Source: an uncultured Candidatus Melainabacteria bacterium (GTDB lineage: Bacteria > Cyanobacteriota > Vampirovibrionia > Gastranaerophilales > Gastranaerophilaceae). Taken from it: a DNA stretch of 54,788 bases. A model generated the notes under the pieces. The model saw only the letters and a list, made by a program, of their open reading frames with translations. It made no database searches and had not been told where the DNA came from. The number at the start of each line of letters is the position of its first letter. The first letter of the stretch is position 1. Both the position numbers and the translations under genes were made by a program. The stretch lies in NCBI GenBank assembly GCA_947090755.1, contig CAMUPF010000011.1, positions 1-54,788 on the forward strand, read 5' to 3'. Positions 1-54,788 of this stretch are shown here, piece by piece.

Positions 1-77
1 AATTTCCTTTCTCCCAAGTCGTGCTCGGGTTCGATTGTAGAACAGGCTCAGCCTGCCTGCCTTTCTTTTATATGTTT

Positions 78-106
78 ATTATGTAGCATGTTTCAAGACA
101 TGTCAA
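78..106 (-). promoter_or_regulatory. Pilin-type promoter P0, reading off the left edge
   Basis: On the minus strand TTGACA (101-106), a 17-nt spacer and CATAAT (78-83) form a sigma-70-like promoter. The spacer ends in AACATGCTA, the same block found in front of the three pilin genes at 6060, 11186 and 14822. The transcript would run left out of the window. A purine-rich stretch (AGAAAGGA) near positions 3-10 on the minus strand could be the ribosome-binding site of a gene starting just beyond position 1. By analogy it may be a fourth pilin cassette, but no coding sequence is visible here. An imperfect palindrome (CAGGCTgAGCCTG, about 46-58) lies in its 5' leader. Confidence 0.6.
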
Positions 107-118
107 TACAAAAGAGAA

Positions 119-143
119 AGAGGAGGCAATTAAAACCTCCTCT
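119..143 (-). terminator. Terminator of the HEAT-repeat gene
   Basis: AGAGGAGG (119-126) pairs with CCTCCTCT (136-143) around a 9-nt loop. On the minus strand the stem is followed by the T-rich TTCTCTTTTG. It sits about 40 bp after the stop codon of the gene at 184-1314 and just upstream of promoter P0, so it separates the two transcripts. Confidence 0.6.
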
Positions 144-183
144 AGTCAACAGAAAGGATATTAAATTATATAATTCTTATTAA

Positions 184-1314
184 TTATGCTTTGTTTAATT
201 TAGCCAAAGCTGCTGTTGCTGTTTCTTGAACGTTTTTGTCTTGATCGTTTTTCGCGATTGTAAAGATTGTGTTCAAGTCGTCTTTGTATTCAGGTCTTTC
301 AATATAGCTCAAAGACTCGATTGCTGACGCTCTAACCATCGGGTTAGGGTTTGATTTCAACTGTTCCACAACATTTACTGCACCCGGCAATTCAGTGATT
401 GGAACTACTTGTCCTGACAATTTTTGTACTTCATCACCGAAGAGTTTTTGCATGATTGCCATTGTGAAAAGTGCGTAACTTTTGTTTCTTTCAGCCTGTT
501 CTTTTGGTGTCATTGTGTTAGCGAGTTCTTTTTCGGCGTCAGAAACTTCTTTGCCAGTCATAATTTTTTGTCTTGCTTCCATTTGTTCTTTTGAAGGGCC
601 GACTAAATCTTTTGTATCTGCGCTAAGAATGTCAGTTAAAGATTTAACAACTCTTTCATCTAACAATTCAGTAGCTTTTTGCGGATCCTGATTAACCATC
701 ATTGCGATGTTTTCCATAGCTGATGCCTGTTTTTCATAGTCAGGGTTTGTTAATTCAGCGATAAACGCGTTGATATCAACCTGCGGTTTAAGTTCTTGCG
801 GTTGTTCAATTTCAACTTTAGGTTGAGCGGCTTCCGGTTTAACTTCTTCTTGTGGTTTTACGTCAGCAGCAACAGCTTGAGAAATTGCAGGTTCCGGAAC
901 AGCAACTGCTGCCGGAGCGTTGATATTTTGTTGAATAACCTGCGGTTGAACTGCCGGTTGAACAGGTTGTTCAATTACCGGTTGTTGCGCAACTGCTTGC
1001 GGTTGAGCCTGTGCTGAGCAAACAGGGCATGTGCAAGGTTGAACTGTTTGTGCAGGCATGTAATATGGTTGTTGAGCCGCTTGTGGGTAGTTGTATAAAT
1101 CAGCCTGCGGGTAAGAATAGTACGGCATGGTTGGTGCAGCGTAACCTGCTTGAGATTGTTGTGCTCCCGGAGCCTGTACTGTTGCGCCGTTGATAGCGAT
1201 TTTTACGGCGTTGTAATCCGCTTGAGGTGCTTGCTGCGGCATATACATAGGGTTTTGCATATACTGTTGTTGCTGCAAGTGGTACGGATTTTGGATACTT
1301 GGTACTTGAATCAT
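184..1314 (-). CDS. HEAT-repeat protein with Gln/Pro-rich N-terminal region
   Basis: A 376-aa protein of unknown role. Residues 1-175 are low-complexity, rich in Gln, Pro, Ala and Tyr, with a CTCPVC motif near residue 95 that could bind a metal. Residues about 180-376 are helical and resemble HEAT-like repeats (for example NPMVRASAIESLSYI and NVQETATAALAKL near the end), suggesting a protein-protein scaffold. No signal peptide or membrane segment is seen. The start is the ATG at 1314, preceded by a purine-rich GAAAGGAAC. It is a single-gene unit with its own terminator. The HEAT assignment rests on pattern, not on a profile search. Confidence 0.75.
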   Translation of the reverse strand: MIQVPSIQNPYHLQQQQYMQNPMYMPQQAPQADYNAVKIAINGATVQAPGAQQSQAGYAAPTMPYYSYPQADLYNYPQAAQQPYYMPAQTVQPCTCPVCSAQAQPQAVAQQPVIEQPVQPAVQPQVIQQNINAPAAVAVPEPAISQAVAADVKPQEEVKPEAAQPKVEIEQPQELKPQVDINAFIAELTNPDYEKQASAMENIAMMVNQDPQKATELLDERVVKSLTDILSADTKDLVGPSKEQMEARQKIMTGKEVSDAEKELANTMTPKEQAERNKSYALFTMAIMQKLFGDEVQKLSGQVVPITELPGAVNVVEQLKSNPNPMVRASAIESLSYIERPEYKDDLNTIFTIAKNDQDKNVQETATAALAKLNKA

Positions 1315-1477
1315 ATAATTTGTTCCTTTCAGATAACTTATATTCGCTTTCTATTCTTCTAATATCCCTCAAGAAAAAAAATTGCTAAATTCCCGATTTG
1401 TTTTTAATAATTCTTAACAATATCCCTGAGATAACAAAAGAAATAAAATAGATATATATTTACATAACTTTATTGTA

Positions 1478-1507
1478 TTACAATAAAACTTATTTTTATG
1501 CTATAAT
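1478..1507 (+). promoter_or_regulatory. Promoter of the transketolase-ftsEX operon
   Basis: An extended -10 element TGCTATAAT (-10 hexamer 1502-1507) with a weak -35 TTACAA (1478-1483) at an 18-nt spacing. It gives a predicted start near 1514 and a short 5' leader before the GGGGGG ribosome-binding site at 1539-1544. The AT-rich stretch 1315-1477 upstream shows nothing else I can support. Confidence 0.55.
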
Positions 1508-1548
1508 GTGATTGTTGTTACATTGTTTTACAAATTATGGGGGGTATG

Positions 1549-2493
1549 ATGTCCGTTAATACTAAAGAAAGACGCTCTGTACGCAATGTTTTTGGCGATA
1601 CTCTGGCTAAGCTGGGCGAAACATATAAAGATATTGTTGTTTTAGATGCGGATCTGGCATGCTCTACCCAAACACAAATTTTCGGGAAGAAATTTCCTGA
1701 ACGTTTTTTTGACACAGGAATCGCAGAACAGGATATGGTAGCGACCGCGGCAGGACTGGCTGCCGCCGGTAAAATTCCGTTTGCAGCGACATTTGCAATA
1801 TTTGCGACCGGAAGAACTTACGACCAGATTAGGAATTCTATATGCTACCCGAAACTTAACGTAAAAATCGTCGGAACCCATGGCGGAGTAACCGTAGGTG
1901 AAGATGGTGCAAGCCATCAGGCACTGGAAGATGTTGCACTTATGCGCTCAATTCCAAATATGATGGTGGTGGTTCCCTCTGACTGCAAAGAATGCGAAGA
2001 GGTTATAAAATTTGCGGCAGATTATAACGGCCCGATGTACATAAGACTTGCAAGAACTAACCTTGTTGATATTTTTGACGAAAATTATAAATTTACGCCT
2101 TACACCGCAAACGTTGTTAGAGAAGGTAAAGATTTCACCGTTATTTCAAACGGCGAAACGCTGGCTGAAGTTCTTATCGCTGCGGATATTCTTAAAGAAA
2201 AAGGCATTGAACTTGAAGTTATAAGCATGCCTGTTATTAAACCATTTGACGCGAATACCGTTATCAAAAGCGCCGAAAAAACAGGATTTGTCGTAACAGT
2301 TGAAAACCATTCCGTAATAAACGGTCTTGGCAGTGCTGTTTGTGAAGTTCTATCAGAAAAACTTCCAACCCGAGTACACAGAATCGGCGTTAACGATAAA
2401 TTCGGACAAAGCGGTAAATGGACAGAACTTATGGACTTCTACGGGCTAACCGCCGAAAAAATAGCTTTACAAATACAGGAATTAAGGAAATAA
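1549..2493 (+). CDS. Transketolase, C-terminal subunit
   Basis: The C-terminal half of a split transketolase (about 314 aa): the pyrimidine-binding domain plus the C-terminal domain. The family transfers two-carbon units between sugar phosphates using thiamine diphosphate. Visible motifs are GIAEQ (the Glu that activates thiamine diphosphate), THGGVTVGEDGASHQ and ALMRSIPNM, all typical of this half. The N-terminal half, which carries the diphosphate-binding GDG motif, is not adjacent: the upstream gene is divergent and unrelated. In-frame ATGs lie at 1537, 1546 and 1549; I chose 1549 because GGGGGG ends 4 nt before it. The stop is 2 nt before ftsE, so it heads that operon. Confidence 0.88.
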   Translation: MSVNTKERRSVRNVFGDTLAKLGETYKDIVVLDADLACSTQTQIFGKKFPERFFDTGIAEQDMVATAAGLAAAGKIPFAATFAIFATGRTYDQIRNSICYPKLNVKIVGTHGGVTVGEDGASHQALEDVALMRSIPNMMVVVPSDCKECEEVIKFAADYNGPMYIRLARTNLVDIFDENYKFTPYTANVVREGKDFTVISNGETLAEVLIAADILKEKGIELEVISMPVIKPFDANTVIKSAEKTGFVVTVENHSVINGLGSAVCEVLSEKLPTRVHRIGVNDKFGQSGKWTELMDFYGLTAEKIALQIQELRK

Positions 2494-2495
2494 TA

Positions 2496-3176
2496 ATGAT
2501 TCAATTCAGGAACGTAACTAAAAAATACAAAAACGGCAAATACGCTCTTAAAAATATTAATCTGGATATCCTACCGGGTGAATTTGTTTTTGTCGTAGGG
2601 GCATCAGGTGCCGGTAAATCTACACTGATGAAACTTCTTTACCACGAAGAAGTACCGACTTCCGGTTTTGTCACAATCTGCGGCAAAGATATAGGCCAAT
2701 TGAAAAATGATGAAGTTCCTATCCTTAGACGCCAGATGGGAATAGTCTTTCAGGATTACAAACTTTTACAAAATAAAACCGTTTATGACAACGTTGCATA
2801 CGTAATCAGAACACTCGGGATAAGTACAAAAGAAATCCGTTCACGCGTTACAAGTGCACTTAGTGTTGTAGGCTTAAGTGATAAGCTAACGGCATATCCG
2901 GGTGAACTTTCAGGCGGGGAACAACAGAGAGTCGGAATTGCAAGAGCGCTGGTAAGCGGCCCGCGCTTACTCATCGCAGACGAACCGACAGGAAACCTTG
3001 ACCCGACAAACTCTATGGAAATCATGCAGATTTTAGACCAGATTAACCAGAGAGGAATAACCGTTATTGTTTCAACACACGATGAAGTTATGGTTAACTA
3101 TATGAGAAAACGCGTTATTACACTCGGTTTCGGTGAAATTATCAGAGATAAACAAGCAGGTACCTATGAACAATAG
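2496..3176 (+). CDS. ftsE: Cell-division ATP-binding protein FtsE
   Basis: ABC-type ATPase (226 aa) that pairs with FtsX at the division site to control cell-wall hydrolases. Visible: Walker A GASGAGKS at residues 35-42, Q-loop (FQDYKLL), signature LSGGEQQ at 138-144, Walker B LLIADEP at 158-164 and the switch His in VSTHD. The start at 2496 (MIQFRNVTKKY) fits the family length and sits after AGGAAATAATA; the longer reading frame upstream lies within the transketolase gene and is not used. It overlaps ftsX by 11 bp, implying translational coupling. Confidence 0.93.
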   Translation: MIQFRNVTKKYKNGKYALKNINLDILPGEFVFVVGASGAGKSTLMKLLYHEEVPTSGFVTICGKDIGQLKNDEVPILRRQMGIVFQDYKLLQNKTVYDNVAYVIRTLGISTKEIRSRVTSALSVVGLSDKLTAYPGELSGGEQQRVGIARALVSGPRLLIADEPTGNLDPTNSMEIMQILDQINQRGITVIVSTHDEVMVNYMRKRVITLGFGEIIRDKQAGTYEQ

Positions 3177-4077
3177 TAATATGAGAATAAGACAATCCGT
3201 AAAAAAACATGTTCCAAACGATAAACTCTGTGAAGTCAGAATTTTATACAGACTTGTAAAAGAGGCTATTAACGACCTTAAGGGAACCGGATTACTGGTT
3301 AATATCGTAATCATCACAACAATGACTGCGATTTTGACGATTTTTGGTGTTTTCTTCCGCTCTACACTTTCTATTTCGTCATTTGCAAAAGAACTCGGCA
3401 AAGTCCTTGAGGTATCTGTTTATCTTAAAAATGACACGAATATAGATTATGCGACCAAACAAATTGAAGGGATTGACCACGTAACAAAAATTACGCTTAT
3501 ACCTAAGCAAGTTTCCTGGGATTCTCTAAAAAAAGAACTGGATTTGCCGGATATATCGAACCCGCTGCCGGATACGCTGCATGTCAGAATTGATAAACCT
3601 ACTAATGTAGAAGGGGTATGTGATTCGGTAAGAAAACTTTCTTATGTTGAAGATGTCAACTATGCAAAAGATTTAGCGGAAAAAATTAATACCGCAAACA
3701 ATATTGTTTCGCGCCTTATGGTAGTAGTTGTTGCTATTATCGGGATACTAACCGTTACAATCATCAACAATACGATTCTGCTTGTAATTCAGTCACGTAA
3801 AGATGAAATCGAAATTATGCGGCTAATGGGTGTAAGCAACTGGTACATACGATTCCCGCTGTTGCTGCAGGGCGCATATTACGGATTTATGGGTGCTTTA
3901 ATCTCCATAATCCCTATGTATATGGTTCATAAACACCTTATGACCGTACATAACTTCTTCTTTGTGCCGAGCACAGATTACGCCTTAAACCTTGTTATTA
4001 TTACAGTATTCCTCGTCGGTATCGTATTCGGAGCCGGCGGAAGTTTCATCTGTATCAAAAAACACCTGCAAGTGTAG
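3166..4077 (+). CDS. ftsX: Cell-division permease FtsX
   Basis: Integral membrane partner of FtsE, 303 aa. The layout is the family one: a first membrane segment near residues 45-70 (VNIVIITTMTAILTIFGVFF), a periplasmic loop of about 110 residues that usually contacts cell-wall hydrolase activators, then three closely spaced segments in the C-terminal FtsX/MacB-type domain, with RLMGVSNWYIRFPLL between them. Start chosen at ATG 3166, overlapping the end of ftsE; a GTG at 3133 would lengthen it inside ftsE without support. Downstream gene follows after 9 bp. Confidence 0.9.
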   Translation: MNNSNMRIRQSVKKHVPNDKLCEVRILYRLVKEAINDLKGTGLLVNIVIITTMTAILTIFGVFFRSTLSISSFAKELGKVLEVSVYLKNDTNIDYATKQIEGIDHVTKITLIPKQVSWDSLKKELDLPDISNPLPDTLHVRIDKPTNVEGVCDSVRKLSYVEDVNYAKDLAEKINTANNIVSRLMVVVVAIIGILTVTIINNTILLVIQSRKDEIEIMRLMGVSNWYIRFPLLLQGAYYGFMGALISIIPMYMVHKHLMTVHNFFFVPSTDYALNLVIITVFLVGIVFGAGGSFICIKKHLQV

Positions 4078-4086
4078 GGGCTAATA

Positions 4087-4449
4087 ATGGTAAACGAAGG
4101 CGATTTCAAATTATTTAGAAATATTTTCATTGCAAAATGCGAAAAAGCTGTTAATCCCGCGTTTTACCGTATCAAACAAAAATACGAAAGAAATTTTAAA
4201 AATACAAAAATAAAATATTCCATTGATAACGATATGGCCGAATTTTTACTGGTAAATTTCGAAAGTACCAATACTTTTCGAATTCTATATCAGATGAACA
4301 AGCCAAAGGTCTATGTGAATATTCATTATATCGGGCTTGATACACCTGAGGATGAAGTATTTGAACTTTCGTTTACACAATTAACACCGAGGACACTGTG
4401 TGACCTCTTAGAAAAATTTATAGCAAATTGTAAAACAATAGGAGAATAA
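4087..4449 (+). CDS. Small hypothetical protein in the ftsEX operon
   Basis: A 120-aa soluble protein I do not recognise. It has no signal peptide and no membrane segment; the sequence is Lys/Asn-rich at the start (KQKYERNFKNTKIKY) and mixed alpha/beta after that. It begins 9 bp after ftsX, behind AGGGG, and ends 5 bp before the isochorismatase-family gene, so it is co-transcribed with both. Its place after ftsX hints at a division or envelope role, but nothing in the sequence shows this. Confidence 0.7.
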   Translation: MVNEGDFKLFRNIFIAKCEKAVNPAFYRIKQKYERNFKNTKIKYSIDNDMAEFLLVNFESTNTFRILYQMNKPKVYVNIHYIGLDTPEDEVFELSFTQLTPRTLCDLLEKFIANCKTIGE

Positions 4450-4454
4450 TTTTA

Positions 4455-4991
4455 ATGGGCTTATTAAACTCTGACAACTGCCTTGTTGTGGCAATAGATT
4501 TTCAAGAACGGCTTGTTAATATGCTGGAAAAACCGGATTCAGCGATAAAAATGGCGAAGTTAATGCAGGCGGCAAAGATATTAAATATTCCGGCGATTGT
4601 GACAGAACAGTACCCGCAAGGGCTTGGCAAAACAATTGTTGATATTGACGTTGAAGGTACACAGGTTATTGAAAAAACAGCATTTTCTGCAATGCAGCAG
4701 GAAGAATTTAGAACAGCAGTAGAAGCAAGCGGGAAAAAACAGATTGTCATCGGCGGAATAGAAACACATATTTGCGTTCACCAGACTGTTTCAGAACTTA
4801 TCGACGCCGGATACGAGGTCTACGTTGTAAAAGACGCCTGCGCAAGCAGAAATAAGGCTGAATTCAAAGCCGGACTTGAGGCGATGAAAGGGAACGGGGC
4901 AAAAATCACCTGCCTCGAAATAGTTCTTTTTGAACTGCTACGAACCTCAAAACATCCGAACTTTAAAGCAGTACAAGCATTGATTAAATAA
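4455..4991 (+). CDS. Isochorismatase-family cysteine hydrolase
   Basis: 178-aa cysteine hydrolase of the isochorismatase/nicotinamidase superfamily. The expected catalytic triad is visible: Asp15 (VAIDFQE), Lys74 (IEKTAFS) and Cys107 (GGIETHICV), with the usual cis-peptide region just before the Cys. The short length and the absence of a nicotinamidase metal-binding DxH motif favour the YcaC/DUF-type hydrolases of unknown substrate. It is the last gene of the transketolase-ftsEX operon, with a GGAG ribosome-binding site, and is followed at once by a strong terminator. Confidence 0.85.
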   Translation: MGLLNSDNCLVVAIDFQERLVNMLEKPDSAIKMAKLMQAAKILNIPAIVTEQYPQGLGKTIVDIDVEGTQVIEKTAFSAMQQEEFRTAVEASGKKQIVIGGIETHICVHQTVSELIDAGYEVYVVKDACASRNKAEFKAGLEAMKGNGAKITCLEIVLFELLRTSKHPNFKAVQALIK

Positions 4992-4992
4992 T

Positions 4993-5015
4993 AAAGGCGG
5001 CCTGCGGCCGCCTTT
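4993..5015. terminator. Bidirectional terminator
   Basis: A perfect 10-bp stem, AAAGGCGGCC (4993-5002) with GGCCGCCTTT (5006-5015), and a 3-nt loop, followed by TATTTT on the plus strand. It lies between the convergent isochorismatase-family gene and pilin gene 1 and could end both transcripts. Confidence 0.85.
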
Positions 5016-5019
5016 ATTT

Positions 5020-5961
5020 TCATCGTTTTATACACCGAACGTCTTTTGCACCGGTTCGCGCCCAACCGTTCATACTACCTGTCGGATAATGCATATACCA
5101 TCCTGACGTAACACTTCTTACCGAACTTGACCAATAATCCCAGTTCGTTGCACCGCCAATCAACAGTTTGTTATAAAACATCGCAGACAATTCTTCCCTA
5201 TTAGGCAAGCGGCTTTCACTATCCAGCTTTGAACAAGCCGCTCCTGCGTCGGGCTGTGTTGCAGGCGCCGCGTTTTGAATTACAGGAATCGGAGCAACTA
5301 CCTGAGAGTCTGACGGATATAGGGCAGTAATAAAACCAATATCCTTGCCAACAGTATTCGGGCCTTTATTACCATTTAAATCGTAGACAAAATTCGTACA
5401 CATTCTGGATTGAGTCATATAATTAGTAGTTACATTATTATCAGGTTTGCAGTAAGGATTGTAAAATACCGCAATACTTTCACCGTTTGCAGTTTCAAAA
5501 GCGGCTGCTTTCGTATCAATTTGCGAATAACTATACCTATCACCTGTTCCACCACCAAAACTATAATACACAGAAAAATTGACAAAAGTACTGTTTAATT
5601 CTGAAATTTTTGCAGGGAACGCAGAAATATTTGAGCCCATCAGATTTGTAAATGAGGACGGAATTCCACAATCTGAAAGGTGGTCAGCGTCACAAATGTT
5701 GTTAATTTTTAGGACTTTTGATAAGCCTTCGGTGACGAAGGTTTCAGCGGCGGTATCGGCCGTCACACTATGGTTTTCATCTTCGGTTAAGGTTCCGTAA
5801 CCATTTAATGCCGGCATTAGCGCGATTGCCTGACTGAAGCGGGCGTATAAGGCTTTGCGTTGTGTGTTCCACGTGCGTTCGTTAATATTACCCGTCAAAC
5901 TCGGTAATGTAATCGCTGCAACCACCCCGATTATTGTCAACGACAGTAAGATTTCTGCCAT
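5020..5961 (-). CDS. Phase-variable type IV pilin-like protein 1 (body)
   Basis: Type IV pilin/pseudopilin family. The open frame from ATG 5961 gives 313 aa starting MAEILLSLTIIGVVAA, but the true prepilin start is upstream at ATG 6040 (MNKIVSILT..., after GGAGG). Between them is a run of 13 G; with 12 G the frame would continue to ...KRLG|FTMAEILL, a textbook prepilin peptidase site with Glu at +5. As assembled the leader stops after 20 codons, so the gene is out of frame. The mature protein has the hydrophobic helix, a conserved pilin domain to about residue 110, and a C-terminal domain (RLPNREELSAMFYN, YWSSS, final DVRCIKR) resembling the DUF1566/Lcl C-type-lectin-like fold, probably exposed at a pilus tip. 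Expressed from promoter P1. Confidence 0.85.
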   Translation of the reverse strand: MAEILLSLTIIGVVAAITLPSLTGNINERTWNTQRKALYARFSQAIALMPALNGYGTLTEDENHSVTADTAAETFVTEGLSKVLKINNICDADHLSDCGIPSSFTNLMGSNISAFPAKISELNSTFVNFSVYYSFGGGTGDRYSYSQIDTKAAAFETANGESIAVFYNPYCKPDNNVTTNYMTQSRMCTNFVYDLNGNKGPNTVGKDIGFITALYPSDSQVVAPIPVIQNAAPATQPDAGAACSKLDSESRLPNREELSAMFYNKLLIGGATNWDYWSSSVRSVTSGWYMHYPTGSMNGWARTGAKDVRCIKR

Positions 5962-6000
5962 AGTGAAACCTAAGCGCTTAGATGTGCCTGTTAAGGCACG

Positions 6001-6013
6001 CCCCCCCCCCCCC
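6001..6013 (-). repeat. Homopolymeric G tract (13 G) in the leader of pilin 1
   Basis: Thirteen G on the minus strand, after codon 9 of the leader ORF that starts at ATG 6040. From ATG 6040 to the pilin ATG 5961 is 79 nt, so the frame is off by +1; 12 G would give 78 nt and an in-frame leader of 24 residues ending KRLG before the mature Phe. With 13 G translation meets TAA after 20 codons. Long G runs slip during replication, so this is a plausible ON/OFF switch. Sequencing or assembly error in the run is the main alternative. Confidence 0.75.
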
Positions 6014-6059
6014 TGTCAAAATACTTACAATCTTATTCATTTCATCCTCCTTTTCCATC

Positions 6060-6088
6060 ATTATGTAGCATGTTTTATTATAAGTCAA
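6060..6088 (-). promoter_or_regulatory. Pilin promoter P1
   Basis: On the minus strand TTGACT (6083-6088), 17-nt spacer, CATAAT (6060-6065). The spacer ends in AACATGCTA, shared with P0 and P3 (AACATGGTA in P2). The GGAGG ribosome-binding site of the leader ORF lies at 6046-6050, so the 5' leader is very short. The promoter sits between the end of valS and the pilin. Confidence 0.75.
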
Positions 6089-6107
6089 GGGGGCTTACGC
6101 CCCTCGA

Positions 6108-8753
6108 CTAACTTTGGAGTTCTTCAATCAAATCATTGATTGTTTTTTCCTGAATCGTTATTTCTTCAATACGCGCGTTGGTTTGTTCTATCAACTCTTT
6201 AGGTGCGTTTTGAACAAACTTTTCGTTCTTCATACGGCCCGCGAGTGAATTTTTCTCGTTAACCAATTTTTCTAACTTCTTCTTCTGACGCGCAATTTCC
6301 GCGTTGAAATCAATCAGGTTTTCAAGCCTGATAATAATTTTTGACGCTGAAACAACCGCGGTTGCGGATTTTTTCGGTGACGGTGCATTTACATCGCCAT
6401 AAGTTATATTTTCAACTTTCGCAAGTCGTTGGATTAAAGCTTCAATTGCTTCAAACACCGGTTTTTCAGATTTTTCGGCACGAATTTCAACGTCAAATTT
6501 AACAGACATCGGAATATTAAAGCTTTGGCGTACGTTTCTGACGGATTTAATTGTTTCAAAAACGAGTTCCATTTCTTCGCGTTCTGTCGGGAAGACCAAG
6601 GTGTCTTTGAATTGCGGGAATTCAGAAACCATAATCGCCTTCACGTCAGTATTTTTCGGAATCAACTGCCAAACTTGTTCTGTAATATGCGGCATAATCG
6701 GGTGAAGCATTCTTAATGACATATCAAGAACGTATCTCAAAACACGTTGGGTATTGAGTTTCAGACTTTCATCCGCGAGTTGAATTTTAGCGATTTCAAC
6801 GTACCAGTCACAGTATGAATTCCAGAAGAAATCATAGAGAATATGAGCGTTTTCGCCGATTCGGAAGTTTTTAATATTTTCGTTGAATTCTTTAGCCACT
6901 GAATTCAATTTGTCCAGAATCCATTTGTCAACGATTGTAAGTTTTGAAAAATCGATTTCTTTATCGTCAACGCCTTGAAGGTTCATCAACACGAAACGTG
7001 AAGCGTTCCAGATTTTGTTCGCGAAGTTTCTGCCATATTCAAAACGTTCATCAGAAATCTTAATATCCTGACCGCCGTATGTGCAAAGTGAAGTCATTGT
7101 AAATCTCAAAGCGTCACAGCCGTATTTGTCGATAATTTGAACAGGGTCGATTGTGTTACCTTTAGATTTAGACATTTTTTGACCTTTTTCGTCGCGGATA
7201 AGGCCGTGGATGTAAACGGTTGAGAACGGCGCTTTACCGGTGAATTCCAGCCCCATAGTAATCATTCTTGCGACCCAGAAGAAAATAATATCAAAACCGG
7301 TTACAAGAGTTGTTGTAGGGTAGAATTTTTTGAAATCTTCACTGTCGGTGTTTGGCCAGCCCATAGTTGAGAACGGCCAGAGGCCTGAAGAGAACCACGT
7401 ATCAAGGCAATCAGTTTCCTGAACATAATTTTCAGGATCCGGATTTTCTTTTGCAACGACCATTTCGCCTGTAACTTTATGATAGTATGCCGGAATTTGG
7501 TGTCCCCACCAGATTTGACGGGAAATACACCAGTCGCGAATGTTTTCCATCCAGCCTAAGTAGTTCTTTTCCCAACGTTCTGGTACGAATTTAATTCTTC
7601 CGTCTTTAACTGCAGCGATTGCTTCTTTTGCAAGCGGTTCCATTTTAACAAACCATTGTTCTGAAAGAAGCGGTTCAATTGTAGTGTTGCAGCGCTGGCA
7701 TTTACCGACGTTGTGTTCGTGGTCGCGAATACGTAAAAGCGCCTGTTTTTCCTGAAGCATTTCAACGATTTTCTTACGCGCAGCATATCTTTCCATACCG
7801 CGGATTTCCCAAGGAACTTCCGGACAATCTTTCATTGTTCCGTCCTCGTTCATAATCCAGATTGGCTGTAAGTTGTGGCGTTTGCCGACTTCGTAGTCGT
7901 TAGGGTCGTGTGCAGGTGTAATTTTAACCGCTCCGGTACCGAAAGATTTATCAACGTATTCGTCAGCAATAATCGGTATTTCTCTTCCTGAAAGCGGAAT
8001 AACAACTGTTTTGCCAATCAACTCAGAATATTTTTTATCAGACGGGTTAACAGCTATGGCAACATCACCGAAAATCGTTTCAGGGCGTGTTGTAGCAACG
8101 ATAATTGCCCCGGGTTCACCTTTAAGATGGTAAGAAATCTCCCACATGTGCCCTTGTTCGGTTTCGTATTCTGTTTCAACGTCAGAAATAGCACTCATAC
8201 AGCGTGGGCACCAGTTTACAATGTAGGCGCCTTTGTAGATTAAGCCTTTTTCATAAAGTCTTACGAAAACCTCTTTTACAGCGTCAGAACAGCCTTTATC
8301 GAAAGTAAATCTTTCTCTTGAGCGGTCAAAAGACGCACCTAGGCGTTTCATCTGGTCTAAGATAGTGCTTCTGTGTTCGTTTGTCCACTGCCAGGTACGT
8401 TCCAAGAACTTTTCTCTTCCTAAATCATGACGTGTAAGGCCTTCTTTAGCGATTTGTTTTTCAACAACATTTTGAGTCGCAAGGCCTGCGTGGTCAGTAC
8501 CCGGAAGCCATAGCGTTTCGTAACCGGCCATACGGTGATAGCGTGTCAGAATATCCTGCAAAGTTTCATCAAGCGCGTGGCCCATGTGAAGCACACCTGT
8601 GACGTTTGGCGGCGGAATCACTATTGAATAAGGTTCTTTTTGGCTTTTGGCATCAGCCTTAAATAAATCATTTTCTTCCCAGAACTTATAAATTTCACGC
8701 TCTGTGTTCTGCGCGTCGTAAACGGTTGGTAAATCTTCAATTTTTATAGTCAT
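6108..8753 (-). CDS. valS: Valyl-tRNA synthetase
   Basis: Class I aminoacyl-tRNA synthetase charging tRNA-Val, 881 aa. Visible: HIGH-type motif HMGH in PPNVTGVLHMGHAL, KMSKS in KGQKMSKSKGNT, the large CP1 editing insertion with VATTRPETIFGD, the anticodon-binding domain and the C-terminal coiled coil specific to ValRS (RQKKKLEKLVNEKNSL). The start is ATG 8753 (MTIKIEDLP), preceded by AGAGGG; a longer frame reaches 8780 without a ribosome-binding site. It follows upp by about 50 bp and probably belongs to the same transcript. Confidence 0.95.
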   Translation of the reverse strand: MTIKIEDLPTVYDAQNTEREIYKFWEENDLFKADAKSQKEPYSIVIPPPNVTGVLHMGHALDETLQDILTRYHRMAGYETLWLPGTDHAGLATQNVVEKQIAKEGLTRHDLGREKFLERTWQWTNEHRSTILDQMKRLGASFDRSRERFTFDKGCSDAVKEVFVRLYEKGLIYKGAYIVNWCPRCMSAISDVETEYETEQGHMWEISYHLKGEPGAIIVATTRPETIFGDVAIAVNPSDKKYSELIGKTVVIPLSGREIPIIADEYVDKSFGTGAVKITPAHDPNDYEVGKRHNLQPIWIMNEDGTMKDCPEVPWEIRGMERYAARKKIVEMLQEKQALLRIRDHEHNVGKCQRCNTTIEPLLSEQWFVKMEPLAKEAIAAVKDGRIKFVPERWEKNYLGWMENIRDWCISRQIWWGHQIPAYYHKVTGEMVVAKENPDPENYVQETDCLDTWFSSGLWPFSTMGWPNTDSEDFKKFYPTTTLVTGFDIIFFWVARMITMGLEFTGKAPFSTVYIHGLIRDEKGQKMSKSKGNTIDPVQIIDKYGCDALRFTMTSLCTYGGQDIKISDERFEYGRNFANKIWNASRFVLMNLQGVDDKEIDFSKLTIVDKWILDKLNSVAKEFNENIKNFRIGENAHILYDFFWNSYCDWYVEIAKIQLADESLKLNTQRVLRYVLDMSLRMLHPIMPHITEQVWQLIPKNTDVKAIMVSEFPQFKDTLVFPTEREEMELVFETIKSVRNVRQSFNIPMSVKFDVEIRAEKSEKPVFEAIEALIQRLAKVENITYGDVNAPSPKKSATAVVSASKIIIRLENLIDFNAEIARQKKKLEKLVNEKNSLAGRMKNEKFVQNAPKELIEQTNARIEEITIQEKTINDLIEELQS

Positions 8754-8804
8754 CTTAAATCCCTCTAATTTCTTAATCAAATTAATAGCACAAACAAAGG
8801 CGCT

Positions 8805-9458
8805 TTACAACGTATTAAACATTCTATCCCCTGCGTCGCCCATGCCCGGAACAATATAACCTTTTTCGTTTAAATGGTCGTCCAGTGTTGCTGTAATAAT
8901 TTCCAGTTCAGGGAAGTGTTTTTGTAAATTTTCTACACCCTCAGGCGCCGCGATTATTGAAATTGCTTTTATATTTTGGATAGGAACGCCTTTCTCAAGA
9001 TAAAGACGAACGCTTTCAAGCAATGAATTACCTGTTGCAAGCATCGGATCAGTGATAAAGACATAAGTGCGGCTTGCGTCTTTTAGACTTTTCGGAAGTT
9101 TATTGTAATACCAGACAGGCTTCAAAGTCGCTTCATCACGGTACATTCCGATATGTCTGATTACGGCCTGCGGCAAAATATCAACGGCTTCATCAGTGAA
9201 AATCAGCCCAGCACGAAGAATAGGCGAAATAATAATTTCCACTTCCTCGTCAACGACTTTAGTTGTAAAAGTTGTAAGCGGTGTCGTAACCTCTTTATCT
9301 ACCAGCGGCAAGGTTTTTGACGCTTCGTAAAGCAGACAGCTTGTAATCTTTCTTGCGGCATATCTAATTTCGCTGCTCTTTGTATCCTTATCACGCATTA
9401 TGTACAAATTTGTCAAAATAACAGGATTCTGAACAATATTCAATTTATCTTTATTCAT
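8805..9458 (-). CDS. upp: Uracil phosphoribosyltransferase
   Basis: 217-aa cytosolic enzyme of pyrimidine salvage, making UMP from uracil and PRPP. The PRPP-binding loop is visible as VFITDPMLATGNSL and the uracil-binding C-terminus as GYIVPGMGDAGDRMFNT. Length is normal for the family. Start ATG 9458 lies 1 nt after the stop of the MCE-domain gene, implying coupled translation. Confidence 0.94.
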   Translation of the reverse strand: MNKDKLNIVQNPVILTNLYIMRDKDTKSSEIRYAARKITSCLLYEASKTLPLVDKEVTTPLTTFTTKVVDEEVEIIISPILRAGLIFTDEAVDILPQAVIRHIGMYRDEATLKPVWYYNKLPKSLKDASRTYVFITDPMLATGNSLLESVRLYLEKGVPIQNIKAISIIAAPEGVENLQKHFPELEIITATLDDHLNEKGYIVPGMGDAGDRMFNTL

Positions 9459-9459
9459 A

Positions 9460-10059
9460 TTAACGCTCCTTTTTCACCGCCGGTAATTTTTCCATATTAT
9501 GATTCACCCGCTCGAGATTTTCAGTAAATTCCGCGTAAGTTTCGGTTTCTTCAAACTCAATAAACGGCATAACCTGCTTCATAAAATACGAGAATTTACC
9601 GCCTATGAGCGCCATTTTACTAAACATATTATCCAGTAAATCGACCGAATGCGCGAGCCTGAAAGTTTCTTTGATATTAACAATTTTTTCTGTTTTCAAA
9701 TCCTGTGCGGTCGGCGGATAAAGTTCTAAAGACTTTGTTCCGCCCATCCCGTTAAATTCAACGTTGGCAACAACACCTTTTGGCAAAACAAAATCCTTAT
9801 CGTTAAGTACAAATTTGACATAAACTTCATTTGAAAGAAGTTTTGCATAACTTACATATCCGACCTGAACACCCATATATTTAACCGGCGAGCCAACAAT
9901 CAGCCCGTCAACGTCAGAAATAAAAATCTGATAGGTTTTCGTCATTTTGTGCTGCTTATAAGTGTACATTCTGACAGCAAATAGAAACATACAGAGTATA
10001 CAAAACCACACAACCGCTTCAAGAATCAAAATTTTATTAATATCCAAACGTTTGTTCAT
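9460..10059 (-). CDS. MCE-domain (MlaD-like) membrane-anchored protein
   Basis: 199-aa protein with one N-terminal membrane helix (about residues 12-30) and one MCE/MlaD domain (about 40-115; motifs DVDGLIVGSPVKYMGVQVG and NVEFNGMGG). MCE proteins form hexameric rings that pass lipids between the inner and outer membranes, usually with an MlaE permease and an MlaF ATPase; neither is in this window. The remainder is helical and may extend the channel. The ATG at 10059 lies only 6 nt after a TATAAT box with no Shine-Dalgarno sequence, which suggests a leaderless mRNA. First gene of the MCE-upp-valS unit. Confidence 0.85.
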   Translation of the reverse strand: MNKRLDINKILILEAVVWFCILCMFLFAVRMYTYKQHKMTKTYQIFISDVDGLIVGSPVKYMGVQVGYVSYAKLLSNEVYVKFVLNDKDFVLPKGVVANVEFNGMGGTKSLELYPPTAQDLKTEKIVNIKETFRLAHSVDLLDNMFSKMALIGGKFSYFMKQVMPFIEFEETETYAEFTENLERVNHNMEKLPAVKKER

Positions 10060-10065
10060 AAAAAA

Positions 10066-10071
10066 ATTATA
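10066..10071 (-). promoter_or_regulatory. -10 box 6 nt before the MCE gene start
   Basis: TATAAT on the minus strand, followed by six T and the ATG at 10059. Transcription would start at or next to the start codon, so the message is probably leaderless. No clear -35 is seen. Confidence 0.5.
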
Positions 10072-10111
10072 CTACAAAAAATAAAAGCGAGAAATTCTCG
10101 CCTTTATTGTA

Positions 10112-11089
10112 TTAACGTTCAATACAATGAACAACAAACCCCTGTGTGCTTCCCCCATCACTCGCGTCCCAGCGTACATCATACGAACCGGAATTTAACC
10201 CCAGTTGCCAAAATCCACCGGAAGTTTTCATTATCCTAGTAGCAGATATTGCTGCTCCTGTATAGGTTCTAACCTGAAATAAATTTTCATTTATAAATAA
10301 GGAACTCAGTTCATAAATATTTGGTGCGCGATATTCATCACCCATCTTTTTGCGACATATTTCAGTCAGTTCAGATGGCGTATGGCTTCCATGAAACGGA
10401 TTTGTATAAAAACCATCCCACCACGGGGTTTTATTATTACCATAACTTCTAAAGTATGGAGAAACAACGTTACTGTCAGTAGAATTAAATGCAGTTATTA
10501 CACCAATATCTTTTCCTATTGTATTTGGTCCCTTTGCACCATTCAAATCATATACAAAATTTACACACATTCGTTGCTGCATAGACTCTCTGTTTGCTGG
10601 TAATCCTGAATTTCCGGAACATTGAGGGTTATAATACACAATAATACTTTCTCCATTTGCGGTTTCAAAAGCAACAGCTTTTGTATTTTTAACAAGTACA
10701 AGTTTTGAATTAAAACCGAAAAGAGTATTACCATTTGTTGTCGTAAAATTTGAAATAATATCTCCATAAGGAGTAGTTATCTTCGCTGAAAGGCCACAGT
10801 CTTCAAGATGTTCGTTGTCACAGATATTATTTATTTTAAGGACTTTACTAAGGCCTTCTGTGACGAAAGTTTCAGCCGCAGTGTCTACGGCAGATGCGGA
10901 TTCGTTACCTTCTGTCAAAGTTCCGTAACCATTCAGTGCCGGCATTAGAGCGATTGCCTGTGACATACGGGCATATAGGGCTTTTCTTTGCGTATTCCAT
11001 GTGCGTTCGTTAATGTTACCTGTCAGCGACGGTAAAGTAATTGCCGCAACCACGCCGATTATTGTTAGAGATAACAGGATTTCTGCCAT
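10112..11089 (-). CDS. Phase-variable type IV pilin-like protein 2 (body)
   Basis: Second paralog. The open frame from ATG 11089 gives 325 aa beginning MAEILLSLTIIGVVAA; the real leader starts at ATG 11166 (MNKIVSISA..., GGAGG upstream) and is separated from the body by 11 G. With 12 G the leader would read through to KRLG|FTMAE; with 11 G it ends after 15 codons. The first about 100 mature residues are nearly identical to pilins 1 and 3, but the C-terminal domain is clearly different (YRAPNIYELSSLFINE, final FVVHCIER), although its layout still suggests a DUF1566/C-type-lectin-like tip. It lies downstream of rarA on the same strand with its own promoter P2. Confidence 0.85.
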   Translation of the reverse strand: MAEILLSLTIIGVVAAITLPSLTGNINERTWNTQRKALYARMSQAIALMPALNGYGTLTEGNESASAVDTAAETFVTEGLSKVLKINNICDNEHLEDCGLSAKITTPYGDIISNFTTTNGNTLFGFNSKLVLVKNTKAVAFETANGESIIVYYNPQCSGNSGLPANRESMQQRMCVNFVYDLNGAKGPNTIGKDIGVITAFNSTDSNVVSPYFRSYGNNKTPWWDGFYTNPFHGSHTPSELTEICRKKMGDEYRAPNIYELSSLFINENLFQVRTYTGAAISATRIMKTSGGFWQLGLNSGSYDVRWDASDGGSTQGFVVHCIER

Positions 11090-11128
11090 AGTAAAACCTA
11101 AGCGCTTAGATGTGCTTTTTACGGCACT

Positions 11129-11139
11129 CCCCCCCCCCC
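11129..11139 (-). repeat. Homopolymeric G tract (11 G) in the leader of pilin 2
   Basis: Eleven G after codon 9 of the leader ORF from ATG 11166. The distance to the pilin ATG 11089 is 77 nt, so the frame is off by -1; 12 G restores it. The same codon position is used in pilin 1, and the two leaders are otherwise near-identical (MNKIVSI, TSKRLG). Confidence 0.75.
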
Positions 11140-11185
11140 TGCTGATATGCTTACAATCTTATTCATTTCATCCTCCTTTCTCTTT

Positions 11186-11214
11186 ATTATGTACCATGTT
11201 TACAGTTTAGTCAA
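11186..11214 (-). promoter_or_regulatory. Pilin promoter P2
   Basis: TTGACT (11209-11214), 17-nt spacer ending AACATGGTA, CATAAT (11186-11191), minus strand. It begins 3 bp after the rarA stop codon. GAAAGGAGG precedes the leader ATG at 11166. Confidence 0.75.
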
Positions 11215-11216
11215 GA

Positions 11217-12446
11217 CTACAAGTACTTAACTCCGACAAGTTCATCCGGCATAAATTGCTGTTCGACTTCCGGTGCAGCGTGAGAATATACATATCCAAC
11301 GCCAAAACCGTATTTTGAAGCGTCTTTGTAATGCGCGTCACGCAGATGCATTGGCGGCGGAAAATCTTTACCCGCGTCTATATCTGCAAGAGCTGAATCA
11401 ATCGCCATAATTGCTTTATTTGACTTTTTAGCCTGCGCAACATAAATTACAGCCTCTGCAAGCGGAATTCTGCCCTCCGGTAGCCCGAGTAATTCAACAG
11501 CACGGTAAGCGTTTACCGCGATATTTAAAGCGTTAGGGTCTGCAAGCCCGACATCCTCTGCAGCGCAAACAATAAGCCGCCGCGCTATAAATCTCGGGTC
11601 TTCACCTGCCGCAATCATCTTCGCCAGATAATAAATCGCAGCATCAGGGTCGCTTCCGCGCAAACTCTTTTGAAACGCAGATGCACAGTCATAATGCTCC
11701 TGCTGAGAATATCTTGTGTTGCGCTTCTGACAAATTTCTTCGATTATCGCAACCGTTAAATTTCGTTTATTATCTTTCAAATCGCTTGCAAAATATGCGT
11801 TTTCGACAATATTCAATGCGTAGCGGGCATCACCGCGCGCAAGGTTAATAATAAAATCCAGAACACCCGTTTCGCAATCCATCGGCATATAGGTTTTCGC
11901 CAGATATTCAAACCCGCGCATTATAATACGTTTCATTGAATTATCGTCAATTGTGTTGAGCCTTATAACCTGAACCCTCGACAACAATGCCGGAACCACC
12001 TGAAACGAAGGATTTTCAGTCGTAGAACCTATAAGAAAAATCGTACCGTTTTCAAGGTGCGGCAAAAGCGCATCCTGCTGGGTCTTTGAATAACGGTGAA
12101 TTTCATCTATAAACAAAATTGTTTTGACGCCTGTTCGCAATGACATTTTTGCACGTTCAACTGCGTCTTTAATATCTTTAATTCCGGAAGTTACGGCAGA
12201 AAGTTCAATAAAATCCGCGCTGGTTTTAGTCGCAATCAAACGCGCAAGCGTAGTTTTTCCGCACCCCGGAGTTCCCCAGAAAATCAACGAAAAAAGACGT
12301 TTTGTCTGTAAAAGATTCAACAGCGGACTTTTTTCGCTCACAATATTACTCTGCCCCATAAACTCTTCAAGAGTTTTTGGCCGCAAAGCCTCTGCAAGCG
12401 GAATTTGCTTATTTTGATTTTCCAGTTCCGTAAATAAATTGTTCAT
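11217..12446 (-). CDS. rarA: Replication-associated recombination protein A (RarA/MgsA)
   Basis: 409-aa AAA+ ATPase related to clamp loaders, acting at stalled replication forks. Visible: N-terminal PLAEALRPKTLEEFMGQ, Walker A GTPGCGKTT, Walker B ILFIDEIHR, sensor 1 IGSTTENPSF, and the C-terminal MgsA oligomerisation domain (KSLRGSDPDAAIYYLAKM, VGLADPNAL, PPPMHLRDA). It is transcribed divergently from the solute-binding gene; the intergenic gap is only 34 bp and holds both -10 boxes. Confidence 0.92.
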   Translation of the reverse strand: MNNLFTELENQNKQIPLAEALRPKTLEEFMGQSNIVSEKSPLLNLLQTKRLFSLIFWGTPGCGKTTLARLIATKTSADFIELSAVTSGIKDIKDAVERAKMSLRTGVKTILFIDEIHRYSKTQQDALLPHLENGTIFLIGSTTENPSFQVVPALLSRVQVIRLNTIDDNSMKRIIMRGFEYLAKTYMPMDCETGVLDFIINLARGDARYALNIVENAYFASDLKDNKRNLTVAIIEEICQKRNTRYSQQEHYDCASAFQKSLRGSDPDAAIYYLAKMIAAGEDPRFIARRLIVCAAEDVGLADPNALNIAVNAYRAVELLGLPEGRIPLAEAVIYVAQAKKSNKAIMAIDSALADIDAGKDFPPPMHLRDAHYKDASKYGFGVGYVYSHAAPEVEQQFMPDELVGVKYL

Positions 12447-12452
12447 AGTATA

Positions 12453-12475
12453 ATTATAGCATAAAAGGGTATAAT
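12453..12475. promoter_or_regulatory. Divergent, probably leaderless promoters of rarA and the solute-binding gene
   Basis: Minus strand: extended -10 TGCTATAAT, with the hexamer at 12453-12458, six nt before the rarA ATG at 12446. Plus strand: TATAAT at 12470-12475, five nt before the ATG at 12481. Neither gene has a well-placed Shine-Dalgarno sequence (only a distant AAAAGGG for the plus gene), so both messages probably start at the start codon. The -35 regions overlap the opposite promoter. Confidence 0.55.
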
Positions 12476-12480
12476 GTCGA

Positions 12481-13671
12481 ATGAATAAACGTGTTTTAAT
12501 ATTGGTATCGTTAGTTGTAATCGTGATTTTAGCGTTGTTCGCACGGCCGCAGAAGAAAAATGACGAACTCGTTTTCTGGACGCTTCAAATGCGCGATTTC
12601 TCAACTTATATGGAAAAAGTTATCGCAAACTTTGAATCCGCTAATCCCGATATAAAAATCAAATGGGTAGATATTCCGTTTTCAGAAGGTGAGAAACGAA
12701 CCCTCGCGGCAATTCTGAGTGACACGCCACCGGATTTAGTCAATCTAAACCCTGATTTTTCTGCACTTTTGGCGCAAAAAGGAACCTTAACCGAAATTAG
12801 CGGCGATGATTTAACCCAGTTCCCGCAAGAAATCGTAGAGAGTATGAAATATAACGGCAAAAACTATTTCATTCCGTGGTACGCGACATCTGCACTTACG
12901 TTTTATAACAAAAAACTTCTGCCTGCGCCGCCAAAAACTTACAATGAAATTTTCACCCATTGTCACGCAGGCGTCGATAAACCGCTTTTAATGTTCAACT
13001 TCGCGGAAAACGATTCGATGTTGAAACTTCTAAACAAATACGGAATAAATTCTGCCGACAACATTAATTCACAAGCCGCTATTGACTTATTTCAAACTAT
13101 TCAAGAAGCCTACACCTCGGGTTGTTTTCCGAAAGAAAGCCTTACACAAACTCACCGCGAATCGCTCGAAAAATTTATGGCCGAAGAAATTCTTATGTTT
13201 GAAGGCGGCTCAAACTTCCTCAACCTCATAAAAGAAAATGCGCCCCGAACATTTGCACGCACAGAACTTGCGCCGCAATTGACCGGCGAAAGCGGTAAAT
13301 ATAACTTTTCAATGATGAATTTTATAATCCCTGTTAAATCACAAAAACAAGAAGAAGCGCTAAAATTTGCACTCTACCTGACAAACGAAGAAAACCAGCT
13401 TGAACTGGCAAAGCTTACCAATATTCTGGCAACCAACAAAGATGCGCTGAATGATAAATTTTATACAACCGCGTCCTCCGGAGATATTTTTGCACAGGCC
13501 CGTGTTTTAAGCGCCAAACAATTAAAAAATATTCAGCCGCAGCCATTTTATCCGCACAGAAAAGAACTTATAACCTTGATTAACAATGCAACGCAAAAGA
13601 TTTTACTTAAACAGGACGCCATAGAAAACGTCCTGAATAAGCTCAAATCTGATTGGATAAAATTAAACTAA
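12481..13671 (+). CDS. ABC-type extracellular solute-binding protein (family 1, sugar-type)
   Basis: 396-aa periplasmic binding protein anchored or exported by an N-terminal hydrophobic segment (residues 5-22, VLILVSLVVIVILALFA). No lipobox Cys is seen, so it may be membrane-anchored. The body matches family-1 solute-binding proteins: NPDIKIKWVDIPFSEGEKRTLAA, PPDLVNLNPDFSALLAQKG, WYATSALTFYNKKL, and a C-terminal NEENQLELAKLTN. Ligands of the family are mostly oligosaccharides or polyols; the ligand here cannot be told. No permease or ATPase gene is adjacent, so it is an orphan. It converges on and overlaps pilin gene 3 by 4 bp. Confidence 0.82.
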   Translation: MNKRVLILVSLVVIVILALFARPQKKNDELVFWTLQMRDFSTYMEKVIANFESANPDIKIKWVDIPFSEGEKRTLAAILSDTPPDLVNLNPDFSALLAQKGTLTEISGDDLTQFPQEIVESMKYNGKNYFIPWYATSALTFYNKKLLPAPPKTYNEIFTHCHAGVDKPLLMFNFAENDSMLKLLNKYGINSADNINSQAAIDLFQTIQEAYTSGCFPKESLTQTHRESLEKFMAEEILMFEGGSNFLNLIKENAPRTFARTELAPQLTGESGKYNFSMMNFIIPVKSQKQEEALKFALYLTNEENQLELAKLTNILATNKDALNDKFYTTASSGDIFAQARVLSAKQLKNIQPQPFYPHRKELITLINNATQKILLKQDAIENVLNKLKSDWIKLN

Positions 13672-14723
13672 CGTTTTACACAACGCAAATTCATATTATC
13701 GTTTCGGTTACGTAATGCCCAATGACCAGTGTCATAATACATACAAACGCCATAATTTTCACCATTTGCAGAAATAACCGTACTTGACCAGATATTCCAA
13801 CCCATATCAAATAATATTTTATTATAAAACATAGCAGCTACTTCTTCACGATTAGGAGCGCGGCTTTCACTATCTTGTGCCTTACAGGCTTTTCCGGCAT
13901 TAACCTGAGAAACGACACCCGCATTAATTGCTAACGGCACCGGCGCAACAACGACCGAATCCGACGGATATAAAACCGTAATGACTCCTATATCCTTACC
14001 GACGGTATTAGGGCCTTTTTTTCCATTTAAGTCGTACACAAAATTCGCGCACATTTTAGGTTGTGAATAAAAACTGCCAAATTCTCCCATATCAGCAACG
14101 CAATATGGATTGTAATATGTCAAAATACTTTCGCCATTAGCCGTTTCAAATGCAGCAACCTTTGTATCAATTTGACTATATCTATAGCGTGCCCCATATC
14201 CGTTCACAAAAGTTGAGTTAAACATATTATTCAATTCAACAAGTGTTCGCGGAACAGAATTAATCGCATTTCCTGCGAAAGTTGTTAATTTTTCAGGAAA
14301 TCCGCAGTCGGCGAGGTGTTCAGAGTCACAGATATTGTTAATTTTCAACACTTTAGCCAGCCCGTCAGTGACAAAAGTTTCAGCGGCGGTGTCAACAGCA
14401 TCACTTGCGCCCTCCGAACTTGCCTCTTTTAAAGTTCCATACCCGTTCAAACTTGGCATCAACGAAATTGCCTGTGAGAAGCGGGCATAAAGTGCTTTGC
14501 GCTGGGTATTCCACGTCCGCTCGTTAATGTTGCCGGTCAAACTCGGTAATGTAATCGCAGCGACTATGCCGATGATTGTCAATGACAATAAAATCTCTGC
14601 CATCGTGAATCCCATAATTGTCATCCCGAATTTATTTCGGGATCTGTCCGGCGTTACGCTCTTACGGTCACATTGGATAGATTCCGAAACAAGTTCGGGA
14701 TGACATGGGCGCATAATGCCCAT
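13668..14723 (-). CDS. Phase-variable type IV pilin-like protein 3 (body)
   Basis: Third paralog. The open frame from ATG 14723 (351 aa) holds an unusual leader: residues about 6-34 (HPELVSESIQ, NKFGMT) are the translation of an 87-bp palindromic repeat, followed by MG|FTMAEILLSLTIIG. The likely true start is ATG 14796 (MKKHSNVLTWT, AGGAAG upstream), cut off by 13 G; 12 G would join them in frame. With 13 G the leader stops after 18 codons. Unlike the other two, the internal ATG at 14723 keeps the cleavage site, but it has no Shine-Dalgarno sequence. The C-terminal domain (SRAPNREEVAAMFYNK, NIWSSTV, LRCVKR) is of the DUF1566/Lcl type, closest to pilin 1. Confidence 0.85.
   Translation of the reverse strand: MGIMRPCHPELVSESIQCDRKSVTPDRSRNKFGMTIMGFTMAEILLSLTIIGIVAAITLPSLTGNINERTWNTQRKALYARFSQAISLMPSLNGYGTLKEASSEGASDAVDTAAETFVTDGLAKVLKINNICDSEHLADCGFPEKLTTFAGNAINSVPRTLVELNNMFNSTFVNGYGARYRYSQIDTKVAAFETANGESILTYYNPYCVADMGEFGSFYSQPKMCANFVYDLNGKKGPNTVGKDIGVITVLYPSDSVVVAPVPLAINAGVVSQVNAGKACKAQDSESRAPNREEVAAMFYNKILFDMGWNIWSSTVISANGENYGVCMYYDTGHWALRNRNDNMNLRCVKR
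14619..14705. repeat. 87-bp palindromic REP/BIME-like element inside the pilin 3 leader
   Basis: The ends are perfect 12-bp inverted repeats, TGTCATCCCGAA (14619-14630) and TTCGGGATGACA (14694-14705). Each end forms its own hairpin (CCCGAA...TTCGGG on the left; TTCCGAA...TTCGGGA with one wobble pair on the right). The length, 87 bp, is 29 codons, so it keeps the frame and is translated as ...HPELVSESIQ...NKFGMT. Pilins 1 and 2 lack it. It resembles the dispersed palindromes of many genomes and, by its in-frame placement, Rickettsia palindromic elements. Confidence 0.8.
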
Positions 14724-14750
14724 TTGTATAGACAGGCTGTTAAGCCGGCT

Positions 14751-14763
14751 CCCCCCCCCCCCC
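14751..14763 (-). repeat. Homopolymeric G tract (13 G) in the leader of pilin 3
   Basis: Thirteen G after codon 11 of the leader ORF from ATG 14796. The distance to the in-frame body ATG 14723 is 73 nt; 12 G gives 72 nt and an intact reading frame. The sequence before the tract (MKKHSNVLTWT) differs from that of pilins 1 and 2, yet the same mod-3 rule holds. Confidence 0.75.
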
Positions 14764-14821
14764 TGTCCATGTTAAGACATTGCTATGTTTTTTCATATTT
14801 ACACTTCCTTTCTTTATTATA

Positions 14822-14850
14822 ATTATGTAGCATGTTTTGGAATTAGTCAA
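14822..14850 (-). promoter_or_regulatory. Pilin promoter P3
   Basis: TTGACT (14845-14850), 17-nt spacer ending AACATGCTA, CATAAT (14822-14827), minus strand. The -35 overlaps the last codons of queH, so the cassette follows queH directly. Confidence 0.75.
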
Positions 14851-15394
14851 GTCTTACAGAAAACTTACACCCGCAATAGTTCTGCCGGTATAAGCCAAGT
14901 TCACGCGAAATCTTATTCGTCTTCAAAAATCCGTCCTTTTTCTTAAAATCTACAGCCAAATAAGTCAAGCCCTCCGCTGCCGCGATTTCTTCTCCTATTT
15001 TTGTCAATGTCGCAAAATTTTTATGCGGACTGATTACAATCGATGTCGTAAAAGTATCGATTCCAAGGGCGCGCGCTTTGCGCGCAGTTTCCTGCAGACG
15101 AAGTTTAAAACACAATTCGCAGCGCGCGCCCTTCTCAGGACAGTCCTCATATCCACGTACATAATCAAAATAGACGTCAGGCTCATAATCCCCAACAATC
15201 AATTCCACATCCTCATGTGCGCAGAGTGTTTTTTGCGCCTCCAGACGCCGCTCATATTCCTCACGCGGAAAAATATTCGGGTTATAAAAGTATACTATAA
15301 CCTCATAACCCGAATGTTTAAGCATTTCTATTGGATGTGCTGAACAAATCGCACAGCAGGCGTGTAATAAAATCTTATTTTCTTTTTGCTCCAT
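14843..15394 (-). CDS. queH: Epoxyqueuosine reductase QueH
   Basis: 183-aa protein of the QueH (former DUF208) family, which performs the last step of queuosine synthesis on tRNA, reducing epoxyqueuosine, and is unrelated to QueG. Diagnostic cysteines are visible: LLHACCAICSAHP near the start, CELCFKLRL in the middle and YCGCKFS at the end, which bind an iron-sulfur cluster and a second metal. It starts inside the end of the VKOR/DsbA gene (20-bp overlap), so translation is coupled. Confidence 0.92.
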   Translation of the reverse strand: MEQKENKILLHACCAICSAHPIEMLKHSGYEVIVYFYNPNIFPREEYERRLEAQKTLCAHEDVELIVGDYEPDVYFDYVRGYEDCPEKGARCELCFKLRLQETARKARALGIDTFTTSIVISPHKNFATLTKIGEEIAAAEGLTYLAVDFKKKDGFLKTNKISRELGLYRQNYCGCKFSVRLD

Positions 15395-16574
15395 TACGTT
15401 CCAGCCATTTTTGAGCTTCTTCCATTGTGTTTAAGCCCATTTTCTTATGCGTTCCGATAATCATTGAAGGCGTACCGCTCAAGCCGACTTCCAAAGCATC
15501 CCTGATATCTTTGTCTATAATATCTGCAACTTGTTTAGACTTTGCATCTTTTTTAAGTTTTTCCATATCAAGACCTAAACTTTCAGCGATTTCTAAAACT
15601 TTTTCTTCATCCTCAGGTTGTTCTGCAAAAATATGTGCAGCAAGGTCTAAATATTTACCCTGCAACATAGCCGCTTCTGCATATCTGGCTTTCATACACG
15701 CAGTCTTATGCCCCGGAAACGGAAGAAATTTATTGCAATCCTGATCCAGCGGATAATTTTTGTGCACAAATTCAATATTATCATATTTTTTAATCAAATA
15801 ATAAAGCTGAATATGTAAATAACGACAAACAGGGCAGTCAAAATCAGAATAAACCATAACCTTAATCGGTGCGTCTTTTGAACCCAACTGATTGCCTGAA
15901 ATCAAATAATCTTCAATTTTTGCCTTTTTATACCTGTCAAATTCTCTGTTATTTTTTACATGCGGTGCGAAGACCATTGTCGATGTCGTATAAGTCAACA
16001 CAGCAATGGCTGCAAGAACAACTCCGCCAAATGCAATTGCATAAGGTTTGATTTTAATCGCGTCCAGAAAATCCGTAACACTCTGTTTCAAAGAACCAAA
16101 GAAAGAGCCTTCACTCAATGGTCTTGTGGCAACAAGTGCTATCGCAAGGTTAATACCATAAGTTATTGCACAGAATAGACACAATTTTTTAATTTGAAAG
16201 AGGCTTATCATTAAAAGAATAATAGAAACGATAAAAGAGAAAAGCCCCAGTACAGCGATATAATCCAGCGGATTTTTAAAAACTTCCATAAATTTAAAGA
16301 GTCTGTAATTTTTTAATTCTTTAGCTTTTAGCATTAAGAAAACAAAAGCGTACCAGAACATTCCCCAGTAAGCAAGAGGGATACCGAAAAATTGGGATTC
16401 ACTTGTACGTGCAACGCCGTCGCAGTCAATAAATTCGTTAACCGAACAAATACTTGGCGCCGCGTCCACGGCAAATAGTGCGTTATAATAAACCATTGCA
16501 AGTTCAACGGTTACGCATAAACCAAGTGCCGCCAGAATAGCAATTATTACCGGTTTTATCTCTTGTTTAATCAT
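15375..16574 (-). CDS. VKOR-DsbA fusion protein, disulfide bond formation
   Basis: 399-aa membrane protein joining a vitamin K epoxide reductase domain (residues about 1-150, four or five membrane segments) to a periplasmic thioredoxin-fold domain (about 225-395). VKOR cysteines: loop pair C43 and C51, active-site C132-LF-C135. Thioredoxin domain: C247-PV-C250, with the cis-Pro region SGTPSMIIG. The fusion would oxidise secreted proteins and pass electrons to quinone in one polypeptide, as in cyanobacterial homologs. A further membrane helix (about 178-200) links the domains. Start ATG 16574 follows GGGAGAG. It lies 12 bp after the nucleoside phosphorylase gene. Confidence 0.92.
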   Translation of the reverse strand: MIKQEIKPVIIAILAALGLCVTVELAMVYYNALFAVDAAPSICSVNEFIDCDGVARTSESQFFGIPLAYWGMFWYAFVFLMLKAKELKNYRLFKFMEVFKNPLDYIAVLGLFSFIVSIILLMISLFQIKKLCLFCAITYGINLAIALVATRPLSEGSFFGSLKQSVTDFLDAIKIKPYAIAFGGVVLAAIAVLTYTTSTMVFAPHVKNNREFDRYKKAKIEDYLISGNQLGSKDAPIKVMVYSDFDCPVCRYLHIQLYYLIKKYDNIEFVHKNYPLDQDCNKFLPFPGHKTACMKARYAEAAMLQGKYLDLAAHIFAEQPEDEEKVLEIAESLGLDMEKLKKDAKSKQVADIIDKDIRDALEVGLSGTPSMIIGTHKKMGLNTMEEAQKWLERNGAKRK

Positions 16575-16586
16575 ATTCTCTCCCTT

Positions 16587-17387
16587 TTATAAATTAGCAA
16601 TTATTTCTTTAATAAGTCCTTTAAACTTGTTTTTAGCCAGATTAGCGCTTTCAATAACCTCTTGATGTGAAAGCATAGCTTGTCCAACGCCTGCGGCATG
16701 GTTTGTAATACAGCTTATACCAAGGACATTCAACCCGCAGTAATTCGCAACAATCCCCTCCGGAACAGTTGACATTCCGACAGCATCCGCGCCCAGAAGC
16801 CCGTAAGCCCTTATTTCTGCAGGCGTTTCATAGCTAGGGCCGGTCGTCGCAAGATATACGCCTTCTTTAAGCTCAATATTCAATTTAGCCGCACATTGTT
16901 TTGCAAGTTCGCGCAGATTTTCTTTATAAATCTCGCTCATATCAGGGAATCTAACACCTAATGTATCGTCATTTTTCCCGATAAGCGGATTTGTTCCCAT
17001 AAAATTAATATGGTCTTTTATAAGCATTAAATCAGCAGGATTGAATTCAGGGTTGACAGCACCTGCTGCGTTTGTGAGGATTAAAGTTTTTACCCCTAAG
17101 GCCTTTAAAACTTTAACCGGATACGTTACAACGCTCAACGGATGCCCTTCATAAAAATGGATTCGCCCCTGCATCATAACGACCTTTTTCCCGTTGATGT
17201 TTGCAAAAACAAGACGCCCCTTATGCCCTGCAACCGTCGAACTTGCAAAGTTCGGTATATCAGAATAATTCACCCCGACATCACAAAATTCATCAGCCAA
17301 CTCGCCTAACCCTGAGCCTAAAACGATTCCAATCTCAGGTTTAAAATTATTGGTTTGTTGATTGATGAATTTAATAGTGTTTTCCAT
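16587..17387 (-). CDS. Purine nucleoside phosphorylase
   Basis: 266-aa trimeric-type (PNP/MTAP family) phosphorylase that splits purine nucleosides to base and (deoxy)ribose-1-phosphate. Visible: phosphate-binding GIVLGSGLGEL and HKGRLV, QGRIHFYEGH, LTNAAGAVNP, the base-binding region TTGPSYETPAEIR, GADAVGMSTVPE and the Asn in ITNHAAG typical of 6-oxopurine-preferring enzymes. It sits 64 bp after the omega-like gene; that gap shows no terminator. Confidence 0.93.
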   Translation of the reverse strand: MENTIKFINQQTNNFKPEIGIVLGSGLGELADEFCDVGVNYSDIPNFASSTVAGHKGRLVFANINGKKVVMMQGRIHFYEGHPLSVVTYPVKVLKALGVKTLILTNAAGAVNPEFNPADLMLIKDHINFMGTNPLIGKNDDTLGVRFPDMSEIYKENLRELAKQCAAKLNIELKEGVYLATTGPSYETPAEIRAYGLLGADAVGMSTVPEGIVANYCGLNVLGISCITNHAAGVGQAMLSHQEVIESANLAKNKFKGLIKEIIANL

Positions 17388-17451
17388 AAGTCTATTAACA
17401 AATAATACTTGACTGCAAGTCGACGCTCCGCGACAGAAACGGCTCCGCGGG

Positions 17452-17691
17452 TTAGCCTACCAAACGGCTGTCGTCAGCTTCAGACGCTTTAACCATAATA
17501 GCGTGTTCAACAGGATTTTCCTTTTTATACTGACTTTCGTAAGATTCTTCAAAATTGTATTCTTCGTGCGCTTTTTTAGCTTGATTTTCGTCAACGAGTT
17601 TTTTAGCAAGTTCAGCGATTTCGTAAACTAATTGATATCTGTTTTCAGTATTTTCGTTCAAGTCCCACGCGACTCTGATTATTTGATCCAT
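17452..17691 (-). CDS. Possible RNA polymerase omega subunit (RpoZ-like)
   Basis: 79-aa protein starting at ATG 17691 (MDQIIRVAWDL, GAGG upstream); the longer frame to 17751 has no ribosome-binding site. The segment ENRYQLVYEIAELAKKLVDE resembles the conserved helix of omega ('NRY.LV..AA.RA..L'), and a late NPVEHAIMVKASE resembles the 'KPV..A..E' block. The insert between them is unusually long and acidic. If correct it stabilises core RNA polymerase. Assignment is by motif only. Confidence 0.5.
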   Translation of the reverse strand: MDQIIRVAWDLNENTENRYQLVYEIAELAKKLVDENQAKKAHEEYNFEESYESQYKKENPVEHAIMVKASEADDSRLVG

Positions 17692-17766
17692 TTTTACCTC
17701 ACAATAATTAATTATCCATTTTATAATATTATAAGAAAATCTTTTTTGCAAGAGGGTAAATATATA

Positions 17767-17797
17767 AAAAGGTGTATCCGTAACGAATACACCTTTT
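17767..17797 (-). terminator. Terminator of ispH-rpsA
   Basis: An 11-bp perfect stem, AAAAGGTGTAT (17767-17777) with ATACACCTTTT (17787-17797), and a 9-nt loop; on the minus strand it ends in CCTTTTTATATATTT. It lies 23 bp after the rpsA stop. Confidence 0.85.
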
Positions 17798-17819
17798 ATA
17801 TTATCTGCACCTGCTTACA

Positions 17820-18881
17820 TTATGCGTTAATATCTTTAATGCTCAAAGCGATTCTGTGTTCTTGAGGAGTGAATTTCTTGATAAGAACTTCTACTGTATC
17901 GCCTACACGGAAACGGTTGTATGGATTGATGTTTTCATCAGATACTTCTGAAATAGGCAACAAGGCTTCCACTCCAGGGAATATATTAATAAATGCGCCG
18001 AATCCTGTTACTTTGTTTACTGTACCTGTGATAACCTGTCCTTCTGAGAATTGACCTTCGATTTGTTTCCAAGGATCTTCAGTCATTCTTTTCAATGACA
18101 ATGAAATACGTTTCAATTCTGTATCGATTTTGATAATTTTAACTTCAATAGTGTCGCCAAGTGTCAAAACGTCAGACGGGTGTTTAATTCTTGCCCATGA
18201 AATTTCTGAGATTGGAAGCAAACCATCGATTCCGTTGATGTCAACGAAAGCGCCAAAATCTGCAATTCTTACAACTTCACCTTTTACAACTGAATCTTCT
18301 GTCAGTTCTGCTAAAATATTGTCAACAACCTGATTTCTTTGTTCAGCAACTGCAAGTCTTTGAGAAAGAATAAGTTTGCCTTTTTTAGGGTCTGCTTCAA
18401 GAACTTTAACTTCGATTTTTTGATCAACTAAACCGTCGAATGGAAGTCCTGTTCTCAACTGGCTTGAAGGAATGAATCCTTTCAAATCAGCAACGTCAAC
18501 CAGAACGCCGCCTTTTACGATTGAAACAACTTTTGCAAGAATTGTATCACCTTGAACTTTAGCGTCATTAAGTTGTGCCCATGCTTGAGCGAAAGCAATT
18601 CTTTTCAATGATAAAAGCATATGATTTTCATCATTTTCTTCTTTTACAACGTAGAATTCTCTAACATCACCGATTTCAAGCGTATCAATTGTATCTGAAG
18701 GGATTTCATTTTTAGAAAGGAAAGCTTCAGTTTTAGCGCCTTTTACGCATACGAGATAGCCTTCTTGTTCTTTTCTGATAATTGTACCTTCAACGATATC
18801 AGCAACTGTGTGGGATTTCGCGAATGATTCTTCTAATAATTTTTCAAATTCATCCATTGGTCTTTCGATTGTTTTTGTCAT
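17820..18881 (-). CDS. rpsA: 30S ribosomal protein S1 (four S1 domains)
   Basis: 353-aa RNA-binding protein with four S1 repeats, at about residues 25-95, 110-180, 195-265 and 280-350. Typical blocks: GGVLVDVADLKGFIPSSQL, FGAFVDINGIDGLLPISEIS and FGAFINIFPGVEALLPISEV. It helps bind mRNA to the 30S subunit; the short four-domain form is usual outside Proteobacteria. It starts 5 bp after ispH; an ispH-S1 link (even a gene fusion) is known in Clostridia. S1 may matter here because several genes lack Shine-Dalgarno sites. Confidence 0.92.
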   Translation of the reverse strand: MTKTIERPMDEFEKLLEESFAKSHTVADIVEGTIIRKEQEGYLVCVKGAKTEAFLSKNEIPSDTIDTLEIGDVREFYVVKEENDENHMLLSLKRIAFAQAWAQLNDAKVQGDTILAKVVSIVKGGVLVDVADLKGFIPSSQLRTGLPFDGLVDQKIEVKVLEADPKKGKLILSQRLAVAEQRNQVVDNILAELTEDSVVKGEVVRIADFGAFVDINGIDGLLPISEISWARIKHPSDVLTLGDTIEVKIIKIDTELKRISLSLKRMTEDPWKQIEGQFSEGQVITGTVNKVTGFGAFINIFPGVEALLPISEVSDENINPYNRFRVGDTVEVLIKKFTPQEHRIALSIKDINA

Positions 18882-18886
18882 TTGTT

Positions 18887-19759
18887 TTATTCTCCTTTGT
18901 TTAATTTATTTATAACCTTTTCTATTAAGTTTTGCGGCGTGGAAGCACCAGCCGTCACAGAAATATTTTCTGATTTTTCTATTAAATCTTTGTAATTTTC
19001 GAGTTCTTCTGCGGTTTCGATGTGAATTGTGCGTGTAAGCGGTTCACAAATTTGCGCTAAGTGTGTTGTGTTTGCACTTGTTTTGGAGCCGACTACCACC
19101 ACCAAATCACTATTATGAGCCAATTCCAAAGTTTCCTTCTGACGGTTTGAAGTGCTCGGACAAATCGTATTTTCAATCTTCAATTCTTTAGCCAGAGGAA
19201 CAAGAGCAGAAATTATTTCCTGAACGTGCGAAAGCGTTTGCGTTGTTTGAATAACAATTCCAATTCTTTTGTGGGCTTTGAGAGAATCCTTGCAGGACAC
19301 TATTTCATCCGGTGAATTTACAACAATTACATTTTCGCTGTGCAGTAAAGCGTTTGCGCGTATTGCAACAACTTCGGGGTGATTCTCTTTGCCTATAATA
19401 ACCACAAAATAACCTTCATCTGCAAGATTTACTGCTTTTTGCTGAACTTTTTTCACATCAGGACATGTCAAATCAACGACTTCAAAGCCGGCTTTTTTAA
19501 TCGCCTCTATGCGTTCAGGAGTTTCACCATGCGAACGGATAATGCAAATGGCACCATCAGAGCATTGCGGAAGTTCATCCACTGTATAAATTCCTAACTC
19601 TTCAAGCTCTTTCGTAACAAGAGTGTTGTGGATTAAGGCTCCAAGAATATATATTTTTTTATCAGGATTGTCGATTTTAAGCTTTTTGGCAGTATCTACG
19701 GCTTTTTTTACTCCGTAACAAAACCCTGCGGATTTAGCTAATGAAATATTTTTCGGCAA
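18887..19759 (-). CDS. ispH: 4-hydroxy-3-methylbut-2-enyl diphosphate reductase IspH
   Basis: 290-aa iron-sulfur enzyme, last step of the MEP isoprenoid pathway. The three cluster cysteines are visible in AGFCYGVKKAV, VVDLTCPDVKKVQ and NTICPSTSNRQ, with IRSHGETPE and VVVGSKTSANT. The start appears to be TTG at 19759 (MPKNISLAKSAGFC); no ATG fits, and AAGAAGA lies about 12 nt upstream. First gene of ispH-rpsA. Confidence 0.93.
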   Translation of the reverse strand: MPKNISLAKSAGFCYGVKKAVDTAKKLKIDNPDKKIYILGALIHNTLVTKELEELGIYTVDELPQCSDGAICIIRSHGETPERIEAIKKAGFEVVDLTCPDVKKVQQKAVNLADEGYFVVIIGKENHPEVVAIRANALLHSENVIVVNSPDEIVSCKDSLKAHKRIGIVIQTTQTLSHVQEIISALVPLAKELKIENTICPSTSNRQKETLELAHNSDLVVVVGSKTSANTTHLAQICEPLTRTIHIETAEELENYKDLIEKSENISVTAGASTPQNLIEKVINKLNKGE

Positions 19760-19885
19760 TTTAAAATAATCTTCTTTCTAAAAAACTCGCCCGCAAACGC
19801 AGACTGTATTTATATTAAATTATAAAAATTTTTAAAAATCAATAGCAAAAAATTTCATGTTAGGTTTCAAATAAAAATATGAATT

Positions 19886-19917
19886 AAAAAGGCGATAACT
19901 AATGTTATCGCCTTTTT
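19886..19917. terminator. Terminator hairpin at the left island boundary
   Basis: AAAAAGGCGATAAC (19886-19899) pairs perfectly with GTTATCGCCTTTTT (19904-19917) around a 4-nt loop, with A and T tracts on both sides. It abuts the tRNA-Ile 3' fragment and was probably the terminator of the ancestral tRNA gene (minus strand) before the island inserted. Confidence 0.8.
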
Positions 19918-19962
19918 ATATGGGCCGCAGTGGACTCGAACCACCGACCTCACCCTTATCAG
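19918..19962. repeat. att site, left copy (45 bp; tRNA-Ile 3' fragment)
   Basis: Identical over 45 bp to 39666-39710, in the same orientation. It contains the last 42 nt of tRNA-Ile (minus strand), from inside the anticodon arm to the discriminator base. Sequence identity ends abruptly at 19963. This is the original tRNA 3' end left behind when the integrase inserted the island. Confidence 0.88.
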
Positions 19963-19976
19963 TGCCATTTTTATTT

Positions 19977-20091
19977 TTGATTGAGTTTGATTTATTGTTA
20001 TTATATTTGCATTTGAAGTACTTTTGCATACTCAATCAAAGTAAATCAAACTACATAAAATTACATAAAAGTCCATAAATAGTACATAAAA
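19977..20091. repeat. Putative integrase arm-site repeats, left end
   Basis: This gene-free stretch holds repeated TTTGATT/AATCAAA words (for example TTTTTGATTGAGTTTGATTT at 19974-19993, AATCAAAGTAAATCAAAC near 20034-20051) and repeated ACATAAAA words. A 22-bp segment at 20070-20091, beginning AGTCCATAAATAG, recurs exactly and in the same orientation at 39579-39600 at the other end. Such paired motifs beside att sites are typical of arm-type sites for tyrosine integrases. The remaining part of 19760-20160 shows a terminator and the att copy, no gene. Confidence 0.55.
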
Positions 20092-20160
20092 TCTGTTATA
20101 AGCTTTTGAGTTGACAAATCGTAGTGTATATCAGGATTTTCAGTTAGAAAGCTTTTATGC

Positions 20161-20166
20161 TAGAAT
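20161..20166 (+). promoter_or_regulatory. Extended -10 six nt before the 229-aa gene
   Basis: TGCTAGAAT, with the hexamer TAGAAT at 20161-20166, is followed by six nt and the ATG at 20173. No Shine-Dalgarno at a usable distance; the message is probably leaderless. A TTGACA at 20111-20116 is too far upstream to pair with it. Confidence 0.45.
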
Positions 20167-20172
20167 TAGGTC

Positions 20173-20862
20173 ATGGCAGATATTATACTTAAATCCTTTA
20201 AACTTACACGAAAAGACGGAAAACTTATTGATGTCGAAATTTACAATAATGAAAACATTAATAATGTTGAAATTTTAGATATTAAAACCCTTAGGTTTGA
20301 AGGAATGAAAACAAAAGATATAAAGAAATCGGATATACATAACGTAGTTTTGAAGGATGAAAATAAGTTATATCTACAAAATAAGCAATCAAAAATGGTT
20401 GCCGGTCTTTCTAAAAAGCACTTGAACAAAATTATTTCAACTGTGTTTACAAAAGATACTCAAGGTAAGTTCAGTTACCTTAAAAAAGAAATTATTGCTA
20501 ATGTTGATGTAATATTTTATGCAGCATTACCAATCCTTAAACATGCGGAATTGAAAAAAGAAGTATTATATAACTGTCAAATTATTCATAGGTTTGCAAT
20601 ACCTTTAAAAATAGGTGGGTTGGAGTTCTTAACAATGATTACAGTTAAAGAAAGGCTTGATTCTAAAGATACAATTATTGATGAATTTGCTATATATGAC
20701 TTGTATTCAGAATCTATACAAAATAAAAAATCACCTGATAGTCCCTCTACGGTTTCTGTAGGAAATAATCCTATGACCACCCGTAGCCATTACCAGATGA
20801 CTATTTTTAGTTTAAACGATTTATACAATTTTGTCAAGTCTAGTATTACAAAAACGCAATAA
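20173..20862 (+). CDS. Hypothetical island protein, possible BECR-like nuclease domain
   Basis: 229-aa soluble protein. The N-terminal 90 residues are Lys/Asn-rich. The C-terminal part (FYAALPILKHAELKK, YNCQIIHRFAIPLKIGGLEF, FAIYDLYSESIQNKK) resembles, by eye, the toxin-like domains found at the ends of phage polyvalent and MuF proteins (barnase/EndoU/colicin/RelE-type), with a candidate His in KHAELKK. That assignment is weak. It stands alone at the left end of the island, convergent with the serine recombinase. Confidence 0.55.
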   Translation: MADIILKSFKLTRKDGKLIDVEIYNNENINNVEILDIKTLRFEGMKTKDIKKSDIHNVVLKDENKLYLQNKQSKMVAGLSKKHLNKIISTVFTKDTQGKFSYLKKEIIANVDVIFYAALPILKHAELKKEVLYNCQIIHRFAIPLKIGGLEFLTMITVKERLDSKDTIIDEFAIYDLYSESIQNKKSPDSPSTVSVGNNPMTTRSHYQMTIFSLNDLYNFVKSSITKTQ

Positions 20863-20884
20863 TAACAAAGCATACAGCGTTTTG

Positions 20885-21499
20885 TTATGCCAAAGCTTTA
20901 AATTGTTCACTGTTCTGTTTTAAAAAGTGCCGAAGATTAACTGTTGATGTGTTGTATCTGTCTGCAATTATTGTCTTTGGCACTTTTAGTTTTACCAATT
21001 TTAAAATATTATCTTTGTGTTCATCAAGTTTTGATTTGCCTTTGCCCTTTGGTCTACCGAGTTTTGTTCCCATGGCTTTTCTTGCGTGTAGGGCTTCTTT
21101 TGTTCTCAAACTTATTAAATCTCTTTCAATTTGTGCTATTAGTGCAAAAACAGTACTGGCGACAACTGATGATATTGTATTATCGTCATTTGAAAAGTTT
21201 TCTTTTAATGAATATAAGGTTATTCCTTTCTGTTTGGTGATTTCGATTACTTCAAAAATTTGTGTTACTGACCTTGCAATTCTTGACAGTTCAGGAACAA
21301 TTAAAACATCACCTTTATTCATTCTTTCTAATAATGTACCGAGTTGTCTTTTCTTAAAATTCGATTTACCACTAATTTGTTCTTCTATAAATTCAACATT
21401 ACCCAGTTTTTTATCGTTTACAAATTTCAAAACATCAAGTTTGTTTTTCTCTGTGTTTTGGTCGATTGTACTAACTCGCAGATATGCGTATGTTGCCAT
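20885..21499 (-). CDS. Serine recombinase (resolvase/invertase family)
   Basis: 204-aa small serine recombinase. Catalytic region: Ser10 in YLRVSTIDQN, VPELSRIARSV, and IERDLISLRTKEAL leading into the long dimerisation helix. The C-terminal 45 residues form a helix-turn-helix DNA-binding domain (KTIIADRYNTSTVNLRHFL), preceded by LGRPKGKGK. It could invert or resolve DNA within the island or cut and rejoin at a partner site; no pair of crossover sites was recognised. It begins 16 bp after the 53-aa ORF, with AGAAAGG upstream, likely on one transcript. Confidence 0.88.
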   Translation of the reverse strand: MATYAYLRVSTIDQNTEKNKLDVLKFVNDKKLGNVEFIEEQISGKSNFKKRQLGTLLERMNKGDVLIVPELSRIARSVTQIFEVIEITKQKGITLYSLKENFSNDDNTISSVVASTVFALIAQIERDLISLRTKEALHARKAMGTKLGRPKGKGKSKLDEHKDNILKLVKLKVPKTIIADRYNTSTVNLRHFLKQNSEQFKALA

Positions 21500-21515
21500 T
21501 ATAAAATTTACCTTT

Positions 21516-21677
21516 CTATTCTTTAATCCACTCTTGGTAATTTGAAATAAATTCTCCTGCTATAGCTTTTTGTTGTTCTGCTGTGTAGTTGTAGCAACAA
21601 TCTACTTCCCAATACAAAGAAGTGCCGTTAAAAATTTGTAATGTTCCGTCTTGTGTTAAATTCCAGTTCCAATTCAT
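21516..21677 (-). CDS. Small Trp-rich protein (53 aa)
   Basis: A 53-aa open frame starting at ATG 21677 (MNWNWNLTQDG) with AAGGTG upstream, ending at 21516. It is unusual in composition, with four Trp and two adjacent Cys (WEVDCCYNYT). It lies directly upstream of the serine recombinase on the same strand and downstream of a plausible promoter. No family recognised; it may modulate the recombinase or be a small regulator. Confidence 0.5.
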   Translation of the reverse strand: MNWNWNLTQDGTLQIFNGTSLYWEVDCCYNYTAEQQKAIAGEFISNYQEWIKE

Positions 21678-21740
21678 TTCGCACCTTGTAATTTGTCTTA
21701 AATGCTTGCTGTATCATAAAAACCGGTGTTTTATATTTTT

Positions 21741-21780
21741 ATTATCCATTTTCAGGAATAAAAAATCACCCGGTTTCGTC
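21741..21780 (-). promoter_or_regulatory. Island promoter with AAACCGG-type operator (P21)
   Basis: Minus strand: GTGATT (21764-21769), 17-nt spacer, GATAAT (21741-21746), with GAAACCGG just upstream of and touching the -35. The layout matches the promoters at 27646 and 31213, where AAAACGG abuts TTGA-type -35 boxes. It would drive the 53-aa ORF and the serine recombinase. Confidence 0.4.
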
Positions 21781-21841
21781 ATATAAATTCATGAAATAAA
21801 AACGGTCGGTTTTAGGTATGGAACAACTTTAGGGTAAAATA

Positions 21842-22558
21842 TTATATTAAATTATTTTTTCTTTTCCATGCATTATAATGCTTTAAATCATCTTCTGCAT
21901 ATTGGGTTATTGAATCAAGTAAGTTATAACAAAAGTGCATAAACCATTCTTTATCTAGCAAAACATCAAAACAAATTTCAACCTTTACGGCTCTGTAATC
22001 TTGATGTATTAATCGTACTCTATCATCTTTTCTCCAAGCAATCCATGTAAATGGTGAAAATTCTTCATTTTGATAAACTGCATAATTATTCTTCTCAAAA
22101 TTTTCAAGAAATTTTTTGAAATCAATTATAAAAATTTGTGCAAGAAGTCCGATTTCAATGGTTTTTTCTGGCAAAATAAATTCTATTTCTACACTTGTGT
22201 AAAAAGTTTCACCCATTTTTACATCATTATAAATATACTGATAATCAACATCATCATAGTAAAAATTGTTTTCTAAAGTTATTTTTGATTGAAAATCCCT
22301 CATAATTTCTGGGTGAGAGGTCGGATATGGAATTTGTTCTTCTGGGAAATAATACTTATCATCAAAATGTACAATATCTGTTAATATGTGTAAATCCATA
22401 GCTTTATAAGTTGATAAATCTGCAATATTATAATATGTATAGCCTTCTTGCTTATATATTTTCTCGCATTCTTCATAAGGCAGATACATTTTTTTGTGCT
22501 GTAACGTATCTGAACCGGAAGTTTTGTACCAAACGACAAAATATTTTTCTTTGTTCAT
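21842..22558 (-). CDS. Hypothetical protein, last gene of the WG operon
   Basis: 238-aa soluble, acidic, Tyr-rich protein. No family recognised. Its second half follows a pattern seen also in its neighbours at 23760 and 25163: a beta-rich stretch, then Phe/Leu-rich helices, then a W..K.D.RVRL..Q.Y segment and E..FDVLLDKEWFMHF. This suggests a shared, diverged domain. It lies 11 bp after the WG-repeat gene and ends the five-gene operon. Confidence 0.65.
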   Translation of the reverse strand: MNKEKYFVVWYKTSGSDTLQHKKMYLPYEECEKIYKQEGYTYYNIADLSTYKAMDLHILTDIVHFDDKYYFPEEQIPYPTSHPEIMRDFQSKITLENNFYYDDVDYQYIYNDVKMGETFYTSVEIEFILPEKTIEIGLLAQIFIIDFKKFLENFEKNNYAVYQNEEFSPFTWIAWRKDDRVRLIHQDYRAVKVEICFDVLLDKEWFMHFCYNLLDSITQYAEDDLKHYNAWKRKNNLI

Positions 22559-22569
22559 AAAAACACCTC

Positions 22570-23745
22570 TTAAATTTCCATAGGGTCGTAATATTTAAAA
22601 TCAACAATTATATTGCCTTTTTTATCTATCCTTCCCCATTTTTTGTTTTTACTAGCATAAATTTTATCTTCTGATACAAACATGTCATCATATATGAATG
22701 CTGTAAGGTTTTGATTTTGAATATCAATTAACCCGAATTTACCGTTTAACTCTGCTACAATAGCAAGTGGTAAATTGTTCACAAGAAATTCGTATTCAAC
22801 AGGGATTATAACATTGTTATCCATGTCTACAACACCATACCTATTATCTTTTTGAACTACTACATAATCCATTTGTGGATAATAAATTTCATCGTATTCA
22901 AACGGAATAATAAGTTTGTTATCTTTATCTATCAATCCCCACTTATCATTTCGCTTTACTGTAAAATAATTAAAATCAGGTGAACCTAGTGAAATCCCGT
23001 CGTATTCGCATGGTATAACCACATTATGAGCAATATTAATAATTCCCCACTTGTTATTTTTACAAACTTCTACACTCGTATGGTTTGGGTGCATTTGTAT
23101 CTCGTCATATTCAATTGGTATAATTACTTCATTTTTAATATTTACAACACCCTCTTTACCTTTTTTATATACTCTAATCCCGATTGGCAAATAATCAAAT
23201 ATATCCATGTATTCAAAAGGTATAACAATTTCGTTGTTTAAATTAATTATGCCGCAGAGGTCATCTTTTTTTGCTAGTACATAATCGCCTTTTGGATAAT
23301 CAATTTCGTCATATTCCAGAGATACTAATATATTATTTTGTTTGTCTATAATGCCCCACAAATTATTGTTTCTAACAGGAAAATATTTGCTATCAACAGG
23401 GTCGGTTGACACATAATCGTATTCAAAAGGTATAAGTACATTTTCTTTCAAATCAATAATTCCACATTTATCACTTTTCACTGCTCGAATAATATCTTCA
23501 TTTTCAAACGGGAAATTTAGGTTTTTGTATGTAAAAGGTATGATTATCTCATTTTTAGCATTTATTAAACCCCAGTTATCGTCTTTTTGTGCAACAAAAC
23601 AGACTGTATTGTCCTGCAAAGTTTTACTATCTAATGAATCGTATTCAAGAGGGATAAGGATTTCATCTTTGCAGTTCATTACACCTGACTTGTAATCCTC
23701 ATTTTCTACTATTTTGTAATCTATATAACCTTTTAATAGTTCCAT
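22570..23745 (-). CDS. WG-repeat protein (11 repeats)
   Basis: 391 aa made almost wholly of WG (KWG-type) repeats, about 34 residues each: WGLINAKNEIIIPFTYKNL, CGIIDLKENVLIPFEYDYV, WGIIDKQNNILVSLEYDEI, WGLIDKDNKLIIPFEYDEI and others. I count about eleven, some with Cys, Glu, Phe or Tyr in place of Trp. These repeats form beta-propeller-like binding platforms and are common in bacterial conflict systems and in Bacteroidetes/gut genomes. There is no signal peptide. Central gene of the operon 27471-21842. Confidence 0.88.
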   Translation of the reverse strand: MELLKGYIDYKIVENEDYKSGVMNCKDEILIPLEYDSLDSKTLQDNTVCFVAQKDDNWGLINAKNEIIIPFTYKNLNFPFENEDIIRAVKSDKCGIIDLKENVLIPFEYDYVSTDPVDSKYFPVRNNNLWGIIDKQNNILVSLEYDEIDYPKGDYVLAKKDDLCGIINLNNEIVIPFEYMDIFDYLPIGIRVYKKGKEGVVNIKNEVIIPIEYDEIQMHPNHTSVEVCKNNKWGIINIAHNVVIPCEYDGISLGSPDFNYFTVKRNDKWGLIDKDNKLIIPFEYDEIYYPQMDYVVVQKDNRYGVVDMDNNVIIPVEYEFLVNNLPLAIVAELNGKFGLIDIQNQNLTAFIYDDMFVSEDKIYASKNKKWGRIDKKGNIIVDFKYYDPMEI

Positions 23746-23759
23746 TTTTTTATTACCTT

Positions 23760-25151
23760 TTACTTTTCTACTTTACGCTCTGCAAGCATCATATAATCTA
23801 CTAACATTTGAACGGCAAGTTCTATGCCATTATCAAATACAAAAACCATTTCTTCATACATATCATCACCTTGTTCACGTGGTACTTTCCATGTTATAGA
23901 AGGTTGGTCAGTTTTTATAATATAAATATCTTTTAATGTATGACCGATAAGATTTTTTTGATAATGTTTACTTATATCTTGCCATTTTCTATCAAAAACC
24001 ATATAACTATTGAACTCTCCTTCTTTTAATGTGTTGATACCCATTTGAATCAGGCTATGCTCATGAAAATCAATTTCGACTTGAGTATCGCCAAAATAAA
24101 GTATTGCAGGCTCATCAAGGTCTGCGACATAGTCTTCTAAATAATCATCAGGATTGTAATCTTCTTCGGCATAATTAATAATTGTAAAATCATTTTCATC
24201 AACACCGCAAAACTCACAAGCATAATATTTACCATCCATAAATTCAAGATAATTGGAACGATCAAATAAATATCCTGTAATTAAAATTTTATTTAAAGGT
24301 TTGTTTATTATTTGAGGTTTTATTTCATTTATAAAATTTTCAAGTTCTGTTGCTGTTATAAATTTTTTAGCAGTCCAATTGTCATAGCTTTGAAACTCAC
24401 TATCGTCTACTTGCTTATTAGTTTCTCTCTCTGATTCTCTTATTTTTTGTTCTGCTTCTTCATTTTCCTGTAAAAGTTCTTTATATTTATAATTTAGTAG
24501 TCTTGCCAAATCAATATGCTTGCGTGGATTAGTAAAACTCTCATGGTTTTCTAATTCGTATTGCTTAATTTCATCAACAATCTTGTCTGAATATTTTTTT
24601 ATAACTCGTTTTAATTCATTTGCTAATTGTGTTTTGTCAACAATGATGTCATATATAAATTCAGATTTAAAATCTGCATTCTCATCATTATTTATCGGAA
24701 CATATTTTTGCAGTGCAAACCTAACTTTGTTATCTTCCTTTTGCCAAGCATAAAATTTGATAGCACAAATTTTATTACAATATCTTGTAATATTTTCCCC
24801 TTTTTCAAGTTCACTTACAAAAAGTTCTATTTCTTCAAAATTCCATAATTCCAACTCGACAGAAATATTAGACATTGGAAAGTCAAACATTGTAAAAGAA
24901 TATTCTTTTGTTCCTGTTTCTTTTCCAAAATGATAAGCAACAAAATTCTGTAAATTATTTTGGTTTTCTTCTTCTGTTTTATCTTTTGAACCTAACAAGT
25001 CATTTATTGTAAAATTTTCAATTACAACAGGTTTATTTTTTGGTTCTAATTCTGACATATCGTCATTTTTATACCAATAATTGTCATGTGCGTTATAACC
25101 AAAGCTATGCGGAGTTTCGTTAATATTAAATTTTCCAATTTCTTTAATCAT
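23760..25151 (-). CDS. Hypothetical two-domain protein of the WG operon
   Basis: 463-aa acidic soluble protein, not recognised. Residues about 60-185 share the family pattern of the operon (FEEIELFVSELEKG, WQKEDNKVRFALQKY, FIYDIIVDKTQLANELKRVI). Residues about 215-250 form a charged coiled coil (KELLQENEEAEQKIRESERE). The C-terminal 200 residues are a separate mixed domain with CEFCGVDENDF, near residue 315. Spacing to its neighbours is 11-14 bp. Confidence 0.68.
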   Translation of the reverse strand: MIKEIGKFNINETPHSFGYNAHDNYWYKNDDMSELEPKNKPVVIENFTINDLLGSKDKTEEENQNNLQNFVAYHFGKETGTKEYSFTMFDFPMSNISVELELWNFEEIELFVSELEKGENITRYCNKICAIKFYAWQKEDNKVRFALQKYVPINNDENADFKSEFIYDIIVDKTQLANELKRVIKKYSDKIVDEIKQYELENHESFTNPRKHIDLARLLNYKYKELLQENEEAEQKIRESERETNKQVDDSEFQSYDNWTAKKFITATELENFINEIKPQIINKPLNKILITGYLFDRSNYLEFMDGKYYACEFCGVDENDFTIINYAEEDYNPDDYLEDYVADLDEPAILYFGDTQVEIDFHEHSLIQMGINTLKEGEFNSYMVFDRKWQDISKHYQKNLIGHTLKDIYIIKTDQPSITWKVPREQGDDMYEEMVFVFDNGIELAVQMLVDYMMLAERKVEK

Positions 25152-25162
25152 TTTATGTCCCT

Positions 25163-27244
25163 TTATACCTTTCTTTTAAAATTTAATACTTCACCTTTTG
25201 CGTTTATAAATCCCCATGTTGCAAGATATTTTCCGGGTATGAAATTTAAGTTTTTCGGGTCAACTTTTATATCACTGAATATAAAATCAATCAACATGTT
25301 GCCTTTCCAGTCAAGAATCCCGAATTTATTATCTTTAGAAAGTATTAAAATTTCACTCAACAGCCAAAACTTTTCATCTATTGGAAATTCCAAAGTCAAA
25401 ATATCTTCACCTTTAGAATTAACAAAGTATGTTTTATTGTAATCAACTGCTACAAAATACAATTCGTTATTTATATAAGTGTAATGTATTCTATCACTCA
25501 CATGTGGGATTTGTATATCACCGTTAATATCTATTACAAATTGTTTGTTATCTTCTTTTGCTGCAATAAATAATTTGCCGTCAATATTATGCAGATATTT
25601 ATATTTTTTTATATACCCTTTTAATTCCTTGCCAAATCTCTTATGTGTTTTCCCCCATACTGCAACTGATTCAGGAGCAATAACCCATTCAAAATTTTGA
25701 TTAATAATTCCGTAGCCGTCAGAATCTGTTTGTACACAAGCATAATCGCCTATAAAATTGTCAATATGCTTAAATATACTACTCCCAGAGGCATACTTGA
25801 ATTTTCTTGATATTTCCAGTTTTTCCCCAACTGAAATAACTCTTTTCATTGTATCAAAGGTTTTATGTATATCATCAAATGCTTTTAAAAAGCTATTTAT
25901 AAAGTCTTGTTTATTTACTTCAATAGCACAATAAATTTCATCATCATCAACATCGACTTTTTCATCTATATAATAATTTCTGTTTGATTTTGATAAAACA
26001 TAAATTTTTTGAGATTCTGTGTCTTTTTCTTTTTTCTCATTCCAAATAAACATTTTACCCCAATCGACATCAACTCGTACATCTTCCCCTTGTTCAAGCT
26101 TTTTAAGGGCATTTTTTATTGCATTTTCGCAATCTGTGCAAAATTTTAATTCTTGTTTTTCATCGTTATAACAACTGAATTTAAGTTTAAAATCTATTCC
26201 ATACTCAAAGTTATCCTTTATAATATCAACAATTCGTTCCTCTGTATAATCTTCGGAATAATTGCTATAAACATTAGGGTCAATAGTATGTACCATTTTA
26301 AATAGTGTTTTTAATGGCATATCCATGGTTTCATTGGTTGAATACCATTTCTTTGTATATGTAGAATATACCCAATTTCTTTCTTCTGTACGTTCAAACA
26401 TGTCAGGTGATATTGATTTTCTTAATTCTTCTACTGTTAACTGTTTTTTTCTGGGTTCATCATTCTGCCAACAATATAGTGATTGTGGGCTTTGTTCTAC
26501 ATAATCAAAATCAAGAATCTTACCTTCTGCCAATTGATTTTGCCAGTATTCTATTTGTGATTCTTCTTCATTTTCAAAGTGAATTTTAAATTTCCACTTT
26601 CCATCTAAATCCTTGTATGCAATATCAAAAACTCTTATAGGTTCTCTATAGTTGTAATTATTTTTAAATTCAAGCGGATTATCAAAGTATGATTTTAAAT
26701 CAGTTATAAAATCATCTAACAAATTTATAACATATTCTCTGCGTTGAACTTGGTGCATATCTGAATTTAAAATAACTAATACATCAAGAAATTGTTTTAA
26801 TAATGTATTTTTGTTGATGATAATATCTGATAGAATTTTTTTATTTTCCATTAAACCATAGTCAAATACTGTAAACCTGATATTTTCATCATCTAACATA
26901 ATTGCTGTTATTGCACTATATGAACCCTCATCAAAAATATTAAGTATTAAATCTGTATTATCGTGATAAGCAATTAAAGTTAAAAATTCTAACAGCCCGT
27001 CAATGGATTCAGTTATTGTTGAAATATGAATTATACCGCCATTTATATAAAAGTAATAATTATCAATCCCGAAATTATAACCAATAACCCAATGTGTTCC
27101 TTGGGTATCAATTTGTTCGATTTTTTGCGGCTTTGATTCTCTTAAACATTTTAAAAATTCATTTTTTTCTTTACATAAATCTAATTTGTAGTTGACATAA
27201 TGAATATCGTCAAAACTGTATAATTTTTCTTTAATCATTTTCAC
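25163..27244 (-). CDS. Large hypothetical protein with C-terminal WG-like repeats
   Basis: 693 aa. Two copies of the operon's shared pattern are seen, at about residues 60-165 (LLEFLTLIAY, IRFTVFDYGL, DIIINKNTLLKQFLDVL) and 350-465 (KLEQGEDVRVDVDWGKM, EVNKQDFINSFLKAF). The last 200 residues are degenerate WG repeats (GYGIINQNFEWVIAP, FGILDWKGNMLIDFIFSD, WGFINAKGEVL). So it fuses the shared domain to the repeat module found alone in the next-but-one gene. No signal peptide. Confidence 0.7.
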   Translation of the reverse strand: MKMIKEKLYSFDDIHYVNYKLDLCKEKNEFLKCLRESKPQKIEQIDTQGTHWVIGYNFGIDNYYFYINGGIIHISTITESIDGLLEFLTLIAYHDNTDLILNIFDEGSYSAITAIMLDDENIRFTVFDYGLMENKKILSDIIINKNTLLKQFLDVLVILNSDMHQVQRREYVINLLDDFITDLKSYFDNPLEFKNNYNYREPIRVFDIAYKDLDGKWKFKIHFENEEESQIEYWQNQLAEGKILDFDYVEQSPQSLYCWQNDEPRKKQLTVEELRKSISPDMFERTEERNWVYSTYTKKWYSTNETMDMPLKTLFKMVHTIDPNVYSNYSEDYTEERIVDIIKDNFEYGIDFKLKFSCYNDEKQELKFCTDCENAIKNALKKLEQGEDVRVDVDWGKMFIWNEKKEKDTESQKIYVLSKSNRNYYIDEKVDVDDDEIYCAIEVNKQDFINSFLKAFDDIHKTFDTMKRVISVGEKLEISRKFKYASGSSIFKHIDNFIGDYACVQTDSDGYGIINQNFEWVIAPESVAVWGKTHKRFGKELKGYIKKYKYLHNIDGKLFIAAKEDNKQFVIDINGDIQIPHVSDRIHYTYINNELYFVAVDYNKTYFVNSKGEDILTLEFPIDEKFWLLSEILILSKDNKFGILDWKGNMLIDFIFSDIKVDPKNLNFIPGKYLATWGFINAKGEVLNFKRKV

Positions 27245-27255
27245 CTGAAAGCATT

Positions 27256-27471
27256 TTAAGTCTGCTTCCGACTTTGTTCTTGTGTTTTTATATATTCTTT
27301 AATAAACGGATATTCTTTTGAAAGTTCTTCAACTGCTTCTAAAAGAAAATCAGGGTCTTTGTTTATGTTAGTTGCAAGATTAATAGCTTTGAGTTTGGAT
27401 ATAAGTTCTTCTTGCTTATGTGGTGGCATATATTTAAATATAATATTAATTACATCGTCATTTATTGTCAT
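27256..27471 (-). CDS. Small hypothetical protein, first gene of the WG operon
   Basis: 71-aa helical, charged protein (MPPHKQEELISKLKAINLA, LEAVEELSKEYPFIKEYI). No known domain. It ends 11 bp before the 693-aa gene and begins about 165 nt after the predicted start from P27. No clear Shine-Dalgarno sequence. Confidence 0.6.
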   Translation of the reverse strand: MTINDDVINIIFKYMPPHKQEELISKLKAINLATNINKDPDFLLEAVEELSKEYPFIKEYIKTQEQSRKQT

Positions 27472-27820
27472 AAGCTATAACCCATATTTTTCAAAGTCGT
27501 AATAACACAACTCACACTAAAACAAATAATTTGCTTGTAGTGTGATGTCTTAAATTTTTCTGCGTTTAAAATAATGTTTTTTGTCATTAATGTTCGCTGT
27601 AATTATAAACAACGATAAATAATTATTTATAATACTTGTATCTTTATAATACATGGGGCTTCAAAAAATTTCAACCGTTTTCTAGTTATTTGTCATAAAT
27701 TTTAATCAAATAATTTTTGATAATTCTGTTAAAGTAGGTGTTATATGAGGATTTAAGCTATAAATATCATATTTATTTTTAGTCCTTTAAATTTTTTATT
27801 TTTGTACCGTTAAAAATATT
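27472..27820 (-). promoter_or_regulatory. Promoter P27 and long 5' leader of the WG operon
   Basis: This gene-free stretch holds, on the minus strand, TTGAAA (27669-27674), a 17-nt spacer and TATTAT (27646-27651). AAAACGG directly abuts the -35, and a TTTGATTAAAATTTATG block lies about 20 bp further upstream; both recur at the 31213 promoter. The 165-nt leader contains a hairpin, CACACTA (27513-27519) with TAGTGTG (27538-27544). No gene or terminator is evident between 27680 and 27820. Confidence 0.5.
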
Positions 27821-28957
27821 TCAATCATTCGCTAATATTGTATAATCAGGTATTTTAATATCATTTGGCAATATTTCACCATGTATTTCGCCTGTATTAT
27901 CGTTGTATGTTGAAACTAAATATTGCCAGTTTGTACAATTTTTATTTTTTGATTGCTGTTTTAAAAACGTTACTAATTGGGTAAGTTCTGTTTTATTTAA
28001 TTTCCATGTATTACCTTTGTTGTGGCAATTCTTGAATATTCCTGTTGTTTTATATTCTGCTTTCAAAAAATTAAATACAGCAAATTTTCTTATTTTATTT
28101 TCATCGTTTTTTGTTATGAAAAAATACGGTTTTTTATCAAAAGTTAAAAAATCATCAATGTAAATATTCACAAATCCAGTATCTTTTTTGTCAAAAACTT
28201 TATTAACGAACCAACCAAAATCCTGTTCAACAGGCTGTATTGTTTGTTTAATAAGTTCTAAAGCAAAGAAATTGTTAGTTTTTAATTCTTGACAATCCTG
28301 ATGTATAAATTCCCAAAAGGCTTGCTTACATTGTGCAATCTGATAGTTTGAAAGACTATGTGATAAATCATCTACAAAAATTTCTCTTTTAGATTTTGGA
28401 AATACTGTTGTCATAGGTAAACCCATTTTGACATATATTTTTAACTCAACATCTAGCTTTAAATCTTTCGCATAAATGTTGTAACTTAAACTGTAATCTT
28501 TATCAGGCTTAACATAGAATAGGTATCTATCTGTTTTAAATGTTGATTGATTGTATTTACGTAAAAACTGTATAATCTCACTGTATGTTAAATCAATCAT
28601 CTCGGTTATCATACAAGGTTCATTCAATAAAGCAAGAAATGTATTGATTTTGTATTTGTTATCGGGGTTTTCTCTGATTGTTTCAAATTTTATGTCTTCT
28701 GCTGAATTTGGATTGTTTGTCAGTAAGGTCAATAAATAAACTGAAGAACTTTCTTTTATGCCGTTTGGATAGTTAATATCTGTAACAATAACCTTGTTCC
28801 CACATAAAAAATAATTCCAATGACGGTAAGAATCGAGAGTGTAAATTATTTCTTTTTGGGGGATATTTAACAGCATACGAATTTGCTCAATCCATTTTTG
28901 AACCTGTTCAACATACAAAGTATTTTTGTAATTTTTAATTCTTTCAACTTGTTTCAT
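27821..28957 (-). CDS. Hypothetical island protein
   Basis: 378-aa soluble protein, not recognised; Lys/Asn/Phe-rich with no membrane segment. It starts 4 bp inside the end of the 729-aa gene (ATGA-type overlap), so the two are translationally coupled. Internal motifs such as REIFVDDLSHSLSNYQIAQC and KTELTQLVTFLKQQSKNKN do not match a family I can name. Confidence 0.65.
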   Translation of the reverse strand: MKQVERIKNYKNTLYVEQVQKWIEQIRMLLNIPQKEIIYTLDSYRHWNYFLCGNKVIVTDINYPNGIKESSSVYLLTLLTNNPNSAEDIKFETIRENPDNKYKINTFLALLNEPCMITEMIDLTYSEIIQFLRKYNQSTFKTDRYLFYVKPDKDYSLSYNIYAKDLKLDVELKIYVKMGLPMTTVFPKSKREIFVDDLSHSLSNYQIAQCKQAFWEFIHQDCQELKTNNFFALELIKQTIQPVEQDFGWFVNKVFDKKDTGFVNIYIDDFLTFDKKPYFFITKNDENKIRKFAVFNFLKAEYKTTGIFKNCHNKGNTWKLNKTELTQLVTFLKQQSKNKNCTNWQYLVSTYNDNTGEIHGEILPNDIKIPDYTILAND

Positions 28958-31143
28958 TGTGCCGTTTGCATATCTTCTTGTTGATCAACATATTTGATTA
29001 ACTGATTTAAAGCAGATTCTGTAAAGTCATTCCCTGTATCAGTTTTTAAATATTCAATGATTTCGTTATTTGTAACTTGTTTTGTTGCTTTTTCTTCTTC
29101 CGGTAAAAATATTGAGTTTTGAAATGTCAATCTTACATTGTTTTCTTTTGCTACTTGTAACATATAGCCTAATGTATTGCTGTTATAATATGGGCGAAAT
29201 GCCAAATTATAAATTAACTCATCAAAATCAAGATTTGATAAATCAATGCCGGATTCAACAACTTTTTTATAAATCCATGTTTCTTTTGGGTTCATTGTTT
29301 CTTTGAATAAATTATTTATAGTTCTATTATCCAGTGATTTGTTTTTAAATTTTGCTAATGATTTATCTGAATGAACTATTGAAAATCTTGCAGGAGTGTT
29401 CGGCGATAATACAATTTTAAAATAATGGTTAAACATAGAAAAACCAACTGCAAAATGTTTATTTTGATGTTGAGTATCATCAATTAGCCAAGTGAACCCA
29501 CAATTCGTTTCGTTTTTGAGTTCATTTTGATGTAATCTGTTAAAACTGAATTTTAAATAATGATTAAACGGCAAATAAATTTCTATACTTCTGCCATAAG
29601 GTTTATTTAGGTAGTTTGAGTTATAAATTTTTATATATTTTGAGTTGTAAAACTCTTTGTATTTCTTTCCTCTTTTGTTTTGAATTTCCATGTCGATTTT
29701 TTTGTTAAATTGGTGGATTAAAATATCTTCTTCAATAGATACCAATTGTTGTTTTTTGTAATTGTAGCAAATATCTTCTGTTAATGAGCCAATCCAAAAA
29801 GTTTGCCAAATTCCTAAAAAAGTAATATTTATACCGAGTTGACGAACATTGTTATGCAAAAATTTAAACGCAATACATTTTTCTGATGTCATACCCTCTT
29901 TGCTGAAATCGGCAAGTATGTAGTTTGAAATGCCAAAATCTCTTGAAAAATTTAATTTAAAGTTATGCTCAAATTCTGTTTCACCCAAATGCCTAATATC
30001 AAATTTTAAATAAGTATTGAAAAGTTTAATAAAAAAATGTACTAATTCACCATGTCCTGCAAACAAATCACAGCCACAATTAAATAATTTTGGTTTGCAT
30101 GTAATTTGTTCTTCTGCTATTGGAATTGAATTATCCTTTAATGCTAATAGTTTTTGATAAGCAACAGGCTCAAAATCGTCTTTGAGATTTTCTATTTCTT
30201 CCCAGTTTTTAACATAATTGATTTTTGATAGAACATACTCAAAAATTTCTTGTCTGTAATTCCAACTGTAAGAGATTTCTTGTAAAACATTATCAGTATT
30301 TATTTTTGCTAAATCAACATACTTAAAGGCATACCACAAAAAAGCAAGATTTTTGTGTTCAACTTGTTTTGATAAAATATTAAAGCCATATTCGTCTTGC
30401 ATGTTTGGGTCTGCACCATGGTTTATTAAAGTTAAAAAATCTTCTGCATGATATAAATTAGCTTCTCGCAAAACCGTATTTTGCCCAATTTCAAACTCAA
30501 TAAATCTTGAAAACAGTGATATATTTGTTTTTAGTGTTAATCCTGTTGTACCGTTATTTTGTTCTTTATTTAGGTCAAAATTAATATTAAACCAATACTT
30601 TTTATCAACTCCAAAACTGAATTTTGTGTAAAATAAGGTCGGAAACCAAGCCCAATCAATAGTTAATCCCCATGGATTGTTTAAGAAATCAAAATTATAA
30701 ACTTTTAAAAATTGTGAGTTGTAATACCATTTTGCTTTTTTCTTACGTTCTTTATATACAGGCTTTTTGTTGTTTGGATTGCCTAATAGTTGATTGTATT
30801 CTTCCTCTGTAGATATGTAAACCCGTTTGCCTGTATAGTAATTCCATTCTCTGGTATCATAAAAGTCAAACTGAAAATAAATTAGGTTAAAAATAGAAAA
30901 TTCCAAAAACCATAGCGTATGAGCAGCGTATCTGCCAATATAGGATGTAAAAGTTAAACTGTTCTCGCCATGCATATCAAGACTAAAATCCCAAGCTTTA
31001 TATTTACCAATCTGACCTATTCCGCTCAAAATCCTATTAATAAGGAATAAGTGCATATTGCCAATACTAAAAGATAAAACATTACTACCGAAGCGACGAT
31101 ATATTTTAAATGTACCCAGTTTAAAAATAATATTTTTAGTCAT
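28954..31143 (-). CDS. Large hypothetical protein with internal duplication and ankyrin-like segment
   Basis: 729 aa in two related halves. The first half has YNSQFLKVYNFDFLNNPWG, then YTKFSF; the second has YNSKYIKIYNSNYLNKPYG, then YLKFSFN, each inside about 200 residues of aromatic-rich beta sequence. Each half is followed by a helical stretch; the first contains FLTLINHGADPNMQDEYG, an ankyrin-like repeat, then LSKQVEHKNLAFLWYAFKY. No signal peptide or membrane helix. It is driven by the promoter at 31213-31241 and coupled to the 378-aa gene. Confidence 0.68.
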   Translation of the reverse strand: MTKNIIFKLGTFKIYRRFGSNVLSFSIGNMHLFLINRILSGIGQIGKYKAWDFSLDMHGENSLTFTSYIGRYAAHTLWFLEFSIFNLIYFQFDFYDTREWNYYTGKRVYISTEEEYNQLLGNPNNKKPVYKERKKKAKWYYNSQFLKVYNFDFLNNPWGLTIDWAWFPTLFYTKFSFGVDKKYWFNINFDLNKEQNNGTTGLTLKTNISLFSRFIEFEIGQNTVLREANLYHAEDFLTLINHGADPNMQDEYGFNILSKQVEHKNLAFLWYAFKYVDLAKINTDNVLQEISYSWNYRQEIFEYVLSKINYVKNWEEIENLKDDFEPVAYQKLLALKDNSIPIAEEQITCKPKLFNCGCDLFAGHGELVHFFIKLFNTYLKFDIRHLGETEFEHNFKLNFSRDFGISNYILADFSKEGMTSEKCIAFKFLHNNVRQLGINITFLGIWQTFWIGSLTEDICYNYKKQQLVSIEEDILIHQFNKKIDMEIQNKRGKKYKEFYNSKYIKIYNSNYLNKPYGRSIEIYLPFNHYLKFSFNRLHQNELKNETNCGFTWLIDDTQHQNKHFAVGFSMFNHYFKIVLSPNTPARFSIVHSDKSLAKFKNKSLDNRTINNLFKETMNPKETWIYKKVVESGIDLSNLDFDELIYNLAFRPYYNSNTLGYMLQVAKENNVRLTFQNSIFLPEEEKATKQVTNNEIIEYLKTDTGNDFTESALNQLIKYVDQQEDMQTAQ

Positions 31144-31212
31144 TGAAATAATTTTTGCATTTTAAGTAATTATAGATAATAATAAATAATCATAAAGATT
31201 ACCTATAATTTT

Positions 31213-31251
31213 ATAATACAAGCTCAACATGCAAAAATCAACCGTTTTTGC
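31213..31251 (-). promoter_or_regulatory. Island promoter P31 with palindromic operator
   Basis: Minus strand: TTGATT (31236-31241), 17-nt spacer, TATTAT (31213-31218). The -35 lies inside a 21-bp inverted repeat, 31231-31251, whose arms are GCAAAAA and TTTTTGC. AAAACGG abuts the -35, as in P27, and a TTTGATTAAAATTTGTG block lies about 20 bp upstream. It drives the 729-aa and 378-aa genes. Confidence 0.55.
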
Positions 31252-31279
31252 GAACTTTAGACACAAATTTTAATCAAAG

Positions 31280-31603
31280 CTATACATGTTTAAGCAAAGC
31301 AGAAATAACATCTGCACAAGCGTCTAATTGTTTTTCAGATGAATTATTTATTATTTTTTGAAGAAATAATTTGTTGGGGTAAGAATCAGAAGTATTTTGA
31401 AGTCCAAAATCGCCTAGTGTTAAATTTAATACTGAAAGAATTTTTAAAAAAGTATCAAGAGCAGGGTAATTTTTACCTGTCTCAATTTTGCTCAAATGTT
31501 TCTCGGAAATATCAATTTTTTCTGCAAGCTGTGCTTGCGTAAGTCCGATTTTTCTTCGAGAATCTTGTATAATTTGTGCAATATGCTTTTTATCTAGTTC
31601 CAT
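31280..31603 (-). CDS. XRE-family transcriptional regulator
   Basis: 107-aa repressor-type protein starting at ATG 31603 (MELDKKHIAQII), after GAGGAG; a longer frame to 31615 lacks support. The HTH_3/Cro-C1 domain is residues 5-60: RRKIGLTQAQLAEKIDISEKH, then LSKIETGKNYPALDTFLKIL. The C-terminal 40 residues are helical and probably dimerise. It sits between the two unknown operons and the divergent TM2 gene set, with GTGATTA palindromes upstream, so it likely controls its own promoter and perhaps the island promoters. Confidence 0.88.
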   Translation of the reverse strand: MELDKKHIAQIIQDSRRKIGLTQAQLAEKIDISEKHLSKIETGKNYPALDTFLKILSVLNLTLGDFGLQNTSDSYPNKLFLQKIINNSSEKQLDACADVISALLKHV

Positions 31604-31637
31604 GGTACTCCTCAACTTCCTTTAAAATAAATTACAT

Positions 31638-31746
31638 GTGATTACATCTAAACAATACAAGTGATTAAATATAATCACATATATTGACTAAAATGTATTT
31701 CCATTGTAGAGTATCATCATGGACAACTATTAGTTGTTTGTGATTA
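31638..31746. promoter_or_regulatory. Operator region with GTGATTA sites between the XRE gene and TM2 gene
   Basis: An 18-bp perfect palindrome GTGATTAAATATAATCAC lies at 31661-31678. Extra GTGATTA half-sites lie at 31638-31644 and 31740-31746. The region is the divergent intergenic space between the XRE regulator (minus) and the TM2 gene (plus). It is a good candidate for autoregulation. Confidence 0.55.
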
Positions 31747-31769
31747 GAAATAGTTGAAAAGTGTGAAAT

Positions 31770-32012
31770 ATGTCAAATTCGTATCATACCTATCCATATC
31801 GTAAACGTTTATTTTTTATTACTCTTTTACTGTGTGTTTTTTTAGGTTTTACTGGTGCTCATAGATTCTATTCTGGTAGCCCCGGTTATGGAAAATTTTT
31901 GTTGTTTACACTGGGTGGTTTTGGAATTTTATGGTTTTGGGATTTGCTTTTACTTGGTGGTTTATTTAGAGATTTAAAATATCATGCTGGTGATGGGGTT
32001 ATTTTAGTATAA
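31770..32012 (+). CDS. TM2-domain membrane protein
   Basis: 80-aa protein with two membrane helices and the TM2 signature: LLCVFLGFTGAHRFYSG, then YGKFLLFTLGGFGILWFWDL. TM2 proteins are small inner-membrane proteins of mostly unknown role. First gene of a plus-strand group running to about 34158. Confidence 0.82.
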   Translation: MSNSYHTYPYRKRLFFITLLLCVFLGFTGAHRFYSGSPGYGKFLLFTLGGFGILWFWDLLLLGGLFRDLKYHAGDGVILV

Positions 32013-32032
32013 GGTTTGAAAGGTATAAGTTA

Positions 32033-32779
32033 GTGAGCAAGGATAATTCTTATGAAAATTTAGAGGAATTAAGTAATGATCTAAAGTCATTATCTTATAG
32101 CTTGTCAAAATCTCAAATTATTCAAGATGAAATCAAAACTTCTGATAATACAATTCAAGAACCAGCAACTAATAATTGGTTAAAAAATATTAAACAGCAT
32201 TTTAGCGATTTTTGTGTCAACTTAAAAAGCAACTTAGATATTAAAAGGTGTAAAAGCTTTTTATCTGTATTATATAGGATATTTGTTTTTGCAGTGGTTA
32301 GTATACCATTTCTTTTGTGTGCTTATCTCTTTTTATTTGTTTTAGCTTGGATAACTGTTTTTATCGCAATAAAAAATGGACATGATTGGTTTACCCCAAT
32401 ATCAACATTTGTACCGTTTGCATTTCGATATGAAGGTGAATTAATGCTTGGAACTTGGTGTACAAACTTATCAATTGGACTAATCGCAATATTTTGTTTG
32501 ATTTGGAATGCAAAGATAGCATTTGATGAGCTTAATGCAAATATAAATTCTTATAAAAAATATTTAATATACAGCCTTCCTCTCATTATCATTTGTATAT
32601 TATCAATTTGTGTAATAACAATACCAAGTTGGTACATGTTTATTGCTTTGATTTCAGAATGGATATTTAAAATCCTTTTAGGATTAATTATTTTTTGTAT
32701 TGTTGTAAGGATTTTACAAGCGATAGCGGGAGAAGAACCTGAATATGATATAATTCAAATTTTTATTCCTAGGAAATGA
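32033..32779 (+). CDS. Hypothetical multi-pass membrane protein
   Basis: 248 aa with a GTG start at 32033 after AAAGG. Residues 1-75 are charged and soluble. Four or five hydrophobic segments follow (VLYRIFVFAVVSIPFLLCA, LCAYLFLFVLAWITVF, LSIGLIAIFCLIWN, YLIYSLPLIIICILSICV, KILLGLIIFCIVVRIL). No family recognised. It lies 21 bp after the TM2 gene and could work with it in the membrane. Confidence 0.68.
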   Translation: MSKDNSYENLEELSNDLKSLSYSLSKSQIIQDEIKTSDNTIQEPATNNWLKNIKQHFSDFCVNLKSNLDIKRCKSFLSVLYRIFVFAVVSIPFLLCAYLFLFVLAWITVFIAIKNGHDWFTPISTFVPFAFRYEGELMLGTWCTNLSIGLIAIFCLIWNAKIAFDELNANINSYKKYLIYSLPLIIICILSICVITIPSWYMFIALISEWIFKILLGLIIFCIVVRILQAIAGEEPEYDIIQIFIPRK

Positions 32780-32806
32780 AAAAATTGTAAAATTATGAGG
32801 TAAATA

Positions 32807-33121
32807 ATGTTGGAAACAAAATTTTTAAAAAATAAATTTAACGAAGAAATTCTTCAAGCAGTAGAAGAATCTAAAAAGATTGGTTATATACCTACAAGAT
32901 TTATTCAAATGTTGCAACTACAAGGAAACAATGCTTTTGAAGTTGTATCGAAATTAGTAACAAAAGAGGCTACAACAGGATTAGAAAAGTTGTGGGAAAA
33001 GGGACGATTAGATTTGTCTGTTGAAGCTGTGATGATTAAAAATGAATATAGAGAATTATTTGACAGTGATGTTATCAAAATCTGCGAAAAAAAATTAAAA
33101 AGTTGTGGCTATAAAATATAG
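32807..33121 (+). CDS. Small partner protein of a PD-(D/E)XK nuclease
   Basis: 104-aa helical protein. The block GYIPTRFIQMLQLQG, then GLEKLWEKGRLDLSVEAVMI, and a C-terminal LFDSDVIKICEKKLKSCGY match, from memory, a widespread small domain often coded next to restriction-like nucleases. Its function is not known to me. It ends 10 bp before the nuclease gene. Confidence 0.65.
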   Translation: MLETKFLKNKFNEEILQAVEESKKIGYIPTRFIQMLQLQGNNAFEVVSKLVTKEATTGLEKLWEKGRLDLSVEAVMIKNEYRELFDSDVIKICEKKLKSCGYKI

Positions 33122-33131
33122 GAAATTATAA

Positions 33132-33953
33132 ATGAATATTTTTGAAGCATTAAGCCATGGAAAAGGCTGTATTAATGAAGAAAATGTAAGTTCGTTTCTC
33201 GGATATTTACTTAGTCCAAATGAAGACCATGGTCTTGGAACAACATTTTTAGAAGATTTTTTAACAGCTATAAATATAAACAAAGACGAAATACTTTATA
33301 ACTTTGAAATATTACTAGAGTTTAAAGTTGAAACTTGTAAAAAATGTTATATTGATATGGTTTTTGAAACCGAAAATCACATAATAGCAGTAGAAAACAA
33401 AATATTAGTATCTTCACAAAAAACAGGACAATTACAAAATGAATATGACGGATTAATTAGATCTGAGTATTACAAAGAAATAGAAAACAACGAGCATAAA
33501 GACATTATCTTATGTTATTTAGTACCAAAAGACATAGCGGAAGAATGCAAGAAAGTTGAAACTATTAATAATGATAATTGCATAACACTAACATGGGATA
33601 AAATCATAAAAATCTTACAAAAACTGCTACAAAAAGAAAATCATGCAAGAATAAACCCTATAAATGAATATACCAAGCAAACAATAAAAGCATTTATCAA
33701 TTATATTGAAGATGTTATTAACCCTAAATATAAATCATTTGGTCAAAATCGCAAATATAGGATTTATAAGTATTCTTCTGGGAAAATTGTAGTGAAAGAA
33801 AATTTAAAAAATGGTAATTTCAGCCCTGTTTCTTCTTCAAGAAAAATAATTAGAGAAACTTTGAAAATAAAAAATCCTAATGAATATACTGATGAATCAA
33901 TGAAAATGGGAACAACTCGTTCCCTTGGTGCAAAATTATTTAAGATTTTATAA
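33132..33953 (+). CDS. PD-(D/E)XK nuclease-family protein
   Basis: 273 aa. The restriction-endonuclease-like core is visible: Asp75 in CYIDMVF, then Glu88-x-Lys90 in IIAVENKI, with KTGQLQNEYDGL after it. The N-terminal FEALSHGK, NEENVSSFLGYLLSPN resembles the PF14281-type PD-(D/E)XK families linked to phage defence. The catalytic residues appear intact. It probably forms a two-gene module with the 104-aa protein upstream. Confidence 0.78.
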   Translation: MNIFEALSHGKGCINEENVSSFLGYLLSPNEDHGLGTTFLEDFLTAININKDEILYNFEILLEFKVETCKKCYIDMVFETENHIIAVENKILVSSQKTGQLQNEYDGLIRSEYYKEIENNEHKDIILCYLVPKDIAEECKKVETINNDNCITLTWDKIIKILQKLLQKENHARINPINEYTKQTIKAFINYIEDVINPKYKSFGQNRKYRIYKYSSGKIVVKENLKNGNFSPVSSSRKIIRETLKIKNPNEYTDESMKMGTTRSLGAKLFKIL

Positions 33954-33960
33954 TAAAAAT

Positions 33961-34158
33961 ATGAAACAAAATAATGTTGTAGAGTTAGAATTATACAAAG
34001 TTAGAAAGCAGAAAAAAGAAGTTGCTTTTAAAATGATTATTGGCAGAACATGGCTAAAAATAATTTTAAACTTGTTGAATATCATTTTGTGCTTGATAAA
34101 AATTATGTGTTATACGGTTATTTTTATAATTGGTATTCTTTTGATAATCCGTTTGTAA
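33961..34158 (+). CDS. Small membrane protein
   Basis: 65-aa open frame from ATG 33961 (MKQNNVVELELYKVRK), 7 bp after the nuclease stop. The second half is one long or two short hydrophobic helices (IILNLLNIILCLIKIMC, VIFIIGILLIIRL) after a Lys-rich stretch. No Shine-Dalgarno sequence is clear. It may be a toxin-like or accessory membrane peptide; coding status uncertain. Confidence 0.4.
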   Translation: MKQNNVVELELYKVRKQKKEVAFKMIIGRTWLKIILNLLNIILCLIKIMCYTVIFIIGILLIIRL

Positions 34159-34202
34159 ATTAAATCAATGTGTAATTTGTCATTTACTCGCTAAAACGCA
34201 TG

Positions 34203-34406
34203 ATAAAATCGCTGTTATTGCTCGCAGAATGAGTTAATATATGTCTTGCTCTTGTTATTTTTGTTATGATGATTTAAAATGCTAGTAATGGAGAAGCTAT
34301 AGCGATTTGAGCCGGTGGTTAGCTAGCCGGCATCCATTTTTTGTTTATTCGCATATAGAATAATTGTTTAACAATTTTAATTTTATATAAAATCGCTGTT
34401 ATTGCT
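34203..34406 (+). repeat. Pair of imperfect direct repeats around a candidate RNA
   Basis: ATAAAATCGCTGTTATTGCT occurs exactly at 34203-34222 and 34387-34406; similarity continues for about 20 more bases (…AATGAnTTAATATAT). A second shared word, AAAATGCTAG, follows each copy (34277-34286 and 34442-34451). Each copy ends in a TGCTAG-type -10, so the repeats look like duplicated promoter regions: the first for a short RNA, the second for the 456-aa gene. Confidence 0.55.
34290..34345 (+). ncRNA. Candidate short RNA ending in a terminator
   Basis: After a TTGTTA/TAGTAA-type promoter ending near 34287, about 55 nt follow: a purine-rich start, TAGCGATTTGA, then a hairpin GCCGG (34311-34315) with CCGGC (34327-34331), and T6 at 34338-34343. 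No ORF fits. AGCGATTT can pair with AAATCGCT of the upstream repeat. It could be a regulatory or antitoxin RNA for the next gene, but this rests on structure only. Confidence 0.35.
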
Positions 34407-34448
34407 TATAAAATGAATTAATATATTGCACAACTTGTAGCAAAATGC

Positions 34449-34454
34449 TAGGAT
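34449..34454 (+). promoter_or_regulatory. Extended -10 six nt before the 456-aa gene
   Basis: TGCTAGGAT, hexamer TAGGAT at 34449-34454, with TTGCAC (34426-34431) 17 nt upstream, and ATG six nt downstream at 34461. No Shine-Dalgarno site; likely leaderless. Confidence 0.45.
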
Positions 34455-34460
34455 ACTTTT

Positions 34461-35831
34461 ATGTATGGTATTGATTTAGGATATTCTTGGAACCCTTATT
34501 TTTTAGACATCAATGAGGATAGCATAAAAGATATGTTCAAGCTTTTATCTTGTCTTGATGATAAAGATTGGAGATTGCTATTTAAAAATGCTAATTTTAC
34601 CCCTGACAAAGCATTGCTTAATAACAATAAGAGTATTAATAAAAAAGCATTATTAGATTATCTTGTAAAAATGTTTAATTCAGAGCAATCATGTTCATTG
34701 GTTTTTCACATCTATTCGTTATGTAATGGCTTTGATAGTTATGATTCCGCTTATAAAATTGATTTTGATAATAAGAAAATGTTGAAAGTTTTGCTTAAAA
34801 ATTATAAAAAATATCATTTTTATTATATATTTTTTAATAAATCTTTGTTAAAAATTAAAATAATAAATGCAAAACCTGATATAACAGAATTTGAACTTGT
34901 TAATAGTGAATGTTTCAAATTGGAAGAGTTACCTGATTCATGCAAAAGTAATTATAAGCAAACATTTGGCAATCGTCCTTATATAATAAATATTGTTACC
35001 CAACAACCTATACTTGTAAATTTTAAATTGCGTAAAATTAAGGCAAATACAACTAATACAACTTACGATTTACTAACATTTGAAGAATTTTCAAAACTGA
35101 ATCAACAAATCATGAATACTTTGGAAGATGAAAACATACAACCATGTGTATGGTGTTCTCCTAGTAATGAAAAAGGTGCAAAAAGAAAATGCCCTAGATG
35201 TAAAAAAATTCTAGAAGATTTAAAGCAACTTATAAAATTCTCATATATTGCAACTCATGAAAATGCAACAAAAAGAAAAATAGCTGAATATGTAGAATAT
35301 GAAATCAAGCAACTGAACTTGGAAATGTCTAAAATAACATATGAAAATCTGCTCAAAATATATAGGAAAAATAATGGTTTTGAATCTGTGGAAATTGAAA
35401 TAGATAAATTTGACTTTTTTCTACTGGAAAATGAACTTAAAAAGTATAAAGAAAAAGAAAAATCTGGTTCTTTAATAAATAAAGGCGAAAAGATATACTT
35501 GTTTATACTGGAATTGGTACATGCCATGTATAAGAAAGAAAAAGAAGAAGATGATGATGAAGAAGAAAAATCTGTATCCATAGAAAATATAGACGAAGAT
35601 TCAAGCTTGTGGCTACCAGAAATTATGCTTGAAGTGTACAAGAAGAAAGAAAAATGTCTTTTAGACTTTTGCAAAGAGATAAAACTTAAAGAAGATTATT
35701 TTGACAATTTTGATTATAGGGAATTAGAGGAACTAAAAAAATCGGATAAAATGAAGCAATATTACCGTCTATGTAGAAGTTTGTCTCAAACAATCTCATC
35801 TGTGTTCTCAACAAAATGGACAAATTTATAA
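34461..35831 (+). CDS. Hypothetical protein with zinc ribbon
   Basis: 456-aa protein not matching a family I know. A zinc-ribbon motif CVWC-x11-CPRC lies at about residues 228-246, splitting an N-terminal mixed domain from a helical C-terminal half. The latter has charged coiled coils (YVEYEIKQLNLEMSKITYEN) and an acidic low-complexity run (KEKEEDDDEEEK) near residue 360. No membrane segment. It stands alone, preceded by the repeats and candidate RNA. Confidence 0.7.
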   Translation: MYGIDLGYSWNPYFLDINEDSIKDMFKLLSCLDDKDWRLLFKNANFTPDKALLNNNKSINKKALLDYLVKMFNSEQSCSLVFHIYSLCNGFDSYDSAYKIDFDNKKMLKVLLKNYKKYHFYYIFFNKSLLKIKIINAKPDITEFELVNSECFKLEELPDSCKSNYKQTFGNRPYIINIVTQQPILVNFKLRKIKANTTNTTYDLLTFEEFSKLNQQIMNTLEDENIQPCVWCSPSNEKGAKRKCPRCKKILEDLKQLIKFSYIATHENATKRKIAEYVEYEIKQLNLEMSKITYENLLKIYRKNNGFESVEIEIDKFDFFLLENELKKYKEKEKSGSLINKGEKIYLFILELVHAMYKKEKEEDDDEEEKSVSIENIDEDSSLWLPEIMLEVYKKKEKCLLDFCKEIKLKEDYFDNFDYRELEELKKSDKMKQYYRLCRSLSQTISSVFSTKWTNL

Positions 35832-36036
35832 AAAAAACGATTAATTTTATGAAATAAGCTATTATCCAATAATATCAAGTATTTATACAAAAATTACTAA
35901 TTAAAAAACTCACGCTTTTTTATTAGCTTGTTTTTTACAATAAGTATCAAAGTCCTTGATATTATTGCTTTTAACAATTTATTTTCATGAAGAAAAAGTT
36001 ATAGCAGTTAGATTATATTGTTTTTTTTATCCCTGC

Positions 36037-36042
36037 TATTAT
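36037..36042 (+). promoter_or_regulatory. Extended -10 of the HTH-retron operon
   Basis: TGCTATTAT with hexamer TATTAT at 36037-36042, 9 nt before the ATG of the HTH gene. No convincing -35. The candidate retron RNA and RT lie downstream with no terminator before them, so they may share this promoter. Confidence 0.4.
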
Positions 36043-36051
36043 GGAACCATA

Positions 36052-36264
36052 ATGAAGGAAGAAATAAAAAACAACTTAACATTGATGACATGTGAAGAAG
36101 TGGCAACATTTCTAAACGTAAAACTATCAACAATCTACAGTTGGTTGCATTACGGATGTTTACCAGAGCATATTTACAGAAAGCTTGGAAGAAAACCCGT
36201 TTTTATCAAACACGAACTGGTTGATTGGTTCATTGATGGAGCAAAACTCATAAAAAGGAGGTAA
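36052..36264 (+). CDS. Small HTH protein (excisionase/MerR-like)
   Basis: 70-aa protein starting at ATG 36052 (MKEEIKNNLT). The HTH_17-type core is LMTCEEVATFLNVKLSTIYS, then GRKPVFIKHELVDWF, as in excisionases. It may be the island excisionase, a regulator, or part of the retron operon, because it ends 30 bp before the a1 repeat of the retron RNA. Longer in-frame sequence upstream to 35956 is hydrophobic and not supported by a ribosome-binding site. Confidence 0.75.
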   Translation: MKEEIKNNLTLMTCEEVATFLNVKLSTIYSWLHYGCLPEHIYRKLGRKPVFIKHELVDWFIDGAKLIKRR

Positions 36265-36294
36265 AACAGAAAAACAGATTCAAAAAAAACAAAA

Positions 36295-36524
36295 TTTTTC
36301 AGCAATTATTAAAGTAGCAAAAGTAATCGGCAGGGAAAATTGATTGATTGTTTCATCATCTGATTGATTACATAAGAAATGTATAAATTGCCTTTAGTAT
36401 ATTTACTACTATTAGTAATAATACTAAATCAGTTCTTTTTCTTTTCTTTTTACGAACATTTTTTGCACCGAATGGCTATCGCAAAAAATGTCCGCAAATT
36501 CGGGAGATTTCGGTTGCTGAAAAA
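36295..36524 (+). ncRNA. Candidate retron msr-msd RNA
   Basis: About 230 nt upstream of the RT. The ends are an 11-bp perfect inverted repeat, TTTTTCAGCAA (36295-36305, a1) and TTGCTGAAAAA (36514-36524, a2). Inside: an msr-like hairpin at 36394-36427 (7 bp, 2x2 internal loop, 6 bp, CTAT loop), a smaller one TACAT-AAGAA-ATGTA (36369-36383), and an msd-like hairpin ACATTTTTTGC (36456-36466) with GCAAAAAATGT (36481-36491), extended by CG/CG. A TAGC just after a1 (36315-36318) could supply the branching G. The order a1-msr-msd-a2-RT is that of known retrons. A 63-aa open frame across it is not credible as a gene. Confidence 0.65.
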
Positions 36525-36596
36525 GTCAGGGCTACCATTCATACAGAATGCTGACATCTTCTCCCTTTAATAAAATTTACAACATAAGGAGAAAAA

Positions 36597-37514
36597 ATGG
36601 AAAATATTAAAGATTTTCCCGTAGTGCGTCTTGCATTATTGGGTGTACTTGAAGTGCTAAAAAAAGACACAAATTGCCTTCATAAACTTTGGCAAAACCC
36701 TTACAAAATCTACAAGAACAAGAAACAACGAATAATAGAAGAACCATGTGAAGAAATCGTTGATTATCAAAAAATAATAACAAAAGTTCTACAAAAAGAA
36801 TTTGAACGTCCTGATTATTGTTACAGTGGTTGGAAAATGTTGAATAACATTAAAAATGCTGAACAACACCTTAATCAGCTTGAAACAATAACCATGGATA
36901 TTTCGCACTTTTATCCGAACACAAAAGAAAAATTTATTCGTAAATTTTTTAAGGAAGAAATCGGTTTGAGCGGAGTAGATTTAGAGCTAATCTTAAAAAT
37001 CACTAGCTATAAGGACCATCTGCCAACCGGTGCTTCTACAAGTTCGATTTTGTCAACATTGGTGCATAAAACTCTGTTTGATACTATTTACAAGAAAATG
37101 AAAAAGCAGGAGATTAAATTCACGCTATATGTTGATGATATGACATTATCAGCGAACAAACATATTTCGGATAATTGTATCAAATACATAAAAAATGTGT
37201 TAAACACCCATGCACTTTTCTTAAAGTCTGCAAAAATTAAACGGTTTGGCTATAAAGGTGCATTGATAACGGGTGCAAAAACAACACAATCTGGTGAATT
37301 GCAAGTTAGATTTAAAGCAGGACATGAGGTTGTAGAAATGTTGCGAGCAAAGAAGATTGCGGACATGTCGATTGAAGAATTGCAATCACTTATTGCAAAA
37401 ATCGGATATATCAATCAGTTTCAGAAAAAGCAATTTGTTGTAACAAAAAATATTGCAGTGAAACAGTTGAAAAAATTACATGAATTGAGCAGAAAGGAAA
37501 ATGAAAATGCTTAA
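36597..37514 (+). CDS. Retron-type reverse transcriptase
   Basis: 305-aa reverse transcriptase. Motifs in order: YKIYKNKKQRIIEEP (37-50), NAEQH (87-91) matching the retron-specific NAxxH region, DISHFYP (101-107), LPTGASTSS (142-150), catalytic YVDD (178-181) and ITG (224-226), a variant of the retron VTG. There is no maturase or endonuclease domain, and the palm motif is not the SQ type of diversity-generating elements. AAGGAG precedes ATG 36597. In known retrons the RT makes a branched RNA-DNA from the upstream RNA and acts in phage defence with an effector. Its end overlaps the next gene. Confidence 0.85.
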   Translation: MENIKDFPVVRLALLGVLEVLKKDTNCLHKLWQNPYKIYKNKKQRIIEEPCEEIVDYQKIITKVLQKEFERPDYCYSGWKMLNNIKNAEQHLNQLETITMDISHFYPNTKEKFIRKFFKEEIGLSGVDLELILKITSYKDHLPTGASTSSILSTLVHKTLFDTIYKKMKKQEIKFTLYVDDMTLSANKHISDNCIKYIKNVLNTHALFLKSAKIKRFGYKGALITGAKTTQSGELQVRFKAGHEVVEMLRAKKIADMSIEELQSLIAKIGYINQFQKKQFVVTKNIAVKQLKKLHELSRKENENA

Positions 37515-37893
37515 ACAGGATGCAATTAGTAGGGCATATAAGCTATTTGAAATATTATGTGCTAAAGATATAACGGTACTTTGGCAACTAATGGGGAAAT
37601 ATGTTGTGGAACATGCGTTCAATGGGGTAAAAAGTGATGATTCTTTTGGATGTTCATTGGATGTTATTGCAGAAGACTTAGGACTAAGTTTTGATGATGT
37701 TATGAATTCAATTGAAGTACTTAGTTTTTTAGGTTTTTTAGACTTCATCGTTGTTGTTAACCCATATGATACATTAATATTTCTCAATTGGAGTAAAATT
37801 CACCAATATTGTATAACAATAACAACTAGTGTGCCTCAACTTCAAAACATGGCTAATGAAGATACAAGTGATAAACAGAAAGGGGAAAAATAA
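37501..37893 (+). CDS. Retron-associated small protein A (paralog of the next gene)
   Basis: 130-aa soluble protein starting at ATG 37501 (or 37507), 8-14 nt inside the RT gene, so translation is coupled. It is clearly related to the following gene: FEILCAKDITVLWQLMGKYV here, FSVLSLECITIFWTLVEKYV there; VMNSIEVLSFLGFLDFIVV here, VESTMVILDFLGFIKVKTS there. The predicted helix-helix-helix-beta order looks like a winged-helix domain (DVIAEDLGLSFDDVMNSIEV as the HTH). It is a candidate retron effector or antitoxin part. Confidence 0.72.
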   Translation: MKMLKQDAISRAYKLFEILCAKDITVLWQLMGKYVVEHAFNGVKSDDSFGCSLDVIAEDLGLSFDDVMNSIEVLSFLGFLDFIVVVNPYDTLIFLNWSKIHQYCITITTSVPQLQNMANEDTSDKQKGEK

Positions 37894-38261
37894 TGTATTT
37901 TGACAACCAGGAAGTTTTATACGATGCACATCAGGATTTTTCAGTACTCTCTCTTGAGTGCATAACGATATTTTGGACTCTTGTCGAAAAATATGTCGAA
38001 GCAATATATAACAATACAGTAGATAAAAATTGTTATTTTAAGTGTTGCTATGAGGATATTGGTTCCAACATCGCAATGAATGCATACGAAGTTGAAAGTA
38101 CAATGGTAATACTTGATTTTTTAGGTTTTATCAAGGTAAAAACCAGTGGAAGTACAGATGTTTTGCTAGTAACTATTTGTTGGAATAACTTTTATCAGAC
38201 TGTCAAAAGTATAATTAATACTATGCTTCAATGCCAAGATAAAGTTAAGACATCGAAATAG
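37893..38261 (+). CDS. Retron-associated small protein B (paralog of the previous gene)
   Basis: 122 aa, starting on the last base of the previous stop codon (TAATG overlap). It shares the winged-helix-like layout with protein A (YEDIGSNIAMNAYEVESTMV as the HTH region, then a beta-hairpin-like VKTSGSTDVLLVTICWNNFY). It is richer in Cys (six). Two tandem diverged copies suggest a heterodimer, possibly a toxin and its relative. It is followed by a terminator, which closes the operon. Confidence 0.7.
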   Translation: MYFDNQEVLYDAHQDFSVLSLECITIFWTLVEKYVEAIYNNTVDKNCYFKCCYEDIGSNIAMNAYEVESTMVILDFLGFIKVKTSGSTDVLLVTICWNNFYQTVKSIINTMLQCQDKVKTSK

Positions 38262-38300
38262 AGACCAACGACCTAGAATAAAGCTGCAAGCAACGAAGTG

Positions 38301-38326
38301 CAGACCTTACACTTCTGTAGGGTCTG
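38301..38326 (+). terminator. Terminator of the retron operon
   Basis: CAGACCTTACA (38301-38311) pairs with TGTAGGGTCTG (38316-38326), one G-T wobble, CTTC tetraloop, then TATCTTTGTTTTTG. Confidence 0.8.
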
Positions 38327-38355
38327 TATCTTTGTTTTTGATCGTGCCAAAAGGT

Positions 38356-38383
38356 TTGATTTAATTTAATATACAGGTATAAT
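38356..38383 (+). promoter_or_regulatory. Integrase promoter
   Basis: TTGATT (38356-38361), 16-nt spacer, TATAAT (38378-38383), then AGAAAGGA ahead of the ATG at 38406. Confidence 0.55.
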
Positions 38384-38405
38384 TCTGGTCGCAGAAAGGA
38401 ACATA

Positions 38406-39524
38406 ATGAGGGTTTACGAAAGAAATAATCATTGGTATTTTGAAGGTATGATACGCAAAAAACGTTATTGTCGTGCTATTCCAGAGGCTACAAACAAAAA
38501 AGAAGCAGAAAAATATGTAACAGTATTCAAAGCTGACCTCTTAAGAGGAAGACTTGATTTGGCAGAAAATATCGGGCAAAAACCTTTTACTGAAATTGCT
38601 GATATGTATATCAAGTATGCGCAAACAAATCTTTGTGCCGCTGATACAGCATTAAGAATTGCAAAACGGTTTAAAGAACACTGGAAAAACAAGACAATAG
38701 CTGATATTACTCCAAAAGTTATTGAAAATTACAAAGAAAGCAGGCAAAAAACAGCTTTCGCAAAAAGAATTGTTGACGGCAAGGAAGTCGTAAAATATAT
38801 TTCGTCTGCAACAATAAATCGTGAAATTGCAGCATTAAGCAAAATGTTTTCATTAGCAATAGCAAATGGACTTGCTCGAGAAAACCCAGTAAGAGATGTT
38901 AAAAAATTACGAGTAACAAATAAACTTGAAAGACATTTATCAGTTGAAGAAGAAAAACGGATATTTCAAGTGTGTGATGATGATTTTTCTTTTTCTAACT
39001 TACCACAAGAAGAACAAGAGCGTTTGCAACGCATTCATAACGGCGAACATGCATATTTAAAACCTATTCTTATTATGGCTTTGAATACAGGCATGAGAAA
39101 AGGTGAAATTTTAAATATGACTTGGGATTGTGTCAATTTTGAGAAAAAAGAAATTTCTGCCCTAAACACTAAAAACGGCAAGAAAAATACAATCCCTATG
39201 AGCAATAAACTATACGAAACACTTTTAAAAATGTACAAATGTAAAAATAATGATAAATATGTTTTTACAAACCCTTATACCGGTACAAAATATACAGATA
39301 TTAAAAAAAGTTTTAAAACTGTTTGTAAATTAGCTAATGTTAAAAACTTACGATTTCACGACCTACGACATACAGGAGCAACGAGAATGGTTGCCGCAGG
39401 TGTTCCACTCCCTGTTGTTAAACAAATTCTTAACCATGCAAGTATTCAAACTACAATGAGATATGCTCACACCATGCGAGAACAAGAAATTCTTGCAGTA
39501 GAAGCTTTGGCAAATTTTCAATAG
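38406..39524 (+). CDS. Tyrosine-type site-specific integrase
   Basis: 372-aa phage-type integrase. N-terminal arm-binding-like region (RNNHWYFEGMIRKKRYCRAI), a core-binding SAM-like domain at about 60-165, and a catalytic domain with R231 (GMRKGEIL), H318 and R321 (FHDLRHTGA), H344 (ILNHASIQTT) and Tyr353 (MRYAH). All catalytic residues are present. It lies 145 bp from the right att copy and points toward it, as usual for tRNA-targeting islands, and explains the 45-bp duplication of tRNA-Ile. Confidence 0.93.
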   Translation: MRVYERNNHWYFEGMIRKKRYCRAIPEATNKKEAEKYVTVFKADLLRGRLDLAENIGQKPFTEIADMYIKYAQTNLCAADTALRIAKRFKEHWKNKTIADITPKVIENYKESRQKTAFAKRIVDGKEVVKYISSATINREIAALSKMFSLAIANGLARENPVRDVKKLRVTNKLERHLSVEEEKRIFQVCDDDFSFSNLPQEEQERLQRIHNGEHAYLKPILIMALNTGMRKGEILNMTWDCVNFEKKEISALNTKNGKKNTIPMSNKLYETLLKMYKCKNNDKYVFTNPYTGTKYTDIKKSFKTVCKLANVKNLRFHDLRHTGATRMVAAGVPLPVVKQILNHASIQTTMRYAHTMREQEILAVEALANFQ

Positions 39525-39533
39525 TTTAAATTC

Positions 39534-39600
39534 TTTGATTTATTTTGATTGACTTTGATAGAGTTTGCAAACGGGCTTAGTCCATAAATAGTACATAAAA
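39534..39600. repeat. Putative integrase arm-site repeats, right end
   Basis: Several TTTGATT/TTTGATA words in a row (TTTGATTTATTTTGATTGAC from 39536) and the 22-bp segment 39579-39600, starting AGTCCATAAATAG, that is identical to 20070-20091. They match the left-end repeats in sequence and orientation. Confidence 0.55.
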
Positions 39601-39628
39601 CTATTTTTCTAAAAAATCGCATTAAAAA

Positions 39629-39650
39629 AGCAAGGTCTAAAAGCCTTGCT
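39629..39650 (-). terminator. Terminator of tRNA-Ile
   Basis: AGCAAGG (39629-39635) pairs with CCTTGCT (39644-39650); on the minus strand a TTTTTT run follows. It lies inside the island, so the element brought a replacement terminator for the tRNA it rebuilt. Confidence 0.65.
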
Positions 39651-39665
39651 ATTATTGAGTTTTAA

Positions 39666-39742
<77 letters not shown>

Positions 39743-39819
39743 TCATTTATAACCAATTGAGCTATTTATTAATCTCTTATCGGCTACAAAATTTAATCTA
39801 TCATGAACATTTTTTAAAA

Positions 39820-40503
39820 TCAAGTCTTTTTTTCATAAATTAATTTCGCAAGTTCTAAATCACGCGGATACGTGATTTTTTGATTGTCGGTATTCCCTGC
39901 GACAACATATATATCCGCGAGTTTTGAGGCTAAAATCAAACCGCAGTCATCGGTTACGCTAACACCATTCCGGCATGCCAGATTATGCGCCTGACGAATC
40001 AAATTTAATCTAAAACACTGTGGTGTTTGTGCGCATCTTAAAAGCTTTCTCTGCGGAACAGCGGCTATGCGGCCGTTTTCATCAATTTCCAAAATAGTAT
40101 CGGGAGTTTCAATAGCAGCACATACAGCGTCATGTTCTTTTAACCCCTCTACGCATGCTGATATTATATCGCGCGAAACAAACGCACGTACAGTGTCATG
40201 TATTAAAACATTCGCCTCAACATCCCCGACAGAAAAAACACCATTATAGGAACTTTGCTGACGGGTTTCTCCGCCTGCAACAACTGAACAAACCTTTGAA
40301 GCCCCTGAAACCAGCCGTTTCGTACGTTCTAAAAAGTCCGGATGTGAAACAACTATTATTTCGTCAATAGCTTCATGGTTTTCAAACGCCGTCAGAGCAT
40401 GTTCCAGTAAAGTTTTTCCGCCAACTTCATAGAACTGTTTAGGCTGGTTAAGCCCGCTTCTTTCACCTTTTCCCGAAGCCAAAATCAACGCAATATTTTT
40501 CAT
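39820..40503 (-). CDS. IspD/TarI-family cytidylyltransferase
   Basis: 227-aa CTP-dependent nucleotidyltransferase. Visible: ILASGKGERSGLNQPKQF (CTP loop), HDTVRAFVSRDII, QTPQCFRLNLI, VTDDCGLI. IspD makes CDP-methylerythritol in the MEP pathway; the related TarI makes CDP-ribitol. The usual IspD HDAARP is HDTVRAF here, so the substrate is not certain, but ispH in the same window shows that the MEP pathway exists. It starts right at the end of the ABC exporter gene. Confidence 0.8.
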   Translation of the reverse strand: MKNIALILASGKGERSGLNQPKQFYEVGGKTLLEHALTAFENHEAIDEIIVVSHPDFLERTKRLVSGASKVCSVVAGGETRQQSSYNGVFSVGDVEANVLIHDTVRAFVSRDIISACVEGLKEHDAVCAAIETPDTILEIDENGRIAAVPQRKLLRCAQTPQCFRLNLIRQAHNLACRNGVSVTDDCGLILASKLADIYVVAGNTDNQKITYPRDLELAKLIYEKKT

Positions 40504-42288
40504 CTATACAACAGCCTGTTTTTTAAATTGCATATTATAAAGGGTTTGATACTGGCCGTTAGGAATTTTTATCAATTCTTCGTGCGAACCGAGTTCTGTC
40601 AAACGACCCTCGTTAATGACAGCAATTCTATCTGCGTTCTGAATAGTTGAAAGTCTGTGAGCGATAACAAATACTGTTTTATTAGTCATAAGGTTATCAA
40701 TAGCTTTTTGAACAATTGCTTCTGACTTGTTATCAAGAGCAGAAGTCGCTTCATCCAGAATTACGACCGGAGCGTTTTTCAAGAAGGCTCTGGCAATAGC
40801 GACACGCTGTTTTTGACCGCCGGAAAGCAAAATCCCGCGTTCACCTATTTCTGTATTCAAACCATCTTTCAAACCTGCAACGAATTCGTCCAGATACGCC
40901 ATTTGAAGCGCCTGATGTATTTCCTCTTCGGTGGCATCATGCCTGCCAAGTAAAATATTTTGTCTTATCGTACCTGAAAACAGGAAATTGTCCTGAAAAA
41001 CTACCGCGATATTCTCCCTAAGAGATTCTAACGTATAGTTTTTAATATTTACGCCATCAATCTGAATCTCACCGGATACAATATCATAGAATCTTGGAAT
41101 AAGGTTAACGATAGTAGATTTTCCTCCGCCGGAATTACCGACAAGAGCAATCGTTTCGCCTTTTTTCACTTCAAGATTTATATTTTTAAGTACAGGAACA
41201 TTTGGAATATATTCAAAACTTACATTTTTAAAACTAATACCGTTATTAATATATTTCAAATCAATTGCGTCCGGTTTATTAACGATTTCCGGTTTAGAAT
41301 CAAGAATTGAGAATACACGCTCAATAGCCATAAAGGAGAATTGAACCGCATTGAAGTTGTTCCCGAGGTTTTTAATCGGCGTATAAAGCATAATTAACGC
41401 AGTAATAAATGAAACGAAGTTACCGCTGGTGATTTTACCTGTTAAAATCAAATGGCTGCCATATCCGATGGCCGCACCAATACCGACAGAAACAATTACG
41501 TGCATAAGCGGAGAAAGCCATGAAGTCCGCTGAACGATTTTAATCTGGAACCCGAATATATCACGTAAAATTTGTTTAAATCTTCCTTCCTGATAATTTT
41601 TCAAATTATAAGAGGTAATAGTTTTATTTCCTGCATAAGTTTCATTATATGCGGTAATAACCTGAGATGCTGCGGCAACTGATTTTTCCATAACACTTTT
41701 GATACGTTTTCTGATACTTGCAAGCGGAAGAAATGCCCCGCCCAGAACGATTGTTGCAATAATCGCTAACTGCCATGAGTTATAAAAAAGAACGCATACA
41801 AGAGATAGAGAAGAGAACAAACGTGAAACGAAGGTTTTTAAGTTATTCAAAAGCCCTGCGCACGCAGAATCCGCGTCGTTGTTAAATCTGAAAACAATAT
41901 CTCCGGAATTTTGTTTATCAAAAAATGCTGTCTGGAACGTAAGCATTTTTTTGTATAAATCCATTTTCAAATCATTAGTAATTTTACCCCCGACCCAGGT
42001 ATTCAAATACGTTGCAAGGTAGTTTAACATTCCCTGAACGACCGTAAACATTACGATTCCGAAAGGAATATACCAGGGGGATTGGACTGTCTTTTCGACC
42101 ATAACCAAATCCATATACGGTTTCAGTGAAAGCGCGATTACCGCATCCAGAGAACCGATAGGGATACAAATTAAAACCGCAAGAATTGCTCTGAACCAAT
42201 ATGGTTTTACATAAGGAATCATTTTTGAATAACAATAGCAAAACTGTGTTTTCTTAAAATTTTCTATAGATTCTGATATAAATTTCAT
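40504..42288 (-). CDS. MsbA-like ABC exporter (lipid flippase type)
   Basis: 594-aa half-transporter: six membrane segments in residues about 25-320, then an ATPase domain. Visible: Walker A GNSGGGKST, Q-loop VFQDNFLFSGTIRQN, signature LLSGGQKQRVAIARA, Walker B VVILDEATSALD and the switch His in IAHRLST. Similar in length and layout to MsbA, which flips lipid A-type lipids; lpxA in the window supports an outer-membrane role. Other exporters of this family look alike, so the substrate is inferred. Confidence 0.87.
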   Translation of the reverse strand: MKFISESIENFKKTQFCYCYSKMIPYVKPYWFRAILAVLICIPIGSLDAVIALSLKPYMDLVMVEKTVQSPWYIPFGIVMFTVVQGMLNYLATYLNTWVGGKITNDLKMDLYKKMLTFQTAFFDKQNSGDIVFRFNNDADSACAGLLNNLKTFVSRLFSSLSLVCVLFYNSWQLAIIATIVLGGAFLPLASIRKRIKSVMEKSVAAASQVITAYNETYAGNKTITSYNLKNYQEGRFKQILRDIFGFQIKIVQRTSWLSPLMHVIVSVGIGAAIGYGSHLILTGKITSGNFVSFITALIMLYTPIKNLGNNFNAVQFSFMAIERVFSILDSKPEIVNKPDAIDLKYINNGISFKNVSFEYIPNVPVLKNINLEVKKGETIALVGNSGGGKSTIVNLIPRFYDIVSGEIQIDGVNIKNYTLESLRENIAVVFQDNFLFSGTIRQNILLGRHDATEEEIHQALQMAYLDEFVAGLKDGLNTEIGERGILLSGGQKQRVAIARAFLKNAPVVILDEATSALDNKSEAIVQKAIDNLMTNKTVFVIAHRLSTIQNADRIAVINEGRLTELGSHEELIKIPNGQYQTLYNMQFKKQAVV

Positions 42289-42392
42289 TCTCTCTCCAAA
42301 TAATATACATATCCAGAACTATATTATTTTAAATATATTTATATGTAAAGTAAAGTTTTGCTACAATAGGGGCTTGCGCCCCTATAAATTAA

Positions 42393-42683
42393 TTAGACAA
42401 CAGAAAATGCGACGATTTTTTCTTCACAAATGCTTAGCCAATCGTATTTGAAACATACGTAATCGTTGCATTCACAAACATTTTCATCACACTCACAGTA
42501 GTCATTAAGTCTGCAAACGAGTGCGTTTTGAAGTGTTACGTAGTCGTCATTGCACTCATCACATCTGCCTTCAGGAATAAAAACTTCACCATCAATTTTA
42601 AGGTGCTGGGTAAAAATCACAACTTTTTTAGAATCGCTGCTTTCCATGATTTTTTCGATACTTTTCATAAATTTTCTTGACAT
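42393..42683 (-). CDS. Cysteine-rich small protein
   Basis: 96 aa with nine cysteines: C41 and C44 (RCDEC), C57, then a dense run C63, C65, C70, C72, C77, and C86. The spacing suggests binding of zinc or an iron-sulfur cluster, or disulfides. No signal peptide, so it is probably cytoplasmic. No family recognised. It has its own AAGGAG ribosome-binding site, and 104 bp separate it from the exporter gene downstream. Confidence 0.68.
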   Translation of the reverse strand: MSRKFMKSIEKIMESSDSKKVVIFTQHLKIDGEVFIPEGRCDECNDDYVTLQNALVCRLNDYCECDENVCECNDYVCFKYDWLSICEEKIVAFSVV

Positions 42684-42742
42684 ATAAAAATCTCCTTTTC
42701 GCTATAAATTAACCCTAATTATAAAAAAATACATTCCCCGAT

Positions 42743-42771
42743 TTGACATATAAAAGTATTCATTCTAAAAT
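42743..42771 (+). promoter_or_regulatory. bioB promoter
   Basis: TTGACA (42743-42748), 17-nt spacer, TAAAAT (42766-42771), then GAGGAG before the ATG at 42795. I see no BirA-type operator palindrome across it. Confidence 0.65.
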
Positions 42772-42794
42772 TTTTTGCACAGAGGAGTAAAAAA

Positions 42795-43709
42795 ATGCTT
42801 AAATACAGTACACAGGAATTATTAGATTTATATAACTCAGACCTTGACACACTATTGAAAAAGGCTTCTGAAAACTTACATCAGGATATAGAATTTTGTT
42901 CAATTATCAACGCACGTAACGGAAAATGTTCACAAAACTGCCGTTATTGCGCACAAAGTTCACACTACAGAACAGATATCGAATCCTTTCCGCTTCTAGA
43001 CGTTGAAACGGTATACAAAGCAGCGGCAGAGGCACAGGAAAACGGAATTGACAGAATCGCGATTGTAACATCAGGTAAAACTCCTGACGAAAGCGATTTT
43101 GACAGAATGCTTGAGATGATTAAATCTATAAACAGTCTGGGAGAAATAAGCAGTTGTGCATCTATCGGAATCTTAAACGAAGAACAGGCAAAACGTCTTG
43201 CCGAAGCCGGTTTAAAAAGATTTCACCACAATATCAATTCTGCGCGCTCCTACTATCCAGAGGTATGTACGACACACACATTTGATGACCGTATCAATAC
43301 CTGCAAACTCGTGAAAAAATATGGTATGGAACTATGCTGCGGTGTAATTCTGGGGATGGGTGAAAGCGTTGCTCAAAGAATTGAAATGGCGGAAATCCTC
43401 GCCGAAATAGAACCGGATTCAATTCCGATTAATATACTAATGCCTATTCCACAAACTCCGTTTGAAAACTACCACGACAAAATCGACGAAGAAAACATCC
43501 TTAGAACTCTTGCAGTCTTCAAAATTGCGAATCCGAAATCAGTTCTAAGATTCTGCGGCGGAAGGATGAGATTATCAGCCGAAAACCAGAAAAAAGCACT
43601 GAAATACTGCGTGGAAGGAATCCTAACCGGCGACTACCTGACAACAACAGGTAAATCTTTTGAACAGGATTTAGAAATGCTCAGAGAAATTGGCAAATGT
43701 TCGGTTTAA
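42795..43709 (+). CDS. bioB: Biotin synthase
   Basis: 304-aa radical-SAM enzyme inserting sulfur into dethiobiotin. The SAM cluster motif is C45-SQN-C49-RY-C52; also YCAQSSHY, LKRFHHNINSARSYYP, and CCGVILGMGESVAQR, and the YxxF-like INILMPIPQTPFE. Slightly short compared with the common 320-350 aa. It is separated from bioD-bioA by the TpsB gene, and transcribed alone from a good promoter. Confidence 0.94.
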   Translation: MLKYSTQELLDLYNSDLDTLLKKASENLHQDIEFCSIINARNGKCSQNCRYCAQSSHYRTDIESFPLLDVETVYKAAAEAQENGIDRIAIVTSGKTPDESDFDRMLEMIKSINSLGEISSCASIGILNEEQAKRLAEAGLKRFHHNINSARSYYPEVCTTHTFDDRINTCKLVKKYGMELCCGVILGMGESVAQRIEMAEILAEIEPDSIPINILMPIPQTPFENYHDKIDEENILRTLAVFKIANPKSVLRFCGGRMRLSAENQKKALKYCVEGILTGDYLTTTGKSFEQDLEMLREIGKCSV

Positions 43710-43908
43710 TTCCCTCGTTCATTTAGTTTATTTTTGTAAATATTATTAAATAGAAGGTTGATTTTTGTCGAAAAAAATTGCATAATTGGTATATAAAAAC
43801 AATATATCAAAGTAAATTTTTGTAAAATCTTCGTAAAAAAAGTTAAAATTTTATTCATGTTTTAACTTTATTTGTAAAGATAGTATTGGAAGATAGGTAA
43901 AAATAAAG

Positions 43909-45819
43909 ATGAATAATTCAATATTAAAAGACTTTTTCAAATTAATGTTATCCGTGACAATGGTTACATTAAGCGTAAATAGTGCATTCGCAGCATACAA
44001 CCCTAACGGATTCTCACTTCAGCAAGAAACCGGCTTAAATCAGCTTCACGACCTGAATAATATGGAAACAAGACGCTACGAAAACTATGTACGTCAGGAT
44101 TATGAACAAAGATACACCGAACCAATGCCGGCAGTCGAAGATAATCGGGATTTCAACAACAACTCAATGAACGCAGGCGTTTCGCAAATCCAAACCGACA
44201 ACAGCGTTTATGTCGGAACCGTAACTGTTGATCCGTCTGAAATTCTATCTTCTGATGAAATCAATGCTATTATTTCACAAATTCAAGGCAGAAACGTTAC
44301 CATCGGCGAAATTCAAAATGCCGTTAACGAAATCAATAAATTATATGCTTCCCGCGGCTTTGTAACAGCCCGCGCATATTTACCGGAACAAACAATCACC
44401 GGCGGAAATGTCCGTATCGGCTTAATCGAAAGTAAAGTCGGAAACCTCACTGTTAACGGAAACCGCTGGACCAGAACAAAATATATTACTGACCGTGTAG
44501 GCCAGAAACAAGACAATGTCTTTGATATCGTTGAGTTGGAAAAAGATGTTGTAAGTTTTAACAGATATAACGAAGGTGTAAGCTTGAAAGCTAACCTTAA
44601 AGCAGGTCAGGCTCCGGGAACAACTGATATTGAAATCAACGCAGAAGAAAAATTTCCGTTCCACGTTGTCGGCGTAATGGATAACGCAGGCCGTTATTCA
44701 ACAGGTCACATCCGTGGCGGTGCAATGATTTACGCGGACAGCTTATTCAAAAACAGAGATAAATTGTCCATCGGTTCTTACTTCAGCGGCGGCGCGACTA
44801 GCCCGTTCGTTGACTATAACGTTCCGGTTAACAAAAAAGACGGTCGTATAGGTTTCTTATACACCTCAACATTTGCAAAATTAAGATACGGCGACTTCAG
44901 AGCACTTGACATTCGAAGCCGCGGTTACCAATATTCATTGTACTATTCACAACCGTTGGTTAGACGCCCTGATTTAGAATTAAAATCTTACGCAGCTATC
45001 AACTATAAACGTGCAAGAATTAGTTATTTAGACGACTTGTTCCACACAACCGATCAGGTAACCAGTGCGGAATTAGCGTTGAACTTACGTAAAGATACTA
45101 AACACGGTATCTGGTACTTGAACCAATCCGCTTACTATGCATTCCCGATTTTAGATAAAGCATCTAACTACTTTAAATACAGCGGTAGCGTTACAAGATT
45201 ACACGATTTCTCACACGGTATAATCGGTCAAGTTAGAAGTAACTACCAAATCATCCCGCAAAACAGATATGTTCCGTACCTCGACCAAATCCAATCAGGT
45301 GGTTTGTTCACTGTTAGAGGTTACAACGAAGGTATCATGATTGGTAAAAACGGTTACTTCTTAAGCGGCGAATTAATCTTCCCTATTATGCCAAGCACAA
45401 TCAGAACAAGCAAACGCGAAATCCCGTTCCTCGGAAGAGCTGTTAAAGGTGCGGTATTCTTCGACCACGCAGGTATCTTCCCTAGACGAGCAGAAGACAG
45501 ATTCGACGGAAGCTACTTCCTCGCTTCAATCGGTATGGGCTTAAGAGTTCAACTTCCAGGAAGCTTAACCGGCCGCCTATACTGGGGTTATCCTTTAGTT
45601 AATAACGCATACGAAGCAGACAGAAAATTCGGTCGTTTCCACTTTGAATTAACACTTGCGCCTGATATTGACGCATTGTTGAATAAACGCAGCACCAAAG
45701 AAGTTGTTGAAGAAAAACACGTAGAAGCGAAACCGGCACCGGCTCCGGAACCGGTTAATAATTATCCGGATGTTCGTCACTACGACTACTTCTTCGATGT
45801 TCCGGGCGCAGCGCTATAA
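43909..45819 (+). CDS. TpsB/ShlB-type outer-membrane transporter
   Basis: 636-aa protein with a signal peptide (cleavage near NSAFA|AY, about residue 28), a Gln/Asn-rich linker to about residue 90, a POTRA domain (about 95-175; ISQIQGRNVTIGEIQNAV, YASRGFVTARAYLPEQ), and a 16-strand-type barrel from about 220. The signature VRGYNEG lies near 469-475. TpsB proteins export a large partner (TpsA) across the outer membrane in two-partner secretion; no TpsA gene is seen here. A Pro/Glu-rich tail precedes a final aromatic segment (HYDYFFDVPG). It lies between bioB and bioD. Confidence 0.88.
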   Translation: MNNSILKDFFKLMLSVTMVTLSVNSAFAAYNPNGFSLQQETGLNQLHDLNNMETRRYENYVRQDYEQRYTEPMPAVEDNRDFNNNSMNAGVSQIQTDNSVYVGTVTVDPSEILSSDEINAIISQIQGRNVTIGEIQNAVNEINKLYASRGFVTARAYLPEQTITGGNVRIGLIESKVGNLTVNGNRWTRTKYITDRVGQKQDNVFDIVELEKDVVSFNRYNEGVSLKANLKAGQAPGTTDIEINAEEKFPFHVVGVMDNAGRYSTGHIRGGAMIYADSLFKNRDKLSIGSYFSGGATSPFVDYNVPVNKKDGRIGFLYTSTFAKLRYGDFRALDIRSRGYQYSLYYSQPLVRRPDLELKSYAAINYKRARISYLDDLFHTTDQVTSAELALNLRKDTKHGIWYLNQSAYYAFPILDKASNYFKYSGSVTRLHDFSHGIIGQVRSNYQIIPQNRYVPYLDQIQSGGLFTVRGYNEGIMIGKNGYFLSGELIFPIMPSTIRTSKREIPFLGRAVKGAVFFDHAGIFPRRAEDRFDGSYFLASIGMGLRVQLPGSLTGRLYWGYPLVNNAYEADRKFGRFHFELTLAPDIDALLNKRSTKEVVEEKHVEAKPAPAPEPVNNYPDVRHYDYFFDVPGAAL

Positions 45820-45892
45820 CGCGTCAGCCGGTGCTCGCGGTGTTGGCACGCGTGAGCGTGACAAGCAGGCGAGCATTATGTCAGCGACGTTT

Positions 45893-45931
45893 CAAATTTT
45901 GCGGGTGTTAATAACACCCGCTTAAAATTTG
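45893..45931 (+). terminator. 39-bp palindrome after the TpsB gene
   Basis: CAAATTTT-GCGGGTGTTA (45893-45910) mirrors TAACACCCGC-(TT)-AAAATTTG (45912-45931) with almost no loop. It probably ends the tpsB transcript, though no T run follows the second arm beyond TTT. Being 28 bp before bioD it could also be a regulatory palindrome for bioDA. Confidence 0.55.
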
Positions 45932-45964
45932 TCAGGAGCGAAAATCTGAGAAAGAGAGATGATT

Positions 45965-46642
45965 ATGGGTAAAGGTATTTTTATAACAGCAACAGGTACT
46001 GATATCGGAAAAACTTATGTGAGTGCACTGCTTGTAAAACAATTACGCCAGTGGGGTTCAAACTGCGGGTATTACAAACCGGTATTGAGTGGTGCTATTG
46101 TTGATGGCGATGAAATCATTGCTGATGACGCACAGATTGTATGCACCACTGCAGGGTTAAAAGGTAATCCGCTTGACAGAGTTTCTTACGCCTTTGAACC
46201 GGCCGTTTCTCCACACCTTGCGGCACAGATGGAAGGGAAACATATAGTTTTAGAAAAAATCATTGAAGATTTTACAGTTCATGCCAACCGTAATGATTTT
46301 ACCGTTGTCGAGGGTGCAGGAGGAATAATAACACCTTTAGATTTAGATATTAAGCTGTTTATGTACGACTTACCCGATGTTCTCGGACTTGACGTTATCA
46401 TTGTCGCAGACGCAGGGCTTGGAACTATAAACACAACATATCTGACAGTAGATTTTCTGAAACGTTCAATGATTAACGTTAAGGGGATTATTTTGAACAA
46501 TTTTGATATAGAAGACGTTATGCACAGAGATAATCTGCAAGTTATTGAACGTATTTGTGAAGTAAAGGTTCTGGGAACGGTCAAGACCAATGGAACGCGT
46601 ATAGATTTTATAGACGGAGCATTAGAAAAAATTTATGAATAA
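45965..46642 (+). CDS. bioD: Dethiobiotin synthetase
   Basis: 225 aa; forms dethiobiotin from DAPA, CO2 and ATP. Visible: P-loop TATGTDIGKTYVSA, the substrate Lys in GYYKPVLSG, VVEGAGGIITPL. Start 45965 is chosen because GAGAG lies 6 nt upstream; ATG 45959 would touch that site. It overlaps bioA by 8 bp. Confidence 0.93.
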   Translation: MGKGIFITATGTDIGKTYVSALLVKQLRQWGSNCGYYKPVLSGAIVDGDEIIADDAQIVCTTAGLKGNPLDRVSYAFEPAVSPHLAAQMEGKHIVLEKIIEDFTVHANRNDFTVVEGAGGIITPLDLDIKLFMYDLPDVLGLDVIIVADAGLGTINTTYLTVDFLKRSMINVKGIILNNFDIEDVMHRDNLQVIERICEVKVLGTVKTNGTRIDFIDGALEKIYE

Positions 46643-47987
46643 TCTTAACGAATGGCAGGAAAAAGATTTAAAGTATATCTGGCACCCGTGCTCACAGATG
46701 AAGGATTATGAGGAACTGGCGCCAATTGTAATCGAAAAAGGCGAGGGAATATATCTTTATGACACTGACGACAAAAAATATTACGACGTAATAAGTTCGT
46801 GGTGGTGTAACCTTCTTGGCCATTGCAACCCTAAGATTAACGCGGCTATTAAAAAGCAACTTGATACACTTGAACACGTAATTTTCGCAAATTTTTCACA
46901 TAAAACAGTAATCAACCTTTGCGAAAGACTGTCAAAGGTTTTGCCGGCCGGATTGTGCAAATTCAACTTTGCTGATAACGGTTCATCAGCGATTGAAATG
47001 GCATTGAAGATGAGTTTTCAATATCATTATCAGACCGGAAACCCACAGAAAAAACGTTTTATGGCGCTTACTGACGCTTATCACGGTGAAACAATCGGGG
47101 CGTTGTCTGTCGGCGGCGTCGACTTGTATTCAGAGATTTACAAACCTATTTTGCTTGATATAGAACGAATTGAAGCGCCGGACTGCTATCGTTGTCCTTA
47201 TGGCCATTTACACGGGGAATGTGATTGCCCTTGTATAGAAAAAGCGAAACAAACCTTTGAAAAATTCGGGAATGAAACAGCCGCACTTATTGTGGAACCG
47301 TTATTGCAGGGTTCTGCGGGAATGAAGATTTATCCGCCGCTATATTTAAAAAAATTACGTGAACTTTGTGATAAATACAATGTCCACCTGATAGCGGACG
47401 AAATCGCAACAGGCTACGGCCGCACGGGCAAAATGTGGGCATGCGATTGGGCCGGAATTTCACCTGACATAATGTGCTTATCAAAAGGACTTACAGGCGG
47501 GTATATGCCGATGGCAATTGCGATTACAACGCAGGAAATATATGACGCATTTTACGCTGATTATCTTGAAGGTAAAGCGTTTATGCACAGCCACACTTAC
47601 AGCGGCAACGCGCTTGCCTGTTCTGCGGCATGCGCTGTTCTGGACATTTTAGAAGAAGAAAAAATTATCGAAAAAGCGCAGGAAAAAGCTATTTATTTCC
47701 ACAACCGCATCAAAGAAAAATTTGCGAACCACAAAAATGTCGGTGACATCCGGCATATCGGTCTAATCAACGCAATAGAACTCGTTGAGGACAAGGCCGA
47801 AAAACGCGCCTTCGACTCAAAGAACCGATACGGTTATCAGATTTATAAAAAGGCGTTAAAAAAGGGCGTCTTATTGCGCCCTTTAGGTGATGTTATTTAC
47901 TTTAACCCTCCGCTTATCATCGAAAAACCCGATATGGATTACGTAATAGATGTTGCGTATGAGTGCATGTGCGAAGTGCTAGATTAG
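46635..47987 (+). CDS. bioA: Adenosylmethionine-8-amino-7-oxononanoate aminotransferase
   Basis: 450-aa PLP-dependent class III aminotransferase; makes DAPA using SAM as amino donor. Visible: WHPCSQMKDYE, the typical SSWWCNLLGHCNP, FADNGSSAIEMALKM, DAYHGETIGALSVGG, LIADEIATGYGRTG, and the PLP lysine in CLSKGLTGGYMPM. Coupled to bioD. The 3' end overlaps the convergent aminopeptidase gene by 9 bp. Confidence 0.94.
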   Translation: MNNLNEWQEKDLKYIWHPCSQMKDYEELAPIVIEKGEGIYLYDTDDKKYYDVISSWWCNLLGHCNPKINAAIKKQLDTLEHVIFANFSHKTVINLCERLSKVLPAGLCKFNFADNGSSAIEMALKMSFQYHYQTGNPQKKRFMALTDAYHGETIGALSVGGVDLYSEIYKPILLDIERIEAPDCYRCPYGHLHGECDCPCIEKAKQTFEKFGNETAALIVEPLLQGSAGMKIYPPLYLKKLRELCDKYNVHLIADEIATGYGRTGKMWACDWAGISPDIMCLSKGLTGGYMPMAIAITTQEIYDAFYADYLEGKAFMHSHTYSGNALACSAACAVLDILEEEKIIEKAQEKAIYFHNRIKEKFANHKNVGDIRHIGLINAIELVEDKAEKRAFDSKNRYGYQIYKKALKKGVLLRPLGDVIYFNPPLIIEKPDMDYVIDVAYECMCEVLD

Positions 47988-49085
47988 GAACTTCCCGTTT
48001 TCATAAATTAGAACATCATCAGCAAAGATTTTGCCGCCATTTTTCATGTTCTTAATCATATCCCAGTGAAGCCCTGACACATTTTTTCCGCCTGTTTCCG
48101 GATAAGACGCGCCGACTGCCATGTGAATTGAGCCGCCGATTTTTTCGTCAAACAAAATGTTACCGGTGACTTCCTGAATTTCATCGTTGGTGCCGATAGC
48201 GATTTCACCGATTCCGCGCGAACCCTCGTCCATATCGAACATTGAGTTTACAAAATCCTCTCCGCTTTCGCATTTAACCCCGATAACTTTACCGTCTTTA
48301 ATCGTCAAATGCACACCACGCGCTTCGTTGCCGCGGTAGTTTTGCGGAAAGTCAAAGAAAATTTCGCCGTTAACATCGTCTTCGACAGGGGAGGTGAAAA
48401 CCTCACCGTCAGGATAATTATTCAAACCTGAACAGCTAATCCATTTTCTGTCCTCAACGCCGAACGTAATATCTGTTTTTTCGCCGACAATTCGAACTTT
48501 TTTGACATTATTCAGGTAATTTGCCCATTTTGTCTGCTTTTCGTCAAGTTCTCGAAGCTTAGCCACAGGGTCGTCAAGGTTCAAATAGCAGGAATTATAA
48601 AGGAATTCTGTGTATTCAGCCAACGACATTTTAGCCTCCTGCGCAAGCGCATTTGTCGGATAATCAGCGATAACCCAACTTGCTTCACCGCGTGCAGAAC
48701 GGCCGAGCAGAATTTCTGAAAGCTTTTTGGTGGCTTTTCCACGACATGCAAGCTTTTCAAGGTTAGCACGTTTCATATTTTTTGTATTCAACGGTGCGCC
48801 GATAGAAATAAACTTATCAGCCTTTTCGTACTCCATCATCGTAATCGGGTCGACAAAATCCAACTGCTCATCAGACGCATTTTTCAGGAAAATTTCACCG
48901 GCACCCTCAAGCGCTATACGTACAAGCGGGTTTCCGCCACGCTCAATTACACGTTTATAAATTTCTTTCAATAACGGCTGAGATTCGACGCTGTCAGAAC
49001 GGATTATAACCAAATCGCCTTTCTGAACATTTGTCGAATAGTCAACCAGAACTTCTGCATATTTTCTTAAAACATCATTACTCAT
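47979..49085 (-). CDS. M29-family metallo-aminopeptidase
   Basis: 368-aa aminopeptidase of the AmpS/PepS/T type. N-terminal RKYAEVLVDYSTNVQKGD. The metal ligands are in the C-terminal domain: FTSPVEDDVNGE, GEIAIGTN, GGSIHMAVGASYPETGG and SGLHWDMI. It trims N-terminal residues from peptides in the cytoplasm. It starts 8 bp inside the end of lpxA, so translation is coupled. Confidence 0.9.
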   Translation of the reverse strand: MSNDVLRKYAEVLVDYSTNVQKGDLVIIRSDSVESQPLLKEIYKRVIERGGNPLVRIALEGAGEIFLKNASDEQLDFVDPITMMEYEKADKFISIGAPLNTKNMKRANLEKLACRGKATKKLSEILLGRSARGEASWVIADYPTNALAQEAKMSLAEYTEFLYNSCYLNLDDPVAKLRELDEKQTKWANYLNNVKKVRIVGEKTDITFGVEDRKWISCSGLNNYPDGEVFTSPVEDDVNGEIFFDFPQNYRGNEARGVHLTIKDGKVIGVKCESGEDFVNSMFDMDEGSRGIGEIAIGTNDEIQEVTGNILFDEKIGGSIHMAVGASYPETGGKNVSGLHWDMIKNMKNGGKIFADDVLIYENGKFLI

Positions 49086-49890
49086 CTTGAGCCTCCAATG
49101 ATTGATGTCCTGTTTTATAGGATTTCAAAAGCACTCCGCGTTTTGAAGTCTGGATAAAATCAATCATTTTTTCAATATATTCATTCATCGGAATTTCAGC
49201 CCTGATTTTCTCAATGGCTTGAGTAGTGTTCAGGTCTTTTGAAACAAGAAGTTTAAACGCCGCGTTGGTTGCGGTTCTGACTTCTTGTGAAACCCCTCTG
49301 CGTTTCATTGCAATAACGTTTAAACCATCCGGAACAGGCGGACGACCTTCACCTTTTGAGTAAGGCAGAATATCTTGACGTGACGCTGAGAAACCGCTGA
49401 TAATCGCCATATCGCCGATTCTGATATTTTGGTGGAATACACTCATTCCGCCGACGAATGCGCCAAAGCCAACGTGTACATGGCCGCCAAGCGTTACAAG
49501 GTTTGCTAAGATTACCTGATCCTCAAGAACACAGTTATGAGCGATGTGTGCGCCAACCATGATTAAACATTTTTTACCGATTCTGGTTGTGCAGTCACCG
49601 CAATTAGCGCCGCGGTGAATAGTAACGTTTTCTTTAATGATAGTGCCGTCACCGATAATGACCTTTGTAGGTTCGCCTTTGTAGCCCAAATCCTGCGGTT
49701 CTGAACCAATTGTTGCAAACGGGCTTATCGTACAGCCTTCGCCGATTTCAGCGTGTTCAATATACGCGTTAGCAATAACACGGGTTTTGCTTCCAATCTT
49801 AACGTTTTCACCGATAACAACATAAGGCCCGATAATAGCATCTTCTGCAATCTGCGCCGACGGGTGAATCACTGCGGTTTTATCTATCAT
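49078..49890 (-). CDS. lpxA: UDP-N-acetylglucosamine acyltransferase
   Basis: 270 aa; first step of lipid A synthesis (3-O-acylation). A left-handed beta-helix of hexapeptide repeats covers residues 1-190 (IHPSAQIAEDAIIGPYVVIG), with the catalytic His in the MVGAHIAHNC region and the C-terminal helical domain. It shows that the organism can make lipid A, consistent with an outer membrane. No other lpx gene is adjacent. Confidence 0.93.
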   Translation of the reverse strand: MIDKTAVIHPSAQIAEDAIIGPYVVIGENVKIGSKTRVIANAYIEHAEIGEGCTISPFATIGSEPQDLGYKGEPTKVIIGDGTIIKENVTIHRGANCGDCTTRIGKKCLIMVGAHIAHNCVLEDQVILANLVTLGGHVHVGFGAFVGGMSVFHQNIRIGDMAIISGFSASRQDILPYSKGEGRPPVPDGLNVIAMKRRGVSQEVRTATNAAFKLLVSKDLNTTQAIEKIRAEIPMNEYIEKMIDFIQTSKRGVLLKSYKTGHQSLEAQDE

Positions 49891-50044
49891 AAACTTCTCC
49901 TCTTTATTCCTACAATAGACTTATTGTAGTACAAAATAAAAAGAAATTGAATAGCTTTATATTTATTTAATAAAAAGGGCAGACCGAAGTCTGCCTAATG
50001 AAAAGAAGTATTTTTCTAAGAGAGAGTAAATGTAATTTATAAGT

Positions 50045-50425
50045 CTAAGCTGACAACAATTTATAAGCGTCTTCAAAATCGCCAAGCATCATTGCAGCGT
50101 TAAAGCTTGTGCTTGCCATTCTTTCGCGTGTTTCAGGTGTAATATACGGGTTTAACATTTCATCCACCTGACGGTCATACTCAGCTCTTTCCGCAAAGGA
50201 AGTCAGAGTTCCAACATTTTTTGCTGCTGCAGCCTCAACCCTTTCTTGAGGAGTTACGCTTGTTGTTTTTTCAACACCCCAAGATGAAGATGTTTTTTCT
50301 GTTTTATTTAATCCAAAATTAAAGTCAAATCCTGTTTTTCCTGCCTCAGCTTTGCGTACTCCGCCATTAAAAAGCGGTGAGCTTACTGGTCTGGATTGTC
50401 CTGCGTCATAATTTCCGAATGTCAT
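50045..50425 (-). CDS. Hypothetical protein
   Basis: 126 aa from ATG 50425 (MTFGNYDAGQSRP), with GGAG about 8 nt upstream; ATG 50431 would sit almost on that site. The first 75 residues are low-complexity and Gly/Ser/Thr/Lys-rich; the last 50 are helical (AERAEYDRQVDEML, ASTSFNAAMMLGDFEDAYK). It may be a lineage-specific protein; no function visible. It is divergent from the 600-aa gene. Confidence 0.65.
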   Translation of the reverse strand: MTFGNYDAGQSRPVSSPLFNGGVRKAEAGKTGFDFNFGLNKTEKTSSSWGVEKTTSVTPQERVEAAAAKNVGTLTSFAERAEYDRQVDEMLNPYITPETRERMASTSFNAAMMLGDFEDAYKLLSA

Positions 50426-50624
50426 ACTCATACTCCTTTTCTCTTAATCTTTACTTCTCGTGTTTGTTTCTCTTAATAATCGATTTCCTATACTTCTATA
50501 AAGTATTTTTGTATTTAAAAATTGCCTAAAGCGTATATAACCTTTATAGATTTGTAACAAAAGTTAACACTACTCTAAAGAAAGCCTTTAATAATGCCGA
50601 TATTAGAATTGAAAGGAAATAACT

Positions 50625-52427
50625 ATGGGCTTATCAGCATCACAGGCAAGATTACTTAGCATAACCCAACGGATAAACAATAACGAATTGCAATCCGAAA
50701 TCATTGCTAACAACAAGATTATGTTGTCAGAAGCGAATGTTGCTGCCCGTGATAAATATATTGGAGCCCTGGATTCCAAAGCTTTTGATTATGTTTCTTA
50801 CAATGATACGGGGATTCAGGAAACTGTCGCATTTACTTTTAACGCGTTAAACCAATACACACCGCTTAAAAATCAGTATTCATTATACAACACAGAAGGC
50901 CAGCTTCTTGTAAGTGCAAAAGATGCTGAAAACTTCCAAAAATCAGATTCATTATTCAAATTTCTTAACGAATACGGACTTTTTGACCGCAGCGGTAAAG
51001 AGTTTGAAGAAATCATGAAACAGTATGATAAAGATATAGCCGATTACAATGAGCAAAAAGCAAAATACGACCAACAACTTGAAGAATTTAATAGGAACTT
51101 AGCAAGTTATCAAGAAAAACTTGACGACTATAATAAAAAACTTAAAGACCATCTTGCAAAAGTAGAAGCATATAATAAAGCAATGGAAGAATATCTTAGA
51201 CTGTCTAGCTTACCTAAATTATACAGCAACTTTCTCACTGCTGCAACAACAGGTAGTGAAGCATATCACTATTCCCAAGCAAAAAGAGGAGACTCAGGAT
51301 GTCTTTTACACGTATTAAATAACTTACTAAAAGATAGTAGCGGAACTGCGTATCCACCATACACGACAAGTGCTGGCTCACAAATAACCGGCTTATGGGA
51401 AGATAGTTCTTATCATATACCAGCCCTTTATTCTGTTGGAGAAAACATGAAAACCCATCAAGATGCATATGTTTGTGATGGTATAGATGTTGGAACAGAC
51501 GGAACTCAAAATCTATATGAAAAAGCAAGAAGAAATGGTGAACCGATTACAGATTTAATCAAATTAGCCAGCGACTTTATTGAAATAGATAAGGGAGGAG
51601 GAAACTATTCCTACGAGAAAAAATCATTATACCAAAAAACTATTGATATGTATTATCTTATCTTAAATAGTAAAGAAATGCGTTCCGGCGCAGGGTCATT
51701 AAACCTGTGGTCACTAAGTGATGTTGGTGCCAGCGTTGAAACAGTTGTAGAAAACTATGTAGAAGGCGATATGAAAGGCCTAGACCCGAAAGAACCTGAC
51801 CCGGTTCCACCTCTTGAGGACTTTACAGAAGAAATGCCAAAATTCGAAGGAAGCCTTGGACCAGAACCAAAAATGCCTAAGCCGCAAGTGAAAATCTACG
51901 ACAAGCCGCTTGCTCAATGGTATATTAACCTCTGGTACGCAATGGATGGTCAAGAAAAGCCTGATAAAATTTCAACCGTTGATGATGAACAGGCAAACTT
52001 TGACTATTATATTGTTGATGACAAACTAAGAGTTTCAAGCTTCAACGCAAAAGGCGAGCAAACAAATAAATATTATCAGGTGATAGACACAAATCTTGCC
52101 AATGACACAAGCTGGCTGCAATTCGCATTAACAAACGGCATTGTTACTATGAAACAGGCTGCACTTCAAACAAACGGCGATATTCTCTGGACCGGCATTG
52201 AATATTCTAGTACAAGCGACATCAGAGAACGCGACGACAACTCAAGAATCGCTAAAGCGGAGGCTGAATACAAGAAAAGTTTATATCAAATTCAAGCCGA
52301 AGACAAAGAATATGATATGGCACTCAAAAAATTAGATACAGAACACTCTGCGCTTTTACAAGAAGTTGAATCACTGAAAAACGTAATGAGCAAAAACACA
52401 GAACGTTCGTTTACTTCATTCTCATAG
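50625..52427 (+). CDS. Lineage-type coiled-coil protein ('MGLSASQARLL' family)
   Basis: 600 aa, no signal peptide. The N-terminus MGLSASQARLLSITQRIN resembles a family I associate with Gastranaerophilales genomes. Residues about 140-195 form a regular coiled coil (EEFNRNLASYQEKLDDYNKK), followed by a central domain of unknown type. The C-terminal part has IVDDKLRVSSFNAKGE, and a terminal helix (TEHSALLQEVESLKNVMSKN) ending RSFTSFS. The ends resemble filament-like or secreted appendage proteins, in which N- and C-terminal helices pack together; that is a guess. GAAAGGAAA precedes the start; a terminator follows. Confidence 0.72.
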   Translation: MGLSASQARLLSITQRINNNELQSEIIANNKIMLSEANVAARDKYIGALDSKAFDYVSYNDTGIQETVAFTFNALNQYTPLKNQYSLYNTEGQLLVSAKDAENFQKSDSLFKFLNEYGLFDRSGKEFEEIMKQYDKDIADYNEQKAKYDQQLEEFNRNLASYQEKLDDYNKKLKDHLAKVEAYNKAMEEYLRLSSLPKLYSNFLTAATTGSEAYHYSQAKRGDSGCLLHVLNNLLKDSSGTAYPPYTTSAGSQITGLWEDSSYHIPALYSVGENMKTHQDAYVCDGIDVGTDGTQNLYEKARRNGEPITDLIKLASDFIEIDKGGGNYSYEKKSLYQKTIDMYYLILNSKEMRSGAGSLNLWSLSDVGASVETVVENYVEGDMKGLDPKEPDPVPPLEDFTEEMPKFEGSLGPEPKMPKPQVKIYDKPLAQWYINLWYAMDGQEKPDKISTVDDEQANFDYYIVDDKLRVSSFNAKGEQTNKYYQVIDTNLANDTSWLQFALTNGIVTMKQAALQTNGDILWTGIEYSSTSDIRERDDNSRIAKAEAEYKKSLYQIQAEDKEYDMALKKLDTEHSALLQEVESLKNVMSKNTERSFTSFS

Positions 52428-52452
52428 CGTCAGCCGGTGTTCTACCAAACAA

Positions 52453-52482
52453 AAAAGCCACTGCGTTAACACAGTGGCTTTT
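52453..52482. terminator. Bidirectional terminator
   Basis: AAAAGCCACTG (52453-52463) pairs with CAGTGGCTTTT (52472-52482) around an 8-nt loop, between the convergent 600-aa gene and pnp. Confidence 0.88.
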
Positions 52483-52502
52483 AAAATGTCATTCAAATGT
52501 CG

Positions 52503-54641
52503 TTAGACGCTTGCTTTTTCTTCGTCTGTAACACCTTTGATTGTAAGGTTTACACGGCCTTTTTCGTCGATTTTTATAACCTTAACGATTACTTCATCAC
52601 CAACGTTCAGGTGCGGTTCGATTGTTTCGATTCTCTCTTTGCAAACTTGAGAGATGTGAACCATACCGTCTTTTCCGGGTGCAAGTTCAACAAACGCGCC
52701 GATAGGAATAATTCTTACGACTTTACCTTTTCTAATCATACCTTCTTGCGGTTTGAAAGTAATTTCGTTAATCATTCTCTTAGCGATTGCGGCACCTTCT
52801 TGATCGTTTGAAGTGATTGTTACAACACCGCTGTCTTGAATATCAATTTCAGCGCCTGATGCATCAATAATCGCGCGGATTTGTTTACCGCCAGGTCCGA
52901 TAACTGTTCCGATGTCTTCTGTCGGAATTGTCATTGTTGTAATGCTTGGTGCGAACGGTGAAAGTTGTTCAGACGGTGCTGTAATAACTTTTCTCATTTC
53001 GCCGAGGATATGTAAACGGCCTTCTTTTGCCTGAGCAAGAGCGCGTCTTAAAGTATCGTTTGCAATACCTTTTGCTTTCATATCCATTTGAAGCGCTGTG
53101 ATTCCGTCGTCGTTACCGGTAACTTTAAAGTCCATATCGCCGAGGAAGTCTTCAATACCTTGAATATCTGTCAATACAACCGGTTCTTTGCCTTCTTCGG
53201 TAATCATGCCCATTGCAACGCCGCCAATCATACATTTAACAGGAACACCTGCGTTCATCAATGCCATTGAAGATCCGCAAGTTGAAGCCATTGATGTTGA
53301 ACCGTTTGATTCTAAGACGTCAGAAGTTACGCGGATAGTGTATCCGAATTCTTCTTGCGACGGAAGCGCCGGAACGTTAGCACGTTCTGCGAGGTTTCCG
53401 TGTCCGACTTCACGTCTGCCAGGGCCTCTTAAGGCTTTAACTTCACCAACTGAGAAGCCAGGGAAGATGTATTTGTGCATATAAGTTTTTTCAGTTTCAG
53501 GGTCAACGCCGTCAAGTTCCTGTTTCATGCCAGGGCCTGCAAGTGTTGCGACTGAAAGAACCTGAGTTTGGCCGCGGGTAAATACCGCAGAACCGTGCGC
53601 ACGAGGAATAACTCCGACTTCGCACCAGATTGGACGAACATCGTGAGGTTTTCTGCCGTCTGCACGAACGCCTTCGTCAAGAATCATTGTTCTCATAACT
53701 TTCTTTTCAGCGTTTTTGAATTCTTCCGCAACAAAGTCAATGCCTGTTTCTTCAATCATTGCTTTAATAGGGTGAGTTTCATCCAGCGCGTCGACTTTTT
53801 CTTTAACAGCCTTTTTAGCTTCTTCAAGTTTATTTTGTCTGTAGGTTCTGTCAAAGTTGTGATATGCGTCGAAAATCGCGTCATAAGCTGTATCGTGGAT
53901 AATTTGTTTAAGTTCAGATGTATCGTAAGGGTTTACGAATTCTTCTTTAACAACGCCGCAAGCTTTTGCGAATTCAACCTGAGCGTCACATTGTTTTCTG
54001 ATTTCAGCCTGTGCAAACTCAACAGCGTTCATAATATCGTCTTCTGTAACGAATTTACATCCTGCTTCAACCATGATAACGCTGTCGTGAGTACCTGCAA
54101 CAACGATGTCGAGGTCAGATTTATCAGCCTGCTGGTGAGTAGGGTTAGCAATCATATTGCCGTTTTCGTCTTTAGAAACACGAACTGCACCGATAGGGCC
54201 TTCAAACGGAGCGCCGGACAACATTAATGCACAAGAAGCACCTAACATTGCCAATGTATCAGGCTGGTTTTGTTGATCGTAGCTGAACAATTGCGCTACA
54301 ATTTGTATATCATTTCTGTAACCTTTAGGGAACAGAGGTCTGATAGGTCTGTCAATCAAACGAGAAACAAGGATAGCCTTGTCGCTTGCTTTACCCTCTG
54401 AACGGTTGTAACCGCCTGGGATTCTACCGATTGAAGACATTCTTTCTTCATAATCAATTAATAATGGGAAGAAGTCGATTCCGACTCTTGGTTCTTTAGA
54501 AACAACGCAATGAACGAACAACATAGTGTCGCCGTATCTTACTGTTACAGAACCATTAGTGCTTTGTGCATACTTCCCTGTTTCGACAACGACGTTTTTT
54601 CCGCCGATTTCGATTTCGAATTTCTTAGTTTCAGGTACCAT
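52503..54641 (-). CDS. pnp: Polyribonucleotide nucleotidyltransferase
   Basis: 712-aa phosphorolytic 3'-5' exoribonuclease. Two RNase PH domains (about 1-210 and 300-540), a helical linker between them, a KH domain (IGPGGKQIRAIIDASGAEID) and a C-terminal S1 domain (GAFVELAPGKDGMVHISQV). Also typical: FPLLIDYEERMSSIGRIPGG and GGVAMGMITE. GAAAGGAAA precedes ATG 54641. It acts in mRNA decay. The 147 bp to the window end hold its 5' region; I see no clear further feature there. Confidence 0.95.
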   Translation of the reverse strand: MVPETKKFEIEIGGKNVVVETGKYAQSTNGSVTVRYGDTMLFVHCVVSKEPRVGIDFFPLLIDYEERMSSIGRIPGGYNRSEGKASDKAILVSRLIDRPIRPLFPKGYRNDIQIVAQLFSYDQQNQPDTLAMLGASCALMLSGAPFEGPIGAVRVSKDENGNMIANPTHQQADKSDLDIVVAGTHDSVIMVEAGCKFVTEDDIMNAVEFAQAEIRKQCDAQVEFAKACGVVKEEFVNPYDTSELKQIIHDTAYDAIFDAYHNFDRTYRQNKLEEAKKAVKEKVDALDETHPIKAMIEETGIDFVAEEFKNAEKKVMRTMILDEGVRADGRKPHDVRPIWCEVGVIPRAHGSAVFTRGQTQVLSVATLAGPGMKQELDGVDPETEKTYMHKYIFPGFSVGEVKALRGPGRREVGHGNLAERANVPALPSQEEFGYTIRVTSDVLESNGSTSMASTCGSSMALMNAGVPVKCMIGGVAMGMITEEGKEPVVLTDIQGIEDFLGDMDFKVTGNDDGITALQMDMKAKGIANDTLRRALAQAKEGRLHILGEMRKVITAPSEQLSPFAPSITTMTIPTEDIGTVIGPGGKQIRAIIDASGAEIDIQDSGVVTITSNDQEGAAIAKRMINEITFKPQEGMIRKGKVVRIIPIGAFVELAPGKDGMVHISQVCKERIETIEPHLNVGDEVIVKVIKIDEKGRVNLTIKGVTDEEKASV

Positions 54642-54788
54642 AATTTTCCTTTCTTGTGCGCCAATCCTGACGAATCAGTTTGTACCAAACGCACCCTTTA
54701 GTTATACACTTCTAGTTTCAGGATAATTGTACCATAAAAACAAAATTTAAAACATAAACCCGCACAACAAATTATAGATTATGTTGTA

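Follow-up and report, generated by a model that had tools for sequence, protein, structure and literature searches.

What is the function of an operon that combines WG repeats with several protein families without known relatives, and that travels on a mobile island of an uncultured Candidatus Melainabacteria bacterium? The host belongs to the Gastranaerophilales, non-photosynthetic gut relatives of cyanobacteria, and how these deal with phages and competitors is barely known. We analyzed the operon in a contig stretch of 54,788 nucleotides (the window), together with related loci (L numbers) from other genomes, and conclude that it is probably an undescribed defense system against phages or rival bacteria. 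The operon offers a definable kernel, consisting of the F1 family and WG, as well as natural variants into which a nuclease or an RNA ligase has been plugged; together these make the function of cytoplasmic WG-repeat proteins directly testable.

An earlier, sequence-only reading had described a tightly spaced cluster of five genes, and the ORF map of the window confirms it: between 21842 and 27471, five open reading frames follow each other on the minus strand, separated by gaps of 11, 14, 11 and 11 bp (the last becomes 17 bp if the 693-aa gene starts at ATG 27238 instead of GTG 27244). The five genes stand, but the proposed start of the operon at 27471 does not, since F1, the gene of a 729-aa protein and an XRE regulator lie upstream on the same strand (Table 1). 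F1 and the 71-aa gene are 350 bp apart, so there may be a second promoter between them; a promoter scan was uninformative (61 sites vs. 69 expected). The 729-aa gene sits where other arrays have their first F1 copy, and its product has no match in Pfam, PHROG or PADLOC and no relative in the related loci. Homologs of the XRE regulator, 72-73% identical, precede the arrays of L036 and L072 at a short distance, and further ones are found in L040, L041 and L066-L068.

Table 1. Coordinates of the operon, its domains and the main features of the surrounding island.
Feature	Position	Strand	Basis or remark
F5, XRE-type helix-turn-helix regulator, head of operon	31280..31603	-	Pfam HTH_3, E 7e-14
729-aa protein	28954..31143	-	Overlaps F1 gene by 4 bp; ankyrin-like stretch by eye
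F1, 378 aa, conserved core gene	27821..28957	-	16-sequence alignment
F4, 71-aa helical protein	27256..27471	-	Homologs at equivalent place in L036, L040, L041, L077
693-aa protein: S, probable second S-like domain, degenerate WG/propeller-like region	25163..27244	-	Orthologs, S profile, AF2 model
S domain, first copy, 693-aa protein	26684..27136	-	Profile search; hhalign between subfamilies
Probable second S-like domain, 693-aa protein	25817..26197	-	Repeated ββ-α-ββββ-α predicted structure; S profile matches orthologs
Degenerate WG/propeller-like region, 693-aa protein	25166..25777	-	Profile link and predicted fold
463-aa protein: S domain and C domain	23760..25151	-	Profile search
S domain, 463-aa protein	24519..25061	-	Profile search
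C domain, ~200 aa, 463-aa protein	23778..24383	-	Profile search
WG-repeat-only protein	22570..23745	-	PF14903, E 3e-50, 10 stretches
238-aa protein: S domain	21842..22558	-	Profile search; ortholog in L036 46% identical
att repeat, left	19918..19962		45 bp, identical to 39666-39710
att repeat, right = 3' end of tRNA-Ile(gat)	39666..39710		Exact repeat
Tyrosine integrase of island, inside right repeat	38406..39524	+	Pfam Phage_integrase, E 3e-34
PDDEXK_4 nuclease, PADLOC candidate PDC-S26, divergent neighbor operon; associated only	33132..33953	+	PADLOC, Pfam

A diverged pattern had been noted in at least three of the genes. It corresponds to a shared domain of about 150 residues, here called S, in the 693-aa (residues 35-185), 463-aa (residues 31-211) and 238-aa (residues 65-230) proteins. 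Its signature of a conserved proline, an FL..L helix, E..G, an IR/VR pair and a D-I-x-I-x-K strand comes close to the pattern originally described. The similarity is invisible to direct BLAST between the three proteins; the profile-profile comparison that had been suggested as a check connected two S subfamilies (hhalign, E 1.4e-6). The S and C profiles, built from related loci, were run against few loci, so single E-values from these searches are optimistic. A second S copy in the 693-aa protein is indicated by orthologs, which the S profile recognizes, and by repeated secondary structure; the copy in the window gave no significant match. In the AF2 model of this protein (pLDDT 74, weaker than for F1, with only the WG part effectively tested in the fold search), a ββ-α-ββββ-α(long) pattern is predicted twice, for S and the second S-like domain, in addition to a propeller-like WG region. 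The C domain (residues 257-458 of the 463-aa protein) was found by profile search in 11 other array proteins; elsewhere, it is combined with S or D domains. Aligning the 463-aa protein jointly with pieces of S and C produced a misalignment, which we dropped, and a comparison of S with F1 by hhalign yielded an end artefact only.

One gene had been read as almost pure WG repeats and one as a fusion of degenerate WG repeats to other domains; both descriptions proved accurate. The former consists of WG repeats throughout and is a full member of the WG family PF14903 (168.2 bits at a gathering cut-off of 25.6); in the window's own genome, WG matches (six) occur only in this gene. The latter encodes the 693-aa protein, whose C-terminal ~200 residues form a degenerate version: they score 14.4 bits, below the Pfam cut-off of 25.6, and are linked by profile to the WG-only protein. 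Their predicted fold appears WD40/propeller-like, residues 478-675 reaching Z-scores of up to 8.4, with a Foldseek E-value of 3.5e-5 at best, in both cases for a common fold and a partial propeller. What sets the WG proteins here apart from the family is that they are cytoplasmic and encoded in an operon with F1, S and C proteins. The papers we found establish no function for the family, and our literature search returned none on WG repeats in phage defense.

F1 is among the most conserved array genes, with 33 invariant columns in the alignment, and most related arrays carry it in two tandem copies. Its predicted structure is a confident AF2 model (pLDDT 87.5, pTM 0.86) without known fold. Foldseek searches gave no significant match in PDB or BFVD (viral folds), and the best VIA match, to TULIP-like OrfX2 (Z 6.4, 97 residues, 3.2 Å), as well as the next, weak ones, to PH and polo-box, lie in the range of common arrangements. 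Neither F1 nor the 693-aa protein, S or C had a match among PDB sequence profiles. The invariant residues D165...E171-x-K173 of F1 made us think of a possible PD-(D/E)XK-like hairpin, which we do not claim.

The operon had been placed on a mobile island beside a retron and a nuclease, and all parts of this description hold. The island measures 19.8 kb (19918-39710) and is bounded by exact 45-bp repeats of tRNA-Ile. Empty sites, in which its flanks lie together, are present in L083 and L084, and the left flank (lytB) adjoins tRNA-Ile in related genomes within the genus. GC content falls from ~0.40 outside to about 0.26-0.33 inside. Besides the integrase and the PDC-S26 nuclease, the island carries an excisionase-like gene and a retron-type reverse transcriptase closest to PADLOC RT_VI (E 2e-52). 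The reverse transcriptase is followed by two tandem ~125-aa paralogs, 25% identical (36597-38261). The island's left end holds genes for an LPD3-like protein (20173-20862; weak, below the Pfam cut-off) and a serine resolvase (20885-21499). A TM2 protein and a 104-aa protein (31770-33121), possibly a second, divergent operon of the same element, have homologs that also adjoin the XRE gene in L072 and L036.

The sequence-only reading knew of no system with this gene set. Searches of the array proteins against Pfam, NCBIfam, PHROGs and PADLOC yielded no significant family except WG, and the seven minus-strand genes between 21842 and 31143 had no match at E ≤ 1 in PADLOC-DB 2.0.0 (library of 2023).

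The analysis also covered relatives of the operon. A scan of 84,980 species with short patterns yielded ten loci, of which the named ones are from Candidatus Gastranaerophilales of rabbit and ruminant guts. F1 was present in 9 of 146 family genomes and in 8 of 386 phylum-sampled genomes (142 genera), all of the latter in the family under study; S, again in that family only, was found in 20 of the 146 and 18 of the 386. Full-length orthologs of the 693-aa protein (38-45% identical) occur in four other genomes of the family. The survey of other loci, proposed for the five-gene set, showed that the operon recurs in rearranged form in other Gastranaerophilales, F1 and WG being constant and the S, C and D modules shuffled. 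The recurring order across genera is F1-F1-(S,S,WG)-(S,C)-WG-S, in a fuller layout F1a - small gene - F1b - (F4) - (SF0329-like) - S,S,WG - S,C - WG - D or S proteins, with the domain combinations S-C, C-S, D-C and WG-D-C in different loci. In the shortest arrays, L066 and L068, WG proteins are accompanied by a single F1 gene, which overlaps with WG by 4 bp. Occurrence of the genes apart from each other elsewhere had been named as evidence against a common system, and this is partly what we see: S and WG genes occur outside the set, but each intact F1 locus that we found also includes a WG-only gene in its cluster. Decayed F1 pieces exist in genomes G089, G118 and G308, and in L039 (3553-4778) stop codons break F1 into two ORFs, so that this copy seems to be decaying. 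Among closely related loci, dN/dS for F1, SSWG, WG, D and RtcB is 0.07-0.29, so the core genes are maintained rather than rapidly diversifying; one short 83-aa gene has dN/dS >1, on very few changes.

To judge the company that the arrays keep, we used the ten array genomes (19.9 Mb), in which ~271 kb (1.4%) lie no farther than 10 kb from an array gene (the territory). By this proximity measure, the arrays cluster non-randomly with genes of the defense type: 8 of 11 PDDEXK_4 genes (binomial P ~2e-13), 6 of 25 WYL-regulator genes (P ~9e-7) and 3 of 5 RtcB loci (P ~3e-5) fall into the territory, and the P values stay below 2e-4 with the territory doubled and PDDEXK counted by locus, but mobile cargo breaks their assumption that genes are placed independently, and they thus show association with a neighborhood class, not a shared function. 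L042 has a PDDEXK_4-like gene flanked by S genes, and in L068 an XRE gene is followed on the same strand by PDDEXK-PDDEXK-x-WYL-WG-x-WG-F1. RtcB lies inside the arrays of L036 (13698-15239), L037 (13840-15317) and L045 (1-2493), with a conserved 73-114-aa partner, F8, apparently a helix-turn-helix protein.

Our preferred reading, which we hold tentatively and at somewhat less than an even chance, is that the operon is cargo of an integrative element and acts as a multi-protein defense (conflict) system. Its observed base is the tRNA-Ile island, the F1/S/C/WG operon, its recurrence and its proximity to PDDEXK_4, WYL and RtcB. The retron-type reverse transcriptase and the PDC-S26 nuclease on the same island argue for it, as do the exact att repeats with empty sites, the GC drop from ~0.40 to ~0.28, and the kernel and order conserved across genera down to the reduced F1 and WG versions. 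The low dN/dS of the core genes adds to this, and so does the position of S genes outside the arrays, which adjoin type I restriction-modification genes in four genomes and, in one, a WYL gene. Against it, no array gene matches a known defense family or effector and no catalytic site was recognized; F1, the 693-aa protein and C have no relatives in viral contigs, nor F1 in phage records; and mobile-element cargo clusters anyway, so that proximity does not prove shared function. Compared to known PDDEXK_4 (PDC-S26) and WYL (wHTH-WYL-WCX) defense-island cargo, the genes are alike in mobility and recurrent clustering, but neither PADLOC models nor Pfam families match F1, S, C or D. In such a defense system, XRE and WYL repressors would keep expression low, WG propellers and S/C modules would serve as protein-binding sensors of phage or competitor products and might assemble on F1, and F1 itself or neighboring enzymes (PDDEXK nuclease, RtcB) would inflict or repair damage. 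A more specific form, a lineage-specific multi-sensor defense with F1 as a new core, WG and shuffled S/C/D modules for breadth of recognition, and interchangeable nuclease or RNA-repair effectors, we consider possible, though on the unlikely side.

The same divergent, binding-type proteins on a recombinase-bearing gut element also recall the acquired interbacterial defense (AID) clusters of gut Bacteroidales, and by this analogy the operon could be an orphan-immunity array, in which each S, C, D or WG protein would neutralize a toxin injected by competitors. Tandem, highly divergent paralogs, shuffled multi-domain proteins without enzymatic domains and carriage by tyrosine-recombinase elements in gut bacteria (here the integrase with 45-bp att repeats) fit this proposal, as do the S copies that occur singly, one of them adjoining a Fic gene. 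We nevertheless judge it unlikely: no immunity family of Pfam was matched at E ≤ 0.1 by the 39 scanned proteins, no toxin except the one Fic was recognized beside the arrays or solo S genes examined, F1 is not lost independently of WG, and the fixed F1-F1-SSWG core order under strong purifying selection resembles a complex, not an assortment. Of the original suggestion of defense or toxin immunity, the first half gains from the PDDEXK_4/WYL association, while the second found little support. It is rather unlikely that the genes have no role in conflict and serve the element's own maintenance, transfer or excision control or are neutral cargo. The arrays do belong to integrative elements that encode XRE, excisionase-like and integrase proteins, and three contain DnaB-like genes, but S genes also occur outside any recognizable element (L046, L133), composition varies strongly while the integrases are conserved, and the association with nuclease, WYL and restriction-modification genes speaks against this explanation. 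A response to RNA damage, in which the array would sense or handle cleaved RNA with RtcB/RlaP repair enzymes, appears quite improbable. RtcB/RlaP systems have been explained as repair that counters RNases (PMC6514570). Three arrays enclose RtcB together with a 114-aa partner, and S is fused to an RlaP nucleotidyltransferase in L047, yet the window's genome and most arrays have neither enzyme, and RtcB, present in 20 of 146 genomes, also occurs without arrays.

Outside the arrays, S appears in varied surroundings. The solo copies beside type I restriction genes are in L122, L123, L130 and L132, the R subunit being confirmed by Pfam in L122 and assigned in the other three by near-identical or similar N-terminal sequence; in L132, S is fused to an ankyrin-like region. 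The S gene next to Fic is in L126, and the protein beside a WYL gene (L131) has C-S architecture. We also considered solo S as the immunity partner of an adjacent large protein, but rejected this, as L124 has a terminator-like hairpin (by eye) between its 1882-aa gene and S, and no toxin domain was found. The contig piece with the S-RlaP fusion of L047 (6883-8490) also carries genes of the TniB-like AAA and rve transposase types. In two genera (L043, 7591-9090; L133, 6357-7882), a solo S gene adjoins a similar gene, by eye, for a membrane-anchored metallophosphoesterase-like protein.
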